From the IMG/VR virus record IMGVR_UViG_3300008219_003648, positions 1-52,636 of that record: a stretch of DNA of 52,636 nt, one strand, 5' to 3'. Numbering within the stretch: position 1 is the first letter of the stretch; the number at the start of each line of letters is the position of its first letter. Under the pieces are notes generated by a model. That model did not search any database. It saw only the letters and a program-made list of their open reading frames with translations, and was not told the DNA's origin. Below, one piece after another: positions 1-52,636 of the stretch. A program made the translations under genes and the position numbers. This DNA is from a virus.

Positions 1-1245
1 GATGGTGATCATTATGTTGTTAATGGAGAAAAATTATTTATCACCAATGCGATATGTGGCCGTCTTATTTCTTTAGTATGTATGATAGATAGTAAACCAC
101 AGGTTCTTTTGGTAGAACTACCTCCGGCTGAGAATGATGAATTTCAAACCGTTAACTATGGATTGCACGCATTGAAGCGTCTTCATAATAACGGTTTAGT
201 GTTTAAAAACTTCAGAGTCCCCAAAGAAAACCTCATCCAACTTGAGCGAGGCGATGGTCTTACAATAGCATATCATGGTTTAAATTTGGGTAGAATTTCC
301 CTCTGCGCTAATGCATCAGGATGTATGAAGATGATGTTGGAATCTATGATACCGTGGGCACACTATAGAACAACATATGGGCAGCCCATAAAGAACAGAG
401 AACTGGTGCAGAATAGAATTGGAAAATTGGCCGGATATATTCTGTCATCCGATGCTTTGGTATCATGGTGCTCATCCTTAATTGATAGCGGTTATCGTGG
501 TGAGTTGGAATGTATTATAGCTAAGACCTTTGGGTCTGAATGCCAAAAAGAAGCCGCAATAGATCTATGTATGAAAACACATGGAGGTAGATCTTTTTTG
601 GAGGGTCATGTAATTGGAGATAATATTCATGAGTTTCTTGCACCTCTTATTTATGAGGGTGAGGGCGATATGTTAAACATGGCCTTTTTTAAATCTCTCG
701 TTAAAGAGCATGGTCTCCAATACTTTGAGCCCATTGGCCAAGCTATGGCTAAGTCTGGTAAAAAGAATATGTCTCCTTTAGATATTGCCAAGAATTATAA
801 AACCTTTTTACCTTATGCTAAGTGGATGCTCAAGGAGACAACATACCATAAAGGTTCGATGCGTTTGGACGGCCTTCCTCAGGCTCTTCGGGCTTATGTG
901 GCTGTTGCGGCTAAAGAACTTCAAGACACAGGAAAAGAATTAAGCGCACTAATGAGAAAATACCAATTGAAATTGGGAGATAAGCAGTGTAGAATATCTC
1001 TATTATCTAGAAAGATACAACATCTTGTAACAGTGATTACCACATGTACTTATGCTTCTATGTTTAATAATGATGTTATTACTAAAACCGCTGAAGTGGC
1101 GTGTGATAATCTATGTAATAGTATCGGGGGTAGTAATCCAACAGACGCACAAATAAAACGTAGTGTACTGCTAGGACAACAAATTACTCACTGCGCAATC
1201 ATGAATCAGGAAGCAGACTTTGATTCTATTTTAATGAAATATTAA
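1..1245 (+). CDS. Acyl-CoA dehydrogenase, 3' part (5' end outside window)
   Basis: FAD-dependent acyl-CoA dehydrogenase that would introduce an alpha,beta double bond into an acyl-CoA. The frame is open from base 1 (DGDHYVVNGEKLFITNA, the typical middle-domain beta-barrel motif), so the gene starts upstream of the window and the first internal Met at 82 is not the start. Family signatures follow in order: the VPKENL and NLGRIS segments, WAHYRTTYGQPI, and IYEGEGDML around 652-675, whose Glu matches the catalytic base of very-long-chain-type enzymes. About 190 residues follow that Glu, more than in short-chain enzymes, so an extra C-terminal helical domain is present as in VLCAD/ACAD9-like proteins. 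It sits 5 nt before a glycosyltransferase-like gene. Family is sure; substrate is unknown. A beta-oxidation-type gene is unexpected in a phage. Confidence 0.88.
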   Translation, partial: DGDHYVVNGEKLFITNAICGRLISLVCMIDSKPQVLLVELPPAENDEFQTVNYGLHALKRLHNNGLVFKNFRVPKENLIQLERGDGLTIAYHGLNLGRISLCANASGCMKMMLESMIPWAHYRTTYGQPIKNRELVQNRIGKLAGYILSSDALVSWCSSLIDSGYRGELECIIAKTFGSECQKEAAIDLCMKTHGGRSFLEGHVIGDNIHEFLAPLIYEGEGDMLNMAFFKSLVKEHGLQYFEPIGQAMAKSGKKNMSPLDIAKNYKTFLPYAKWMLKETTYHKGSMRLDGLPQALRAYVAVAAKELQDTGKELSALMRKYQLKLGDKQCRISLLSRKIQHLVTVITTCTYASMFNNDVITKTAEVACDNLCNSIGGSNPTDAQIKRSVLLGQQITHCAIMNQEADFDSILMKY

Positions 1246-1250
1246 GGTGA

Positions 1251-2132
1251 ATGGAGCGATATATTATAATGCTAGACATTACCGTTTTTATTCTTAAGAA
1301 TAAATTTCATACTGAAAAAAGAACCATCTCACATAACCATGACACTCTTATTAATTGCCATGACTCGCTCAAGATTGAGATAGATCAGTACAAAATCAAC
1401 GGTGAAATTCATGTAATAGACACAGAAGACATTCCCTGTCGTTGCCAATCTAATCTGATTTGTTTTCTAGATCAGAACATTTTTATACCATCTGATTTTC
1501 TAAATCGCGCTGTGGCTTTAAATAATCTTTTTAGAGATGGGGGGGTTTTTTGTGGACCAGTATACACTAAGTGGGAAGGTAAACCTTCTGGATTTGCTAA
1601 GTCCATAGAAAAAAATTACCATAAATATGATTTGCATTTTGGCAATAGTCAGGTTTGTGATATCACTAACGAGGAGCATAACTATCCCAGTTTGGTAGGA
1701 AGTATTGTAAGTGGAGCAGCCTACAATGAAGTAGGATATATGCCAGTATTATCCCCTCGTCACGCTTCTAGAGACAATAAGGGATTTATACAAAAAATAG
1801 CTCGAAAGTATAAAATACTATATTCTGTGGGTCTACTAAAAACTCAGTATCTTACCTCTGTCGATACAGAAATTGATATGTTATCTGACTATTATTATGA
1901 TCTTGGGTATCAGGACGGTGTTCTATTAGCCAACAAAAATATCAAAGATAAGCATAAAGAATTATGGCACAGATTTGTCAGTTCCCCGGAACTACTCGAT
2001 AATGAAATGCCTCGATGGCTATATGAAGATGATATAAAGATCAATGGACCGTATCTGGAGAAATTGGTTTTCTTAAAATGTAAATACCAAATTGGGTTGT
2101 ATGAAGGTATGATGGGACAAAAGTTAATATGA
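1251..2132 (+). CDS. GT2-like (GT-A fold) glycosyltransferase, divergent
   Basis: A 293-residue protein that I read as a divergent family 2-type glycosyltransferase. An N-terminal beta strand (ITVFILKN) precedes a segment LICFLDQNIFIPSDFLNRA, which resembles the strand and acidic metal-site region of GT2 enzymes (usually DxD), here reduced to LDQN. The C-terminal part (SRDNKGFIQKIARKY and YYDLGYQDG) resembles the acceptor-side region of phage and capsular GT2 proteins. No membrane segment is visible. A second ATG at 1269 is a possible start; AAGG at 1244 lies very close to the first ATG, whereas GGAG at 1253 lies about 12 nt before the second. The next gene overlaps by 4 nt. The donor sugar cannot be inferred and the enzyme could be inactive. 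Confidence 0.5.
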   Translation: MERYIIMLDITVFILKNKFHTEKRTISHNHDTLINCHDSLKIEIDQYKINGEIHVIDTEDIPCRCQSNLICFLDQNIFIPSDFLNRAVALNNLFRDGGVFCGPVYTKWEGKPSGFAKSIEKNYHKYDLHFGNSQVCDITNEEHNYPSLVGSIVSGAAYNEVGYMPVLSPRHASRDNKGFIQKIARKYKILYSVGLLKTQYLTSVDTEIDMLSDYYYDLGYQDGVLLANKNIKDKHKELWHRFVSSPELLDNEMPRWLYEDDIKINGPYLEKLVFLKCKYQIGLYEGMMGQKLI

Positions 2133-3094
2133 TAAGATTAGACTTATCTAGCTGTAAAGGTTTTGCGCACCACCGCTCCGGGTGGGGTTTTTGTATATCT
2201 CAATTAAAAAGCTTACATTCTAAATCTGGTATATTTGTTGATGATTTTATCGAACGGTCCTTTTCGTGGGAAGTCTCGTCTTATTACCATGGAAATAACC
2301 CCTACAATTTGCCATATCAAAAAGACTGGGTAGGTTTTATACATAATCCCCCCAATGTGCCAAATTGGTTTGATGTGTATAATTCACCTCAAGCAATTTT
2401 AAGTAGGGATGTATTTCAACAGTCACTAAAAACTTGTAAATGTTTAATTACATTATCTAAATATCTCAAAGATTGGCTTCAACCTAAAGTGAATGTTCCT
2501 GTCATCTCTATTAAACATCCCACAGAAATACCCGAGAATAAATGGACTCCTGAAAAATTCCTTTCGCAGCCTAGAATACCTCTAGTACAAGTAGGATATT
2601 GGTTGAGAAAGCTTGACGCAATTCAAAAGCTCCAATGTGGACCTCGATATCACAAGGTGTGGCTTCCAAGTAATTACGATTATGCGCTAACAATGCTGGA
2701 CACATATCAAAAAACACAAGAGTTATTTCGTGATAACCACTTTCAGTGGGGTGGTGTACAGATCCATAAGTTTCTTGATAATGAATTATTCGATGACATG
2801 ATGTGTCGATGTGTTGTGTTAATAGATTTATATGATAGTTCTGCTAACAATGCTGTAATTGAATGTATTGCTAGAAATACACCAATATTGGTAAATAAAA
2901 TTTCTCCCATAGTAGAATATCTAGGAGAAAAATATCCTTTATATTTTGAGTGTCTCACTGAAGCTTCCGAGCTTCTTACAAACACAAACAAAATATTTGA
3001 GGCTCACTCTTATCTTAAAAAGATGAATAAAACATGGATAAGTGGTAAAAGTTTTGTAGCATCCCTTCAGCAAAAATTACTGGATATAAAATGA
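2129..3094 (+). CDS. GT-B type glycosyltransferase-like protein
   Basis: A 321-residue cytoplasmic protein. The C-terminal half carries a GT-B nucleotide-sugar-binding signature: VVLIDLYDSSANNAVIECIA followed by RNTPILVNKISPIVEYLG, where the Asn/Glu pair replaces the E-x7-E of GT4 enzymes. The N-terminal half contains GFIHNPPNVPNWFD and ITLSKYLKDWL, like the first Rossmann domain of glycosyltransferases that scan for the acceptor. It is translationally coupled to both neighbours by ATGA overlaps (2129-2132 and 3091-3094), so it belongs to the same sugar operon. It may transfer a sugar within the glycan made by this block. Donor and acceptor are not readable. Confidence 0.6.
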   Translation: MIRLDLSSCKGFAHHRSGWGFCISQLKSLHSKSGIFVDDFIERSFSWEVSSYYHGNNPYNLPYQKDWVGFIHNPPNVPNWFDVYNSPQAILSRDVFQQSLKTCKCLITLSKYLKDWLQPKVNVPVISIKHPTEIPENKWTPEKFLSQPRIPLVQVGYWLRKLDAIQKLQCGPRYHKVWLPSNYDYALTMLDTYQKTQELFRDNHFQWGGVQIHKFLDNELFDDMMCRCVVLIDLYDSSANNAVIECIARNTPILVNKISPIVEYLGEKYPLYFECLTEASELLTNTNKIFEAHSYLKKMNKTWISGKSFVASLQQKLLDIK

Positions 3095-4212
3095 GCGACA
3101 TCCCAGATCTAGACCGACGCAATAAAGCATTAGATGATTCTATTAACAAGAGGCCAGATCTTTCAAATAAATTCTGTGGACATCCTTTTGATAATTTTGA
3201 ACCGAGAGAGAATGGGGATGTGGGGGTGTGCTGTTTATCATGGCTTCCTTATTTGATTGGCAATCTTAACAATAACACAATGGAAGAAGTGTATAATTCC
3301 GAAAAGGCGCAAAATATTCGTCGAAGTATTTTAGATGGTAGCTTTAAATACTGTGATCATCGAGTATGTCCCCTTATACAAAACAACAGCTTACCAGAAA
3401 AGGATAAAATAACCTATCCCAGACACAAAGATATCATAGATAATAATAAGGTTATTATCAATCACCCGACCCATATTAATTTTTTACAAGATGATTCATG
3501 TAATCTTTCATGCCCTAGTTGTCGCATTCAAAAAATAAATTTTCATACCGGCGCGATATATGAGCAACGGCTAAAGGTACATCAAAATCTTGTCGACTGT
3601 TTATTGTCTAAGGATTTAGTTGATGGTTGTTCAATTAACATAACGGGATCTGGAGATCCGTTTGCCTCCAAAATTTTTAGAGACTTTTTATTGGAATTTG
3701 ACGGCAAAAAATACCCCAATGTTATGATTGATCTACAAACAAATGGTGTTATGTTTACACCGGCCATGTGGGAAAAAATACATAAAATGCATGATAATAT
3801 ACGTATTGTAATGATCTCATTCGATGCTGCTTTACCATCAACCTATAAAGTAACACGACGAGATGGAAATTGGGATTTGTTAGTAGAAAATGTAAAATTT
3901 TTATCAAACAAACATAGAGAAGGATATATGCAAGAGCTTCGATTAGATTTTGTGGTACAAGATTTAAATTATAAAGAAATGCCACACTTTGTTACATTGG
4001 CTAAATTCTTTGGCAACATTGATCATGTAAATTTTTCTATGGTGACTGACTGGGGAACGTGGGACAATGATACTTTTAAACAAAGAGCTATTTGGGGCGC
4101 ATCACATCCAGAATTTAAGGAGTTTATGGGTGTCCTGCGGAGCGAAGAGTTGCACGATCCAATGGTGGATATGTCTAATCTTCAGGCATATTTTGATGAG
4201 GCTAATAAATGA
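3091..4212 (+). CDS. Radical SAM protein with N-terminal SPASM-like Cys region
   Basis: A radical S-adenosylmethionine enzyme of 373 residues. The [4Fe-4S] motif CxxxCxxC is C137-C141-C144 (CNLSCPSCR), followed by NITGSGDP (the usual GGE-like position) and LQTNGVMF, VMISFDAA and RRDGNWD segments of the radical SAM barrel. Before the core is a Cys-rich stretch (C29, C47, C48, C88, C93) in the context GDVGVCCLSW, IGNLNNNTMEEVY and CDHRVCP. That pattern resembles the SPASM/Twitch auxiliary-cluster domain that normally lies after the core, so the domain order appears permuted. The gene is embedded between glycosyltransferases with ATGA junctions on both sides, suggesting a role in sugar or glycan modification. 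The substrate is unknown. Confidence 0.85.
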   Translation: MSDIPDLDRRNKALDDSINKRPDLSNKFCGHPFDNFEPRENGDVGVCCLSWLPYLIGNLNNNTMEEVYNSEKAQNIRRSILDGSFKYCDHRVCPLIQNNSLPEKDKITYPRHKDIIDNNKVIINHPTHINFLQDDSCNLSCPSCRIQKINFHTGAIYEQRLKVHQNLVDCLLSKDLVDGCSINITGSGDPFASKIFRDFLLEFDGKKYPNVMIDLQTNGVMFTPAMWEKIHKMHDNIRIVMISFDAALPSTYKVTRRDGNWDLLVENVKFLSNKHREGYMQELRLDFVVQDLNYKEMPHFVTLAKFFGNIDHVNFSMVTDWGTWDNDTFKQRAIWGASHPEFKEFMGVLRSEELHDPMVDMSNLQAYFDEANK

Positions 4213-5123
4213 AAATAGCAGTTTGTTTTGCGGGAATGCCTAGATATTATGATAAGTGCTGCGATTCACTCTTAAGCTACTTTAATCTAGATGGAATAGA
4301 GGTAGATTTTTTTATACATTCATGGACCAATATTTGGTATCACCCCAAAGTCGGAAATAACACGGTAACAAATCAAGATCAACAATTCTTGGAGACTGAA
4401 CTACATAGAATTTATACGCCCAAAAAGATGATAATTGAAGATCAACTGAGCAATATGGATATAAAATGTGCCATTGATTTAATTTCACAAATTTATTATC
4501 ATACTAGATGTTTTACGGAAATCCCACCCCCCATAATAAGCGATATAGACAATAAACATAATGAAGAATTTTTAACTAATAAGTTTCATTTTGGCCAATT
4601 GTATTCCGTGTCACGGGCTATTGAGCTAAAGTCACAATATGAACACGATGAAAATATTAAATATGATTTAGTGCTCCGGGCTCGTCTGGATAACTATATG
4701 GAACCCGTTAACCCAAGTCAATCTATACATAAAATTTGTAAGCAAGCCGCTGAACAAACATATATTCATTTTATTGGAGGAGGTTCGGCAAACTCTGAAA
4801 CTATATATTGTCAATGGATTTCTACACATGGGCAGATGCCTCATATAGGCGATAAGTTTTTTGGTGGCAGTTCTACAAGCATGGATATTTTTAGAGATAT
4901 TTTTAAATTTCAAATTGTCAGAATAATTCAACATCTTACAGGAAATAAACACGATTTCCAATTTACTCCTGAGGCCGTGATAGGAGACCTACTAAAACAC
5001 AAAAACTACATAGCGCATCATCATCTGTGGCCCGGTAATGTTGTGAGCTACAGAGACTATCATGTAGACATTGATCAAGAGTTTAATAATATGCAACTAG
5101 TATCTTGGGAAAACGAAAGATGA
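4209..5123 (+). CDS. Probable glycosyltransferase (GT-A like)
   Basis: A 304-residue protein starting MKIAVCFAGMPRYYDKC, with VDFFIHSWTNIW and YDLVLRARLDNYMEP. The FIHSW and LRxRxD pattern is shared by poorly characterised capsule-type glycosyltransferases, and the Asp in RARLDN would act as the DxD-like metal or nucleotide site. KFFGGSSTSMDIFRDIF and TPEAVIGDLL continue the usual C-terminal half. No signal peptide or membrane helix is seen. It overlaps the radical SAM gene by 4 nt and the next cytidylyltransferase start by 4 nt (5120-5123), so the three are co-translated. Assignment rests on motif resemblance only. Confidence 0.55.
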   Translation: MKIAVCFAGMPRYYDKCCDSLLSYFNLDGIEVDFFIHSWTNIWYHPKVGNNTVTNQDQQFLETELHRIYTPKKMIIEDQLSNMDIKCAIDLISQIYYHTRCFTEIPPPIISDIDNKHNEEFLTNKFHFGQLYSVSRAIELKSQYEHDENIKYDLVLRARLDNYMEPVNPSQSIHKICKQAAEQTYIHFIGGGSANSETIYCQWISTHGQMPHIGDKFFGGSSTSMDIFRDIFKFQIVRIIQHLTGNKHDFQFTPEAVIGDLLKHKNYIAHHHLWPGNVVSYRDYHVDIDQEFNNMQLVSWENER

Positions 5124-5566
5124 AATTTACTATATACGTGGGCGGAACATTTGATTTGTTTCATTATGGCCATGTACGACTATTCAGCAACATAAAGAAC
5201 GTATTCAAACACTGCAATCTTGTTGTTGCTGTCAATAGCGATAGATTTTGTCAGGAATACAAGCGGTCACCCATTATAAAAGATAAAGAAAGACTAGAGG
5301 TGGTTAAAGCTTGTAAAAACGTAGATAATGCTATTATTATACCCACTTGGGCTTCTCAGGAAAACTTTATAACTAAAGTTAATCCTGATTATATTATTTT
5401 AGGTTCTGATTGGAAAAATAAAAACTACTTCAAGCAATTGAATGTCACGCAAGAATTTTTAGACGAGATAGATTGCAATATTCTATTTATGCCTTATACA
5501 GAATCAATATCTACCACTGAAATAATAAAAAGAATCGAGACACAAAATGGGAAAAATGATTCATAA
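5120..5566 (+). CDS. Glycerol-3-phosphate/phosphocholine-type cytidylyltransferase
   Basis: A 148-residue nucleotidyltransferase of the TagD type that would join CTP to a phosphorylated alcohol (glycerol-3-phosphate is the best studied) to give a CDP-activated building block. Motifs: YVGGTFDLFHYGHVRL at residues 5-20 with the HxGH-like site (HYGH), AVNSDRF, RSPIIKDKERLEVV with the Arg/Lys used for CTP, YIILGSDW, and the terminal ISTTEIIKRI that mirrors the RTxGISTT signature. Length matches TagD (about 130 residues). I take the ATG at 5120, which overlaps the previous stop, over an upstream TTG at 5105. The context suggests it activates a glycerol-phosphate-like group for the glycan. Related family members use ethanolamine- or choline-phosphate. 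Confidence 0.82.
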   Translation: MKFTIYVGGTFDLFHYGHVRLFSNIKNVFKHCNLVVAVNSDRFCQEYKRSPIIKDKERLEVVKACKNVDNAIIIPTWASQENFITKVNPDYIILGSDWKNKNYFKQLNVTQEFLDEIDCNILFMPYTESISTTEIIKRIETQNGKNDS

Positions 5567-5753
5567 GTCAACTGAACAAATGGGTAATTTATTTACTTGT
5601 AATAATGTTTATATATCCAATTCGTGCCAAGAAATATCAATAACTCAAGCCATATATGACAGTGACATTCTTATACATAAGAATAATGTTATATTACCTG
5701 TGGGTCAATTGGAACAAATTCTTAAAAAAGCCCATAACGAGGAACCTATATGA
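5547..5753 (+). CDS. Small hypothetical protein in sugar block
   Basis: A 68-residue protein with no recognised domain. It starts inside the end of the cytidylyltransferase gene (20-nt overlap) and its stop overlaps the next glycosyltransferase by 4 nt, so its position suggests genuine translation. A second ATG at 5556 is also possible. The sequence has a hydrophobic middle (DSDILIHKNNVILPVGQL) and two Cys (CNNVYISNSC), but no membrane helix. Function unknown. Confidence 0.5.
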   Translation: MGKMIHKSTEQMGNLFTCNNVYISNSCQEISITQAIYDSDILIHKNNVILPVGQLEQILKKAHNEEPI

Positions 5754-6853
5754 TTAACTTAATAGCCCCTATTAACAGTCTGGGATATGGTATTGCTGGT
5801 CACAATATATTAACGACGTTTTATGCGATAGATGATTCCATCGCCCTATATCCCATTGCGCCTCCTGAACCAGAATTTGAAACACCAGTAGTTAAAACGG
5901 CTATAGAAAATCAAAAAGAACCAGCATTAAATCGTCCCTGTGTGAAAATATGGCACCAGCATGATCTGCACACCAGAGTAGGGAGAGGCATATATGTGGG
6001 ATTTCCTATTTTTGAACTGAATGAATTCAATCAGGCTGAAATTACGAGCCTCCACCATTGTGATAAAATATTCGTATGTTCTGAATGGGCCAAAGAAGTA
6101 ATGGTGAATAATACCAATTTTACTGATCAGGATGTCTATGTAGTTCCTTTAGGGGTAGATCTCAATATTTTTCAGCCCAGCACCCCTTTATCGAGACCAG
6201 CTACTATATTCTTTAATTGTGGAAAATGGGAGAAACGTAAGGGCCACGACGTATTATTGGATTGTTTTAATTCTGCCTTTGGGGTAGAGGATAATGTGGA
6301 ATTATGGATGATGTGTGATAATCCCTTTATAGGAGAACAAAATCAAAAGTGGCAAAATCTATACAAAACCTCCCCACTGGGGGCCAAGATTCGCATGATT
6401 CCTAGACAGCAAACCCATAAAGATGTGTATAATATTATGACACAAACTGATTGTGGGGTATTTCCATCAAGGGGTGAAGGTTGGAATCTGGAGCTGCTTG
6501 AAATGATGGCGTGCGGCAAACATGTAATAGCTACAAACTATTCAGCTCATACGCAATTTTGTAGCGAAGACAATTGTAGGCTAGTCAATATAGATAATCT
6601 AGAAACAGCTTACGACGGAGTGTTCTTTTCTGGTAAAATTGGTTTGTGGGCTGAGATATCTGATGTGCAAAAAGAACAAATTGTTTCACATATGCGTAGC
6701 GTGCATCAAATCAAACAACAAAATGGACTCCCGATAAATTACGCGGGAGTTAAAACGGCCGAAAAATTTTCATGGGAAAATTCGGTGCGGGAGATGATTG
6801 ATGGAATTCAAAACGCCACGCCAGATACTAAAAGCATACAGAGAGGGATTTAG
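5750..6853 (+). CDS. GT4-type glycosyltransferase
   Basis: A 367-residue retaining GT-B glycosyltransferase of the GT4 family. Visible signatures: the N-terminal glycine-rich acceptor loop INSLGYGIAGHNIL, CDKIFVCSEWAKEVM, VVPLGVDLNIFQP (inter-domain linker), FNCGKWEKRKGHDVL (donor-site Lys/Arg), and FPSRGEGWNLELLEMMACGK with the E-x7-E pair that binds the nucleotide sugar. Length is usual for GT4. It closes the first sugar block, and its last 53 nt overlap the start of the cysteine protease gene, a much longer overlap than elsewhere in the window. Donor and acceptor are unknown. Confidence 0.9.
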   Translation: MINLIAPINSLGYGIAGHNILTTFYAIDDSIALYPIAPPEPEFETPVVKTAIENQKEPALNRPCVKIWHQHDLHTRVGRGIYVGFPIFELNEFNQAEITSLHHCDKIFVCSEWAKEVMVNNTNFTDQDVYVVPLGVDLNIFQPSTPLSRPATIFFNCGKWEKRKGHDVLLDCFNSAFGVEDNVELWMMCDNPFIGEQNQKWQNLYKTSPLGAKIRMIPRQQTHKDVYNIMTQTDCGVFPSRGEGWNLELLEMMACGKHVIATNYSAHTQFCSEDNCRLVNIDNLETAYDGVFFSGKIGLWAEISDVQKEQIVSHMRSVHQIKQQNGLPINYAGVKTAEKFSWENSVREMIDGIQNATPDTKSIQRGI

Positions 6854-7718
6854 TGGGAGCATTTGCGATCCAGATGATGTATCCAACCTATTGGGTGAAC
6901 TTCCAATGCCCGTATTTGGGGCGGCTGCACATGGACTCAGAAACACCGGAGAGTACAAGCTCTCACTCCCATTTAAATCCCTCTTAAAATTTGATGGTGG
7001 TTTTGGGTCTGAACAACAGACTACAGGTGACTGTGTCTCTCACTCAACCAGAAATGCGGTTGATATCACACGTGCAGTAGAAATCGATATCAAGGGTGAT
7101 AGAGAACAATTTATGGCTCGTGGTGCCACTGAAGCCATATATCAGTCACGAGGACACAGACGACAAGGAATGTCTTGTTCTGGAGCTGCCAGATATGTTC
7201 ACCAAAATGGTGGTATCCTTCTTAGAAAAGACTATGGTGATGTAGATTTATCTACATATAATTCTCCCCTTGGGGCTCAACACCGTATTCCTGATAGCGT
7301 TTATCTTGACGAAGCGCAGAAACATCAGGTTAAAACGGTATCTCTTATTTCCACCATAGAAGAAGCCCGAGATGCTCTAGCTAATGGATATGCCCTATCC
7401 GTATGTTCTGACTATGGTTTTTCCAGTCGTCGCGATAAATATGGCATTGCTAAAAGATCTGGATCATGGAATCACGCTTTATGCTGGTGCGCAGCTGATG
7501 ATACACGGGAAATTTATAATGAAACTTTATTTTTAATCCAGAATTCATGGGGACTTTGGAATTCAGGAAAAAAAAGACATGGGCAACCTGATGGAAGCTT
7601 TTGGGTAAGAGAAGAAGATGCTCGTGGTATGTTGGCGGCTCAAGGAGCATGGGTCTTTAGTGATGTAGAGGGATTTCCACCAAGAAAAATTGACTGGACT
7701 TTAGATGAGGTATTTTAA
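6801..7718 (+). CDS. Papain-like (C1 family) cysteine protease
   Basis: A 305-residue cysteine peptidase of the papain fold. The triad is visible: C78 in EQQTTGDCVSHSTRNA (Gln oxyanion just before), H225 in SGSWNHALCWCAAD, and N248 in IQNSWG. The order Cys-His-Asn, the NSWG motif and the spacing are typical of C1 enzymes. No signal peptide or pro-domain is obvious, although about 70 residues precede the active Cys. GGGAG at 6789-6793 lies 7 nt before the ATG at 6801 and supports this start despite the 53-nt overlap with the upstream gene. Possible roles are processing of virion proteins or a virion-associated lytic or entry activity; the small membrane genes that follow favour a shared unit. 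The activity is well supported, the target is not. Confidence 0.85.
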   Translation: MEFKTPRQILKAYREGFSGSICDPDDVSNLLGELPMPVFGAAAHGLRNTGEYKLSLPFKSLLKFDGGFGSEQQTTGDCVSHSTRNAVDITRAVEIDIKGDREQFMARGATEAIYQSRGHRRQGMSCSGAARYVHQNGGILLRKDYGDVDLSTYNSPLGAQHRIPDSVYLDEAQKHQVKTVSLISTIEEARDALANGYALSVCSDYGFSSRRDKYGIAKRSGSWNHALCWCAADDTREIYNETLFLIQNSWGLWNSGKKRHGQPDGSFWVREEDARGMLAAQGAWVFSDVEGFPPRKIDWTLDEVF

Positions 7719-7719
7719 T

Positions 7720-8091
7720 ATGGCCACCAAACAAGACAATACTACAAAAGCAGTTATATCGGTAATTATTTTAGTAATGGGAATTTTTGGATCACGGCCT
7801 CATACATCAAGCGATAATGTAACTGATGATAACCTAGACACCATTATTAGTGAAGCCAATCAAGCCTTTGATTTAGCAGAAAAAAATATATTAAAGGTCA
7901 AACCTGATAATCCCGATGATAATATAGAGTGCTCATGTAACGGAACTGGCGTAATAGTACATGGCGACGGTCATGAAACACCATGCCCGTGTGAAAATTG
8001 CGATTGTGAAGCGCCCACAGCGCCCCCTGAAGAATGTGACGGGGTTATTATTAGGCGCGGCGGTTTTTTAAGACGTTTGCTTGGACGTTAA
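7720..8091 (+). CDS. Membrane-anchored Cys-rich small protein
   Basis: A 123-residue protein with an N-terminal membrane helix (AVISVIILVMGIFG, residues about 11-24) and a Cys-rich segment near residues 67-92 reading CSCNGTGVIVHGDGHETPCP then CENCDC. The CxCxGxG...CPC pattern resembles one half of the DnaJ-type zinc-binding module. The tail is basic (RRGGFLRRLLGR). I take ATG 7720, one base after the protease stop, because GAGG at 7707-7710 is 9 nt upstream; an in-frame ATG at 7705 is the alternative. It follows the papain-like protease directly and may work with it. Function unknown; zinc binding is inferred. Confidence 0.6.
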   Translation: MATKQDNTTKAVISVIILVMGIFGSRPHTSSDNVTDDNLDTIISEANQAFDLAEKNILKVKPDNPDDNIECSCNGTGVIVHGDGHETPCPCENCDCEAPTAPPEECDGVIIRRGGFLRRLLGR

Positions 8092-8119
8092 TTTTATTCT
8101 TTTTTATGGGAGTTGTGAG

Positions 8120-8302
8120 ATGAAGAACGCAAAAATATTGGCATTGTTGAAGTCTCGGAGGTTTTGGGTAGCTGCGGCTGGCTTGGTTACCGTTGTTGCT
8201 TCAGATACTATCGGTCTTGTTTTGGATACGGATCAGCTTGTGTCCTTGGCTACGATTGTAGTAGCGTGGATTATTGGTGATACTGTTCGTGAAACTACGT
8301 AA
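8120..8302 (+). CDS. Small holin-like membrane protein
   Basis: A 60-residue protein consisting of a basic N-terminus (MKNAKILALLKSRRFW), a first hydrophobic helix (VAAAGLVTVVASDTIGLVL), a short polar turn (DTDQ) and a second helix (LVSLATIVVAWIIG), ending DTVRETT. This two-helix layout with a positively charged N-terminus fits small phage holins or similar membrane proteins. GGGAG at 8108-8112 lies 7 nt before the ATG. Its codon use is rich in G- and T-ending codons, unlike the A-rich neighbours, which may reflect high expression or separate origin. Lysis function is a hypothesis from topology and context only. Confidence 0.55.
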   Translation: MKNAKILALLKSRRFWVAAAGLVTVVASDTIGLVLDTDQLVSLATIVVAWIIGDTVRETT

Positions 8303-8320
8303 TAATGGGGAGAAGGACTT

Positions 8321-8638
8321 ATGGTGGAGTTTTTTCAAAACTTTAGTTTATTTCAGTGGTTACTCATCATTGCGGGTTCAGTAATTTTATTTCCAGTTGT
8401 TAAGGAAATGTTTACAGAATCCTCTGAAGAAAAGCCGACAGTATTAAAGGAGACTAAAAAACCCGCCGTGGAAACAGATTTAACCAAACTTGTACGACAC
8501 TGGGAACTATTGTCAAAAGCTTGTGTTGATGCTCAGTTAACCAATGCGGCACAAAAGTTGGAAGAAGTATTTCCTATGTTGATAGAGATCCACAAAACCG
8601 AACCGGAGGAGGCACATAATGAAAAACCACCGTTTTAA
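8321..8638 (+). CDS. Single-pass membrane protein, unknown
   Basis: A 105-residue protein with an N-terminal hydrophobic helix (WLLIIAGSVILFPVV, about residues 13-27), then a charged, probably helical soluble part (DLTKLVRHWELLSKACVDAQ and NAAQKLEEVFPMLIEI). A GGGGAGAAGG sequence lies just upstream. It overlaps the next membrane-anchored gene by 20 nt, and the two may be a functional pair. I do not recognise a family. A spanin-like inner-membrane role is conceivable, but there is no lipoprotein partner to support it. Confidence 0.55.
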   Translation: MVEFFQNFSLFQWLLIIAGSVILFPVVKEMFTESSEEKPTVLKETKKPAVETDLTKLVRHWELLSKACVDAQLTNAAQKLEEVFPMLIEIHKTEPEEAHNEKPPF

Positions 8639-9068
8639 TATTGTGGCTGGATTGGTTTTGATTATTATAGGTATTTTTCTTGATGGCATTCGGGAATGGA
8701 TGCCCGCTGTCAACACTACACCCCCTATTGCAATTAGTGAGCCTAGTGATAAAATACTAGAAGAAGTTCAGCCTATATGCAATTTGATTACAGATCCTGA
8801 TGATCGCTTGAAAATGTGCGCTTTTAACAAGGTGTTTGCAGACAGAGTACCCAATTACACAATCACAGCACAACAAGTCAATGACCTATATGTGGATGCC
8901 GCCAAGAATTTTTTTGGTGATTCCCTTAAAGGAAAATACAATAATTTATCAATGGAGCTAACACAACTAATTATATCAGTTACTACTAACGAGGACCATC
9001 GGCTAATCGAACCAGAAAAACGTGACCTTAATAAGAAATTTATGGGTTTAGCGTGGTGTTTGCGATAA
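8619..9068 (+). CDS. Membrane-anchored protein, unknown
   Basis: A 149-residue protein: short basic N-terminus (MKNHRFN), one membrane helix (IVAGLVLIIIGIFL, residues 8-21), and a soluble domain with conserved-looking Cys at CNLITDPDDRLKMCAFNKVF and a Cys near the C-terminus (AWCLR). The orientation suggests a periplasmic C-terminal domain where the cysteines could form a disulfide. GGAGGAGG at 8605-8612 is a strong ribosome binding site. It is the last gene before the terminator/promoter element at 9074-9128, so it ends a transcription unit that begins with or before the cysteine protease. No family recognised. Confidence 0.6.
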   Translation: MKNHRFNIVAGLVLIIIGIFLDGIREWMPAVNTTPPIAISEPSDKILEEVQPICNLITDPDDRLKMCAFNKVFADRVPNYTITAQQVNDLYVDAAKNFFGDSLKGKYNNLSMELTQLIISVTTNEDHRLIEPEKRDLNKKFMGLAWCLR

Positions 9069-9073
9069 TTAGC

Positions 9074-9102
9074 TTGACAATCCGGTGAGCATCTACTATA
9101 AT
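9074..9102 (+). promoter_or_regulatory. Consensus sigma-70 promoter
   Basis: TTGACA at 9074-9079 and TATAAT at 9097-9102 are separated by exactly 17 bp. Both hexamers match the bacterial sigma-70 consensus perfectly, and the site lies in one of the few intergenic gaps. Transcription should start near 9109 and drive the genes from 9153 on. The -10 hexamer begins on the last base of the left arm of the overlapping terminator hairpin. Confidence 0.85.
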
Positions 9103-9128
9103 AAGACACTACAGTAGATGCTTTTTTT
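9088..9128 (+). terminator. Intrinsic terminator overlapping a promoter
   Basis: A perfect 10-bp inverted repeat, AGCATCTACT (9088-9097) and AGTAGATGCT (9113-9122), encloses a 15-nt loop and is followed by a run of T through 9128. It would stop transcription of the 6.8-9.07 kb membrane/protease unit. Because the promoter at 9074-9102 starts RNA near 9109, inside the loop, transcripts from it lack the left arm and escape termination. Confidence 0.8.
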
Positions 9129-9152
9129 AACTATTTATATGGAGCAAATGAT

Positions 9153-9380
9153 ATGGGTAATTTGATTCAAGCGGCAGAAAGTCACTATAAATCTTTAATG
9201 GATAAGTATGCTTTATGTTTAAATGCATGCATGGGCAGTAACCACCCTGATCTTGATAAATTTTTGGGATCAGTGGAGCAATATGAACACGCTTTGGCGC
9301 AATTTAATGTAGTGCAAAATATAAAAGCTCAAATGGTAGCAGATCCTGAAGCATCAGAAGGCTCAGTCAATGAAGGTTAA
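9153..9380 (+). CDS. Small hypothetical protein
   Basis: A 75-residue acidic, probably all-helical protein (ESHYKSLMDKYALCLN and LDKFLGSVEQYEHALAQFN). It is the first gene after the consensus promoter, with GGAGC at 9140 as ribosome binding site. It overlaps the next gene by 11 nt. No family is recognised. Being promoter-proximal in a short unit of unknown proteins, it may be an early or regulatory phage protein, but nothing in the sequence proves this. Confidence 0.6.
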   Translation: MGNLIQAAESHYKSLMDKYALCLNACMGSNHPDLDKFLGSVEQYEHALAQFNVVQNIKAQMVADPEASEGSVNEG

Positions 9381-9768
9381 AATCACGTTCATGGTCACTC
9401 AGTATGATAATAATCTACGCACCCATAATATCGATAACACCAGAGACCGTTTTTCATTTTTCATAACTGATAATAATAAATTACCATCTATGATGATAGC
9501 ATCAAAAAACGAACGTGAAACATTGCAATATTTATCAGATCAATATTTCTATGTTACACATGATTGGATGAATGTTGAACTGGGCGATTTCAGAAAATCG
9601 AATATTGATGAGTGTGAAGTAGTGTACATAGCCAGTATTCCAAGCGTCTCGGGGATTACTAAATCTGGGCGATTTATATCTGATACTGAAGCTAAAAGAC
9701 GAGATATAGAAATAGGCGAATATTATGAACAACTCTTATCTAAACGAAGCAGGTCCAACTTCAGATGA
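9370..9768 (+). CDS. Hypothetical protein
   Basis: A 132-residue soluble protein without signal or membrane segments. It contains a strand-rich N-terminus (KVKITFMVTQYDNN, RFSFFITDNNKLPSMMIA) and an acidic central part (NIDECEVVYIASIP). The pattern of a small alpha/beta domain is clear but I do not recognise the family. AGAAGG upstream supports the ATG at 9370. It overlaps the preceding gene by 11 nt and the following one by 44 nt, so the three genes 9153-10084 form one translational unit. Confidence 0.6.
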   Translation: MKVKITFMVTQYDNNLRTHNIDNTRDRFSFFITDNNKLPSMMIASKNERETLQYLSDQYFYVTHDWMNVELGDFRKSNIDECEVVYIASIPSVSGITKSGRFISDTEAKRRDIEIGEYYEQLLSKRSRSNFR

Positions 9769-10084
9769 TAGTGACAATAGAGACGAAGGCGCTTCTTTGA
9801 TTATCTACGCAGACCAAGAAGGTCATATAGGTTTTGAATGCGAATGGGGAGAAGGTATTAGTTCCATAACTTCTATGGGGTTAATTTTTTACAGGCTTTT
9901 GGAAGAAAATTTAACAGATGAGATTTTAGAGTTTCTCAAGAAACAATGTGTAATACAAAACAGAATAGAAGAATATGATACTATTTTACAAGCAGTAACA
10001 CAAATGAAACTACTCAAAAAATCTAGTAGTGTTTCAGATGGTGATTCAATTGTAATATCACCGAGCGATGCAGCAAAAATGTAA
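9725..10084 (+). CDS. Hypothetical acidic protein
   Basis: A 119-residue acidic protein starting MNNSYLNEAGPTSDD. It has a short strand-rich region (SLIIYADQEGHIGFECEW) followed by helical segments (MGLIFYRLLEENLTDEILEF, RIEEYDTILQAVTQ). No known domain recognised. It starts 44 nt inside the previous gene. The next gene begins after a 26-nt gap carrying its own ribosome binding site (GGAGATG). Confidence 0.55.
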   Translation: MNNSYLNEAGPTSDDSDNRDEGASLIIYADQEGHIGFECEWGEGISSITSMGLIFYRLLEENLTDEILEFLKKQCVIQNRIEEYDTILQAVTQMKLLKKSSSVSDGDSIVISPSDAAKM

Positions 10085-10110
10085 CCTCTACTCAATATGG
10101 AGATGCTGTC

Positions 10111-10749
10111 ATGTCAACACACAAAAAAATCGCTTGGGAGAGCTGGAATGCTATGGTGCAAGATATAGAACACTCCCCTCCTCCAATGATTGATATGGGC
10201 GAGGAAGAGACACCTCCATCATTTGAGCAGCTAGAAAGATCAGCTGAGATTAACGAAATATTTATTCAGCATCCTAAATTTGTATACACTCCTCTGGGGA
10301 TATATCCAGCGGAATCAACCTTTAAGCCTTCTGATAGGTGGGATTGTTGGATTGCGTATACTAATTTTGGTATCACTACAAATATAGCCGACATACTCGA
10401 TACAAAAATAGAGGGTATAGAGGCATTAAAAATTCTAGGAAAATACTCTTTTTTTATGGGGATTGGTAAATTATTTGAAATTTCTGATGTAAGACAAAAA
10501 ATTGAAACGACGCTGTGTGCGTACACAGAAAAGGAAATTTTATCTAATGAAGAAACGCAAACTACCGTAGACTTAGTAAAAGAACAATTAAGCACTAAGA
10601 AATATTGGTCAATGCTTGTTTCTCCAGAGGGTAAAGTGGAATATGTAGTATCTGATGATATGGATAAAATGTATTTAGACGGTCTAAATAACCTATTGGA
10701 ACTAAAACAAAATATAGGTGGAATAATTCTAAGGGGACAAAATGGATAA
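10111..10749 (+). CDS. Hypothetical protein upstream of sigma factor
   Basis: A 212-residue soluble protein. The N-terminal 40 residues are polar and Pro-rich (HSPPPMIDMGEEETPPSFEQ), probably disordered. The middle (FKPSDRWDCWIAYTNFGITT, EGIEALKILGKYSFFMGIG) looks like a compact alpha/beta domain, and the C-terminal part is helical. No family recognised. It overlaps the sigma factor gene by 8 nt, so the two are probably translated together. A role linked to late transcription is only a positional guess. Confidence 0.6.
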   Translation: MSTHKKIAWESWNAMVQDIEHSPPPMIDMGEEETPPSFEQLERSAEINEIFIQHPKFVYTPLGIYPAESTFKPSDRWDCWIAYTNFGITTNIADILDTKIEGIEALKILGKYSFFMGIGKLFEISDVRQKIETTLCAYTEKEILSNEETQTTVDLVKEQLSTKKYWSMLVSPEGKVEYVVSDDMDKMYLDGLNNLLELKQNIGGIILRGQNG

Positions 10750-11206
10750 ATTTGATAGTTATTTGAAAGATCCTGATATTAGTGGTATTATATATAAAGT
10801 TTTGAGTAAATATAGGCACTCAATAGATGTTGACGAACTAGATTCCATTAAAATGTTGACGTTATGGAATTGCATCAAAAAGTATAACCCAGATAAAGGC
10901 GTTAAATTTACGTCATATTTGTATTCATACCTTACATATGCCTGCAAGAATGAACTCAAAAAGAAAAGACGTGAATATGGATGTGACAGATTAGAAGCTG
11001 TGGACAATCGCAACAATTGGCGAGATTTGGGTGATATCGTAGATGGGCTTCCTCCCGACATAGCCAAAGTTTTAAATCAAAGATTTGTACATAGCATGAC
11101 TATGCATGAAATTGGATGCGCCAATGGCTATAGTCGAGAAACGGCACGTAGGCGTTTAATCAGTGCGATTCAAGTATGTAGAAAAAGAAACTGTATTCAA
11201 ACGTAG
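10742..11206 (+). CDS. Small sigma-70 family RNA polymerase sigma factor
   Basis: A 154-residue protein with two sigma domains. Region 2 lies at about residues 37-78 (LWNCIKKYNPDKGVKFTSYL followed by SYLTYACKNELKKKRRE), matching the core-binding and -10 recognition helices. Region 4 lies at about residues 104-150 (PPDIAKVLNQRF, TMHEIGCANGYSRETARRR), a helix-turn-helix for -35 recognition. Regions 1 and 3 are absent, as in phage late sigma factors and ECF-like proteins. AAGGGG at 10733 is the ribosome binding site. It lies directly upstream of the likely abundant virion protein at 11294, which fits a late-gene switch. The promoter it reads is not identified. Confidence 0.82.
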   Translation: MDKFDSYLKDPDISGIIYKVLSKYRHSIDVDELDSIKMLTLWNCIKKYNPDKGVKFTSYLYSYLTYACKNELKKKRREYGCDRLEAVDNRNNWRDLGDIVDGLPPDIAKVLNQRFVHSMTMHEIGCANGYSRETARRRLISAIQVCRKRNCIQT

Positions 11207-11280
11207 TTGTGTATATAGAGTGGGAACTGGACCTCTTTTTGGATAATAACGGGATATATCATATTTATTGTATCTTTATA

Positions 11281-11287
11281 AAGGAGG
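11281..11287 (+). promoter_or_regulatory. Very strong Shine-Dalgarno site (AAGGAGG)
   Basis: AAGGAGG sits 6 nt before the ATG at 11294 and is among the longest anti-SD matches in the window. It fixes the start of the virion-type protein and predicts high translation. The 87-nt gap before it (11207-11293) has no convincing sigma-70 hexamers; a promoter for the phage's own sigma factor may lie there. Confidence 0.7.
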
Positions 11288-11293
11288 TTTGTT

Positions 11294-11962
11294 ATGGCAG
11301 TTCCTAGTGGAAATTCAGAAAAACGAAACACGACTGGTGGCGCTTTTACGGTTATCACTGAAGGTGGTACTATTTTGGGTAACACGAGTACTGGTACCGT
11401 GATTACTAAAGCTTTAGCATTAAAGGATAATGCTACCGACTTCGGCTCAGCTCCACTCCCACGGGTGTTGGCTGATGGTTTAAGTGGCAATCAGAAAATT
11501 GTGAGTGGTGGAACTTTTGCGTATTCGGTTGCTGGCCAGTATGTCATTAGAACTATTTCTACTACTCTTTCTGGCGTTTCTTCTACCAAAATGCTTATTC
11601 CGAGTAATGAAGGTCCTCATCCTCCAATCGCTCAATTCCAGCATGATTTTGGTGCTGATGTAACGAGCCTAATGAGAGCAAATCGATTCTCTCGTACTGG
11701 GTTCTTTAACAATGGCAACAAGATTAGTTCACGATACTTGTGGCTGAATGCTGCTGGTACTGCGGTTGCTAAGCCTAGTACTTTCACTACTACCAATATG
11801 TGGGATCTTGCTGATGGCAATGCGTCCAATTTGGCGGTTGATAGTGCAGCTACTCCAACCCGCGCCATCCCCGGTGAATTGGTAATGAAGGTTGATTTCG
11901 TTACTCTTACCGTTGCTAGTGGCGGTGACTTCTTTGATTACAAGGCAATTACTGGCATGTAA
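11294..11962 (+). CDS. Probable abundant virion structural protein (decoration or fibre type)
   Basis: A 222-residue protein rich in Gly, Thr, Ala and Ser with alternating beta-type sequence (GGAFTVITEGGTILGNTSTG, NQKIVSGGTFAYSVAGQYVI). No catalytic motif, signal or membrane helix. Such composition fits phage head-decoration, fibre or other capsid-surface proteins. Supporting high expression: the AAGGAGG ribosome binding site, a monocistronic setting closed by a GC-rich terminator at 11964-12011, and codon use that differs from neighbours (T-ending Gly, Ala and Thr codons, fewer A-ending ones). It follows the sigma factor gene. Which virion part it forms is unknown. Confidence 0.6.
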   Translation: MAVPSGNSEKRNTTGGAFTVITEGGTILGNTSTGTVITKALALKDNATDFGSAPLPRVLADGLSGNQKIVSGGTFAYSVAGQYVIRTISTTLSGVSSTKMLIPSNEGPHPPIAQFQHDFGADVTSLMRANRFSRTGFFNNGNKISSRYLWLNAAGTAVAKPSTFTTTNMWDLADGNASNLAVDSAATPTRAIPGELVMKVDFVTLTVASGGDFFDYKAITGM

Positions 11963-11963
11963 T

Positions 11964-12011
11964 CCTATATTGCGTATATAGGGGGGAGGGGCTTCCTCCC
12001 CCCTTTTTTTT
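11964..12011 (+). terminator. Strong intrinsic terminator
   Basis: A 9-bp perfect G/C-rich stem, GGGGGGAGG (11981-11989) and CCTCCCCCC (11995-12003) with a 5-nt loop, is followed by eight T (12004-12011). A second small stem (CCTATAT 11964-11970 with ATATAGG 11976-11982) partly overlaps it. It ends the transcript of the virion-type protein. Confidence 0.92.
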
Positions 12012-12031
12012 ATCACACAAGGTAAGTTAAT

Positions 12032-12343
12032 ATGAACGATGCTTGGGATTTAATACGTAATGTGGCAGAAGTTGTCGGTATGGTTTTTATCCCTATTATG
12101 GCATGGGTTATGTTTACTATTATCACCCATGGTAAAAAAATAATTCTTCTAGAAGAAAGAGTCAGCGATTCTTTAAACCGGCGAATTACCTCTCTTGAAA
12201 AAAAGGTTATTAGCATGGAAGATAAAATAGAAGCTAAAATGGATGACCTCGAAAAAAGCGTAACGGAGTGCAAGCTTGCCATTAATGATAAGATTAACGA
12301 AAGATTTGACACGCTTATGCAAAAATTGGAGAATAATAAATGA
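12032..12343 (+). CDS. Membrane-anchored coiled-coil protein
   Basis: A 103-residue protein with an N-terminal membrane helix (VVGMVFIPIMAWVMFTIIT, about residues 14-32) followed by a long charged heptad-rich helix (ILLEERVSDSLNRRITSLEK, ISMEDKIEAKMDDLEKSVTE), a probable coiled coil that would project from the membrane and oligomerise. This shape occurs in many small phage proteins of unknown function, including accessory lysis and superinfection proteins. AAGGT upstream serves as ribosome binding site. It is the first gene after the strong terminator, and the next small gene starts on its stop codon (ATGA). Confidence 0.65.
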   Translation: MNDAWDLIRNVAEVVGMVFIPIMAWVMFTIITHGKKIILLEERVSDSLNRRITSLEKKVISMEDKIEAKMDDLEKSVTECKLAINDKINERFDTLMQKLENNK

Positions 12344-12510
12344 GCATTGAATCCATGATCATACAAAAAGTTATGGATGAATTGGGAATTTCTCAAGAAA
12401 TGGTTGACAAAGTGAAAGGTATCATCGATAATATTGATATTCAAAGATACGGTGACAAAACTGCTATTGAGATCAACATGAAGAAAATTACCATCACCAT
12501 TGATAAGTAA
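12340..12510 (+). CDS. Small hypothetical protein (56 residues)
   Basis: A short gene joined to the preceding coiled-coil gene by an ATGA overlap (12340-12343). The product begins MSIESMIIQKVMDELGIS and is amphipathic: a helical N-terminal half (KVMDELGISQEMVDKVKGII) and a beta-like end (KTAIEINMKKITITI). No family recognised. Translational coupling and coding-like composition support it. A promoter-like sequence (12404-12432) lies inside it, ahead of the ribonucleotide reductase gene. Confidence 0.55.
   Translation: MSIESMIIQKVMDELGISQEMVDKVKGIIDNIDIQRYGDKTAIEINMKKITITIDK
12404..12432 (+). promoter_or_regulatory. Possible sigma-70 promoter for the reductase gene
   Basis: TTGACA (12404-12409), a 17-bp spacer and GATAAT (12427-12432) lie inside the small gene at 12340-12510, about 100 bp before the reductase start. 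Similar promoter-like matches also occur by chance inside other genes (for example 29790-29818), so this is only a candidate. Confidence 0.3.
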
Positions 12511-12530
12511 GACGTAGGTTGGAATAATAA

Positions 12531-14723
12531 ATGTCAATTAAATCACTTATGAATTATAGTTTTGTTTCTAAATATGCTAGATGGATACCTGAAAAAAAAA
12601 GACGTGAGACGTGGAGGGAGTCTGTTGATCGTGTTATGAACATGATGTATGAGCAATATCCTGAGACAAATGGTGATATTGCATGGGCCTACGATATGAT
12701 GTACAAAAAACGTGTTCTAGGTTCCCAGAGAGCCCTCCAGTTTGGAGGTAAGCCCATCTTTAAACATCACGCACGAATGTACAATTGCATCGCCTCTTAT
12801 ATTGATAGATTAAGATTTTTTCAGGAGTGTATGTACTTACTACTATGTGGATGTGGTACTGGATTTTCAGTACAAAAACACCATGTTGCCAAATTACCCT
12901 TTCTTGTCAAATCTAAAAAGGGTACTAAAAAATTTGTTATCCCAGACACCATCGAAGGGTGGTCTGATGCGCTTGGTGTTCTTGTTTACAGCTTCTTTGA
13001 ACAAGACGAACTGTTTACAGAATATGTTGGAAAAACAGTTGTGTTTGATTATTCCAATATTCGACCAGCAGGTTCATATCTAAGCTCTAGCGGCGGTAAA
13101 GCGCCGGGTCCTGAGCCTCTTAAAAAAGCTTTATCTAATATCAAAAAAGTTCTTGATAAAGCTCTCAAAAACTCTGACTTTTCTGCGTCAGAGGTCCGAA
13201 AATTGACACCAATAGAAGTATATGATATTGTAATGCATGCAGCCGATGCTGTGATTAGTGGTGGCGTTAGACGAAGCGCGACTATCTGCTTATTTTCTCC
13301 TGATGACGAGGAGATGGCTCAAGCTAAAACAGGTAATTGGTTTCATGATAATCCTCAACGTGGTAGATCTAATAATTCTGCATTACTACTTAGGGATAAA
13401 ACTACCAAAGAACAATTTGCTGAATTAATGCAGTCAGTTCGTGAATTTGGAGAACCGGGTTTTGTGTGGTCAGATTCTACGGAGTTGGTAGTCAATCCTT
13501 GTGTAGAAATTGGGTTGTATCCTGTGGACGTGACCACCGGTCACACTGGATGGCAAGCATGTAATCTAAGTACTATCAATTGTTCTAAAATAGAAACAGA
13601 AAAAGATTTTTATGAATCCTGTAGAGCGGCAGCAATTATTGGAACTCTACAGGCAGGTTTTAATGATTTTGCTTATTTGGGAGAGGTGACTGAACGCATT
13701 ATAGCTCGTGAAGCTTTGCTTGGTGTATCAATGACGGGTATCATGGACTGTCCCGAGATATGCCTTGATCCAACTATTCAGAGACATGGAGCTAAAATTG
13801 TTAAAACAACCAATAAAGATATAGCTCGCAAAATTGGTATAAATATTGCTGCTCGCACTACATGCATTAAACCCGAGGGAACTACTTCTTGTATATTAGG
13901 AACTAGTAGTGGTATTCATCCCCATCACGCAAAGCGATACATTAGAAGAGTACAAGCCAATAAAATGGAACCTATTTATCAATACTTTCAAGACATTAAC
14001 GAAAGAGCCTGCGAGGAATCAGTATGGTCGGCCAACGATAGCGATGCTGTGATATCTTTTTGTATAGAGGTGGCGCCCGGATCAAAAACCAAAAATCAAA
14101 TTAGCGCCTTAGAGTTGTTGGAGTATGTTAAATCTACCCAAAAAAACTGGGTGACAGGTGGCATTAACGAAAAAGCTAATGTGAAACCTTGGCTTACACA
14201 TAACGTGTCGAATACTATTAATGTTAAAAATGAGGAATGGGATGAGATAGAAAAATTTATTTATAAGAATAGAAACTTTTTTTGCGGGATTTCTCTGTTG
14301 CCTATTACAGGTGATAAAGATTATCCACAAGCACCGTTTACAGCGATTTATTTGCCCAGTGAGCAAGTGCGTCAGTATGGAGATGGCTCCTTGTGGGTAA
14401 GTGGACTTATTGAAGTGGCTTTAGATCTATGGGAAGACAATCTATGGGCAGCTTGTGATGCATTACTTGGACGTGGTAAACGCTCGAAGGGAGGTTCTAA
14501 ACGACACTGGATATTGAGATGTAAGAAGTTTACTGAAAAATATTTTAACAATGACATCAAACAACTAACCTATTGCATGAAAGATGTATATAATTGGAAA
14601 GAATGGGTAGATCTCAATCGTGAGTATTGTGATGTAGATTATACACAAGTTATAGAGGAAGTAGACAACGTAAAACCTGAGCAAGAATGGGCCTGTAGTG
14701 GCGGCGCTTGCGAATTACTTTAA
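12531..14723 (+). CDS. nrdJ: Adenosylcobalamin-dependent ribonucleotide reductase (class II, monomeric)
   Basis: A 730-residue reductase that makes deoxyribonucleotides for phage DNA synthesis using a B12-generated thiyl radical. Length and motifs match the monomeric Lactobacillus-type ribonucleoside-triphosphate reductase: RALQFGG and RMYNC (C86, first redox Cys), CGCGTGFSVQ, VISGGVRRSA, NPCVEIGLYP with C324 (thiyl) and E326, WQACNLSTIN with C344 (second redox Cys), and a C-terminal shuttle pair C722-x4-C727 (ACSGGACELL). No class I radical subunit or NrdD activase is needed or seen nearby. dUTPase is close by (15872) and dNMP kinase lies further along (25872), completing dNTP supply. Host cobalamin is required. 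Confidence 0.93.
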   Translation: MSIKSLMNYSFVSKYARWIPEKKRRETWRESVDRVMNMMYEQYPETNGDIAWAYDMMYKKRVLGSQRALQFGGKPIFKHHARMYNCIASYIDRLRFFQECMYLLLCGCGTGFSVQKHHVAKLPFLVKSKKGTKKFVIPDTIEGWSDALGVLVYSFFEQDELFTEYVGKTVVFDYSNIRPAGSYLSSSGGKAPGPEPLKKALSNIKKVLDKALKNSDFSASEVRKLTPIEVYDIVMHAADAVISGGVRRSATICLFSPDDEEMAQAKTGNWFHDNPQRGRSNNSALLLRDKTTKEQFAELMQSVREFGEPGFVWSDSTELVVNPCVEIGLYPVDVTTGHTGWQACNLSTINCSKIETEKDFYESCRAAAIIGTLQAGFNDFAYLGEVTERIIAREALLGVSMTGIMDCPEICLDPTIQRHGAKIVKTTNKDIARKIGINIAARTTCIKPEGTTSCILGTSSGIHPHHAKRYIRRVQANKMEPIYQYFQDINERACEESVWSANDSDAVISFCIEVAPGSKTKNQISALELLEYVKSTQKNWVTGGINEKANVKPWLTHNVSNTINVKNEEWDEIEKFIYKNRNFFCGISLLPITGDKDYPQAPFTAIYLPSEQVRQYGDGSLWVSGLIEVALDLWEDNLWAACDALLGRGKRSKGGSKRHWILRCKKFTEKYFNNDIKQLTYCMKDVYNWKEWVDLNREYCDVDYTQVIEEVDNVKPEQEWACSGGACELL

Positions 14724-14734
14724 GGGAAAATTAG

Positions 14735-14911
14735 ATGCAATATAAAAAGAAAACCAAGGACCAGAGGTTTATAAGTAACCTTAGGAGACGAGGAGCAAGC
14801 GAGGTTTGTAAACTACTGGACGCAAATCCTCACATGTCTAGCACAACAGCACAACAGGTTATTGAATCTGAGATAAGAAAAAAATATAGGTTAAAAAAAT
14901 TTAAACTATAA
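14735..14911 (+). CDS. Small basic hypothetical protein (58 residues)
   Basis: An open frame of 58 codons starting MQYKKKTKDQRFISNLRRR and ending KKYRLKKFKL. It is strongly basic at both ends, with a central helix (ASEVCKLLDANPHM) and a segment STTAQQVIESEI that could be a small helix-turn-helix. AGGGA at 14722-14726 precedes it, and it fills the gap between the reductase and the next gene, as expected in this tightly packed genome. Possible nucleic-acid-binding protein; function unknown. Confidence 0.5.
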   Translation: MQYKKKTKDQRFISNLRRRGASEVCKLLDANPHMSSTTAQQVIESEIRKKYRLKKFKL

Positions 14912-14929
14912 ATAAGAAGGAGCCTATAG

Positions 14930-15859
14930 ATGCATGACATACAGCACATTTCAGAAAAAGACATACAATCTCACCTATCTATGGGTCATATAATAGGTGT
15001 TATGGAGCAAGTATTTAAACATCCAGAAAAGGGCCAAATGCCCCCCAAGATTTATCTAGAGCTTGAAAACGACAATGATTTTCGGGCGATGCCCGCTAAA
15101 TTTGGAGATGCTGTAGGTATTAAATGGGCTTCTATTTTTCCTGCTAATGAAAAAAATAAATTTGGACCAAGCGTTTCGGCTACCATTATGTTGAATGATA
15201 TTGAAACAGGATATCCAATAGCCATGATGGACGGGATGCTCATTACTTCTTACAGAACAGCAGCGGTCACTGGAGTAGCCACAAAACATCTCGCCAAAGA
15301 TGATGCCAAAACAGCAGCTTTTGTAGGATGTGGTTTTCAAACAGCATATCAAATAGAAGCTATTTTAAACGTTAGAAACATTAGACATATAAAGTTGTTT
15401 GATTTGGACAGGACTAAATGTGAACATTTGGCGGCTATTTTTGGCAAAACTGTCATAGCATGTGAAACACTAGAAGAATGTGTACGTGGAAGTGATATAT
15501 TAACCACACTCACACCATCAAGAAAACCATTAATTAAATTAGAGTGGCTCGAACCGGGAATGCACATCAATGCTATTGGCGCCGATGCAGAAGGGAAACA
15601 AGAATTTGAAGACAATTTAGGAGATGTGTGTCAAATATGTGTTGTTGACGATAAAGCTCAGGCATTTCATTCTGGAGAATCACAGCACACAAAAAACAAA
15701 GAGCATTTTATAAATTTGTCTACAGTGGTAAATCCTCATTTCAAACAACGTGTATCTATGTTAGATTCTGATATATCTTTTTTTGATTCCACGGGATTAG
15801 CTACTGAAGATATTGCAGTTGCTAGTTATATATATAAAAATTTAACTAGCCGGAAATAG
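14930..15859 (+). CDS. Ornithine cyclodeaminase / mu-crystallin family protein
   Basis: A 309-residue NAD(P)-dependent enzyme of the family that includes ornithine cyclodeaminase, archaeal alanine dehydrogenase, and imine or 1-pyrroline reductases. Features: R52 and K65 in the substrate pocket (FRAMPAKFGD, VGIKWASIF), SYRTAAVTGVATKHLA, Rossmann loop VGCGFQT (132-138), FDLD ending at residue 160 as cofactor acid, LTTLTPSRKP, NAIGADAEGKQE with D219, and DSTGLATEDIAVA near the end. Length equals family members and all key regions are intact, so it should be active. AAGGAG at 14916-14921 fixes the start. It lies between the reductase and dUTPase. Which amino or imino acid it handles cannot be read; its presence in a phage is unusual. 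Confidence 0.85.
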   Translation: MHDIQHISEKDIQSHLSMGHIIGVMEQVFKHPEKGQMPPKIYLELENDNDFRAMPAKFGDAVGIKWASIFPANEKNKFGPSVSATIMLNDIETGYPIAMMDGMLITSYRTAAVTGVATKHLAKDDAKTAAFVGCGFQTAYQIEAILNVRNIRHIKLFDLDRTKCEHLAAIFGKTVIACETLEECVRGSDILTTLTPSRKPLIKLEWLEPGMHINAIGADAEGKQEFEDNLGDVCQICVVDDKAQAFHSGESQHTKNKEHFINLSTVVNPHFKQRVSMLDSDISFFDSTGLATEDIAVASYIYKNLTSRK

Positions 15860-15871
15860 GAGTCAGATAAT

Positions 15872-16378
15872 ATGTTTCACCCGGACCAATTAGCTAGAAT
15901 GAATCAATTGCAAACAAAACATCCCAATAAATATACAATACAGGTTAAAAAATTATCAGAAACAGCTACTATTCCTACAAAAGCCCATAATTCTGATGCT
16001 GGATGGGATTTATATGCCAATCATGAATATATGATAGGTCCTCATGAAAGGTTTACTGTGAAAACAGGTATATCCTTACAAATTCCTGATAGGTATGTGG
16101 GATTAATTTGGCCACGATCCGGCTTAGCGGTCAAGCAAGGGGCTGATGTTTTAGCAGGTGTAATTGATTCAGGTTATCGTGGAGAAATTATGGTGTGTTT
16201 GCTTAACACACAACAACCAAGTGATTTCTTTGGATATGAAGATTATATTAAAATAAAGCGTGGTGATAGAATAGCGCAAATTTTATTTCAGGAAGTGCCA
16301 CACTTTGAGTTAACTGAAATTGATAACTTACAAGATACTGACAGATCAGATTCTGGTTTTGGGAGCAGTGGCAAATGA
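15872..16378 (+). CDS. dut: dUTP diphosphatase (trimeric dUTPase)
   Basis: Hydrolyses dUTP to dUMP and pyrophosphate, keeping uracil out of phage DNA and supplying dUMP. All five dUTPase motifs are present in order: I AHNSDAGWDLYA (39-49), II PRSGLAVKQG (81-90), III VIDSGYRGEIMVCLLN (97-112), IV RGDRIAQILF (130-139), and V RSDSGFGSSGK at the very C-terminus (158-168), the flexible arm that closes the active site. The N-terminal 20 residues are an extra extension. The stop overlaps the next gene's ATG (16375-16378). No thymidylate synthase is seen in this window. Confidence 0.95.
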   Translation: MFHPDQLARMNQLQTKHPNKYTIQVKKLSETATIPTKAHNSDAGWDLYANHEYMIGPHERFTVKTGISLQIPDRYVGLIWPRSGLAVKQGADVLAGVIDSGYRGEIMVCLLNTQQPSDFFGYEDYIKIKRGDRIAQILFQEVPHFELTEIDNLQDTDRSDSGFGSSGK

Positions 16379-17691
16379 CGATACCATTCACAACCCCAAA
16401 TGACAGGATATTTTATGCTTGCGTGGGCGTCCTCGTGGGTCCTGAATTAACAGGACGTAACGACATTGATCAAATGTCTGACCCACAAGACCATAAGTAT
16501 CTTACTGGCGTAACTTCAGTGGGTATTAATGGTGATATGCCCTCTACTTCACTGTTAGACATAGGACGCTTTCAGCGCAAATTTCACTACTATGGTCAAC
16601 AAACATTTGAAATCACTATTGAAAGAAACATTGATCACAATTCACAATTCTTTTATTATGTAGACCCATCTGATTATGGCACATACACTACCTCACATGT
16701 GTTACATGCTAATAACATGCATAGCCAAGGGTATGAAGATAATAACGGTAAATGTTTAAGAAGCTATGATATCACCATACTATATGGAGGTGACGACACT
16801 TCTCGTTTAGGAAGTGGCACCAATGTATATTCTATTACATATCAAAATTGTGTGGTAACTGGTATCAGTTATTCTATATCCGTAGGTGGTACATTAACTG
16901 AATCAATAACCTTAACCACTAAACATGTTAAAAATAACAGCGCCGCTGGTGATACTCTTATTGCAAGTTATGGCGATTTACCCGGAAGCGCTCAGTCGGG
17001 TGATATGGTTAAATGGGCAGATTTTCGTCCTATGCTAGAATCAACTACGGCGGCAGGTTTACGTGCATACTGGCCCGATGAAGTAATCTCATTATTTTAT
17101 CTAGCAAAGATCGAAGGGGGCTTATCTGTATTAGGTATTCAGTCTATTGATATAGATATGACCATAGAATATGCAGAGCCTACTGATGTAGGAATTTGGA
17201 GAGGCGGTGATAAATCTACTGGAATGTTTCAACCCAAGGAATTGAATAAGTGGAAAACAGTAGTTACACCCGTTCAGGTAACTGCTTCATTTACAGGAGT
17301 AACACGACAGCCCTTTTATGATATTGGATTATCGCGAGGTGGTACTGTAGAGGGTTCGGATCAGGCGTTGGCTAACGTAGACTTTACGTTTGGTCAACCA
17401 GATAGCACTCCTGACGATTTATATCAAAATCCCACATCAGCGCCCTATGATAAATACGCAAGAACTGATAGGATTATCAAACTTGCTGCCGAAAAATATC
17501 CCAGCGGCATTAAGACTTTCTTTGTTATAGACTTGGGACAAAAAAATTATTTAACAAGTATGAGTTTTTCAGGAGGAGATACGGGAGGTGGAAATCAAGA
17601 AGCCACTTTATCATACCAAAACGATTGGAGCGATATAGTATTAGCGAAGGACACAGCCATACAGACAACCACTAATAGCGGTCCTTACTAG
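16375..17691 (+). CDS. Probable tail (tube-like) structural protein
   Basis: A 438-residue beta-rich protein rich in Gly, Thr, Asp and Tyr. It contains VYSITYQNCVVTGISYSISV followed by GGTLTESITLTTK, a pattern common in phage tail-tube and related virion proteins, where a long beta sheet carries a self-assembly face. The N-terminus (RIFYACVGVLVGPELTGRND) and LTGVTSVGINGD also fit. No enzyme motif, signal peptide or membrane helix. It is translationally coupled to dUTPase (ATGA) and followed by phoH, an odd place for a structural gene, so it may belong to a dispersed late set. Precise role inferred, not proven. Confidence 0.55.
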   Translation: MTIPFTTPNDRIFYACVGVLVGPELTGRNDIDQMSDPQDHKYLTGVTSVGINGDMPSTSLLDIGRFQRKFHYYGQQTFEITIERNIDHNSQFFYYVDPSDYGTYTTSHVLHANNMHSQGYEDNNGKCLRSYDITILYGGDDTSRLGSGTNVYSITYQNCVVTGISYSISVGGTLTESITLTTKHVKNNSAAGDTLIASYGDLPGSAQSGDMVKWADFRPMLESTTAAGLRAYWPDEVISLFYLAKIEGGLSVLGIQSIDIDMTIEYAEPTDVGIWRGGDKSTGMFQPKELNKWKTVVTPVQVTASFTGVTRQPFYDIGLSRGGTVEGSDQALANVDFTFGQPDSTPDDLYQNPTSAPYDKYARTDRIIKLAAEKYPSGIKTFFVIDLGQKNYLTSMSFSGGDTGGGNQEATLSYQNDWSDIVLAKDTAIQTTTNSGPY

Positions 17692-17706
17692 GAGATACAA
17701 ATACAC

Positions 17707-18384
17707 ATGGGGCGTAGAAAAACATCTAAATCATCTAAGCCATCTAGAGAAACTAGAAAAAAACTCAAACCAAAAACAACAAATCAGCAAGAATATATTA
17801 GGTCTATCGTCGAATCAGACGTAACTTTCTGCACGGGGCCAGCTGGCTCTGGTAAAACAGCGGTAGCGGTTGGTTTAGCGTGTGAATATTTACTAGAAAA
17901 AAAAGTGGAAAAAATCATTATTACACGACCAGTTGTTGAGTCGGGTGGACGAGGTTTGGGTTTTTTACCCGGCACTATGAATGAGAAAATACAACCTTGG
18001 TTAGTACCTATCATAGAAGAAATGAACTTATATCTTACTAGAGATACCGTGAATTCATTTAGATCATCAAATAGGATTGAGCTTTGTCCACTTGAATATA
18101 TGAGGGGGCGCAATTTTCACAATAGTTTTATGATTTTAGACGAAGCTCAAAACGCGACTTATGATCAGATCAAGATGTTTTTGACTAGAATTGGCCAAGA
18201 GTCAAAAGCTATTGTCAATGGTGATCTTGATCAAACTGACTTAAATAAATACGAGGGGGCGGGTTTATATGCATGCGTCGAAAAGCTTGACCAATTAGAC
18301 GGAGTATCTATTTGTAAATTGTCTTTTGAGGATATTATTAGAAATAGCATTATATCCAAAATACTTACAAGATTACAGGAATAA
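17707..18384 (+). CDS. phoH: PhoH-like ATPase
   Basis: A 225-residue P-loop NTPase of the PhoH family, common in marine phages. After a basic N-terminus (RRKTSKSSKPSRETRKKLKP), the Walker A loop GPAGSGKT is at residues 44-51, followed by IIITRPVVESGGRGLGFLPG, the PhoH hallmark, then Walker B MILDEAQN (142-149) and GDLDQTDL. The length is that of the bare PhoH ATPase domain; no PIN or KH domain is attached. Its role in phage is unsettled, probably RNA-related ATPase or helicase-like. Its stop codon overlaps the following ATG (TAATG at 18382-18386). Confidence 0.93.
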   Translation: MGRRKTSKSSKPSRETRKKLKPKTTNQQEYIRSIVESDVTFCTGPAGSGKTAVAVGLACEYLLEKKVEKIIITRPVVESGGRGLGFLPGTMNEKIQPWLVPIIEEMNLYLTRDTVNSFRSSNRIELCPLEYMRGRNFHNSFMILDEAQNATYDQIKMFLTRIGQESKAIVNGDLDQTDLNKYEGAGLYACVEKLDQLDGVSICKLSFEDIIRNSIISKILTRLQE

Positions 18385-18725
18385 TGACAATGTTGAAAAA
18401 TGGTGTGTTTTATTTGATGCTGTGTGCTATTACTATAGTAGCTGGAATCGATACATTTTGGACATCTGAAACCCGAGATATCATATTAGAAACTGAAGAA
18501 AACCCAATGTCAAAACTCCTTATACAACAATATGGAGTTAGTTTTTTTTTATCTCTTAAGTTAATTTTAACCACTTTTGTAATTACTGTGTTGCAATTAT
18601 GCTACTATCATCTAAAATACAAAAGATGGATCTTGTGGGCCGTTACCAGTGGCCTATTAGTATTTCAGGCTATTTTACTACTTCGTATAATGTCGTGGCC
18701 CCCTTTTGGTTACAGTTGGAGTTAA
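18384..18725 (+). CDS. Three-helix membrane protein, unknown
   Basis: A 113-residue integral membrane protein with about three helices: LMLCAITIVAGIDTFW near the N-terminus, FFLSLKLILTTFVITVLQLC in the middle, and ILWAVTSGLLVFQAILLL near the C-terminus. The polar loop between the first two contains ETEENPMSKLLIQQYG, like the EENP-type loop found in a family of small uncharacterised bacterial and phage membrane proteins. It starts on the phoH stop. Function unknown; might serve at the host membrane during infection. Confidence 0.6.
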   Translation: MTMLKNGVFYLMLCAITIVAGIDTFWTSETRDIILETEENPMSKLLIQQYGVSFFLSLKLILTTFVITVLQLCYYHLKYKRWILWAVTSGLLVFQAILLLRIMSWPPFGYSWS

Positions 18726-18728
18726 ATT

Positions 18729-19070
18729 ATGCCTCTTTATGACTTTGAATGCGCTCCATGCGCATACTATACTGAAATACGACAAAGTGTTGATGACCCA
18801 TCGACCCATAAATGCCCCCACTGTGGTACAGATACACTTGTCAAGGTGTTTATTAATTCTCCTGCGTTTTTTGTAAGAGGCGAACCAAACACCATAGGGC
18901 AATGGGCTGATAAAAATACCCGCAATATGGGCACTTACGAAAAACAAGATAGAGACCAAGAAAGTGACACAAGTAATAACAAAGAGCATCGCCAAAAACG
19001 AGAACTCAATCGTAAAATTAACGCAATGTCTAAGACACAAAAGCTAAAATGGATTAAAGAAGGAGATTAA
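18729..19070 (+). CDS. FmdB-type zinc ribbon protein
   Basis: A 113-residue protein whose first 45 residues are an FmdB-like zinc ribbon: MPLYDFECAPCAYYTEIRQS with CxxC at C8/C11, and HKCPHCGTDTLVKVF with the second CxxC at about C29/C32. The rest is charged and probably disordered or helical (QDRDQESDTSNNKEHRQKRE). FmdB-like domains are frequent in phages as small nucleic-acid or protein-binding modules. Its TAA overlaps an ATG at 19070. The exact role is unknown. Confidence 0.75.
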   Translation: MPLYDFECAPCAYYTEIRQSVDDPSTHKCPHCGTDTLVKVFINSPAFFVRGEPNTIGQWADKNTRNMGTYEKQDRDQESDTSNNKEHRQKRELNRKINAMSKTQKLKWIKEGD

Positions 19071-19138
19071 TGTGTTTGGATCTGAAGACAGTAAAACAGA
19101 TAGGAGAGAACGTCCCCACCATGCGACGATCACAATGA
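19070..19138 (+). CDS. Possible 22-codon micro-ORF coupling two genes
   Basis: An ATG on the stop of the zinc-ribbon gene (TAATG) opens a 22-codon frame (MCLDLKTVKQ...MRRSQ) whose TGA overlaps the ATG at 19135 (ATGA). Both junctions are of the type used throughout this genome, and AAGGAG at 19060-19065 is 4 nt upstream. It competes with a GTG start at 19072 in the other frame. It is too short to judge coding by composition. Confidence 0.3.
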   Translation: MCLDLKTVKQIGENVPTMRRSQ

Positions 19139-19311
19139 AAATTGATATTCGTCAGATCAACAATGATGGGACATTAGACCATCATGTAATGGGAAATAGG
19201 CTTCTAGAAAAATATGGTATTTCAACAAAAGCTCAATTTTGTATATCGGGGAGTAACGAAGCCGCATGTATCAATAGTTTAAAGAATAAATTGGAGCAAT
19301 TGAATGGCTAG
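19072..19311 (+). CDS. Small hypothetical protein
   Basis: Up to 79 residues if started at GTG 19072, or 58 residues from ATG 19135 (MKIDIRQINNDGTLDHHVMG). The latter part looks like the folded portion: LLEKYGISTKAQFCISGSNE and a final helix CINSLKNKLEQL. AAGGAG is 6 nt before the GTG, which favours the longer form, while the ATGA junction with the 22-codon frame favours the shorter one. It overlaps the next gene by 8 nt. No family recognised. Confidence 0.5.
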   Translation: MFGSEDSKTDRRERPHHATITMKIDIRQINNDGTLDHHVMGNRLLEKYGISTKAQFCISGSNEAACINSLKNKLEQLNG

Positions 19312-19639
19312 ATGGGAAGACGAAGACATAAGTGATCTTAATTTACCTAACCCTGAAGCAATTATCACTAATTTTGTAGGTAAAGATGGGGCATCGGTTG
19401 AAGAAGGTAAAGCATTTGCAAAAACTGTAACATCATCTTTGGGGTGTCAATATTATATTAAGTATGGAAGAGGTGAAATCTTGGACCCCTATCAAATAGA
19501 CTCTTTGAGAATTAATGGAAAATTATTTACGTTTAAAAAAGTGTCCCAACAAGCATTTGTATTGTATAACAAATACCTTAACAATAGAAACCGTTTGTAC
19601 TTTACCCGTGCTAGAAGACTAATAATGGAGAATTCATAA
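19304..19639 (+). CDS. Hypothetical protein
   Basis: A 111-residue soluble protein. Its central part (GCQYYIKYGRGEILDPYQID) and basic C-terminal helix (YLNNRNRLYFTRARRLIMEN) suggest a small nucleic-acid-associated protein, but no family is recognised. It overlaps the preceding gene by 8 nt and shares its stop codon's last base with the next ATG (TAATG), showing translational coupling. It lies in a run of small proteins leading to the recombinase gene. Confidence 0.55.
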   Translation: MARWEDEDISDLNLPNPEAIITNFVGKDGASVEEGKAFAKTVTSSLGCQYYIKYGRGEILDPYQIDSLRINGKLFTFKKVSQQAFVLYNKYLNNRNRLYFTRARRLIMENS

Positions 19640-19935
19640 TGAAAAAAGGCCCGTTGTCAAAAAAAGACAAACAATTTATTGATGATAATATTTCAATGGA
19701 CGTAAGCTCTTTGGCGGAAAAATTGGACAGATCTCTGTCCTCTGTAGAAAAATATGTAGAAGAACATCATGACACTAGTAATATTCCATCGCATTCACTT
19801 TTCGCAAGAAAACCGGATCGAGGAGTAACGGTTATGACAGAAGCTGCTTCCATGGCCGCAGACGATAACAAAAAAAACCATACCCCCCAACCACCCAAAA
19901 GATATACAGACATTATACATAAGATTAAGGACTAA
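19639..19935 (+). CDS. Small protein with HTH-like N-terminus
   Basis: A 98-residue protein. Residues 4-40 (GPLSKKDKQFIDDNISMDVS followed by SLAEKLDRSLSSVEKYVEEH) resemble a Myb/helix-turn-helix type DNA-binding domain, in which a recognition helix follows the SLAEKLDRS turn. The second half is polar (PDRGVTVMTEAASMAADDNK) and likely unstructured. It may be a small transcription or DNA-packaging accessory factor; I cannot assign a named gene. Coupled to the upstream gene by TAATG. Confidence 0.6.
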   Translation: MKKGPLSKKDKQFIDDNISMDVSSLAEKLDRSLSSVEKYVEEHHDTSNIPSHSLFARKPDRGVTVMTEAASMAADDNKKNHTPQPPKRYTDIIHKIKD

Positions 19936-19936
19936 G

Positions 19937-20452
19937 ATGATTTGTACACATGTTGATGGATATATGCACCGGCTCATCACGCAAGAGCTAATGATTAGTT
20001 GGCTTATTACTTTAACGGATGGTACTAAAGTATATGGTGATTATGAACGTCCAGACTTTGAAAATCCTTGGTGTAGACTAAAGGAATATTGTAAAGAAAA
20101 TCAGGTATATCCTGCTACTGTTGAACTGTATATGTTCGGAACGCCACGTCATGTATTTTTTGAAGATCCAGACGGATTAGATGGTTTAAAAATTATGCGC
20201 GGTATAGCTAAAGAGCAATCTATGGATGGCGGACATTCTCAATCATTCCAAACTCTTACGGCTATACTTTTGAAAGACGACTGTACGGAATTCGATGTAT
20301 CAAAATATACATGGCCACATAACGAATTTGAGCAAGCTGTGTCGACCAGATTAACTACGGTAGATAATTTACAAGATGTGATTTTTAAAAATGACTCCCC
20401 CAAAAAAGAACACCCAGAAATACAAAAGTATCTCAACGGGATCTCCGTGTAA
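19937..20452 (+). CDS. Hypothetical protein
   Basis: A 171-residue soluble protein with an N-terminal region of alternating strands (MISWLITLTDGTKVYGDYER) and several aromatic-rich segments (VELYMFGTPRHVFFEDPDGL). The family is not recognised. AAGGA about 7 nt upstream supports the ATG at 19937, with ATG 19964 as an alternative. Its 3' end overlaps the next gene by 62 nt. Confidence 0.55.
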   Translation: MICTHVDGYMHRLITQELMISWLITLTDGTKVYGDYERPDFENPWCRLKEYCKENQVYPATVELYMFGTPRHVFFEDPDGLDGLKIMRGIAKEQSMDGGHSQSFQTLTAILLKDDCTEFDVSKYTWPHNEFEQAVSTRLTTVDNLQDVIFKNDSPKKEHPEIQKYLNGISV

Positions 20453-20879
20453 CGCTGCTCAATATGTCGCTGAAATGGTGTGCATCAGAAAGCGAGAACG
20501 AGATAATACTGGAAGTTTAGAATATAAGTTTTGGAGCAAATCTCATACCGAAGAATATCAAACACAGGTAAAAGCCGCATGGAAAATAATTAAGAAATAT
20601 GGAGAAGGTGCGCTTCTTCATTATCTAAATAGCCCTAATGGAAAAAGAGTATTTTCATTGGGGTTTTTACATCAGTCGGGAAAATTTGTATTAATCTTAG
20701 GTTTTGTTGACAAAGGTGTATCTAAATCTGCTAATGTATTAGAAAAAGAATCCAAACGAGAAAAAAAGGTGCTTGACGTACCCAAAACACTAGAGTATAA
20801 ACCAAGATCAGCCCGCAATCAGAAAACGCTTTTTTCACAAATTAGGAATATAGAAGATGGCAAAAAAAAAGACACCTGA
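20391..20879 (+). CDS. Conserved-looking phage protein upstream of recombinase
   Basis: A 162-residue basic protein. The segment SPCNAAQYVAEMVCIRKRER is followed by LEYKFWSKSHTEEYQTQVKA and AAWKIIKKYGEGALLHYLNS, which read as a helical nucleic-acid-associated domain that I recall from T4-like marine phages near recombination genes; this is memory, not a search. The C-terminal 50 residues are highly charged. The ATG at 20391 gives a 62-nt overlap with the previous gene; starting later would remove the conserved-looking CNAAQYVAE segment. It overlaps the recombinase start by 23 nt. Confidence 0.55.
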   Translation: MTPPKKNTQKYKSISTGSPCNAAQYVAEMVCIRKRERDNTGSLEYKFWSKSHTEEYQTQVKAAWKIIKKYGEGALLHYLNSPNGKRVFSLGFLHQSGKFVLILGFVDKGVSKSANVLEKESKREKKVLDVPKTLEYKPRSARNQKTLFSQIRNIEDGKKKDT

Positions 20880-21939
20880 GTATCTGTCTAAGATTATCAA
20901 AGAATATGGTAATATTATAACAAACGGAACTGATGTATTAGCAAATAAAAAAAGCTATAAAGTTGTATCCCTTAGTCCGGCTATAGATATAGCTCTCGGA
21001 GGGGGTATAAAAGAGGGTTCATGGTTTATGCTAACAGGAGACCCTAAAAGCGGTAAGACTACCACAGCCATGCAGTTGGCAGCCAATTGTCAAAAAGATG
21101 GGCGTCCGGTTATTTATTTAGATGTGGAAGGGCGCATTAAGGATATGAACTTTGAGGTGCGAGATCTCGATCCTAGTAAAATGGAAATTATACACCCTGA
21201 AGATAAGCCTATACCCGCTGAAGTCTTCTTAGACGCCGCACACAAGCTCATGAGCCACCCCGACTACCATGGCGCACTTCTCATTATTGATTCCATTTCA
21301 TCCCTACTTCCAGAGAAAGAATTGGTAGGCGATATGACTCCGGGGCGAGCGGGTCTTCCAAAACTATTATCTATTTTTACTAAGAAGATGGGGCAAATAT
21401 TACCTCGACAGAGAGGTATTATAACCTGTATAACCCATTACATAGCTAATACCGCTGGGTTTGGAACTCCTAAAATGGCAGATGGGGGCAACAAAATTCA
21501 ATATCAAGCTGATACTAGGATGGAGGTGAGGAGCAATAGTGCCGATAAAATATCTGCTGTTACACCATGGTTTAACACTAATAAAGAAAGGATCGGTCAG
21601 GCTGTTAACTGGAAAATTGTGTGTTCATCAATGGGTTCTCCCGGTACACAAGCTCAAAGCTGGATTAGATATGGACATGGTATAGATAAAATACAAGAAG
21701 TTCTGATGCTGAGTCAGGATTTAGGAATGGTTATAAAAGCTGGAGCATGGTTAACGTGTGAATTTATTCTAAGCCATAAAGAGGCGGCTAAAGAAATAGA
21801 ACCAACGTTAAACATTGAGGATGATGAGGCTATACTTAAAGCATTTAAGTTTCAAGGACAAGATAAGCTTTATGCATTTTTTGCTGAAAATCCTAAACTC
21901 GTATCTATATTAGAGCATCAAATTAAGGAGATGTTGTGA
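20857..21939 (+). CDS. RecA/UvsX-type recombinase
   Basis: A 360-residue strand-exchange ATPase for recombination-dependent replication and repair. Walker A GDPKSGKT is at residues 61-68 after VSLSPAIDIALGGGIKEGSW, the typical RecA/UvsX lead-in. Walker B is LLIIDSISSLLPEKE, and the loop around ITCITHYIANTAGFG matches the L1/L2 region. The C-terminal part (LMLSQDLGMVIKAGAWLTCE) resembles UvsX-like phage recombinases more than bacterial RecA. It opens the recombination and replication block, and its TGA shares a base with the next ATG at 21939. Confidence 0.9.
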   Translation: MAKKKTPEYLSKIIKEYGNIITNGTDVLANKKSYKVVSLSPAIDIALGGGIKEGSWFMLTGDPKSGKTTTAMQLAANCQKDGRPVIYLDVEGRIKDMNFEVRDLDPSKMEIIHPEDKPIPAEVFLDAAHKLMSHPDYHGALLIIDSISSLLPEKELVGDMTPGRAGLPKLLSIFTKKMGQILPRQRGIITCITHYIANTAGFGTPKMADGGNKIQYQADTRMEVRSNSADKISAVTPWFNTNKERIGQAVNWKIVCSSMGSPGTQAQSWIRYGHGIDKIQEVLMLSQDLGMVIKAGAWLTCEFILSHKEAAKEIEPTLNIEDDEAILKAFKFQGQDKLYAFFAENPKLVSILEHQIKEML

Positions 21940-22136
21940 TGTGTCACCATACCAAAGCGCACCTAAAAGATAACTATTATTTTTGTGATGAGTGTAATGA
22001 TAAGATTGATAGAGACATTTACGAAGCAATCAACCACATACCATCTACACGACTGACTAAAAGCGAACAAGAAAAAATACGATCTGAATCTCATAAAATA
22101 GATATATGGGAAAATGCGCCAATGGTAGAGACTTAA
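21939..22136 (+). CDS. Small zinc-finger-like protein
   Basis: A 65-residue protein with a probable zinc site formed by C2-H3-H4 (MCHHTKAHLKD) and CDEC (YYFCDECNDKI) about 14 residues later. The remainder is helical and charged (TRLTKSEQEKIRSESHKID). AAGGAG lies 8 nt before the ATG at 21939, which follows immediately on the recombinase stop. It may assist the neighbouring recombinase or nuclease. No named family is recognised. Confidence 0.6.
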   Translation: MCHHTKAHLKDNYYFCDECNDKIDRDIYEAINHIPSTRLTKSEQEKIRSESHKIDIWENAPMVET

Positions 22137-22137
22137 T

Positions 22138-22545
22138 ATGCAAATACATGGCCTTGATGGCAAAGAATACTCATGGAACCCTGCGGTTGCACAGGCTCAA
22201 TCTACGCAACGATCTTCTTTGCATATAAAAGCTAAAGAACTACTTGACAATATTTTTCCACATGATACAATTCTGGAAGAGGTTTCCCTAGCGGGCAGCA
22301 AAACACAAATTAGACGAACTACTCTGAGGGCAGATTTTTTTATACCAAATCGCAATATAATTGTAGAGGTACATGGGGAACAGCACTATAAATTTAACAC
22401 ATTCTTTTTTAAGAATAAGCTTAGTTTTTATAAAGCTAAAATGAGGGATGTAGAAAAAAAAGAGTGGTGTGAATTGAATCAGATTACATTAATAGAATTT
22501 AATTATAATGAGGATCTTGATGACTGGCGAAGAAAAATTAAATGA
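22138..22545 (+). CDS. PD-(D/E)XK nuclease (Vsr/DUF559-like)
   Basis: A 135-residue endonuclease-like protein. The core TLRADFFIPNRNIIVEVHGE followed by QHY gives D66 and the E77-V-H79 plus E81-Q-H83 pattern of Vsr/DUF559-type PD-(D/E)XK enzymes, with an upstream Glu (ILEEV, E47/E48) completing the site. RDVEKKEWCELNQITLIEFN forms the usual following helix and strand. It sits between the recombinase and helicase genes, so a role in recombination, repair or junction processing is likelier than mobile-element homing; there is no LAGLIDADG, HNH or GIY-YIG motif. Confidence 0.75.
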   Translation: MQIHGLDGKEYSWNPAVAQAQSTQRSSLHIKAKELLDNIFPHDTILEEVSLAGSKTQIRRTTLRADFFIPNRNIIVEVHGEQHYKFNTFFFKNKLSFYKAKMRDVEKKEWCELNQITLIEFNYNEDLDDWRRKIK

Positions 22546-22981
22546 GTTTTTGGAAGCGATAGAAACGTGGAAATCATCTAAACAATTACCTCCAGCAGAA
22601 CCAAACGATCACGTACAAAAGATATTAAGCTTGAAATCAGAGGAAATACAGCAGCTTCGCGCTGAAGAGTGTGCGTCCCACGCATATGAACTTTATGCAT
22701 ACGCAGAATATTTAGAAGCGGCTAGAACTAAGGAAAAAATAGTATTAGATTGGGCAGAAAACAGTATTTGGTATATAATTGCAGATAGAATGTCACAGTA
22801 TGGTGATAAGTTCACCAAATGGCAAGAGAAATATTATTCTGCTATTAAAGAAAATCCTTTAGCCTCGGAAATTTTAAAAATTAAGAACCATGCGGAAGCG
22901 CGCACAAAAACCCTAGAAGGAACGCCCAACAGAATACAACGCATGGCGGAAATATTAAACAATTTATCTAGAAGGAGATAA
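22520..22981 (+). CDS. Conserved helical phage protein, unknown
   Basis: A 153-residue all-helical acidic protein (LRAEECASHAYELYAYAEYL and KIVLDWAENSIWYIIADRMS). Of two possible starts I choose ATG 22520 because GAGGA at 22510-22514 is correctly spaced; ATG 22508 has no site. It overlaps the nuclease gene by 26 nt. Its place between a recombination nuclease and the helicase suggests a recombination or replication accessory protein, such as a loader or mediator, but no family match is recognised. Confidence 0.55.
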   Translation: MTGEEKLNEFLEAIETWKSSKQLPPAEPNDHVQKILSLKSEEIQQLRAEECASHAYELYAYAEYLEAARTKEKIVLDWAENSIWYIIADRMSQYGDKFTKWQEKYYSAIKENPLASEILKIKNHAEARTKTLEGTPNRIQRMAEILNNLSRRR

Positions 22982-22983
22982 GT

Positions 22984-23400
22984 ATGACCAAGATTGATGA
23001 AGCTAAAAAATTACTAAAGAAAGCTATGGAAATAGATGATCCTGAATTAATAGCCATGGCAAACAAACTATTGCAAGAATCTTCTCCGTCACCAACCGGA
23101 CCAAGATTGGTGAATGTAAATGACGACGATTTTCTTGCCCCAATCATGAAGGATGACAAACCTACCAAGAAGGCGGTTCCAGTAAACGAAATTAAAGGAC
23201 GTGTTAATCAATTTCATGATGATGGGACTGAAGCATCCGGTATTACTACACCTGATGCTCAACCCACAGACCGTCGTCGGAAACCATTTGAAAAAATACA
23301 ACAAAAATGTCAACAATGCGGAGAAGTGAAAGCTATTAATCCTACGCACAAACGAGAACATTACGTATGTGACATGTGCCTTAGAGCAAAGATGAGATAG
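22984..23400 (+). CDS. Zinc-ribbon protein, unknown
   Basis: A 138-residue protein with an N-terminal helix pair (KIDEAKKLLKKAMEIDDPEL), a disordered Pro- and Asp-rich middle, and a C-terminal four-Cys zinc ribbon: CQQCGEVKAINP with the first CxxC and YVCDMCLRAKMR with the second. AAGGAG at 22973 is a good ribosome binding site. It precedes the DnaB-type helicase, so a nucleic-acid-binding role in the replication complex is plausible. No named family. Confidence 0.6.
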   Translation: MTKIDEAKKLLKKAMEIDDPELIAMANKLLQESSPSPTGPRLVNVNDDDFLAPIMKDDKPTKKAVPVNEIKGRVNQFHDDGTEASGITTPDAQPTDRRRKPFEKIQQKCQQCGEVKAINPTHKREHYVCDMCLRAKMR

Positions 23401-23405
23401 GATAT

Positions 23406-24863
23406 ATGAAACGGAAAGTATTGGAAGATTTAGCCGCTGAACGCGCTGTGTTGGCAGGTTTATGTCAATATGGTTTAGACTGTTATCTAGAAATAGACTT
23501 CGTAGATGCTGATCATTTTAGCAATGAAATGAATCAAATTATATTTCATTGTATACATAAGTCTATTTCTGAAAATGCTAAAGTAGAATTAGCTTCCATC
23601 TTATCAGCAGCCAATAATCTTGGCGTCTACGAAGCAATTCACAATAAAGATGAAATAGCATTTATTAGATCACTATTCAACTTTCCTATACATCAGGAAA
23701 ATGTCCAATCGCATGCCGCCAAAATAGCTAAAATTAAATTGGCTAGAGATCTTAAGCAAACACTTAAAGCTTGCGAAAAAGAACTCAACTCTATCACGGG
23801 TGACGAAGATCTTATTGATCTTATTTCACGAGTTGAAGAACCCATCCTTGATGCCACAGCAGATGTATACCAAGCTTCTAATAAGCACACAGAAGTGCTG
23901 GGCGAAGATATTGATGAGTATCTCACATATCTTTCTGAAAACGTATCAGACACAGTTGGAATACCAACGGGATTTGATAGATATGATTTAGCTATCGGGG
24001 GCGGCCTCCGGCGTAAATGTGTGGATCTCATCGCCGCCCGTCCTAAGATTGGTAAATCTATGTTTGGAGATGCTGTGGCGCTTAATGTGGCCACCAAACT
24101 TAATATACCCGTCTTGATGTTAGACACAGAAATGTCTAAAGAAGACCATCTCAACAGAATGTTAGCAAATTTCAGTGGTGTCGAGATAAATAAAGTTGCC
24201 ACTGGTAAATTTAATGAGAATGAAATAGAAAAAGAAAAGGTACATGATGCAGCAGAAAAATTAAAAAGCATTCCATATCACTATCTAAGTATTGCTGGTC
24301 AACCTTTTGAGCATATTCTGGGCATTATGCGTAAGTGGATTTATCAGCACGTAGGGTTTGACGGTGAAGGTAGAACTAAGGATTGTTTAATAGTTTATGA
24401 CTATCTTAAATTAATGGGGTCCGAAAGTATTACCAATGTAATGCAAGAATATCAAGTATTAGGATTTCAAATTACTAAGCTACATAATTTCTGCGTCAAG
24501 TATGACGTACCATGCTTGAGCTTTGTGCAGCTTAATAGAGATGGTATCACTAGGGAGTCTACTGATGTTGTTTCTGGATCAGATAGATTGATCTGGTTAT
24601 GTACAAGTTTCTCTATATTTAAGATGAAGTCAGATGAAGAAATAGCCGAGGATTCTATTGAACATGGTAATAGAAAATTAGTTCCCGTAGTAGCGCGACA
24701 TGGATGCGGCTTAGATGATGGAGATTATATTAGTGTAAAAATGTTTGGAAATATTGGTAAAATTGAAGAAGATGAAACCCGTAACGAAATACACCGAAAT
24801 GCAAGATCAAGATCAGAAGGATTTGAAATACAAGAAGAGCTTGACGAAGACACAGATAGTTAG
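23406..24863 (+). CDS. DnaB-type replicative helicase
   Basis: A 485-residue hexameric helicase that would unwind the fork 5'-3'. An N-terminal helical DnaB-like domain (residues 1-150, LEDLAAERAVLAGLCQYGLD) is followed by a RecA-like motor: IPTGFDRYDLAIGGGLRRK, Walker A ARPKIGKS at about 211-218, VLMLDTEMSKED, Walker B CLIVYDYLKLM, LSFVQLNRDG and a terminal arginine-finger region VARHGCGLDDGDYISV. Length and order match DnaB/gp41-type helicases. The primase gene begins within or just after its 3' end, so helicase and primase are translationally linked. Confidence 0.92.
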   Translation: MKRKVLEDLAAERAVLAGLCQYGLDCYLEIDFVDADHFSNEMNQIIFHCIHKSISENAKVELASILSAANNLGVYEAIHNKDEIAFIRSLFNFPIHQENVQSHAAKIAKIKLARDLKQTLKACEKELNSITGDEDLIDLISRVEEPILDATADVYQASNKHTEVLGEDIDEYLTYLSENVSDTVGIPTGFDRYDLAIGGGLRRKCVDLIAARPKIGKSMFGDAVALNVATKLNIPVLMLDTEMSKEDHLNRMLANFSGVEINKVATGKFNENEIEKEKVHDAAEKLKSIPYHYLSIAGQPFEHILGIMRKWIYQHVGFDGEGRTKDCLIVYDYLKLMGSESITNVMQEYQVLGFQITKLHNFCVKYDVPCLSFVQLNRDGITRESTDVVSGSDRLIWLCTSFSIFKMKSDEEIAEDSIEHGNRKLVPVVARHGCGLDDGDYISVKMFGNIGKIEEDETRNEIHRNARSRSEGFEIQEELDEDTDS

Positions 24864-25875
24864 TATGTGTAATCGCCTATTTGAAAGGCTCCCCTCGTTA
24901 TTAAAATTTCTTCAAGTAGAATATATGGAATTTCCTAACAGATATTCTTTTCCATGTCCGGTACATGGTGGTGATAATCCTGAGGGATGTAGTATCTTCA
25001 CAGATGGAGATTCTTCTAAAGGTAACTGGAGCTGTTGGACACAGCACTGTGAAGAGGATTTTACAAGTAATCTATTTGGTTTCGTAAGAGGGGTAATGGC
25101 TTATCGTGGGGGACAAAAGGTATCTTTAAATCAAACGGCTGATTTTTGTTTAAAGTTTTTAGATGTTGATATAGATAACTTAGAGGTTGCTGAACAACCC
25201 CAAAATAAAGATGTACAGTTATTGGAAATATTTGATCGTCATTTAGAGAGACGGGCCAATAACATCAACCGAGAAGACATAAGATCCAAAATAGATATTC
25301 CGGCCCCCTACTATATTAATAGGGGGTTTTGTACAGATATTCTAAATTTATTTGATATTGGGGTATGTTTGGAAAAAAATCGACCAATGTCAGGAAGAAT
25401 TGTTGTGCCAATCTATGATGAAAGCTATAATTACGTAGGATGCATGGGGCGTGCAATTCATACCGACATGCAACCAAAATGGCTACATAGCAAAGGTTTT
25501 AAAAAGGCTTTCTTGTATGGGCTAAATATAGCCAAAGATTATATACAAAAGAGCCAAACGGTTATTTTAGTGGAAGGGCAAGGAGACGTATGGCGCATGC
25601 ATGAAGCGGGATATCAAAATTGTGTTGGAATTTTTGGCTCTAGTATCAATGATGACCAATTACTATTACTAGAACAAAGTGGAGCCCTCAATCTAGTTAT
25701 ATTAACAGATTTTGATGAAGCGGGTAAAAAGGCATCCAAACAAATTATCAAAAAATGCGGCAGAAGATTTAACTATTATCGTCCCACCTTATCCACTAAA
25801 GATGTTGGTGATATGGATATTGATACTATTCATCAAGAATTAAAGCCACAATTACAAGAGGTGAATTTAATATGA
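24772..25875 (+). CDS. DnaG-type DNA primase
   Basis: Synthesises RNA primers with the helicase encoded just upstream. The zinc-binding domain is visible (CPVHGGDN at 62-69, then WSCWTQHCEED with C88 and C93), followed by the TOPRIM catalytic core: ILVEGQGDVWRM with E268, and LTDFDEAGKK with D313/D315. About 367 residues if started at ATG 24772; ATG 24799 and ATG 24865 (directly after the helicase stop) are alternatives. I favour an upstream start because the helix before the zinc motif continues upstream of 24865. It resembles phage gp61/DnaG primases and lacks the long helicase-binding tail of bacterial DnaG. Confidence 0.88.
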   Translation: MKPVTKYTEMQDQDQKDLKYKKSLTKTQIVSMCNRLFERLPSLLKFLQVEYMEFPNRYSFPCPVHGGDNPEGCSIFTDGDSSKGNWSCWTQHCEEDFTSNLFGFVRGVMAYRGGQKVSLNQTADFCLKFLDVDIDNLEVAEQPQNKDVQLLEIFDRHLERRANNINREDIRSKIDIPAPYYINRGFCTDILNLFDIGVCLEKNRPMSGRIVVPIYDESYNYVGCMGRAIHTDMQPKWLHSKGFKKAFLYGLNIAKDYIQKSQTVILVEGQGDVWRMHEAGYQNCVGIFGSSINDDQLLLLEQSGALNLVILTDFDEAGKKASKQIIKKCGRRFNYYRPTLSTKDVGDMDIDTIHQELKPQLQEVNLI

Positions 25876-26771
25876 CAACCAGAATCTTAGCACTAGCGGG
25901 TCACAAACAATCAGGTAAAAGTACTACCTGTAATTTTTTACACGGATACCAATTACGAGCACATCATGTTATCGACGGTTTTGCTATTACTCAAGACGGA
26001 AACCTTGTGATTGATACAGCATTAATTGACTCAGAAGGTAAAGAAGAAAAAAGCCAAGCAATTCTTGACACTTCTAGAAATGACATGGAGTTTGCAGAAT
26101 GGGCCGCCTATAGCATGTGGCCTTATATCAAACGTTACTCTTTTGCAGGAACCCTTAAAGAAATCGTGACTGGTATATTTGAAATTAAACCAGAACAAGT
26201 ATATGGAAGTGATATAGAAAAAAATAGTAAAACTTGGTTTTCGTGGGATGATATGCCCGGCGTAATTACTAATTACAATCTTGCAAAAAAACCGGAAATC
26301 AAAAAACTAATCAATGATGGTACCTTAAAATACCATAAACCGGGAAAGATGTCAGCTAGAGAATTTTTGCAATTTTTCGGAACTGATGTTTGTAGAAAAA
26401 TATATGAAGATGTGTGGCAAGCTAGGCTTATGGCCGACATAGCTAGAGAAGGATCTCTTTTAGCGGTTGTGGATGATTGTAGATTTCCCAATGAAGTTCA
26501 AGCTATTCAGGATGCGGGAGGGCACGTTATTCAGCTGACACGAAGTAACCACAAAGATGTTCACGCAAGCGAGTGCGCGCTAGATACATATGAAGAATTT
26601 GATGCTATAATCGATAACCAAAATATGACCATACACGACACCAACGTTGAAATTATCAGAATTCTGGATGAATGGGGATGGTTAGGCAAAGAGTTGCCAG
26701 AAACGCTACCCGCTCAAGAAACTGAACCAACATTAGTTGGTGGTATACATAAATTTAAAGAGGACTCATGA
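25872..26771 (+). CDS. Deoxynucleoside monophosphate kinase (T4 gp1-like)
   Basis: A 299-residue P-loop kinase predicted to phosphorylate dNMPs for phage DNA synthesis. The Walker A loop GHKQSGKST occupies residues 10-18. YSFAGTLKEIVTGIF, ADIAREGSLLAVVDDCRFPN and GGHVIQLTRS follow the layout of phage dNMP kinases, and AREFLQFFGTDVCRKIYEDV matches their conserved central helix. It is larger than T4 gp1 (about 240 residues) because of an insertion near residues 30-90. Coupled to primase and to the next nuclease by ATGA overlaps. Confidence 0.82.
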   Translation: MTTRILALAGHKQSGKSTTCNFLHGYQLRAHHVIDGFAITQDGNLVIDTALIDSEGKEEKSQAILDTSRNDMEFAEWAAYSMWPYIKRYSFAGTLKEIVTGIFEIKPEQVYGSDIEKNSKTWFSWDDMPGVITNYNLAKKPEIKKLINDGTLKYHKPGKMSAREFLQFFGTDVCRKIYEDVWQARLMADIAREGSLLAVVDDCRFPNEVQAIQDAGGHVIQLTRSNHKDVHASECALDTYEEFDAIIDNQNMTIHDTNVEIIRILDEWGWLGKELPETLPAQETEPTLVGGIHKFKEDS

Positions 26772-27787
26772 TAGTAACATACATTAGAAGTTCATCATAT
26801 AATAATTATGATTATTGCCAGATGCAATATTTTATAACATATGTTTTGGGCCATAGATCTATTTCTGGTAAAAAGGCTCAACTTGGTACCATTGTTCATA
26901 AGGTAATGGAATGTTTGGCGTCTTGTAAAAAACGCCTTCAAGATAAAGAACAAAAGTCTATGTCTATAACCGATGATGCTATAGGAAAGGTTAACTTTAC
27001 GGCGAAAAGCTTATACACCAAAGCGTTTGTGTGTCGATTACTCAAGCGAAGTTATGAGTATTATTCAGAAAATTGTACTCATAATTATACCAATGCTGAT
27101 TTTAAGTTTTGTCAAAAATCAGTAGAGGATGCGTTGTTATACAATGACGGACAATTTGACCCCAGACTACGAACAATAGTGGCGCCAGAACCACAGTTTG
27201 ATATACCAATTGAAAAAGATTGGGCTAAGTTTAAATATAAGATGCCTAATGGGGAAATCATAAAGGGCCAATTAGCTATTAAAGGTACAATCGACCTAGT
27301 GACAGAAGTGTCCGATGGTGTCATCGAGGTTATAGATTGGAAAACCGGTCGACGATTGAACTGGGCAACAGGAGAGGAAAAAACTTACGAAAAACTTATT
27401 GAAGATCCGCAGCTATTGTTGTATAATTACGCCATATCAAAACTGTTCCCTGAATACGAACAGGCCATTATGTCGATATTTTATATTAGGGATGGTGGCC
27501 CATTTAGCATGTGCTTTGATAAAAGTGATCAGGAAAAGTTTCTAGGGATGCTAGAAAAAAGATTCAAACAAATAAAACGAAACAATTTCCCACGCCCCAT
27601 TTCACAAAATAGATCCAGTTTTAAATGTACCAAGTTGTGTCATTTCTATAAAAATAAGTGGCCCGGCACCAATCAATCAATATGTCACTATGTGGACGAT
27701 CATTTGCATGCATTGGGTGAAAATGAAACAATAGAAAAATGTACTGCCGAAGGGCACGAAATTGGTTTTTATGAGGCGCCGGGATAA
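26768..27787 (+). CDS. Cas4/RecB-like PD-(D/E)XK exonuclease, likely Fe-S
   Basis: A 339-residue nuclease of the Cas4/AddB/RecB class. In order: SYNNYDYCQMQYFITY with C17, GTIVHKVMECL (motif I, H44), IKGTIDLVTE (D176), VIEVIDWKTGRR (D190-x-K192), DPQLLLYNYAI (QxxxY motif, residues 214-222), and a C-terminal cluster C287-x3-C291-x14-C306 (FKCTKLCHFYKNK, SICHYV). C17 with the three C-terminal Cys is the arrangement that holds a [4Fe-4S] cluster in Cas4 and AddB. No CRISPR array or cas1 is present, so this serves phage recombination or DNA processing. Confidence 0.83.
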   Translation: MIVTYIRSSSYNNYDYCQMQYFITYVLGHRSISGKKAQLGTIVHKVMECLASCKKRLQDKEQKSMSITDDAIGKVNFTAKSLYTKAFVCRLLKRSYEYYSENCTHNYTNADFKFCQKSVEDALLYNDGQFDPRLRTIVAPEPQFDIPIEKDWAKFKYKMPNGEIIKGQLAIKGTIDLVTEVSDGVIEVIDWKTGRRLNWATGEEKTYEKLIEDPQLLLYNYAISKLFPEYEQAIMSIFYIRDGGPFSMCFDKSDQEKFLGMLEKRFKQIKRNNFPRPISQNRSSFKCTKLCHFYKNKWPGTNQSICHYVDDHLHALGENETIEKCTAEGHEIGFYEAPG

Positions 27788-27809
27788 ATAAATAAATAAA
27801 GGAATCGAT

Positions 27810-28442
27810 ATGAACCTCTTAAGATTAGATGAATTCAATCATGCAATAGTTCGCGAATTGGCCCCTTCGTTTCATAATCTTCCTAGTACCGAACACAAGG
27901 ATGGTAAATATAGATTACGACGATATTCTGTGATAGAGCTTATGTTAGAACCTAAAGCCATTAAAACCCTTCCCATCAACAGCTTTATGCAAACAGATAA
28001 ATATAATGATTTTCAAGGTAATGTGGAAAGAAAATTTGAAAATATTGAAGAAGATGTTTTATATGGGGATAGCATGAAAGAGCTTGTATATTCTTTTAGG
28101 ATGATGGCCAGTCTCCCCACCAACACGCAAGTAGATATACATCAAATGAGAGTCATTACTACTTCAGAATCCACCGAGATTTCTCCAGAAGGGGTACATA
28201 GGGATGGCTACGATGTTATATCAATGATAGGAATTACTAGACATAATATATTGGGTGGCAACTTATTGGTTTATGATAATCAAGATAGTGATCATTTTGT
28301 ATCATTACCTTTGGACGGAGGCCGAATGGTAACAATAAATGATAAAAAATTATGGCATAATGGTAGTTCTATTGTTCCCTTAGATAAGAACAATAAGGGA
28401 TACATGGATGTTTTTGTTTTTACAGCTAATTATAATCTTTGA
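27810..28442 (+). CDS. 2-oxoglutarate/Fe(II) dioxygenase (2OG-Fe_Oxy family)
   Basis: A 210-residue oxygenase. The iron triad is visible as H130-x-D132 in SPEGVHRDGYD and distal H183 in KKLWHNGSSIVP. GGNLLVYDN and LDGGRMVTINDKK give the core double-stranded beta-helix, and this arrangement matches the amino-acid dioxygenase-like family that includes isoleucine 4-hydroxylase (PF10014 type). Expected reaction: hydroxylation of a substrate with 2-oxoglutarate and O2; the substrate may be a free amino acid or something phage-specific. AAGGAA precedes the ATG; the 22-nt gap before it is an ATAA repeat. It stands among DNA metabolism genes. Confidence 0.78.
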   Translation: MNLLRLDEFNHAIVRELAPSFHNLPSTEHKDGKYRLRRYSVIELMLEPKAIKTLPINSFMQTDKYNDFQGNVERKFENIEEDVLYGDSMKELVYSFRMMASLPTNTQVDIHQMRVITTSESTEISPEGVHRDGYDVISMIGITRHNILGGNLLVYDNQDSDHFVSLPLDGGRMVTINDKKLWHNGSSIVPLDKNNKGYMDVFVFTANYNL

Positions 28443-28453
28443 AAGGAATGTAA

Positions 28454-28630
28454 ATGCCAACCAATAATTATGAAGCACGCCAAATATACGGTATCATCAA
28501 TGAGTTTATTGATGAAGAAACAGCAAGAGCTATCACAATACGCTTATACGAACAGGTAGGTAAATACACGGAAAATGAATCCTTAGCCACAAGCCTAAAG
28601 ATGTTAAGAGAGTTATATAGAAATGATTGA
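28454..28630 (+). CDS. Small hypothetical protein (58 residues)
   Basis: A short gene after the dioxygenase, preceded by AAGGA, encoding an acidic helical protein that begins MPTNNYEARQIYGIINEF and ends SLKMLRELYRND. It overlaps the next gene by 8 nt, and it fills the only gap in this region. No family recognised; composition and packing support real coding. Confidence 0.5.
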   Translation: MPTNNYEARQIYGIINEFIDEETARAITIRLYEQVGKYTENESLATSLKMLRELYRND

Positions 28631-29123
28631 AATCAAAATTACAGAACAGATGAAGCAACGAGCTTGGCGTAAGGCGCGTCAAATGGGAAAACTTAAGCAA
28701 TCTATTACGAAGGGTGATGGCAATATTGCTGGGTTTTTAGGTGAAGAAGTGGCCAATGCAATAGTCAAAGGCGAAATCAGCAATACATATGATTATGATA
28801 TTACTAAGGACGGTGTTAAATATGACGTAAAAACTAAGCGGTGTACTAGCTCGCCCCGTGAACATTACGAGTGCTCTGTTGCTGCCTTTAACACAAAACA
28901 AAAATGCGATCATTATATATTTGTGAGAATTGAAAACATTAGTGGGAAGTGGGGACGCGCGTGGATATTAGGAAGTTATCCAAAACCCGAATATTTTAAA
29001 GATGCGCGTTTTCTAAAAAAGGGACAGAGAGATGGAGACAATTGGTTCAAAGTTAAGGCTGATTGTTATAATATACCAATTAGTAAATTACAGCCCTTAA
29101 AGACCAAAAAGCAAAGGAGATAG
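28623..29123 (+). CDS. Restriction-fold (PD-(D/E)XK) nuclease-like protein
   Basis: A 166-residue protein with a nuclease-like core: NIAGFLGEEVANAIVKG (E41/E42 on the first helix) then DGVKYDVKTKR with D68-V-K70. After this comes CSVAAFNTKQKCDHYIFVRI, matching the helix-strand that follows the active site in PD-(D/E)XK enzymes. The C-terminus is basic (PLKTKKQRR). Proteins of this kind are common in large marine phages, where their task is unsettled. It lies between the dioxygenase gene pair and a HAD phosphatase. Confidence 0.62.
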   Translation: MIEIKITEQMKQRAWRKARQMGKLKQSITKGDGNIAGFLGEEVANAIVKGEISNTYDYDITKDGVKYDVKTKRCTSSPREHYECSVAAFNTKQKCDHYIFVRIENISGKWGRAWILGSYPKPEYFKDARFLKKGQRDGDNWFKVKADCYNIPISKLQPLKTKKQRR

Positions 29124-29126
29124 TAT

Positions 29127-29540
29127 ATGACAAAGGTGTCTTCACACAATACGCTTATTGTAGATTGCGATGGTGTTATCGCTGATAAAGCGCACGGAGG
29201 AGAATACGGTAAAGCCGACCCTCTTCTACATGGCATAGAACAGGTAAATAAACTATATGATATGGGATATACCATTACCTTGTATACTGCTCGTTATGGT
29301 GATAGAGAAAGCGGAAATCTACATCGTCAATATGAAAGGGGGTATAAGGAGTGGACGGATTGGCTCGCTAAGCACGGCGTAAAATATCATCATGCGTTCA
29401 TGGGAAAACCAGCGGGTGTAATGTATATTGATGATAAAGCTGCCCGCGTCAAAAGTGATAGCACAGAGGGCTGGGAACAGGTATGGCATGAAGTAGCAGA
29501 ATTACAGGGCAAGGATCAATACGGAAATAAATTGAAATGA
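29127..29540 (+). CDS. HAD-superfamily phosphatase
   Basis: A 137-residue HAD hydrolase with all motifs: I DCDGVIAD (D13 nucleophile, D15 acid), II LYTARYGD (Thr), III Lys in FMGKPAG, and IV MYIDDKAAR. It has no large cap domain, so it probably acts on a sizeable substrate such as a sugar phosphate or a nucleic acid 3'-phosphate. AAGGAG precedes the ATG. It overlaps the next gene, an exostosin-type glycosyltransferase, by 4 nt, making a sugar-phosphate role attractive but unproven. Confidence 0.85.
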   Translation: MTKVSSHNTLIVDCDGVIADKAHGGEYGKADPLLHGIEQVNKLYDMGYTITLYTARYGDRESGNLHRQYERGYKEWTDWLAKHGVKYHHAFMGKPAGVMYIDDKAARVKSDSTEGWEQVWHEVAELQGKDQYGNKLK

Positions 29541-30448
29541 CCGCAATAATTGAAGATCTTAATAAAGAATTTCATCTTGGTAATAAGTTTACCCTTCATG
29601 TCGCTGTGGAATTAGCAAATATTCTAGATAATAATTATAGGATTATTGTTAAATACGATGGTCAAGAATTGCCGTATTATGACGATACAAAGTTAAACGT
29701 AATAATTGCCACCTCCAGAGAAACACATGGGCCACCTAATGAATTTCATAGAGATGACGTATTTATCATATTCCAGCACTACTATATGCTTGACCAGTGG
29801 GATGATCCGTGGTATAATTCTTTAGTGTATCCACTTCCCATTGGTACATTTGTAGATGGTTTTGATGATCATATTATTAAACCAATGGCTGAAAGGAAAT
29901 ATGATTTTTCATTTGTGGGACAACTGCCACATACCGGCACTAGAGATTGTTTCAAGAGAAATTTAGATGAACTAATGAACACCAGTGGCAAAAAATTTAA
30001 ATATTTTGTAGAATACACTGATGGTTTTAAAAGGGGGTTAAGTAGCAGCGAATATTTAGAGTTACTCGGAGACACAAAGATATCTCTCTGTCCACAAGGA
30101 GCCTACAGCCAAGAAACATTTCGCTTTTTTGAGTCTATTATGATGGGTGCAATTCCCATGATTGAAAATCTGCCAAAATTATGGTATTATGAAGGCGCCC
30201 CTTTTTTGAAAAGTAAATGGGTTAAACTAGAACAATCATTGTCCGTTAGTCTCAACACTCTACAAACAGAAAAATCACGCAGTGTATTGTATCAGATAGC
30301 GCAATATGTCCAAACCATTTTACACCCACCATCTCTTGCTAAAGTGCTTAAAGACAAAATTGAACATAGACACAAAAATAAGATAGTCGATCAGCCACAT
30401 CTTGATCATTTGAGAAAGCTTTTTAACGAACATACTGACTGGGCATAG
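29537..30448 (+). CDS. Exostosin-type (GT47-like) glycosyltransferase
   Basis: A 303-residue glycosyltransferase resembling the exostosin family. The clearest signature is LGDTKISLCPQGAYSQETFR followed by FFESIMMGAIPMI, the GT47 nucleotide-sugar-binding region with a conserved Glu. KYDFSFVGQLPHTGTRDCFK matches the linker strand and Arg region that precedes it. No membrane anchor, unlike the eukaryotic relatives. It sits between a HAD phosphatase and the DNA polymerase gene, isolated from the two large sugar blocks. Donor and acceptor unknown. Confidence 0.75.
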   Translation: MTAIIEDLNKEFHLGNKFTLHVAVELANILDNNYRIIVKYDGQELPYYDDTKLNVIIATSRETHGPPNEFHRDDVFIIFQHYYMLDQWDDPWYNSLVYPLPIGTFVDGFDDHIIKPMAERKYDFSFVGQLPHTGTRDCFKRNLDELMNTSGKKFKYFVEYTDGFKRGLSSSEYLELLGDTKISLCPQGAYSQETFRFFESIMMGAIPMIENLPKLWYYEGAPFLKSKWVKLEQSLSVSLNTLQTEKSRSVLYQIAQYVQTILHPPSLAKVLKDKIEHRHKNKIVDQPHLDHLRKLFNEHTDWA

Positions 30449-30453
30449 CAACA

Positions 30454-32061
30454 ATGACATTGAATTGGATACCTATCAACTGTAAAACTCACTTCAGTTT
30501 GTTGAGGGGTTTTTGTAAACCGGCCGATCTTGCGGCTACATGCAAAAAGTACGGCTACCAAGCGTGTGCTATTGCAGATTTTAAAACTGTTTCTGGGGCG
30601 GTTGATTTTCATCAGGCGTGTCTCGATAATGACATCAAGCCTTTAATAGGATGTGACTTTGATGACTATGTTTTAATAGCAAAAAATAAAGATGGTTGGT
30701 TTGATTTAATTAAACTTGTTACCATACATCACCTATCTCCTGATATTGATACCTTAAAACAAATAGCCCTTAAGGGAAATTTACTTTGTGTCAGCGCGAA
30801 TGAAGTATATAAAAGTATCTTTGGAAAACACTTTGTTAAGTATGATTATAATAACTATAAAGTATATTATGTTAATCGCAAAGACGCAATTCCACATAGG
30901 GTTCTTCTGTGTTCTGGAATGAAAACCACACTCCCAAAAGTACAAACCAAAATTAAAAAAAACGAAGAGATTGATAATAAAGAATTTTTTATGTCTGATG
31001 ATTTCTATCTACCGACTCCCGAGGCATTTGACAACAATACCCAAGAAATTGAATTAGTGAATAAGATTGCTAATATGTGTGAAGATTATGAAATAACAAA
31101 AAAGCCGATGCTCCCACAGTTTAAATGTCCCGATAGTATGGATGAAAATGAATACTTAAAGAAGCTGTGTCGTCATGGATGGAGGCAAAAGCTAATGGCT
31201 TCTGGAAAAGTGGCAAACAAAGAGGACGAAGCGAATTATCTAGCTAGAGTAAAAACAGAATTTGAGGTCATCTTTAAGGCAGAATTATCTGGGTATTTTT
31301 TGATTGTTCAAGATATAGTTAATTATATTAAGGAACAAGGATGGCTTGCGGGACCGGGGCGCGGTTCAGCGGCTGGATGCCTCGTATCGTATCTTCTTGG
31401 TATTACTGAAGTTGACCCTATAGAATATGGGCTTATCTTTGAAAGATTTTACAACGAGGGACGCAATACTGAAGACTATGTTTCTTTGCCCGATATTGAT
31501 GTTGATGTACCCGCTGAACACAGGGACGAAGTAATTGACTATATTCGACAAAAATATAACCCTGAAAATGTATCACAGATGATCACGTTTGGTAGACTTC
31601 AAGGAAGGGCTGCCCTAAAAGAAGTATTACGAATTAATGAAGCTGTATCATTTGCAGAAATGAACGAAATTACTCAAAACATTCCTAACGAAGCTGATAT
31701 ATCAGATCAATTAGAAATAGCAGACGAAAAGTCAATTATTAGATGGGCTTTGATGAATGAATCTGAAAATCTAAAAAAATGGTGTAAAATAAATGAAGAT
31801 CAAACATTGGATGGCGATCTAGCTAGTATGTTTGAACAGGCTATTAACATAGAGGGAACTAATAAATCTCAGGGCAAGCATGCGGCAGGCGTTATAATAT
31901 CACAACACAAACTAAAGGATGTTTGTCCTATGGTTAAAGATAAAACTGGTAATTTAATTGCGGCTTTTGAAATGAATGATCTTGAAAGTCAAGGTCATGT
32001 CAAGTTTGATATTTTGGGTATTGATCTTTTAAGTAAGATCATGGATATAAAGCTTTCCTAA
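30454..32061 (+). CDS. dnaE: DNA polymerase III alpha subunit, N-terminal half (PHP and palm)
   Basis: The first half of a C-family replicative DNA polymerase. Residues 1-200 form a shortened PHP-like domain whose metal ligands look lost: NCKTHFSLLRG where active PHP domains have HxH, and ADF where they have DH. The palm follows: GPGRGSAAGCLVSYLLGIT, LPDIDVD with catalytic D347 and D349 (like E. coli D401/D403), KHAAGVIIS, and HVKFDILGIDLL with D519 (like D555). The protein stops 16 residues after that Asp, in the non-conserved linker before the fingers, so all catalytic Asp are here. The fingers and C-terminal regions are encoded at 32972-34513. No intein or intron signature is seen at the break. 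Confidence 0.9.
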   Translation: MTLNWIPINCKTHFSLLRGFCKPADLAATCKKYGYQACAIADFKTVSGAVDFHQACLDNDIKPLIGCDFDDYVLIAKNKDGWFDLIKLVTIHHLSPDIDTLKQIALKGNLLCVSANEVYKSIFGKHFVKYDYNNYKVYYVNRKDAIPHRVLLCSGMKTTLPKVQTKIKKNEEIDNKEFFMSDDFYLPTPEAFDNNTQEIELVNKIANMCEDYEITKKPMLPQFKCPDSMDENEYLKKLCRHGWRQKLMASGKVANKEDEANYLARVKTEFEVIFKAELSGYFLIVQDIVNYIKEQGWLAGPGRGSAAGCLVSYLLGITEVDPIEYGLIFERFYNEGRNTEDYVSLPDIDVDVPAEHRDEVIDYIRQKYNPENVSQMITFGRLQGRAALKEVLRINEAVSFAEMNEITQNIPNEADISDQLEIADEKSIIRWALMNESENLKKWCKINEDQTLDGDLASMFEQAINIEGTNKSQGKHAAGVIISQHKLKDVCPMVKDKTGNLIAAFEMNDLESQGHVKFDILGIDLLSKIMDIKLS

Positions 32062-32074
32062 ACAGGAGAAAAAA

Positions 32075-32296
32075 ATGGACGCTACAGCGGAAGATTATAA
32101 ATCAGTAATTTTTTCTGGGTGCTCAATAGAATATAAGGATATTTCTATTTGCGATTTGAGGCACCCTCTATCACAAAGTGGTCTTACTAGAGACATGGGA
32201 TATCAAGTCTGGTCTGATAAGCATCATTGTTACAATATTTACAAAAACATTGACGAGGCGGTTAAAAAGTTCATAGCTCTCAAGGGACATGTATAA
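32075..32296 (+). CDS. Small hypothetical protein between polymerase halves
   Basis: A 73-residue protein starting MDATAEDYKSVIFSGCSIEY, with a good AGGAG site 6 nt upstream. It contains DLRHPLSQSGLTRDMGYQVW and a final helix NIDEAVKKFIALKGH. No family recognised, and no intein, homing endonuclease or maturase motif is present. Its TAA shares a base with the ATG of the exonuclease (32296), so it is coupled to it. It may be a small partner of the split polymerase or simply cargo. Confidence 0.55.
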   Translation: MDATAEDYKSVIFSGCSIEYKDISICDLRHPLSQSGLTRDMGYQVWSDKHHCYNIYKNIDEAVKKFIALKGHV

Positions 32297-32979
32297 TGAA
32301 TTATAGAGATATTATTGTATTCGATTTTGAAACTGGTAGCGCTAATCCACATATAACACAGCCCACGCAAATTGCCGCAATAGCGATCCATGCTCGAAAA
32401 TTACAATTGCAACCGGGAGGAACATTTAATAGTGAAATGCGTCCTATTATAGATGATGATAAGGCTATTAAGGCGGGTGTAGCCCCCTTAGAAGATGAGG
32501 CCCTCAAGATCACCAGAAAAAATAGGACCGATTTAGCAAAAGCGCCATTACCAAAAACTGTATGGAAAAAATTTGCAAAATTTTGTGATAAGTATAATTT
32601 CAAAAAAACCAGTTATTATGCTCCTATCGCCGCAGGATTCAATATTAACCATTTTGATATGCCTATAGTTCAACGTATGTGTGAGCAATATGGACCATGG
32701 GATAATAAGCGAGGAGAACAAAAGATATTTAATCCTATTTTTACCATTGATGTTATGCAACATATATACTGTTGGTTTGAAAATAACCAAGATGTCAAGG
32801 GTTATAGTATGGATTATTTGAGGGATTATTTTGGTATCGGCAAGGACAATGCTCATGACGCTTTACAGGATGTAAAAGATACAGCTAATATTTTAATCAA
32901 ATTCATGCGACTTCAGAGAAGCTTATTGAAGAAAGTGAAGTTTGAAAAGTCTTTTGGAGATAAAGCTCTATATGTTTGA
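32296..32979 (+). CDS. DnaQ-like 3'-5' exonuclease (proofreading)
   Basis: A 227-residue DEDD-family exonuclease. ExoI is IVFDFETGS (D10, E12), ExoII is AAGFNINHFDMPIV (D121), and ExoIII is NAHDALQDVKDT (H187, D192), the DEDDh arrangement of the polymerase III epsilon subunit. All four acids and the His are present, so it should be active. It lies between the two halves of the DNA polymerase gene and overlaps the second half's ATG at 32972. This strongly suggests it is the proofreading partner of that polymerase. It lacks an obvious extra C-terminal domain. Confidence 0.88.
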   Translation: MNYRDIIVFDFETGSANPHITQPTQIAAIAIHARKLQLQPGGTFNSEMRPIIDDDKAIKAGVAPLEDEALKITRKNRTDLAKAPLPKTVWKKFAKFCDKYNFKKTSYYAPIAAGFNINHFDMPIVQRMCEQYGPWDNKRGEQKIFNPIFTIDVMQHIYCWFENNQDVKGYSMDYLRDYFGIGKDNAHDALQDVKDTANILIKFMRLQRSLLKKVKFEKSFGDKALYV

Positions 32980-34513
32980 TTTATCAAATTTGCATGATGA
33001 TCACGTCTGGGATTTGATATGTGAGGGTCACACCAAAGGTGTCTTTCAATTAGAATCTCAGCTAGGAAGATCATGGGCTAAAAAAGTGCGACCTAAAAAC
33101 ATCAATGAATTAGCGGCTCTTATTTCTCTAATTCGTCCCGGATGTTTGAAAGCATTTACGGACGGTAAATCTATGACTCAACATTATGTTGATCGTAAAG
33201 CTAACATCGATCCTGTAATTTATCCCGATGAATCTTTAGAACATATTCTTAAAGAAACCTATGGGGTACTTGTGTATCAGGAACAATCTATGATGATTGC
33301 TCAAGAGTTGGCTGGATTCACTCTGAAAGACGCAGATTCGCTCCGTAAGGCCATTGGAAAGAAAAAAGCTGGTTTGATGTCAGAAGTTAAAGAATCGTTT
33401 CTGAGGGGCGCTGAGAGTAAGGGGATAGTCACCAAGGAAATTGCTGAAGAAATATTTTCATGGATTGAAAAATCCAACAGATATGCCTTCAATAAATCCC
33501 ACGCTGTTAGTTACGCCATCAATGCTTATTGGAGTGCTTATTGTAAATTTCATAAAAGAGTACCATTTTACGTGTCTTACTTAAACCATTCTGATCGGAA
33601 ACCAGACCCCCAAAAAGAATTAAAAGAGTTGATTATGGACGCTAAGTTATCCGATATTGAAGTATATCCACCACGCTTACAGCATCTGCACACCAACTTT
33701 GTTGCAATAAATAATAAAATTTATTTTGGCTTGCGGCATATTAAACATATTGGTCAAAAGGAATGTGATAAAATCGAACAGTTATATAGAGATAACGATG
33801 TTTCTAATTATACGTGGATAGATGCATTAATAAATATTATATACAAAGGTAAAATTAACAAAAGGGCAGCAGTAGCCCTGATTTCAGTGGGTGCTTTTAG
33901 TGGCCCAAACAACCAACAACACAGAGAAAAAATGCTATATGAGTTTGATAGCTGGAAAGATCTTACTGCCAGAGAACAAACATATATCTCAGAAAATTAC
34001 AATAGTTCTGATAGTTTATCAGAATGTATAGGCAATATGATACAAGATACTAAAATCAATAGCCGTAGGCTAATTACCGTCCTAGATATTAAACAAATTC
34101 TAGATAATCCCCCTCATGAGGTACAGGATAACATTCCATCAATAGCTCAGCACGAGGAAAAATACATGGGATGCGCCCTTACATGTAGCAGAATGGATGC
34201 TATTAATACTAATTTTTCAACTTATATGTGTAAAGATGTGTCTCGTGGCACTATAAAAGGAAAGGTGAGTTTAATTGTTCAACTAAATTCTATTAGAACA
34301 TATAAAACTAAAAAGGGTAAAAATCCCGGCCAACTGATGGCATTTGTATCTGCGGAAGACGGAAGTGGCGTTTTAGACTCTATTACAGTATTTCCAGAAT
34401 GTTATCAACAATATCGTGACCTCCTAATTGAAGGAAATACAGTATTTATAAATGGAGAAATTTCCAAAAAGGACACTACTTCCGTTATAATAAATAAGGT
34501 GAGCCAAGTATGA
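32972..34513 (+). CDS. dnaE: DNA polymerase III alpha subunit, C-terminal half (fingers to OB fold)
   Basis: The second half of the split polymerase. From ATG 32972 (MFDLSNLHDDHVWDLICEG), which overlaps the exonuclease stop and has GGAG at 32956, it begins at the start of the fingers: TKGVFQLESQLGRSWAKKVR, LISLIRPGCL, VYQEQSMMIAQELAGFTLKD, ADSLRKAIGKKK, and NKSHAVSYAINAYWSAYCKF. A helix-hairpin region follows (NKRAAVALISVGAFSG), then an OB fold near the end (GKVSLIVQLNSIRTYKTKKG to VFINGEIS). Together with 30454-32061 the total is about 1050 residues, close to a whole DnaE. An upstream TTG at 32942 is a less likely start. Confidence 0.88.
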   Translation: MFDLSNLHDDHVWDLICEGHTKGVFQLESQLGRSWAKKVRPKNINELAALISLIRPGCLKAFTDGKSMTQHYVDRKANIDPVIYPDESLEHILKETYGVLVYQEQSMMIAQELAGFTLKDADSLRKAIGKKKAGLMSEVKESFLRGAESKGIVTKEIAEEIFSWIEKSNRYAFNKSHAVSYAINAYWSAYCKFHKRVPFYVSYLNHSDRKPDPQKELKELIMDAKLSDIEVYPPRLQHLHTNFVAINNKIYFGLRHIKHIGQKECDKIEQLYRDNDVSNYTWIDALINIIYKGKINKRAAVALISVGAFSGPNNQQHREKMLYEFDSWKDLTAREQTYISENYNSSDSLSECIGNMIQDTKINSRRLITVLDIKQILDNPPHEVQDNIPSIAQHEEKYMGCALTCSRMDAINTNFSTYMCKDVSRGTIKGKVSLIVQLNSIRTYKTKKGKNPGQLMAFVSAEDGSGVLDSITVFPECYQQYRDLLIEGNTVFINGEISKKDTTSVIINKVSQV

Positions 34514-34848
34514 ATAAATGTCACTTTGTAGGAATGTTGGCTGATGATCCTCACTTAGTAAATATTAATAATACATATCTAGTTACATTTACTCTAGCGA
34601 TTGAAGACCACCGCAAAGATAAGGATGGTAGTAAAAAACGTAGAGTAGATTTTTTACGGTTTGAAGCATGGGCTACAGGCGCTCAAACGATTGATAAACA
34701 TGCTCATAAAGGTGATTTTATGGCTGTTGAATCTATTGCAAGACAGTCAACATCGCACCAAGAAAAAAAATCGGACACAATCACTTTTAGGGTCACTAAT
34801 TTTAAAATCTTTAACAATAATAAGCTAAATGAAGATGACGAAAAATAA
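34510..34848 (+). CDS. ssb: Single-stranded DNA-binding protein
   Basis: A 112-residue OB-fold protein: NKCHFVGMLADDPHLVNINN, YLVTFTLAIEDHRKDKDGSK, RVDFLRFEAWATGAQTIDKH, KGDFMAVESIARQSTS, and ITFRVTNFKIF follow the strand order of bacterial SSB (single copy, tetramer-forming type). It ends NKLNEDDEK, an acidic tail shorter than the DDDIPF tip of host SSB. It overlaps the polymerase stop by 4 nt, placing it in the replisome operon. Its last 20 nt overlap the first gene of the large glycan block. Confidence 0.88.
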   Translation: MNKCHFVGMLADDPHLVNINNTYLVTFTLAIEDHRKDKDGSKKRRVDFLRFEAWATGAQTIDKHAHKGDFMAVESIARQSTSHQEKKSDTITFRVTNFKIFNNNKLNEDDEK

Positions 34849-36481
34849 AAAAGTATTATTCTGTTCTGAAGCATCATGGTTGCCCACGGGATATGCCGTA
34901 TATACTAAAGAAGTTTTATCCCGACTTTGTCAGATAGACGGCATTGAAGTGGCTGAATTAGCTTGCTATGTTGATAGTAATGATGTTAATATTTCTTCTG
35001 TTCCATGGAAAGTGTATCCCAATAAACCTTTACCTAATGATCCCACACATGATTCATATAAAGGTAATATTACAGCTCAGTTTGGGGAACAAGCCTTTAA
35101 TTCTGTCTTATTAGATTTTCAACCTGATGTAGTCATGGATATTCGTGATTGGTGGATGATTGAATTTCAGCAACGGTCTCCATTTAGAGACTTTTTTCAT
35201 TGGGCTATTATGCCTACTGTAGATGCTGCCCCACAGGGTAATCAATGGATCAATACTTATGCGTCAGCTGATTCGGTGTTCGCATACTCTGAATTCGGGC
35301 GAGACATTTTGTTGCAACAATGCGATAATATAAAATTTGTGGATGTAGCATCTCCGGCTGCAAGTCAACACTTTCAACCACACCCAAACAAACAACAACA
35401 CAAAATCGATATGGGGATTTCTCCAGAGTCCCTAATTGTAGGCACAGTGATGCGTAACCAAAAACGCAAACTATATCCTGATCTTTTTCAATCTTTTCGA
35501 GCTTTTGTGGATCAAGTTAATGATCCTAATGTATTTTTATATTGTCATACCTATTACCCAGATATAGGATGGGATATTCCGGGCTTAATAAACGATAACG
35601 GTCTTTCTAATCGCGTACTCATGACTTACAAATGCAAGAATTGTCAAGATATAACTGTAGACTTTTTTCAAGATGCTATTAAATATTGCAATAAATGTCA
35701 ACATTTTAATAGCCACTTAGTAGGTATTAATAATTCAATAGGCGAACCAGATTTAGCCAGCATATATAACCTATTTGATATATATGTACAATATGCCAAC
35801 AGTGAGGGTTTTGGGATGCCGCAACTTGAGGCTGCTAATTGTGGGCTTCCCGTTATATCTACTTATTATTCTGCGATGCAGTCTGTGATTGATAAGATTG
35901 GCGGCATGGGTATTGTGCCTCTAAGCTTTTATGTGGAATGTGAAACTGGTTGTAATAGGGCAGTTCCGAATAATGAAGTATTTGTTAATACTCTTGTCGA
36001 ACTACATAAAAACAAATATAAGTTACGAGACATTGGCGCAGAAACTAAAAAGAATGCTGTGGCAAATTATAGTTGGGATAAAACGGCGGATGTGTGGGCT
36101 AAGCATATTCTACAGTTAGAACCAAAAGATCCGTCAACCACTTGGTTTTCTCAACCCCATATCCCACAGCCAGCCACAGAAGTTCCAGAAGAAATAATTT
36201 CTATAGTAGACAAGGTTGATTTTATATTTAACAATATACTACATAAACCACAGTGGATAGGGAGCTATTTGTGGAAGCGTGTGTTGCGAGATATTACATT
36301 TGGATATAAATGTGAAAACATAACTAAAGACTTTTACTTTAACGAATCACATATTCAGTCTTATACTGGAAATACTCCCTTCTCACTAGAGCAAGCATGC
36401 CAAGAAATGGTTAACTTTAGAAATCAAATAAATCAGTGGGAACAGTCGCGCGCCCAAATGATGCAACAAGAAGGATATTAA
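34829..36481 (+). CDS. GT4-type glycosyltransferase with inserted zinc ribbon
   Basis: A 550-residue glycosyltransferase, about 150 residues longer than a plain GT4. N-terminal domain: SEASWLPTGYAVYTKEVL. Donor domain: GTVMRNQKRKLYPDLF with donor-site basic residues, and NSEGFGMPQLEAANCGLPV with the E-x6/7-E pair (E327, E334). Inserted in the donor domain is a zinc-ribbon-like loop, C269-x2-C272-x14-C287-x2-C290 (YKCKNCQ, YCNKCQ). A C-terminal helical tail of over 100 residues ends in a Gln-rich stretch. This opens the 18-kb sugar block. Donor and acceptor unknown. Confidence 0.85.
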   Translation: MKMTKNKKVLFCSEASWLPTGYAVYTKEVLSRLCQIDGIEVAELACYVDSNDVNISSVPWKVYPNKPLPNDPTHDSYKGNITAQFGEQAFNSVLLDFQPDVVMDIRDWWMIEFQQRSPFRDFFHWAIMPTVDAAPQGNQWINTYASADSVFAYSEFGRDILLQQCDNIKFVDVASPAASQHFQPHPNKQQHKIDMGISPESLIVGTVMRNQKRKLYPDLFQSFRAFVDQVNDPNVFLYCHTYYPDIGWDIPGLINDNGLSNRVLMTYKCKNCQDITVDFFQDAIKYCNKCQHFNSHLVGINNSIGEPDLASIYNLFDIYVQYANSEGFGMPQLEAANCGLPVISTYYSAMQSVIDKIGGMGIVPLSFYVECETGCNRAVPNNEVFVNTLVELHKNKYKLRDIGAETKKNAVANYSWDKTADVWAKHILQLEPKDPSTTWFSQPHIPQPATEVPEEIISIVDKVDFIFNNILHKPQWIGSYLWKRVLRDITFGYKCENITKDFYFNESHIQSYTGNTPFSLEQACQEMVNFRNQINQWEQSRAQMMQQEGY

Positions 36482-36482
36482 T

Positions 36483-37169
36483 ATGAATCACAGTAAACAT
36501 CCAGCAATACAAAAGTCTATCGATGAGGCCCAAGGTACTATACCGGACAACTTTAATGGACAGTTATTTCAAGATGTGTTTGTGAATGAAGTATTGGATA
36601 TTGACAATGGTTTTTTTGTGGATATAGGGGCTGGCACAGATGGTGTTAGAAATATGCCTATGAGTTTCTTCAGTAATACATATAACCTTGAAAGACGAAG
36701 AAACTGGACGGGTATTGCTATAGATTATGATAAAGAATACATAGATACGGCCCAATCTCATCGCCGTTGTCAGTGTGTGTGTGCTGATTTAATGGCAACC
36801 AATATAAATGATATATTAAAAGAATCCAACTGTCCTTCTGATGTAAACTATTTATCATTTGATGTGGACGAGGCCCAACCAAAGGTTCTTAGCGAACTCG
36901 ATCTTTCAAAATACAGATTCCAAATAATTACATATGAACATAATTTGTACCAAGGCTGCGACAAAGATCAAAAAATATCGAGAAACAAATTCAAAGAAGC
37001 AGGATACGAAATCTTGTGCGGAAACGTGATACTACACGATGTCGGTGTCGTAGAAGACTGGTACGTACACTCAGAATTTTTTGATCAATACGCACACTTT
37101 CAGTACCACGACATGAATTGTTTAACTATCGTAAACAATATAATTAGAAACAAACGCAAGCCCAAATGA
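36483..37169 (+). CDS. FkbM-type methyltransferase
   Basis: A 228-residue SAM-dependent methyltransferase of the FkbM type, which O-methylates sugars or polyketides. Visible motifs: FNGQLFQDVFVNEVLDIDNG, then the SAM loop FFVDIGAGTDGVRN (motif I), TGIAIDYDKEY (acidic residue that holds the SAM ribose), VNYLSFDVDEAQPKVLSEL and a terminal core. It lies next to GT genes, so sugar methylation is the most likely role. AAGAAGG before the ATG is adequate as ribosome binding site. Confidence 0.8.
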   Translation: MNHSKHPAIQKSIDEAQGTIPDNFNGQLFQDVFVNEVLDIDNGFFVDIGAGTDGVRNMPMSFFSNTYNLERRRNWTGIAIDYDKEYIDTAQSHRRCQCVCADLMATNINDILKESNCPSDVNYLSFDVDEAQPKVLSELDLSKYRFQIITYEHNLYQGCDKDQKISRNKFKEAGYEILCGNVILHDVGVVEDWYVHSEFFDQYAHFQYHDMNCLTIVNNIIRNKRKPK

Positions 37170-37188
37170 AGCAAGAAAGAGAAGTTCG

Positions 37189-38274
37189 ATGAAAGTACTT
37201 TACATAGGACATTATAAAGATGGTACCGGATGGGCCAATGCTGCCATTAATAATATACTGGCGCTCGATTCTGTAGGTGTTGAAGTAGTGCCGCGTGCTA
37301 TTACATTTGAAACCGAGCCAAAATCATATCCTAACAGAATCCAAGAACTAGAACAAGCTTCCAGTGAAGGGTGTGATATTTGTATACAACATACATTACC
37401 TCACCTATATTCTTATAATTCCAATTTTAAAAACATAGGATTTATTGCCAGCGAGACTAACCATTTCAAAGACAGCTCATGGCAGCATTATGCTAACCTA
37501 ATGGATGAAATATGGGTGCCCAGTATGCATACTAGGGTTGCATGTCGTATGAGTAATATAAAGGTTCCGGTCAATATTGCTCCTCATTCTTTGGATACTT
37601 CATCCTATAGTAAAATGTTAGAGGGAAATAAAATTCAGGAACTGGTTCACACATTCAACTTTGCTTTTGTTGGAGAGTTTATAGAAAGAAAAAATGTACA
37701 AGCATTGATACGCGCATTTCACACAGAATTTGGAGTGTCCGAACCTGTGAATCTATTTATTAAAACATCCCAACAATCCTTAGATTATGTGCAAAACTAT
37801 TGTAAGCAAATCAAGAATGGGTTAAAGCTACGAAAAAGATATAAAGAAGAAATTGTTGTATGTGGATATCTTAGTAAAGAAGATTATGTGTCAGTGTTGT
37901 CTCAGTGTCATTCTTTTGTAATGCCCAGTCGAGGAGAGGCGTTTTGTATTCCGGCTCTTGAAGCTATGGCGCTTGGTATACCAGTAATCTATACTAAAAA
38001 AACGGGGATGGACGACTTTTGCTTAGGAACGGCTGTGAAATCTATACAAGTTCCGTGTGTGGGTGCCATATCTACGCTTCCTAATCTATGTACTGCAAAC
38101 AATAAGTGGGCAGAAATAAATGTCGAAGAGTTGGCCATTGCCATGCGTAAAGTGTATATGCAATGGCAAACTGAAGCATCGCAAAAACAACGTAAGGCAT
38201 CTATTAAAAAAGCTAAATCATATAGCCACCAAAAGGTTGGAGCACAGTTAAAGGAATTATTGAATGACAGCTAA
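37189..38274 (+). CDS. GT4-type glycosyltransferase
   Basis: A 361-residue GT-B enzyme. VLYIGHYKDGTGWANAAINN forms the N-terminal acceptor loop, EIWVPSMHTRVACR and VNIAPHSLDTSSYS follow, AFVGEFIERKNVQALIRAFH carries the donor-phosphate Arg/Lys, and MPSRGEAFCIPALEAMALGIP is the E-x7-E nucleotide-sugar motif with RGEAF. Length is normal for GT4. It overlaps the next GT by 11 nt. Part of the same operon as the FkbM-like gene. Confidence 0.9.
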   Translation: MKVLYIGHYKDGTGWANAAINNILALDSVGVEVVPRAITFETEPKSYPNRIQELEQASSEGCDICIQHTLPHLYSYNSNFKNIGFIASETNHFKDSSWQHYANLMDEIWVPSMHTRVACRMSNIKVPVNIAPHSLDTSSYSKMLEGNKIQELVHTFNFAFVGEFIERKNVQALIRAFHTEFGVSEPVNLFIKTSQQSLDYVQNYCKQIKNGLKLRKRYKEEIVVCGYLSKEDYVSVLSQCHSFVMPSRGEAFCIPALEAMALGIPVIYTKKTGMDDFCLGTAVKSIQVPCVGAISTLPNLCTANNKWAEINVEELAIAMRKVYMQWQTEASQKQRKASIKKAKSYSHQKVGAQLKELLNDS

Positions 38275-39283
38275 CGCTACCCCAATGGCCGTTAGGTCTA
38301 TATTACGGCGTCAACAGCGACAAGAGCCGCTGAATATATTGACATTTTGTACCCATGAAAGATATGAACAAAAACTGTGTCAAACGGGTCACAATTTTTA
38401 TTCAATCAACTATGGTAAAGAATGGGATACTGATTATGGTGACATTCCTGAAAATTATTACGTTATAAACGAAGTACCGTCTTACATAAATTTTGATTTG
38501 ATTTTATGTCATACCGCTTGTGATAGACTTCGTGTATCACATAATATTAAAAATGATTTTAATATACCCATACTGCTCCATATGCACGTACTACCAGACA
38601 TAAGAAACGATGTGGCTACACAGGTAAATCAGTTTCAAATCGCTACTGCTAATGTAGACCAAAAGAGTTTTATTTCTGAATTTAGTATGAAGGCATGGGG
38701 ATCTACTGTACAGGATGCGACATTTATTGAACATGGCGTAGAGACAGACTTTTGGTCTGTTGACACAGAAATAGAACGTGATAATGCTTGTTTGTCGGTT
38801 GTAAATGATTGGCCTAATAGAGATTGGTGTTGTGGTTGGGAACTATGGAAAAATACAATAGGAATTAATACTCCAGAAGCGCTTCCAGTCAAGGTGTTTG
38901 GGAAAAGTCCCGGTTTTTCAGAACCCGCTCAATCAATAGAACATCTACGGCAAATTTACCAAACGTCTAAGATATTTTATAATACCTCATTACACTCCCC
39001 AGTGCCAACATCATTGCTGGAAGCCATGGCGTGCGGATGTGCAGTAGTATCAACAGCTACATGCATGATTCCCGAAATTATAGAACATGAGAAAAATGGT
39101 TTTATATCTAACGATCCCAATGAGCTACGGCAATTTCTAGAAGTGTTACTTAATGATGATAAATTGGCGCAACAGCTTGGCCAAGAAGCTAGAAATACCA
39201 TGGTAGAAAAATACAATCTACAAAGGCATATAGATAACTGGAACAAAATATTTTATGCAACAATTGCAGCCTATAAGGACTAA
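38264..39283 (+). CDS. GT4-like glycosyltransferase
   Basis: A 339-residue GT-B type protein. N-terminal domain with PLNILTFCTHERYEQKLCQT and PILLHMHVLP; donor domain with VFGKSPGFSEPAQSIEHLRQ and YNTSLHSPVPTSLLEAMACG, where Pro-Thr-x2-Leu-Glu replaces the usual Glu of the first half of E-x7-E, then CAVVSTATCMIPEII. The end is the usual helical cap. Overlaps neighbours by 11 nt and is separated from the next gene by 3 nt. Function inferred from fold only. Confidence 0.78.
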   Translation: MTANATPMAVRSILRRQQRQEPLNILTFCTHERYEQKLCQTGHNFYSINYGKEWDTDYGDIPENYYVINEVPSYINFDLILCHTACDRLRVSHNIKNDFNIPILLHMHVLPDIRNDVATQVNQFQIATANVDQKSFISEFSMKAWGSTVQDATFIEHGVETDFWSVDTEIERDNACLSVVNDWPNRDWCCGWELWKNTIGINTPEALPVKVFGKSPGFSEPAQSIEHLRQIYQTSKIFYNTSLHSPVPTSLLEAMACGCAVVSTATCMIPEIIEHEKNGFISNDPNELRQFLEVLLNDDKLAQQLGQEARNTMVEKYNLQRHIDNWNKIFYATIAAYKD

Positions 39284-39286
39284 CAA

Positions 39287-39709
39287 ATGAAAATATATCT
39301 ATCACCACACCAACCTAATGAAACATATAACGCATGGATTTCCAATATAGCGACTCTAGATGGACAGGTGCTAGATAGCGAAGCTACGCAAATTATTGCA
39401 TATCAATTTTTATCTATGTTCACTTATGATGAAGTTAGCCAAATTATACCGAAGATCGCTCAAAAAATGAGACTTAATTGTGAATTAACTATAGTTGAAC
39501 CTGATTTTAATTTACTAGCACAACAATATATTAGAGATGATTTCTCAATAGGTAATATCAATCAGATTATGTTTAATGGAAATTATATCAAGAGCGCCTT
39601 GAATCTAGAAGAAGTTGTTAGTTATCTTCCATCAAATTTAACTATTCATGAAAAGTCATTTAATGCATCATTGGCTCAAATGATAATCAAATGTAGGAGA
39701 GAGTCATGA
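39287..39709 (+). CDS. Methyltransferase-like half domain
   Basis: A 140-residue protein. Segments ATQIIAYQFLSMFTYDEVSQ and RLNCELTIVEPDFNLLAQQY read like the second half of a class I SAM methyltransferase (the region after motif IV, where the catalytic helix and the EhDL-like PD motif occur), and NQIMFNGNYIKSALNLEEVV like its acceptor cap. The SAM-binding N-terminal half (motif I glycine loop) is missing. It could be a relic or a non-catalytic partner of another methyltransferase. Stop overlaps the following ATG by 4 nt. Confidence 0.5.
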   Translation: MKIYLSPHQPNETYNAWISNIATLDGQVLDSEATQIIAYQFLSMFTYDEVSQIIPKIAQKMRLNCELTIVEPDFNLLAQQYIRDDFSIGNINQIMFNGNYIKSALNLEEVVSYLPSNLTIHEKSFNASLAQMIIKCRRES

Positions 39710-40482
39710 TAACTACATCGTGTAAAGGGTGTGTCTTTGCGACCTATACTGATAAACAACAATCAGGATGCCAATTGGGGCGCGCAGACAAGCTTACATA
39801 TGAAACTAATGAAGATGGCCATTATATGGTGCAACGATTTTGTAACACATATCGCCCCGAAGAATGGCTTAAAGAATTGTCACTAGATGAATATGAAAAC
39901 CGTCACGATGTGGTTCTTAATGAAACTGTTCCGCGTGTAGGGTTTTTTATAATATTTGACCCCACACACAATATAGAAGACCTAAGAATTACATTGGAAG
40001 ATATACAACGTCAAACCATACCCCCTCGATATGTGGCTGTTATAAATAGTAAAGTAGAATATAATATAGAAATTCAAGCAATCTTTAAAGAGATGTTTGA
40101 TTTTGATGTTACCATGCACCATATAGTACAAATGTCTTCTTTTCCAGAAGACCACAATCTTTTAGTAGATGAAGCATTTACGCATGCAAAAAATGGATGG
40201 TTATATATAACATATTCTCATGAGAAAATAGATAGAGATTTAGTTTCTAAAATGCATGCTCGCATTAACATCAACATGAAACCATTGGTTGTTGTTAAGC
40301 CGTACGAAGGTATTAAAGGGCTCCTATTTCAAACATCACTTTTTAAATTACTTAATGGCAATAAAACAAAAATGTATCACGATCAATCGGTTGACACTAG
40401 ATCATTTCTAGATAAAGTAGACGAAATGCCTAAAGATAATTCTAATACAGTTATTACGTGGAGTAAATTTAATGAAGCCTAA
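39706..40482 (+). CDS. Cys-motif GT-A-like glycosyltransferase
   Basis: A 258-residue protein in two parts. The first 50 residues carry a Cys-rich module: SCKGCVFATYTDKQQSGCQL with C-x2-C and a third Cys, then QRFCNTYRPEEW with a fourth, probably a metal site. The rest looks like a GT2 fold: RVGFFIIFDPTHNIEDLRIT, LEDIQRQTIPPRYVAVINSK, and GWLYITYSHEKIDRDLV where a DxD would be expected. The catalytic acid is therefore not clear. Cys modules like this occur on GTs of large marine phages as far as I recall. Overlaps neighbours at both ends. Confidence 0.6.
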   Translation: MITTSCKGCVFATYTDKQQSGCQLGRADKLTYETNEDGHYMVQRFCNTYRPEEWLKELSLDEYENRHDVVLNETVPRVGFFIIFDPTHNIEDLRITLEDIQRQTIPPRYVAVINSKVEYNIEIQAIFKEMFDFDVTMHHIVQMSSFPEDHNLLVDEAFTHAKNGWLYITYSHEKIDRDLVSKMHARININMKPLVVVKPYEGIKGLLFQTSLFKLLNGNKTKMYHDQSVDTRSFLDKVDEMPKDNSNTVITWSKFNEA

Positions 40483-41281
40483 TGTTGCGATAATTATAAG
40501 TAACTATAACTATAGTGCTTATGTTCTTGAAGCTATTCATAGTGCGCTAAATCAAACTTACGATGGCAATTTACAGGTGTATATGTTAGATGATGGCTCA
40601 TCTGATGATTCATGGGCTAAGATATCATCTATTACATGGGAAAATGAAGGGGATGCTGAGTGGGGGGCTGAGGAAATAGACACTAAATATTACAAGGGTG
40701 TAATCGAGAGACGACAAAAAAACAATTTATATGCCTATCGAATTGATAATTCAGGAGCAAGTACGGCTCGCAATGTAGCTATATGGGAGGCGTGGCAATG
40801 GGCTGATATATTTGGTATATTGGATGCAGATGATATGTATGAGCCAAACAAAGTGAAAATTCTAGTAGACAAACTGTTAGAGCATCCTGAAATAGGGGTG
40901 GCTTATGCTGACTATAGAATTCACAGACAGATGGATCATCATAATTACACTAAATATGAAATCAAACACCCGTATAGTAGAGAGTTGCTGCTACAAAAAT
41001 GTATCGTACATATTGGCTCTTTAATCAAAAAAGAATATCTTCAACAAGTCATATTACCGCTTAATAGCGAAATATTTGACAGTAGGTTACACGGCCCCGG
41101 TAGTCAATCCTTTATTGGGTGTACAGAGGATTATGATCTGTGGCTTCGGTTATCTAAGGTCTGCATGATGACTCATGTGCCAGAACCTTTATCTATTGTG
41201 CGCGAAACTGGCCAAAATCAATCATTGAAAATGACTACCGAAACCTTCCAGAGAAATGCGCAAATTTTACAAACGAGATAA
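40472..41281 (+). CDS. GT2 family glycosyltransferase
   Basis: A 269-residue inverting GT-A enzyme. VAIIISNYNYSAYVLEAIHS, ALNQTYDGNLQVYMLDDGSS (first Asp), NSGASTARNVAIWE, GILDADDMYEPNKV (DxD metal site), and CTEDYDLWLRLSKV (the acidic catalytic ED motif) occur in order, so it looks complete and active. No membrane segment. Its last base is adjacent to the next start (41281/41282). Acceptor unknown; probable sugar chain elongation. Confidence 0.92.
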   Translation: MKPNVAIIISNYNYSAYVLEAIHSALNQTYDGNLQVYMLDDGSSDDSWAKISSITWENEGDAEWGAEEIDTKYYKGVIERRQKNNLYAYRIDNSGASTARNVAIWEAWQWADIFGILDADDMYEPNKVKILVDKLLEHPEIGVAYADYRIHRQMDHHNYTKYEIKHPYSRELLLQKCIVHIGSLIKKEYLQQVILPLNSEIFDSRLHGPGSQSFIGCTEDYDLWLRLSKVCMMTHVPEPLSIVRETGQNQSLKMTTETFQRNAQILQTR

Positions 41282-42007
41282 ATGACTAGATTCACAAAAA
41301 AAATTACCGAACCTCCAGTTACTACTTTGCATAATAGTATAGCTATTATCATTTTGTCGGCTGGAGTTGGCAATAGAATTAAATCATACGAACCTAGAAG
41401 CTTACTAAAAATTGGACAAACCACTTTAATTGATCACCAGCTTTCTGTTTTAAATAACTCATTTCATTTTCCAGAAATAATCGGAGTGTTTGGTTATTTA
41501 GTCGAAAAAGTAGTTAAAAAGGTTCGAGGTAAAATACGCATAATAGAAAATCAAATATACCAAGAAACTAATACAGCAGAAAGCCTCAGACTAGCATTTA
41601 ACAGCACCACCAAAAATGATCTATTATTTTTTCATGGTGACCTATATTTTAACCTTGGTACATTACAAGGATTAGATTATAGTAAATCATTTTTATTGAT
41701 TGACAATAAACAGCAATTGCACGATAAAGAAGTGGGAGTCACGGTATGTGATAACAAAGCTACTATATTGTCATACGGCCTTCCTACTAAGTGGTGCCAA
41801 ATAGCATATATTACTGGTAAAGAATTTAAAATATTGAAACATATATTTCAAAAATTTAATAACAATCAAAAAAAAATGCTCGTTTTTGAAATTATAAACC
41901 AAATGATTGCAATGGGTGCGGTTTTTCATTGCTACGAACCTAAAAAGATGTCTATTGTGGAAATAGACTGCATAAAGGATATCAATTATGAAAATTTTAA
42001 TAAGTAG
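41282..42007 (+). CDS. Sugar-phosphate-type nucleotidyltransferase
   Basis: A 241-residue NTP transferase of the LicC/GlmU-like fold. IAIIILSAGVGNRIKSYEPR contains the LSAGxGxR nucleotide loop, LLKIGQTTLIDHQL the Lys-containing second part, and LLFFHGDLYF the acidic metal site. Total length is that of a bare nucleotidyltransferase without a hexapeptide domain. Product would be an NDP-activated sugar or CDP-choline-like unit. Its 3' end overlaps the next gene by 20 nt. Exact substrate not readable. Confidence 0.78.
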   Translation: MTRFTKKITEPPVTTLHNSIAIIILSAGVGNRIKSYEPRSLLKIGQTTLIDHQLSVLNNSFHFPEIIGVFGYLVEKVVKKVRGKIRIIENQIYQETNTAESLRLAFNSTTKNDLLFFHGDLYFNLGTLQGLDYSKSFLLIDNKQQLHDKEVGVTVCDNKATILSYGLPTKWCQIAYITGKEFKILKHIFQKFNNNQKKMLVFEIINQMIAMGAVFHCYEPKKMSIVEIDCIKDINYENFNK

Positions 42008-43028
42008 TGACGGAAAGCATGCGCACTACTATCAAAGAATGGCGTGGGCCACAGCGCTTACCAAGGCGGATTTTCAGGTAAGTATGTGGGATTGCAAAAG
42101 CGTTCCAGCTTTTGATGTATTTGATGCATTTGAGCCCGATATATTTTTAGGACAATCATATAATCTCGATACATCGTTATTAAAATGTATATACGAACGA
42201 CCTCATATAAAAGTAGGCTTACGAGTTGGTGACTGGGGTGATCATGAAGACATGGTAGATAAAACAAAATATAACATATTGTATTGCTCTCAAAAGGAAA
42301 AAGATGTTCTCAAAAAGCTCAAAGAAGAAACCGGTAAACCAGACTTTGTACATATTCATTATGACGAAAATGCTGTTAAGATCACCCATAACCATTTTGA
42401 ATCAATAGGAATAAAACCAATCTCATTAATGATGTGTGCTGACACCACAGCTTACAGTAGTGCTCAATATGACCCTAAGCTAGAATGTGATATAGGTTTT
42501 GTGGGAGGTTATTGGCCCTATAAAGGACTTGTTATAGACCAATATCTAACACCACTTTTAGATCCCCCTAATTATAAAGTTAAGATTTTTGGTAATCAAG
42601 TGTGGCCTGTTAATCAATACTGTGGCCTCTTATCAGACAACGATGTCAAAAACCTATTTGTATCTGCTAGAATATGTCCCAATCTCAGTGAGCCTCATGC
42701 CCAAGAATTTGGTATTGATGTAAATGAACGAATTTTTAAAATATTATATGCGGGAGGTTTTTGTATTTCAGATAAGGTGGATTCTTATAAAATGTTTGGA
42801 GATGGTTTGGTAATTGTTAACAGTCCAGAAGATTTCAGAGATAAAATAGATCACTATTTAGCCAATCCATCTGAACGATACAAAATTGCAGAAGTTGGCC
42901 AAAAACATGTTACAGAAAACCACACAGGATTTCACAGGAGCGCTCAAATCATGAATGCGTTTGATTTGACTAATTTATCAGAACGCATAATGAATCAATA
43001 TGAGGAAACAGTAAATGTCACAATCTAA
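41988..43028 (+). CDS. CgeB-like glycosyltransferase (GT-B)
   Basis: A 346-residue protein resembling the spore/phage CgeB-like glycosyltransferases. MKILISSDGKHAHYYQRMAW and FEPDIFLGQSYNL make the first domain; PKLECDIGFVGGYWPYKGLV, KIFGNQVWPVNQYCGLLSDN and FGIDVNERIFKILYAGGFCI the donor domain, the latter with a conserved Asn-Glu-Arg and GG turn. YKMFGDGLVIVNSPEDFRDK forms the tail region. It overlaps the nucleotidyltransferase by 20 nt and the epimerase by 14 nt. Confidence 0.78.
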   Translation: MKILISSDGKHAHYYQRMAWATALTKADFQVSMWDCKSVPAFDVFDAFEPDIFLGQSYNLDTSLLKCIYERPHIKVGLRVGDWGDHEDMVDKTKYNILYCSQKEKDVLKKLKEETGKPDFVHIHYDENAVKITHNHFESIGIKPISLMMCADTTAYSSAQYDPKLECDIGFVGGYWPYKGLVIDQYLTPLLDPPNYKVKIFGNQVWPVNQYCGLLSDNDVKNLFVSARICPNLSEPHAQEFGIDVNERIFKILYAGGFCISDKVDSYKMFGDGLVIVNSPEDFRDKIDHYLANPSERYKIAEVGQKHVTENHTGFHRSAQIMNAFDLTNLSERIMNQYEETVNVTI

Positions 43029-43977
43029 GGTTTTAGTTACAGGTGGAAAAGGTTTTTTAGGAAAATCTTTATGCGCGCTATTGAGACAAAATCAATCCTA
43101 TAATGTAATAGCCTTATCCGGTAAATCTCAGTGGGATCTAACTAACCAACGTTATGTCGATTATATGTTACAAGAGTTTACTCCTGATGTAGTGATACAC
43201 TTAGCCGCCAGAGTAGGAGGTATTGGAGCCAACAAAAAAAATCCCGGACTCTTTATGTATGAAAATTTGGCTATGGGTATGAATCTTATTGAGTCTTGTA
43301 GAAAATATGGCAAACTAAAAAAGTTTATTATGGTTGGTACCGTTTGCGCATATCCTAAGTTTACTGAGGTGCCTTTTAAGGAAACAGATATATGGAATGG
43401 TTATCCAGAAGAAACAAATGCTCCCTATGGAATAGCTAAAAAGGCTCTTATGGAGCTATTAATAGCCTATAACAAACAATACGATTTTCAGTGTACTAAC
43501 CTTATACCAGTAAATATGTATGGACCCAACGATAATTTTGATCCCAATATAAGTCATGTAATTCCAGCACTGATTTTAAAGTTTGCTAAAGCCATACAAA
43601 ACCACCATAAGCCAGTTGAAATATGGGGTACTGGAAAAGCTAGTCGTGAATTTTTGTATGTAGATGATTGTGCTCATGCCATATCTCAGGCAATTGAACT
43701 ACACACAACACCACAACCAATTAATGTGGGTACAGGCGATGAGGTTACCATTAGAACATTAGCACACTATATTAGTAGAATAATGGAATATAAAGGTGAT
43801 ATATATTTTAACTCTCAGCACCCAGACGGGCAGCCTCGAAGATGTTTAGATACGTCGGTTGCCAAAGAGACACTTAAATTTACAGCTTCTACAGGTTTAG
43901 AAACAGGATTACAAAACACCGTAACATGGTTCAATAGAAACAAGGATAGATTCGTTGATTACTTCGATCATATTTAG
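43015..43977 (+). CDS. GDP-L-fucose synthase-like NAD(P)-dependent epimerase
   Basis: A 320-residue short-chain dehydrogenase-type epimerase/reductase. VTGGKGFLGKS is the Rossmann GxxGxxG (residues 8-18), IHLAARVGGIGANKKNPGLF the fucose-synthase signature, GTVCAYPKFTEVPF contains the position of the catalytic Ser (here T109), and NAPYGIAKKALME the Y138-x3-K142 pair. EFLYVDDCAHAI is the C-terminal substrate part. It would make GDP-L-fucose or a similar 6-deoxysugar; no GDP-mannose dehydratase is seen in the window, so the precursor would come from elsewhere. Confidence 0.85.
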   Translation: MSQSKVLVTGGKGFLGKSLCALLRQNQSYNVIALSGKSQWDLTNQRYVDYMLQEFTPDVVIHLAARVGGIGANKKNPGLFMYENLAMGMNLIESCRKYGKLKKFIMVGTVCAYPKFTEVPFKETDIWNGYPEETNAPYGIAKKALMELLIAYNKQYDFQCTNLIPVNMYGPNDNFDPNISHVIPALILKFAKAIQNHHKPVEIWGTGKASREFLYVDDCAHAISQAIELHTTPQPINVGTGDEVTIRTLAHYISRIMEYKGDIYFNSQHPDGQPRRCLDTSVAKETLKFTASTGLETGLQNTVTWFNRNKDRFVDYFDHI

Positions 43978-44800
43978 TAAAGACCGTCCAGCTCAGCTGG
44001 ATTTATGTCTCAATAGTATCAAAAAGAATTTTGCAGATTCTAATAGAAATATTGTGTTATACAACAACACTAAAGATTTTATAGAAGCCCATAAGATATT
44101 ACAAAGTGAACATAAGGATGTAGACTTTTGGCCACAAGGGTTATCTTTATTTAAAGATCTGTATGCCACTATTGCAAGCTCTGATAATGATTATATTTGC
44201 TTTTTTACTGACGATGATATAGTATACCAACCAGTAAAAACAATTGACTATAATTCAATTCTACAAAATGACCACATCGCTTGCCTATCTCTAAGAATGG
44301 GTTTGAATATCTCTGAAAGATCTCACGATGGTGTTGTGGGACAAGACACACCAGCAGCATATCATGAATATGATGATATTATCTTATGGTCAAAAACAGC
44401 CAACACATACGGGTCCTATTGGTCATATTCTTTATCAGTAGATGGTCATATATTTAGAAAAAATGAAATATTAGACATGATAGATGAATTATGTTGCTTA
44501 GCAGATCGCTATCATTGGGATCAAACACCTAACGCACTAGAAGGGGCGCTTCAAAGGTTTTGGACAATCTCCCCGAACACGATGGCATCATTTAAGAATA
44601 GTGTGGTAGTCAATAGCCCGAATAACCGTGTACAGGAAAGTCATCTCAATAGATCAGGTGATAAGTATAGCGCCGATAGCAATTTCCTGCTGGGGAAGTA
44701 TTTGGCAGGACAAAGGATTAAGTTGGAATATTTAAATTTTGATAATATAAAATGTCCACATACAGAAATTGATCTCATGTTAGGTTTGTATGACAAATAA
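43955..44800 (+). CDS. GT2-like glycosyltransferase, TTG start
   Basis: A 281-residue GT-A-like protein. The N-terminus ITSIIFSKDRPAQLDLCLNS is the first strand of a GT2-like fold, and DNDYICFFTDDDIVYQPVKT contains a DDD metal site. HRDF/ED-like residues at the C-terminal side are not obvious. The start is TTG at 43955: AAGGA at 43942-43946 is 8 nt upstream, and no in-frame ATG would keep the first strand. This makes a 23-nt overlap with the epimerase gene. Donor unknown. Confidence 0.7.
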   Translation: MITSIIFSKDRPAQLDLCLNSIKKNFADSNRNIVLYNNTKDFIEAHKILQSEHKDVDFWPQGLSLFKDLYATIASSDNDYICFFTDDDIVYQPVKTIDYNSILQNDHIACLSLRMGLNISERSHDGVVGQDTPAAYHEYDDIILWSKTANTYGSYWSYSLSVDGHIFRKNEILDMIDELCCLADRYHWDQTPNALEGALQRFWTISPNTMASFKNSVVVNSPNNRVQESHLNRSGDKYSADSNFLLGKYLAGQRIKLEYLNFDNIKCPHTEIDLMLGLYDK

Positions 44801-45773
44801 TATTTGGCATTTCAGCACACTTAGTGACCATAATTATATTATTAATGGTTTGTGTCTATATGACTCATTAGTAGAAAAGTCCTCGCAAGACTTTATGCTG
44901 CATTATTTATGTATGGATCAATATACTTATGATACGTTAAACTCATTACAGCTGTCACACTTAAAAACATATACACTAGAAGATATTGCCACTGATCCCG
45001 AATTTGTAACCCTTAAAGAAAATAATGCTTGCCGCCCTATAGATAGGCATGCTGGTGTAGAAGGATCGGATCAATCAGATTTTCACTTTGCGCTTGCGTC
45101 CTTTTTTTCTTATTTCTTATTAAATCAACAAAATCTTCCCCATATATTATATATAGATTCAGATATAATATTCTATCATGACCCTAAAAGTATATTTACC
45201 TCAGTACAAAATAAGAGTATTGGGCTCATTGCTCACCGACATATGAAGATGGACAAAGCAAACCGAAATCCGGGATATTATAATGTAGGTGTTATTTATT
45301 TTCAAAACAATGAAGTGGGTAAAAACTGTCTAAAATTTTGGAGAGACTGCTGTATATATCCTAATAATCAATACTCTCAGATTTTTGGTGCTTGTGGTGA
45401 TCAAAAATACCTAGAGCTGTTTGAGGATTTTTTTGCTAGTGATCAAATCCACATCATGGATTTTGATATAGGGCACGGTGCCCCGTGGAATTTTACCATG
45501 TTTGAATTTCTAGATAATCACAGAATTGTGTGGCATGATCCTGAAGGTAATGTATTATTATGTGGAGAAAAACGAACTCAAGACTTGATTTTTAGTCACT
45601 TTAGTCACTTTGTACCCGATTACGATAATATGAAATTTCGATTCGATAGAGCTGGCGAATGGGGTCCACAGCTACCTCATCATCCGGGTGTCATGGATAT
45701 TTATATAAAATATTTTCAAGCACTCCTCCACACAAGAAAAAAATACTCTCTTACAAAAGGATTTTCTCTATGA
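44790..45773 (+). CDS. GT8/nucleotide-diphospho-sugar transferase-like glycosyltransferase
   Basis: A 327-residue GT-A enzyme. The metal motif DxD is in LPHILYIDSDIIFYHDP, followed by GYYNVGVIYFQNNEVG, FGACGDQKYLELFEDFFA and FDIGHGAPWNF, a layout shared by GT8 and related retaining glycosyltransferases. The final part has the tandem FSHFSHF from a 9-nt direct repeat (45592-45609). The next gene starts on its stop codon (ATGA at 45770). Acceptor unknown. Confidence 0.78.
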   Translation: MTNNIWHFSTLSDHNYIINGLCLYDSLVEKSSQDFMLHYLCMDQYTYDTLNSLQLSHLKTYTLEDIATDPEFVTLKENNACRPIDRHAGVEGSDQSDFHFALASFFSYFLLNQQNLPHILYIDSDIIFYHDPKSIFTSVQNKSIGLIAHRHMKMDKANRNPGYYNVGVIYFQNNEVGKNCLKFWRDCCIYPNNQYSQIFGACGDQKYLELFEDFFASDQIHIMDFDIGHGAPWNFTMFEFLDNHRIVWHDPEGNVLLCGEKRTQDLIFSHFSHFVPDYDNMKFRFDRAGEWGPQLPHHPGVMDIYIKYFQALLHTRKKYSLTKGFSL

Positions 45774-46564
45774 GATATGAGGCTATAGGAAGCGTACAAT
45801 GGGAAGCTAAAGATCTAATTAATTCTCTAGAAGATTTTTTGCAAATATATGCATATCGCCCCATTCGTGATAATGAGGGAGGAATGACTTCTTCTCACAT
45901 GTTTGCTACATGGTTTTTATGTAAACAACTTAATCCCCAATATATTATTGAAAGTGGTGTATGGAAAGGGCAAAGTTCTTGGTTATTGGAAACGGCGTGC
46001 CCAGATGCAAAAATTATATCCATTGATCCAGATCTTCAAATTCGACAATATATATCACCTCGCATACAATATGCAGTTACAGATTTTAATAATACGAATT
46101 GGGATTCAATAAACAAGAATGAGACACTATGTTTTTTCGATGATCATTATGGAGTCGATAGAGTAAAGCAAGCTGCGCAACACGGCTTTAAGCACATCTT
46201 GTATGAAGATAATTATCACGATGGCAGAGGTAATAGTTATCATCCCTCCTATGGGCATATTGCTAACATGGAACCTTTAACCGAAGGTGAGCGATCATAT
46301 TCCCCCAAAGCATCGTTTTTACTAAATACTAAAGATGCACAATGGCTACAAGATAACATAGAAATATATTATGAATTTCCCCCCATATATTCATCTGTAG
46401 ATTCTGATCGTGGTTATGGGTGGGCCAAAATAAGCAGAGAACAATATTTAGATATTACACCCCCTCCTTTATTTAGTACATATCATCCCCGGTTCGACAT
46501 TTATTATAAAGAAGCGCCAGATTATACATGGATAACTTATATTAAGTTAAAGGAGACTCTATGA
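45770..46564 (+). CDS. Class I SAM-dependent methyltransferase-like protein
   Basis: A 264-residue protein. Motif I is YIIESGVWKGQSSWLLETAC, with the following acid in IISIDPDLQI, and FFDDHYGVDRVKQAAQHGFK as motif IV-like acidic segment. This resembles the CmcI/rhamnosyl O-methyltransferase-like group. ATG 45770 overlaps the upstream stop and has AAGG about 10 nt before it; a longer frame from 45659 would run into the previous gene and is not used. It would methylate a sugar in the same glycan. Confidence 0.7.
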   Translation: MRYEAIGSVQWEAKDLINSLEDFLQIYAYRPIRDNEGGMTSSHMFATWFLCKQLNPQYIIESGVWKGQSSWLLETACPDAKIISIDPDLQIRQYISPRIQYAVTDFNNTNWDSINKNETLCFFDDHYGVDRVKQAAQHGFKHILYEDNYHDGRGNSYHPSYGHIANMEPLTEGERSYSPKASFLLNTKDAQWLQDNIEIYYEFPPIYSSVDSDRGYGWAKISREQYLDITPPPLFSTYHPRFDIYYKEAPDYTWITYIKLKETL

Positions 46565-47382
46565 ATCTTCCCGTTATTTTTATGCATACTGGATATCAGG
46601 ATTACTTGGCACAAAGTATACAGCAATCTCAACTATGGGACAACAAGGTTATATTGCTGGGAGATGACTCGAATAAAAAGGCGCATGTAGAGCATCATTT
46701 TATGTCTGATTATATGGATGGTACACAAAAGTTTTCTGATAATTACCAACATATGACATCTGGAAATTTTGAATTTGAGCTTTTTTGTTACAACAGATGG
46801 TTAATATTGTCTAATTTTGCCGAACGGCACTCAATAGAAAAATTGGTATATCTTGATTCAGATGTGGCTACGTTTTGTAATTTTTCCGACAAAGAAAATC
46901 TATTAGACGAAAAAAATATTGCCAGAGTATGTATGATGGACAATCAAGCAAATTATAGATGGTGTGCAGCAGCTTGTATTTCTTACTGGAGTCTGAGGGG
47001 GCTCAATACCTTTAAACAATTTCTTTTAGAAGCATACACCAAACACGTCGACAGGCTACAAGAGAAATGGCAATATCATCAAGACCATGATAAAGCTGGA
47101 GGGGTTTGCGATATGACCGCAACTTATTTATTTGTGAAAGATAATGAACTAGAACCCCTGAATAAGGTATTAGAAGATGATAGCACATTTGACCAAAGTA
47201 TGATGAGCGCTGACAATTATTTTGATAATGAATATGCTATGGACCCTCGGGGATTTAAAAAGCTAACATTCAGAGGCAATATACCGTATGCGTATAATAC
47301 TATTTTAAACAAGGAAATCAAAATGAATGCTATTCACACAAATAACAAACAGCTTTTAACAGCCCTAATAGGGAGAAATTGA
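46561..47382 (+). CDS. GT-A type glycosyltransferase
   Basis: A 273-residue protein. The clearest motif is EKLVYLDSDVATFCNF with the DxD metal site, preceded by SGNFEFELFCYNRWLILSNF. AAACISYWSLRGLNTF and KAGGVCDMTATYLFVKDN form the later part, and the end (MNAIHTNNKQLL) has a His in the place of the usual metal-binding histidine. Family resembles bacterial/viral GT-A proteins of uncertain number. Coupled to the previous gene by ATGA. Confidence 0.7.
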   Translation: MNLPVIFMHTGYQDYLAQSIQQSQLWDNKVILLGDDSNKKAHVEHHFMSDYMDGTQKFSDNYQHMTSGNFEFELFCYNRWLILSNFAERHSIEKLVYLDSDVATFCNFSDKENLLDEKNIARVCMMDNQANYRWCAAACISYWSLRGLNTFKQFLLEAYTKHVDRLQEKWQYHQDHDKAGGVCDMTATYLFVKDNELEPLNKVLEDDSTFDQSMMSADNYFDNEYAMDPRGFKKLTFRGNIPYAYNTILNKEIKMNAIHTNNKQLLTALIGRN

Positions 47383-47383
47383 T

Positions 47384-48274
47384 ATGAAAATAGCATTTGG
47401 TATAATAGTTTTCAATGGTAATTATGTGCTTCAAGAAACCATTGACTCTGTGTACCCCTTTGCTCACCAAATTTTAATTGCGGAGGGACCAGTTAAATTT
47501 TGGCAAGAACAAGGTTACTCATCATCTAGTGATGGCACTAATGAAATCATAGACAGCATATACGATCCAGATAATAAAATTCAAGTTATACATAGTCAGT
47601 ACGACGAAAAGGATGATCAATGTAATGCCTATATGCAATTCCTTAAGGAAGATAATGATTATATTTGGAATCTAGATTGTGACGAGGTATTCAAGCCAAG
47701 CGACATGGATACAGTTATAGGTTTATTAGAGCAAGAACAATATACTTCTGTGGGCTTCAAGAGTCTTACTTTTTATGGGGGTTTTGATAGATATCTTAGT
47801 GGATTTGAAGAAAGGGCAGAATTTTTAAGGGTTAGAAAGATATATCCGGGATCTTACTGGTCTACACATAGACCTCCTACAATTGCTCACCGTGCGCCAG
47901 ACCCATTAACTGGAGAACCATATCCAGAAAAACATCTAGATTTTAATGATCTAGCCGATAACTATGGAATAAGAATGTACCATTATTCCTATGTATTTCC
48001 TGATCAGGTATTTCAAAAGATAAAATATTACAAACAAAAAGTAAGTAAGGATAATTGTATCGACAATTATTTTGAGGAAATTTATTTGCCATGGATGCTC
48101 ACAGATGATAAAATGTTAGTAGAACAAAAATATCAGGGGGTTCATGAATTCAAGCCAGAGTGTCGTGGTGAATGTTATACGGCTCAATTTGAAGGGACTC
48201 ATCCATTTATTATAAACCATAGCCTACAGATGTTTCAAAAAAAGATTAACTCTCAACTGGAAAAATACACATGA
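47384..48274 (+). CDS. GT2 family glycosyltransferase
   Basis: A 296-residue GT-A enzyme. MKIAFGIIVFNGNYVLQETI, then the nucleotide-binding region QILIAEGPVKFW, DNDYIWNLDCDEVFKPSDM with the metal DxD-type acid, and GFKSLTFYGGFDRYLSGFEE. HRAPDPLTGEPYPEKHLDFN and MYHYSYVFPDQVFQKIKYY follow, resembling the lgt-type GT2 group. Complete-looking. The stop overlaps the next methyltransferase gene by 4 nt. Confidence 0.82.
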   Translation: MKIAFGIIVFNGNYVLQETIDSVYPFAHQILIAEGPVKFWQEQGYSSSSDGTNEIIDSIYDPDNKIQVIHSQYDEKDDQCNAYMQFLKEDNDYIWNLDCDEVFKPSDMDTVIGLLEQEQYTSVGFKSLTFYGGFDRYLSGFEERAEFLRVRKIYPGSYWSTHRPPTIAHRAPDPLTGEPYPEKHLDFNDLADNYGIRMYHYSYVFPDQVFQKIKYYKQKVSKDNCIDNYFEEIYLPWMLTDDKMLVEQKYQGVHEFKPECRGECYTAQFEGTHPFIINHSLQMFQKKINSQLEKYT

Positions 48275-48867
48275 ATCAACACATAGACTCTTGGAAAAAT
48301 TCGTCTAGTGCTTTTGAACAGCAATTAGAGAGAAATATACAAGAGCTTAATGGCCAATTTCCACCACACTGGATTCATTTCGTTGAGCATGTTCAAAATA
48401 CCCCTATCAACAGAATTGTGGATGTGGGGTGTGGTGCTGGGGCTTATTGCCATATCTCAACACAAATGGGAATCGAATATATGGGATATGATTATTCCCA
48501 GCACGCAATAGATTTGGCAACCAAAACATGGGGAGGTAATTTTATATGTAAAAATTATAAAGAGCTGACACCTCAAGATATACAGACAGGAGATATCATC
48601 GTGGCTAATGCTCTTTGTGAAGTACTACCGGATGGAGATAAATGCTTACGTCATTTACTGCAAATTGGGGCTAATAACTTATTGATACAAAGGGTGAGGT
48701 CTACAAATACACCCAGCTTTTCTAAAGAATATGAAGCTTACGGAATAATGACCTATGAATTTTATCACAACGCAAAGCAATTATCCTTGGATATAAACAA
48801 CAGTGGCTACAAGGTTACCTATCATAGATTATATGATGATGTGTTTGATTTGGAGATTGCTAAGTGA
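48271..48867 (+). CDS. Class I SAM-dependent methyltransferase
   Basis: A 198-residue methyltransferase. RIVDVGCGAGAYCHISTQMG is motif I with the GxGxG loop, followed by YMGYDYSQHAIDLATKTW with the acidic ribose-binding residue, and GDIIVANALCEVLPDGDKCL as motif IV. All core elements are present in a compact single domain. It lies directly before the sialyltransferase gene with a 4-nt overlap. The substrate is probably a sugar; a small-molecule target cannot be excluded. Confidence 0.82.
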   Translation: MNQHIDSWKNSSSAFEQQLERNIQELNGQFPPHWIHFVEHVQNTPINRIVDVGCGAGAYCHISTQMGIEYMGYDYSQHAIDLATKTWGGNFICKNYKELTPQDIQTGDIIVANALCEVLPDGDKCLRHLLQIGANNLLIQRVRSTNTPSFSKEYEAYGIMTYEFYHNAKQLSLDINNSGYKVTYHRLYDDVFDLEIAK

Positions 48868-49472
48868 ATGAATTAAAATTGATCAGCCCACAACTTATGG
48901 TAAATTCAAATATTGCTCTTGTGGCTTCTAGCTCTAATTTACTTGAAAGGGAATATGGTAAAACTATAGATAGCTTTGACGAAGTAGTTAGATTTAACAG
49001 AGCCCCCACTAAGGGGTATGAAAAGTACGTGGGGTCTAAAACTACTATTCGTATAGCTAATAATCATGTATTTGGAAATGTTCTTCATAGCGGATGGGAC
49101 ACAGACGCTCAGCCTACCTTTTTTATTAAAGAACAAAAAAATATCAACATTGTTCACTTAGGGCCAGAAGCAGTTCATTGGGGAGACAGAAGCCAACATA
49201 TAGATCCGTCTTCTCGGGCATTTTTAGTTGACTGTAATGCCATCCAGCGAGATATATTTTCCTTAACCAACGAAAGGCCAAGTGCTGGCTTTGGGTTTTT
49301 ATTCATATGTCTTATCAGTGATTTACATCCACACATCTTTGGATATGGGTTTGGGGAAGAGGGGTGTCCCCATTATTACGAAAAAAATTCTATTAGTAGC
49401 CATCAATTTGTTAAAGAAAGAGAAGTAATGAAAATTTGGATACAGAAAGGATATGTAACTGCGCATCTATGA
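48864..49472 (+). CDS. Sialyltransferase-like protein (GT29 sialylmotifs)
   Basis: A 202-residue protein with the motifs of eukaryote-type GT29 sialyltransferases. Sialylmotif L covers residues 16-62: NIALVASSSNLLE, GKTIDSFDEVVRFNRAPTKG, YVGSKTTIR. Sialylmotif S is RPSAGFGFLFICLISDLHPH then IFGYGF (138-163), and the VS motif HYYE follows at H170-E173. It would transfer a CMP-activated sialic acid to an acceptor. No membrane anchor or stem, unlike animal enzymes. The next two genes encode CMP-sialate synthetase and sialate synthase, which strongly supports the assignment. Confidence 0.83.
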   Translation: MNELKLISPQLMVNSNIALVASSSNLLEREYGKTIDSFDEVVRFNRAPTKGYEKYVGSKTTIRIANNHVFGNVLHSGWDTDAQPTFFIKEQKNINIVHLGPEAVHWGDRSQHIDPSSRAFLVDCNAIQRDIFSLTNERPSAGFGFLFICLISDLHPHIFGYGFGEEGCPHYYEKNSISSHQFVKEREVMKIWIQKGYVTAHL

Positions 49473-50107
49473 TATACTATATAATACCAGCGAGAAAAGG
49501 ATCTAAAGGGCTCCCTTTTAAAAACAGAAAACTGTTTCATTTTACCGCTGACACTATACCTAGCAATTTAAGTAGTGCCACTATAGTATCTACTGATGAT
49601 GATTATATTTCTAATTTGGCTTCAGGGTATGGATTTAAGTCACACAACAGAAGCCCACATGTGTCTATGGATACTACAAACACACGAGAGCTTTTAAGAG
49701 AGGTAGCTCGTGATCAGAATATGCACACAGATGATGAAATTGTAATGATGTATCTTACATATCCCCAAAGAACATTTTCAGATGTAGAAAAAATATACCA
49801 ATTTTACAAAAACAATAATGGAAACACACTGTTGTGTAAACAAGAGGCCACCACTCATCCATATATGTGTTATTATGAACTATCGAACCATAAAGGAAAA
49901 AGAGTTATTGATCACGATTTATACCGAAGGCAGGATTATCCTGATTGTTTTTTTGTTAGTTACTTTGTGGTCATTCTAAAGGTTGAATATTTACAAGTGG
50001 TCAATAAAAATCTACATCATCCACAAACATTGTTTTATCAACTAGACTACAATAGTATTGATATTGACACAATACAAGATCTTGATAACTTTGCTAAAAG
50101 GGATTAA
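49469..50107 (+). CDS. neuA: CMP-sialic acid synthetase-like cytidylyltransferase
   Basis: A 212-residue nucleotidyltransferase that would activate a nonulosonic (sialic-like) acid with CTP. IIPARKGSKGLPFKNRKLF is the N-terminal CTP loop (AxRxGSKG), ATIVSTDDDYISNLASGYGF the following region, and VMMYLTYPQRTFSDVEKIYQ and IDIDTIQDLDNF the later ones. ATG 49469 overlaps the sialyltransferase stop; the longer frame from 49436 has no better site. The usual NeuA position of RRQDxP is present (YRRQDYPDCFF). Neu5Ac, legionaminate or pseudaminate could be the substrate. Confidence 0.85.
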   Translation: MIYYIIPARKGSKGLPFKNRKLFHFTADTIPSNLSSATIVSTDDDYISNLASGYGFKSHNRSPHVSMDTTNTRELLREVARDQNMHTDDEIVMMYLTYPQRTFSDVEKIYQFYKNNNGNTLLCKQEATTHPYMCYYELSNHKGKRVIDHDLYRRQDYPDCFFVSYFVVILKVEYLQVVNKNLHHPQTLFYQLDYNSIDIDTIQDLDNFAKRD

Positions 50108-50108
50108 T

Positions 50109-51581
50109 ATGTTTTATATACTCGAAATGGCTAATAATCATATGGGCAACGTAGCGCATGGAAAGTTGATTATAGATCAATTTGCTGATATATGTTCCGA
50201 GTATAATATTAATGCTTCGATTAAATTTCAATTTAGACAGCTAGATACCTTTATCCACAAGGATTTTATAGACTCAAATCTCAAATATGTAAAAAGGTTT
50301 AAAGAAACAAGGCTATCTAAAGAACAGTTTGGGGAACTAATACAATATACCCTGTCTAAGGGATTAAAAACTTGTTGCACCGCATTCGACAATGAGTCAA
50401 TAGCTTGGTTAAAGGAGTTAGATATATCTGTGATCAAAGTTGCAAGCTGTTCAGTAGATGATTGGCCGTTACTTAAACAAATTAGTGATATCAGTAAGAG
50501 GGTTATCATTTCAACAGCTGCTGCCGATATGGGCACTCTTCATAAAGTGTATGATTTATTCAAATCTAAATGTCGTGACTTTGCATTTATGCACTGCGTT
50601 GCAGACTATCCCACACCACATGATAGGTCAAATTTAGAAAGAATCAAAATACTACAGCAAGAATTTCCAGATATTGAGATAGGCTATTCTACACATGAGC
50701 CTCCTAATGCTAAGACTACAAGTATATATTCGATAGCCATGGGTTGTACTATTTTAGAAAAGCATATAGGCGTTCCAACAGACAATATAAGCCTCAATAC
50801 ATACTCATTGTCTCCCCTTCATTTTAAACTATTGCTTGACGAAATAGAATATTTTCAAAAATCTTATTCTGGACAATCGGAAATACAAAAGGAAGCCCTT
50901 AGGGCATTAAAAAGGGGGGTGTACTTTTCTAAAGATATGCTAAAAGGTGCCCAGATTTTAGAAGAAAATATTTATTTCTGTATGCCCGTACAGCAGCTAG
51001 AAAATGATTTTCATTTTGATGCCTCAGGTGTGGACGACATCATTGGAAAAATCATTAGACAAAACGTAACAAAAAATTCCACCGTCAAGCTGTCCGATAT
51101 ATCTAAGGACGCCGAAGAAGATTCTCTTGAATTAATAAGATCAAAAATTGCTACAATTCTACAAATGGCAAATATTCCATACGGCGACGAAGAGTTAGAG
51201 ATATCCTGTCATTTTGGATTGGATAATTTTGAACAAACAGGCTGTAGTATTATAAATAGGATTAATAGAGAGTATTGTAAAAAACTCATTATTGTTCTTC
51301 CCGGTCAATCCCACCCAACCCACAAACACATTCAAAAGGAAGAATGTTTTGAGCTTTTGTATGGAGACTGCGCAGTTCAACTAGGAGGTGAAACTATATC
51401 ATTACAAAAAGGTAAGCCCTTATTGGTCCCAAGGGGGATTGGTCATTCCTTCAAAAGTAATCATGGCTGTGTAGTAGAAGAGATTTCCACTACTCACATT
51501 AAGGGTGATTCTATATATGATGATCCCACCATCAATCAATTACCTTTAGATAAACGAAAGATATTTACGGTATTCAAATAA
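50109..51581 (+). CDS. neuB: Sialic acid synthase-like protein (NeuB domain, SAF, cupin fusion)
   Basis: A 490-residue three-part protein. Residues 1-250 are the NeuB barrel: ILEMANNHMGN, KFQFRQLDTF, TAFDNESIAWL, VIKVASCSVDDWPLL, IISTAAADMGTL, ADYPTP, IGYSTHEP and LEKHIG. It condenses phosphoenolpyruvate with an N-acyl hexosamine. Residues 265-330 are the SAF (antifreeze-like) domain, RALKRGVYFSKDMLKGA to VKLSDI. Residues 390-470 are a cupin with likely metal ligands H405, H407, E412 and H446 (HPTHKHIQKEECFELL, LVPRGIGHSF), an unusual addition. ATG 50109 is used. It shares a TAATG junction with the next gene. Which nonulosonic acid is made is not readable. Confidence 0.87.
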   Translation: MFYILEMANNHMGNVAHGKLIIDQFADICSEYNINASIKFQFRQLDTFIHKDFIDSNLKYVKRFKETRLSKEQFGELIQYTLSKGLKTCCTAFDNESIAWLKELDISVIKVASCSVDDWPLLKQISDISKRVIISTAAADMGTLHKVYDLFKSKCRDFAFMHCVADYPTPHDRSNLERIKILQQEFPDIEIGYSTHEPPNAKTTSIYSIAMGCTILEKHIGVPTDNISLNTYSLSPLHFKLLLDEIEYFQKSYSGQSEIQKEALRALKRGVYFSKDMLKGAQILEENIYFCMPVQQLENDFHFDASGVDDIIGKIIRQNVTKNSTVKLSDISKDAEEDSLELIRSKIATILQMANIPYGDEELEISCHFGLDNFEQTGCSIINRINREYCKKLIIVLPGQSHPTHKHIQKEECFELLYGDCAVQLGGETISLQKGKPLLVPRGIGHSFKSNHGCVVEEISTTHIKGDSIYDDPTINQLPLDKRKIFTVFK

Positions 51582-52633
51582 TGGCACATATATTTAAACA
51601 TCCATCAGACAACCAACACGGTATTGTAGTTATATCTCACCAAGAAGCCTATAGAGGTATAGATCAATACGGAGATATAATTGATCAAATCAAAAATAAA
51701 AGATATTTCATCGGAGTACATTATGGGGGTTTTTCTAATGGGGCACCTTATCCAGATTTCGCAGACTTCTTTATGGGAAGACGGTCTGTTACAGATATAT
51801 CTAACAGGTATCCTCACGCATTTGAAATACCAATAGTAAGCTCAAACTTTACTTCAACTGTATTTAAGAAGGACCCAGCAGTAAAAAAATACTGGGACAT
51901 TATTAACGTTTCAAGAGCGGGTAATGTAAAAAGGCTCGACATTTTTTTTGAGCAGATAAAGCACATATATAACCAAGGGCACCCATACAAGGTGCTCCTG
52001 ATTTGCCCCAAGAGGCATGAAGAGACCCCGCAAGATCATTTTATTAATATTGAAGATGTCTATTATAATATGTTTACAAAAGACGAAAGGCAGTTATTTA
52101 CATTAATGCGGTTGGACGAAAACCTTGAATTCAAGGGGCTAAGCAAAACACAGCTGTCTTATTTCTATCAAGCTTCTAAGGTGTCTACCTTGTTTTCCAT
52201 GTGTGAAGGGAGTCCCGGTGTTATTGGAGAGTCTTTACTGTGTCAAGTTCCTGTAGTGGTACATGGGTCACAAATGGGAAGCGGTAGGGATTTTTGCAAC
52301 GATCACAATTCAGTTTATTGGCATCAAGACCACTTAGCTCATCAGGCGCTCATTAATGCCGTTGAGAATTATGACAAATTTGTGTTCGATATGGGTGTTA
52401 TAAGTGATAACTATAGAGAAGATTATGGGCTTACAAAATTAAAGGATTATTTTTCCGCCCTGTATCAAAAACATGGGCAAACATTTGATGGAGAGCTAAT
52501 TAATACAGACGATCTTGTTAGTCGGCTTCCCTCTCATTATACAGATTTACCTTGGGTTGATACAAGATTATATAACGGGCACATGGTAACACGGGAACAG
52601 TTTGAAACATTTGCGCGAGAGGCAGTAGCATGA
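51581..52633 (+). CDS. GT-B type glycosyltransferase
   Basis: A 350-residue GT-B protein. EAYRGIDQYGDIIDQIKN and RYFIGVHYGGFSNGAPYPDF form the N-terminal domain, and STLFSMCEGSPGVIGESLLC followed by QVPVVVHGSQMGSGRDFC the donor domain with a Glu pair (CEG and GES). LTKLKDYFSALYQKHG lies near the C-terminal cap. It starts on the stop of the sialate synthase gene and its own stop overlaps the ATG of a further gene. Possible polymeriser or extender of the sialic-acid glycan. Confidence 0.75.
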   Translation: MAHIFKHPSDNQHGIVVISHQEAYRGIDQYGDIIDQIKNKRYFIGVHYGGFSNGAPYPDFADFFMGRRSVTDISNRYPHAFEIPIVSSNFTSTVFKKDPAVKKYWDIINVSRAGNVKRLDIFFEQIKHIYNQGHPYKVLLICPKRHEETPQDHFINIEDVYYNMFTKDERQLFTLMRLDENLEFKGLSKTQLSYFYQASKVSTLFSMCEGSPGVIGESLLCQVPVVVHGSQMGSGRDFCNDHNSVYWHQDHLAHQALINAVENYDKFVFDMGVISDNYREDYGLTKLKDYFSALYQKHGQTFDGELINTDDLVSRLPSHYTDLPWVDTRLYNGHMVTREQFETFAREAVA

Positions 52634-52636
52634 ACA
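52630..52636 (+). CDS. Start of a further gene, truncated by window end
   Basis: ATG at 52630-52632 overlaps the stop of the preceding gene as ATGA, the junction used throughout this operon. Only two codons are visible, so nothing can be said about the product. Confidence 0.4.

Follow-up and report, generated by a model that had tools for sequence, protein, structure and literature searches.

What acidic sugar does a phage make and display when it carries, side by side, genes resembling those for the synthesis, activation and transfer of a nonulosonic acid, and is that sugar sialic acid, as the initial annotation of this locus had it? The window, meaning the whole 52,636-nt stretch analysed, comes from a dsDNA phage and contains a glycosyltransferase island of ~17 kb (Table 1), in which three consecutive genes (48864-51581) are confirmed as intact ORFs in the order GT29, cytidylyltransferase, NeuB, with Pfam scores far above cut-off. 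The first two overlap by 4 nt (ATGA), NeuB begins 1 nt past the end of the cytidylyltransferase gene, and a single nucleotide of the NeuB stop is shared with the glycosyltransferase gene that follows, a spacing that makes translational coupling of the module genes plausible. Around them Pfam finds the glycosyltransferases and methyltransferases that had been noted before, together with a sugar nucleotidyltransferase and a GDP-fucose-synthase-like SDR, and one part of the island (40472-52633) is syntenic with the viral loci L005, L006, L008, L009 and L010. The domains and folds, the order of the genes and the recurrence of the set in other viruses give good support to a predicted module for making, activating and transferring a CMP-activated ulosonic acid, and to this extent the earlier reading holds. 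Its naming of the sugar as sialic acid lacks such support, because the synthase lacks the ManNAc-contact residues, scores far below the NCBIfam cut-offs and carries an isomerase-like cupin, and because the breadth of the GT29 family leaves the sugar open.

Table 1. Features of the glycan-synthesis island and the module within it
Feature	Coordinates	Strand	Basis	Remark
Glycan-synthesis island	34829..52633	+	Pfam	includes the three-gene module
SAM-dependent methyltransferase	48271..48867	+	Pfam Methyltransf_31/11	directly upstream of the GT29 gene, 4-nt overlap
GT29 transferase, 202 aa	48864..49472	+	Pfam PF00777, sialylmotifs, AlphaFold2, Foldseek	
CMP-ulosonate synthetase (cytidylyltransferase; predicted), 212 aa	49469 (ATG)..50107	+	Pfam PF02348, phmmer	
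NeuB-type PEP-condensing (TIM-barrel) domain and SAF-like region	50109 (ATG)..51104	+	Pfam PF03102	synthase residues 1-332
C-terminal cupin resembling D-lyxose/D-mannose isomerase	51105..51581	+	phmmer, Foldseek	synthase residues 333-490
GT4-type glycosyltransferase	51581..52633	+	Pfam	brackets the exchanged pair

The transferase belongs to family GT29 by both motif and fold. It matches the Pfam model with an E-value of 1.5e-18 (67.7 bits against a cut-off of 23), its AlphaFold2 model (pLDDT 92.4) retrieves ST8SiaIII (E 2e-10), ST3Gal1, ST6GalNAc2 and CstII in Foldseek, and all four sialylmotifs are present, with conserved R43, N45 and G57 in motif L, G142 in S, H170-Y171 in III (HYYE) and H180 and E185 in VS (HxxxxE); the motif residues are invariant across 33 phage and viral homologues. 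The same motifs and GT-A-variant fold (Foldseek) are common to the CAZy GT29 enzymes ST3Gal1 and ST8SiaIII, to bacterial GT29 proteins, which are known from marine genera and have no membrane anchor (PMC5811610), and to plant RCKT1, but the phage enzyme stands apart from these in being only 202 aa long, phage-encoded and adjacent to a donor-synthesis pair. BFVD matches annotated as GT29 come from uncultured Caudovirales and from eukaryotic viruses; neither the GT29 nor the cytidylyltransferase protein has a family in PHROGs. GT29 was absent from the eight bacterial genomes behind NeuB-cupin loci, and of 398 genomes sampled in the phylum around the L118 genome just 8 had it, a scarcity in the sampled bacteria that lends no support to a direct host origin. 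Membership of the family does not fix the sugar, since one plant GT29 has been proposed as a CMP-Kdo transferase (PMC11288761) and KdsA accompanies GT29, in place of NeuB, at nine viral loci; the donor may be something other than CMP-Neu5Ac.

The cytidylyltransferase matches CTP_transf_3 (E 8.4e-8) and, in phmmer, the CMP-Neu5Ac synthetases 6ifd and 1eyr. It keeps R165 and Q166 as well as the CTP/Mg residues R12, K21, D209 and D211, the last two with described roles in CMP-Neu5Ac synthetase (PMC2901514), while the Neu5Ac-linked Q104 and K142 are replaced by Y and M, K142 being only semiconserved across that family (PMC2901514).

The synthase has the barrel and the PEP and metal residues of the NeuB superfamily (PF03102, E 1.4e-41), with K129, S132, Y186, H215 and H236 (N. 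meningitidis numbering throughout for NeuB) retained in NeuB-cupin proteins; the possibility that these are really KDO enzymes, which the initial annotation had named as fatal to its reading, is contradicted by the synthase tree and the folds, which place the protein with NeuB and not with KdsA. Its closest solved structure is 3g8r (phmmer E 1e-71; VIA Z 37.2), a putative SpsE-like protein of Chromobacterium violaceum that likewise has Asn where Asp247 would be and whose solved chain (350 aa) has no match to the phage cupin. N. meningitidis NeuB (1xuu; VIA Z 30) and C. jejuni PseI (8h2c) share the barrel, the SAF-like region and the PEP and metal residues, but in the phage synthase the ManNAc-contact residues are replaced and a cupin is added. 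Glu134, Asp247 and Arg314 are missing in 112 of the 112 NeuB-cupin relatives examined: the first is Ser in 110 (A or Y in the others), and the second and third are, without exception, Asn and one of M, I, F or W; the phage protein has S, N and M. In N. meningitidis NeuB, R314 touches ManNAc and the R314A variant is inactive (PMC6795526), and the canonical set is intact in the viral NeuB of L015, which lies next to NeuC. NCBIfam returns sub-cut-off matches only, with 131 bits against 399.65 for the N-acetylneuraminate synthase equivalog (TIGR03569) and 129 against 340.25 for that of pseudaminic acid synthase PseI (TIGR03586). Judged by residues and scores, the predicted enzyme is of a NeuB subfamily apart from the standard sialic acid synthase, and what it makes is probably an ulosonic acid that is not N-acetylated or that differs in some other way.

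The first reading did not include the Cupin_2 domain (Pfam) that is fused to the synthase. In phmmer this domain matches the D-lyxose isomerases of B. subtilis (2y0o, E 5e-9) and Thermofilum (7nzo, E 2e-7), which it resembles in fold (1.9 A over 164 columns with 2y0o in Foldseek) and in seven of eight metal/sugar residues, but from which it differs in its fusion to NeuB, its shorter metal loop and its unconserved D163 position. The phage's NeuB-cupin clade has equivalents of all of TsLI K62, H75, H77, K86, E88, H143 and E156: the Mn ligands H75, H77, E88 and H143 correspond to H405, H407, E412 and H446, and the catalytic K86 and E156 to K410 and E458, all six being invariant in the phage's viral clade and nearly so in bacterial members with His405. 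At the catalytic TsLI D163, by contrast, the phage has Lys465, followed two positions later by an invariant Asp467, and we therefore file the domain as isomerase-like and not as a member of the D-lyxose isomerases. It is probably a metal-dependent aldose-ketose isomerase.

Gene neighbourhoods divide the NeuB-cupins by their residue 405. Those with His405 lie beside a cytidylyltransferase in 37 of 67 bacterial and 10 of 12 viral cases, and 33 of the 67 bacterial ones occur with Maf flagellin glycosyltransferases; those with Gln405 have a TPP enzyme nearby in 31 of 33 cases and a cytidylyltransferase in none of the 33. Flagellin-glycosylation islands of Lachnospiraceae pair a His405 NeuB-cupin with a cytidylyltransferase as the phage does, but are bacterial, have Maf (MptE-like) instead of GT29 and use flagellin as acceptor. 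Maf proteins are CMP-ulosonate transferases, one of which takes both Neu5Ac and Kdo (PMC11339370).

The module had been called uncommon in phages, which is accurate for GenBank phages, where it is almost never present, and wrong for uncultivated viruses, where it is frequent. With the single GT29 protein as query, viral contigs gave no match; an alignment query found 72 distinct viral GT29 loci, of which 43 also have a cytidylyltransferase and 28 a NeuB gene close by. KdsA (Kdo-8-phosphate synthase) takes the place of NeuB in nine, the two never occur together (0/72 loci, 0/16 whole records), and 35 loci have neither within the flanks fetched. The 484-kb uncultured phage LR756508.1 carries at least five GT29 genes, NeuB and a cytidylyltransferase 43% identical to ours within ~20 kb, but there the NeuB is short and without cupin, and the genes are unannotated and dispersed in a larger island. 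Of 39 related viral records, only two (L015 and L024) have NeuC, which adjoins NeuB in both, so that full viral Neu5Ac pathways probably exist. Neither phage NeuB/NeuA/GT29 modules nor NeuB-cupin fusions are described in the open-access journal papers searched, which also contain no biochemistry of the module proteins or the NeuB-cupin subfamily; the synthesis and transfer of ulosonic acids by phages is absent from those papers, yet the predicted module is present in many uncultivated viruses.

Comparison of the islands shows that the synthase, often with the cytidylyltransferase, has been swapped repeatedly. GT29 and the flanking genes remain in place, and the variable position is taken by NeuB-cupin, short NeuB or KdsA (Kdo). 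Between L027 and L028, DNA identity of 56-85% runs as far as the GT29 stop, vanishes over the cytidylyltransferase and NeuB genes and returns with the gene after NeuB, a swap at exact gene boundaries with flanks that match over several kilobases on both sides. Between the phage and L006 or L008, the island genes that run from GT8 through GT4 share 55-71% identity (71% for the GT4-type glycosyltransferase), against 26-29% for NeuB and 33-44% for the cytidylyltransferase; since the latter aligns end to end at 44% identity in L008, the swap there may concern the synthase alone, and L092 and L028 likewise have cytidylyltransferases 49% identical although their NeuB differs. On the GT29 tree, five NeuB-cupin rows represent five changes, at least four of them forced by well-supported branches, and the NeuB-cupins of these rows form a single supported clade that includes one bacterial member. 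Every contig is metagenomic and most are fragmentary, but an assembly artefact or misaligned paralogues would be a very improbable source of this pattern given the junctions at gene boundaries, the long aligned flanks, the independent changes on the tree and the recurrence of the L005/L006/L007 arrangement in three assemblies. The recurrent replacement of donor cassettes next to a single transferase suggests that variety in the terminal acidic sugar is selected for, a situation in viruses that may be likened to bacterial capsule typing.

We consider it about 65% probable that the locus encodes a CMP-ulosonate cassette and its transferase, with altered substrate and an exchangeable synthase unit. 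The NeuB-cupin would condense phosphoenolpyruvate with an aldose, probably not ManNAc, that the fused cupin supplies or selects; the resulting nonulosonic or related ulosonic acid would be activated with CTP by the cytidylyltransferase and moved by GT29 onto a glycan that adjacent glycosyltransferases build in the cytoplasm, most likely on a virion protein, although none was identified as a target within the island. Relatives that retain the GT29 gene and the island and swap in short-NeuB or KdsA versions would display a different acidic sugar. A broader proposal, which we offer tentatively and hold somewhat short of even odds, is that a fixed GT29 and island work with exchangeable cassettes (NeuB-isomerase fusion, NeuB without SAF domain, or KdsA with a DapA-like aldolase) so that particles switch sugars, the fusion yielding an undescribed ulosonic acid; if true, this would be a viral analogue of serotype switching, and the fusion would draw on a free neutral sugar with no need of a UDP-GlcNAc epimerase.

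A true Neu5Ac (or legionaminate or pseudaminate) pathway fed by a host amino sugar such as ManNAc, sialylating virion or host glycans, would fit the company of NeuB, NeuA-like and GT29 genes, the NeuC next to NeuB in L015 and L024, and the equivalent position of short-NeuB cassettes in syntenic islands. We think it improbable here, given the replaced ManNAc-contact residues throughout the NeuB-cupin family, the equivalog scores, the substitution of cytidylyltransferase residues important for Neu5Ac in N. meningitidis, and the lack of any PF02350 match (NeuC, UDP-GlcNAc 2-epimerase) in the 52.6-kb record; the earlier remark that this epimerase is absent is true of the record, a linear fragment that does not hold a complete sialic acid pathway. 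A purely structural or regulatory cupin on a synthase of ordinary nonulosonic acid with a drifted substrate pocket would agree with the unconserved D163 and with the sister subfamily that lost a metal ligand (Gln405) in a different gene context, but it is an unlikely account of four metal ligands and a catalytic Lys and Glu kept invariant in the viral clade.

The acceptor raises a separate choice. Bacterial LPS and capsules often contain ulosonic acids, and with so many glycosyltransferases in the island the module might alter the host surface (LPS or capsule) and block superinfection rather than decorate the virion. Against this, no Wzx-type flippase is present in the phage record or anywhere in the 16 viral records scanned (up to 548 kb), and the island genes include no multi-pass membrane protein, so an exported polysaccharide would depend on host machinery; we regard a host-surface role as rather unlikely, and cytoplasmic glycosylation as likelier than a host polysaccharide on the evidence of the missing flippase.

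The NeuB-isomerase fusion suggests a branch of ulosonic acid biosynthesis yet to be characterised, one that is also present in gut Lachnospiraceae, in their flagellin-glycosylation islands, and is genetically testable there, and GT29 enzymes of ~200 aa without a membrane anchor would have practical value for glycoengineering.

The module lies in a single linear virus record of 52,636 bases, which is thus possibly a fragment, together with phage-type replication genes, namely those for a class II ribonucleotide reductase, a DnaB-like helicase, a DnaE-like polymerase, a UvsX-like recombinase and PhoH. All three genes that the initial annotation reported at 48864-51581 were found; they are closely packed, adjoining genes either overlapping by 1-4 nt or standing 1 nt apart. 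The synthase is read from the ATG at 50109; an upstream TTG, taken from a mechanical ORF listing, was set aside.

Features of the window and of viral comparison loci
Record	Feature	Positions	Strand	Content
Window	GT29 transferase	48864-49472	+	202 aa; Pfam GT29 match
Window	Cytidylyltransferase	49469-50107	+	
Window	NeuB-cupin synthase	50109-51581	+	490 aa; NeuB barrel and SAF-like region, then cupin
Window	Glycan island	~34.8 kb to window end	all genes on same strand	GT4, GT2 and GT8 glycosyltransferases, methyltransferases, sugar nucleotidyltransferase, GDP-fucose-synthase-like SDR
Window	Left-end genes	1-5123		acyl-CoA-dehydrogenase-family protein adjoining glycosyltransferase-like and radical SAM/SPASM proteins
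Window	Ornithine cyclodeaminase/mu-crystallin family protein	14930-15859		E 2e-77
Window	DnaE-like polymerase, ORF 1	30454-32061		
Window	DnaQ-like exonuclease	32296-32979		
Window	DnaE-like polymerase, ORF 2	32942-34513		
L015	Viral locus, NeuC in record	5136-8579		
L024	Viral locus, NeuC in record	4336-8621		
L002 (LR756508.1)	Locus in unannotated 484-kb phage	298000-346000		at least five diverged GT29 copies, NeuB, cytidylyltransferase, GDP-fucose-type genes

The transferase is a member of family GT29: sialylmotifs L, S, III and VS are present, their key residues showing little or no variation when 33 homologues from phages and viruses are aligned, and its AlphaFold2 model (pLDDT 92.4) matches human ST8SiaIII, mammalian ST3Gal1 and ST6GalNAc2, then Campylobacter jejuni CstI and CstII. 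Membership does not fix the donor, since the proposed CMP-Kdo transferase of plants is also a GT29 protein (PMC11288761). Some transferases are known to take more than one CMP-ulosonate, as Clostridium botulinum Maf does with Neu5Ac and Kdo (PMC11339370). Aligned over its full length with CMP-Neu5Ac synthetases, the second protein (CYTIDYLYLTRANSFERASE) retains Neisseria meningitidis residues R12, K21, R165, Q166, D209 and D211, and has both Q104 and K142 substituted. Mutation of either strongly reduces activity of the meningococcal enzyme, the main effect at Q104 being on Neu5Ac binding, while K142 is merely semiconserved within the family (PMC2901514). It is a predicted CMP-ulosonate synthetase, to which we assign no particular sugar.

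Among solved structures, the closest relative of the synthase is 3g8r from Chromobacterium violaceum. Across 112 NeuB-cupin proteins (33 viral, 79 bacterial), K129, S132, Y186, H215 and H236 are retained, Ser replaces E134 in 110, with Ala or Tyr there in the remaining two, D247 is invariably Asn, and R314 is always Met, Ile, Phe or Trp. In N. meningitidis NeuB, R314 contacts ManNAc, where it probably positions the N-acetyl group, and the R314A enzyme has no activity (PMC6795526). The NeuB of viral locus L015, which adjoins a NeuC gene, served as control and has the canonical residue set. The proposal of a sialic acid module stands for its gene content (GT29, CMP-ulosonate synthetase and NeuB-type synthase); sialic acid as the sugar is not supported, the ManNAc-contacting residues being replaced. 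The cupin resembles D-lyxose isomerase in sequence and fold (2y0o, 1.9 A); of eight metal- or sugar-binding residues in the Thermofilum enzyme (PMC8378251), seven are kept in the window clade, the exception being D163. We infer that the substrate of His405-type NeuB-cupins would be a sugar different from ManNAc and their product an ulosonic acid suited to activation with CMP, the cupin being a putative isomerase in that synthesis. A cytidylyltransferase lies near 47 of 79 His405-type loci, and in Lachnospiraceae this type often sits within flagellin islands alongside Maf-type transferases. The sister subfamily with Gln405 for the first metal histidine (L093-L116), both viral and bacterial, travels with sugar-modifying genes and a TPP enzyme (31/33), never with a cytidylyltransferase (0/33); its product may be another sugar, possibly a branched one.

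Among GenBank phages, relatives of GT29, NeuB and the cytidylyltransferase occur in one, three and two of 50,697 records, so that the description of phage sialylation as uncommon holds there; it does not extend to IMG/VR, where scanning with an alignment yielded 98 confirmed stretches of GT29. These, with loci reached via NeuB, gave 72 non-redundant loci, with a cytidylyltransferase nearby in 43 and NeuB in 28. NeuC is present in 2 of 39 related records, those of L015 and L024, so that a few viruses probably have the whole Neu5Ac route; in these two it is apparently complete, with GT29. The L002 phage carries several GT29 copies.

Synthase type varies across the 72 loci (NeuB-cupin 5, short NeuB 23, KdsA 9, the last called with Pfam and NCBIfam), and NeuB and KdsA co-occur in none of them, nor in 16 whole records. 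Eight viral GT29 loci (L009, L010, L012, L016, L017, L019, L020, L022) combine KdsA, a DapA-family aldolase and a cytidylyltransferase, by gene content an apparent Kdo-type cassette plus an extra aldolase. The window island is syntenic with L005, L006 and L008 (short NeuB) and with L009 and L010 (KdsA), at 40-59% identity for GT29, 71% for the next GT4 (L006, L008) and 26-29% for NeuB. The clearest case is the pair L027 and L028. Their flanking genes share 67-87% identity; at the DNA level, similarity (56-85% identity) stops at the GT29 stop codon, is absent over cytidylyltransferase and NeuB, and returns at the next gene. Mapped onto the GT29 tree, NeuB-cupin, present in five rows, requires five distinct changes, and well-supported branches force at least four of these; in the NeuB tree their synthases form a single supported clade that includes one bacterial protein. 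In some pairs of loci the cytidylyltransferase (44-49% identity) has diverged less than the synthase, so that exchange does not always take the two genes together.

The analysis establishes the genes with their folds and residue patterns, and their recurrence, synteny and exchange; for all activities, the sugar, the acceptor and the biological role it offers inferences. The glycan island encodes no multi-pass membrane protein, and a search of 16 records, the longest of 548 kb, turned up no flippase of the Wzx type. The best-fitting reading is glycosylation in the cytoplasm, with virion proteins as the most likely target; a possible alternative is that host glycans are modified via host machinery.

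The left-end genes may belong to a second section of the glycan island; the acyl-CoA-dehydrogenase superfamily includes sugar nitrososynthases. Elsewhere, the DnaE-like polymerase is split around an exonuclease gene, and the ornithine cyclodeaminase-family gene, unusual for a phage, lies shortly 3' of the ribonucleotide reductase.

Follow-up and report, generated by a model that had tools for sequence, protein, structure and literature searches.

Sialylation genes of viruses are usually associated with animal viruses. Among the viral protein models in BFVD, the GT29 fold is found in Chelonid alphaherpesvirus 5, Squirrelpox virus and Mimiviridae sp. ChoanoV1, and also in a protein of 492 aa from an uncultured Caudovirales phage (A0A6J5NLG3), which is already named GT29 in UniProt. 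In bacteria, the excerpt of PMC5811610 describes 23 GT29 sequences that carry the sialylmotifs L, S, III and VS (our motif names partly follow this source), are basal in the GT29 tree, and have neither a transmembrane domain nor the disulfide cysteines. In plants, the excerpt of PMC11288761 proposes RCKT1/MGP2 of Arabidopsis, a Golgi candidate acting on pectin, as a GT29 CMP-Kdo transferase, with no link to phages. A search of open-licence PubMed Central found no paper on phage-encoded GT29 operons or on exchange of NeuB and KdsA.

We analyzed a single stretch of viral DNA of 52,636 nucleotides (hereafter the window), which covers positions 1 to 52,636 of the IMG/VR record IMGVR_UViG_3300008219_003648. 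It encodes a bacterial-type GT29 protein, with the four motifs and without a transmembrane domain or the L/S disulfide, like the sequences in the excerpt of PMC5811610. The first-pass annotation of the window had placed most bacterial sialyltransferases in families without these motifs, and had suggested that the protein might be a minimal soluble GT29 core informative on the origin of the family. A view that bacterial GT29 enzymes are not known is not supported, given these 23 sequences. The core is an already known type of enzyme; since the short soluble form has been published (PMC5811610, excerpt), a single further protein adds little on the origin of GT29. Unlike the bacterial genes, the window gene lies on a phage and is tied to a conserved GT8-GT2-methyltransferase run. 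What is new here is that two phages with 89% identical GT29 proteins have different donor genes after the GT29 stop codon, NeuB in one and KdsA in the other.

A short soluble GT29 protein

The GT29 gene (48864..49472, plus strand; 202 aa, GTG start) was assigned by a Pfam match and the translation of the ORF; the coordinates, length and peptides quoted in the first-pass annotation were all accurate. The likeness of this ORF to GT29 is far above chance, with PF00777 scoring 67.7 bits where the cut-off is 23 (E = 1.5e-18), and phmmer with the protein alone against PDB sequences recovering ST3Gal1 (1.6e-10), ST6Gal1 (3.1e-8) and ST8SiaIII (3.2e-4). The ORF is a GT29 family protein. A profile of 48 phage and bacterial rows matched animal GT29 with much lower E-values (ST3Gal1 1e-30, ST6Gal1 7e-26, ST8SiaIII 6e-22, ST6GalNAc2 9.5e-20), and no other family gave a better match. 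NCBIfam and PHROGs returned nothing for the GT29 protein.

The first 4 bases of the gene are shared with the methyltransferase gene upstream, whose stop they overlap. Since an in-frame TAA (48861) immediately precedes the GTG, no N-terminal stem is hidden upstream of the ORF. The highest Kyte-Doolittle mean over 19 residues is only 1.44, and neither the sequence nor the hydrophobicity scan revealed an N-terminal transmembrane anchor or stem such as characterizes the animal subtypes. The protein is soluble, stem-free and shorter than the animal enzymes, as had been proposed. We saw no frameshift or truncation, given that relatives from the same clade are 202-221 aa and align over their full length.

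All four sialylmotifs occur in the correct order. The L region covers residues 16-63 (48909..49052, plus strand) and the S region residues 138-160 (49275..49343, plus strand), both placed by profile and alignment. Motif III is HYYE (residues 170-173; 49371..49382, plus strand), with H170 in 40 of the 48 aligned rows, and motif VS, of the form HxxxxE, is HQFVKE (residues 180-185; 49401..49418, plus strand), with H180 in 47 rows. E185 and G142 are invariant in all 48 phage and bacterial rows. By analogy with the animal enzymes, H170 and H180 are candidate catalytic residues. The first reading of the motifs was right on L, S and the order, but HYYE, which it had taken for VS, is motif III. The cysteine positions of the animal enzymes correspond to Ile17 in L and Asp153 in S, the latter resting partly on a hand alignment to ST3Gal1 because the automatic S column is gappy. 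In this alignment the window protein lacks the L/S disulfide cysteines of the animal subtypes; an L-motif cysteine occurs in 7/48 rows, and the L/S pair in none. A divergent phage subgroup (L006, L007, L009, L010 and L011) keeps the HxxxxE of VS and lacks motif III, and several of its contigs have two or three GT29 copies.

An AlphaFold model of the window protein, built from the 48 phage and bacterial rows, had a pLDDT of 93.5 and a pTM of 0.91. In a Foldseek search of the PDB with this model, GT29 sialyltransferases took all of ranks 1-30, and GT42 CstI and CstII came next. With VIA-align, ranks 1-14 were GT29 chains (Z 17.8 to 14.9), including ST6GalNAc2 (Z 17.8, 194 residues, rmsd 2.8) and ST3Gal1 (Z 17.4, 177 residues, rmsd 2.6). 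The protein is predicted to have the GT29 fold (a modified GT-A fold), and the structural comparison that the first-pass annotation had proposed came out in favour of its assignment. Since the 177 residues align over residues 86-341 of ST3Gal1 (2wnb), the animal enzyme has extra segments. The window protein resembles animal GT29 (ST3Gal, ST6Gal, ST6GalNAc, ST8Sia) in family, motifs and predicted fold, but differs in its 202 aa, its lack of a stem and its lack of the L/S cysteine pair. GT42 CstI and CstII have a distantly related fold and are clearly weaker matches (Z about 10); a GT42 identity was rejected (best profile E-value 6.5e-5 versus 1e-30 for GT29, and Z 10.4 versus 17.8).

The gene neighbourhood in the window

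The operon context, which the first-pass annotation did not include, says most about function, with a NeuA-like and a NeuB/cupin gene directly downstream of GT29. Reading along the plus strand, on which all these genes lie, the order is GT8 (44790..45773), an ORF of 301 aa, a putative glycosyltransferase without Pfam match (46561..47382; homologues in L005 and L042), GT2 (47384..48274), a SAM methyltransferase (48271..48867), GT29, a NeuA/PseF-like CMP-ulosonate cytidylyltransferase (49469..50107), a fusion of NeuB synthase, SAF-like and cupin domains (50109..51581), and a GT4-type glycosyltransferase (51581..52633; Glyco_trans_1_4 9.5e-7). The same gene run includes a MobA-like nucleotidyltransferase (41282..42007) and an NAD-dependent sugar epimerase/dehydratase (43015..43977). 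GT8 and GT2 are conserved upstream of phage GT29s, and the methyltransferase lies directly upstream of GT29 also in L034, L035, L038 and L040. From methyltransferase/GT29 to NeuB/GT4, the four junctions overlap or abut by 4, 4, 1 and 1 bases: the likely ATG of the NeuA-like gene (49469) falls in a 4-base overlap with the GT29 stop, that of NeuB (50109) is one base past the NeuA-like stop, and the GT4 start overlaps the NeuB stop by one base.

The cytidylyltransferase matched CTP_transf_3 (8.4e-8) and PseF (2.4e-13), the latter far under its NCBIfam equivalog cut-off (50 vs 206). The synthase matched NeuB (1.4e-41), Cupin_2 (5.7e-8) and, sub-threshold, SAF (0.018), and is likewise far under the equivalog cut-offs for NeuB_NnaB (131 vs 400) and PseI (129 vs 340). 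Of the window proteins that were scanned, none was recognized as making a ManNAc-type precursor. The C-terminal fusions of NeuB differ among phages, with a cupin in the window (50109-51581) and L005, and a xylose-isomerase-like TIM barrel in L035 (10630-12483).

Relatives in phages and bacteria

The window protein used as a single sequence found nothing in a scan of viral contigs, but family alignments did: three alignment scans yielded 65 viral-contig loci (L003-L015 and L030-L081), the best being 59% and 55% identical. Bacterial relatives came from one scan of genome contigs, with 14 loci spread over many phyla, the best in an Opitutales MAG (36%); plasmid records gave no match. The sole match among named phage records was LR756508.1 (L002), an uncultured phage of 484 kb with four tandem GT29 genes around NeuB within 5 kb (9213-14034) and an additional GT29 about 12 kb upstream. 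Some phage GT29s, of about 360-470 aa, are longer than the core of ~200 aa (L050, L059, L064, L068-L071, L074, L076 and L079).

In a quick maximum-likelihood tree, the window protein falls in a clade of 15 rows with support 99, of which 14 come from phages and one from a bacterium. Only this clade and its inner forks were used, from a tree in which 20 forks stay open and several branches are long. Rows from phages and from bacteria are intermingled, and the starred branches force at least 2 changes. The window GT29 belongs to a widespread phage family, and is not a lone relic. The GT29-NeuA-NeuB order of the window recurs in L033 and L044, and L031 has GT29-NeuB-NeuA; in L005, GT29 is followed by a NeuB/cupin gene 51% identical to that of the window. 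The GT29-NeuA-NeuB set also occurs on three Neomarinimicrobiota contigs, where the GT29 proteins are 210 aa and near NeuA- and NeuB-like genes. A NeuB relative was also found in MH319754.1 (marine virus AG-345-L05, from a single seawater cell; 87479-88135), in which the search found no GT29.

Linkage of GT29 to donor genes

We examined 51 GT29 records: the window, LR756508.1 and 49 other viral contigs. NeuB was present in 16, which span 12 to 484 kb, and in all 16 the nearest GT29 was 123-5,134 bases away. As a control we selected phage contigs by the presence of the neighbouring GT2 gene; of the 50 obtained, 9 had a GT29 over the cut-off and 2 more had one below it. NeuB occurred in 5 of these 9 versus 1 of the remaining 41 (Fisher p = 3e-4, a test that overstates independence because the records share ancestry), at 115-1,918 bases from GT29 in the five cases. 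A CTP_transf_3 gene was found in 23 of the 24 GT29 records with NeuB or KdsA versus 3 of the 27 others. Common descent of the records makes all these counts look stronger than they are. The 27 records with neither synthase are in many cases fragments; their phages might draw on CMP-sugars of the host or on a different donor.

A KdsA-type synthase was present in 8 of the 51 records, none of which had NeuB. This mutual exclusion (16 and 8 of 51, 0 shared) is weakly significant, at p = 0.037 with shared ancestry ignored. Four of the eight KdsA genes lie within ~1.5 kb of a GT29, and the other four about 9 to 20 kb away. The KdsA of L003, L039 and L040 pass the NCBIfam cut-off for Kdo8P synthase, NF003543 (243.9 vs 242 in L040), and that of L034 falls short by 0.3 bit. 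Among the 13 phage records of the window clade, NeuB occurs in 5, KdsA in 6, and neither in 2 (contigs of 37 and 32 kb); donor-gene labels on the tree require at least 5 changes.

L035 and L040 share closely related GT29 (89% identity), GT2 (97%), methyltransferase (89%) and cytidylyltransferase (86%) genes. Their DNA is similar (83%) from 5066 to 10631, the break falling two bases short of the point where the GT29 stop codon ends; the similarity resumes past the donor genes. Beyond GT29, L035 carries the NeuB-TIM-barrel fusion, a DHDPS-like and an APH-like gene, and L040 a DHDPS-like gene (about 21% identical to that of L035) and KdsA. Between the donor cassette and the cytidylyltransferase, L035 also has two sulfotransferase-like ORFs (15823-17636). 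The two GT29 proteins differ at 23 alignment columns, none of which, judged by eye, cleanly separates NeuB-linked from KdsA-linked GT29s. Either the GT29 and cytidylyltransferase of these phages tolerate both donors, or a small number of changes shifts their specificity, or the role of one of the synthases lies elsewhere.

These observations are compatible with a tentative model, which we consider possible but would not favour, in which phage GT29 is a general CMP-ulosonate transferase with exchangeable donor cassettes, NeuB (C9) and KdsA (C8, Kdo), whose exchange would give the same glycan a different acidic cap. If so, a single GT29 scaffold would take both donors or switch between them with few substitutions. 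Because a nearly identical GT29 pair adjoins different donor genes, donor specificity is directly testable with few substitutions. How widely GT29 has spread among phages, and its coupling to sugar-making genes that seem to be exchangeable, look worth experiment, the donor exchange above all. The case points to ulosonic caps as a trait altered in phage evolution.

Proposed function

We consider it likely that the window GT29 is a cytoplasmic bacterial-type transferase, most probably capping a phage-specified glycan with an ulosonic acid, an acidic 2-keto-3-deoxy sugar. The analysis shows the family, motifs, predicted fold, operon layout and recurrent NeuB linkage; catalysis, donor identity, direction of transfer and acceptor, which may be a virion protein, the host envelope or other, are inferred. 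The NeuB/cupin protein would form a nonulosonic acid by condensing PEP with a sugar of the hexosamine type, and the NeuA-like protein would convert this acid with CTP to the CMP-sugar. GT29, acting as an inverting transferase, would then add the CMP-activated nonulosonic acid to the terminus of a chain that could be built by the products of the upstream GT8, GT2 and methyltransferase genes and of GT4. Phage genomes appear to combine, in a single operon, the genes to synthesize an acidic sugar donor, to activate it and to transfer it. Being small and soluble, phage GT29s should express easily, and could yield compact sialyl- or Kdo-transferases.

Instead of a C9 sugar resembling sialic acid, the donor could supply Kdo or some other C8 ulosonate, as proposed for plant RCKT1, which shares with the KdsA-bearing phages both the GT29 family and a possible Kdo donor (PMC11288761, excerpt). 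The eight KdsA records without NeuB, three of them passing NF003543, agree with such a role; the window, however, has NeuB and no KdsA, and only half of the KdsA genes are close to a GT29, so that we regard a C8 donor as unlikely here. A protein that keeps the GT29 fold but has a different donor or function, such as a non-ulosonate transferase using host nucleotide sugars, would fit the 27 of 51 records with neither synthase and the missing motif III of the divergent subgroup, but all four motifs are present in the window protein, whose gene is coupled directly to NeuA- and NeuB-like genes, and we judge this reading quite improbable. That the gene is a recent capture from a host, decaying and functionless in the phage, is hardly credible: a related gene does occur in the same tree clade on an Opitutales MAG contig (L016), but the window frame is intact, the motifs are kept, the gene order is conserved, and 13 phage records fall in the one clade of 15 rows.

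Other genes of the window

The scanned subset of window ORFs included no recognizable capsid or terminase. Host contamination of the record is unlikely, since the window carries UvsX-like, DnaB-like, DNA polymerase and ribonucleotide reductase phage families. The phage DNA polymerase (30454-34513) is in two ORFs, which correspond to parts 245-609 and 624-1069 of the phrog_405 profile, with an ORF for an RNase_T-type exonuclease (32296-32979) between them. The window also encodes an acyl-CoA dehydrogenase-like protein (82-1245) and a radical SAM/SPASM protein (3091-4212).
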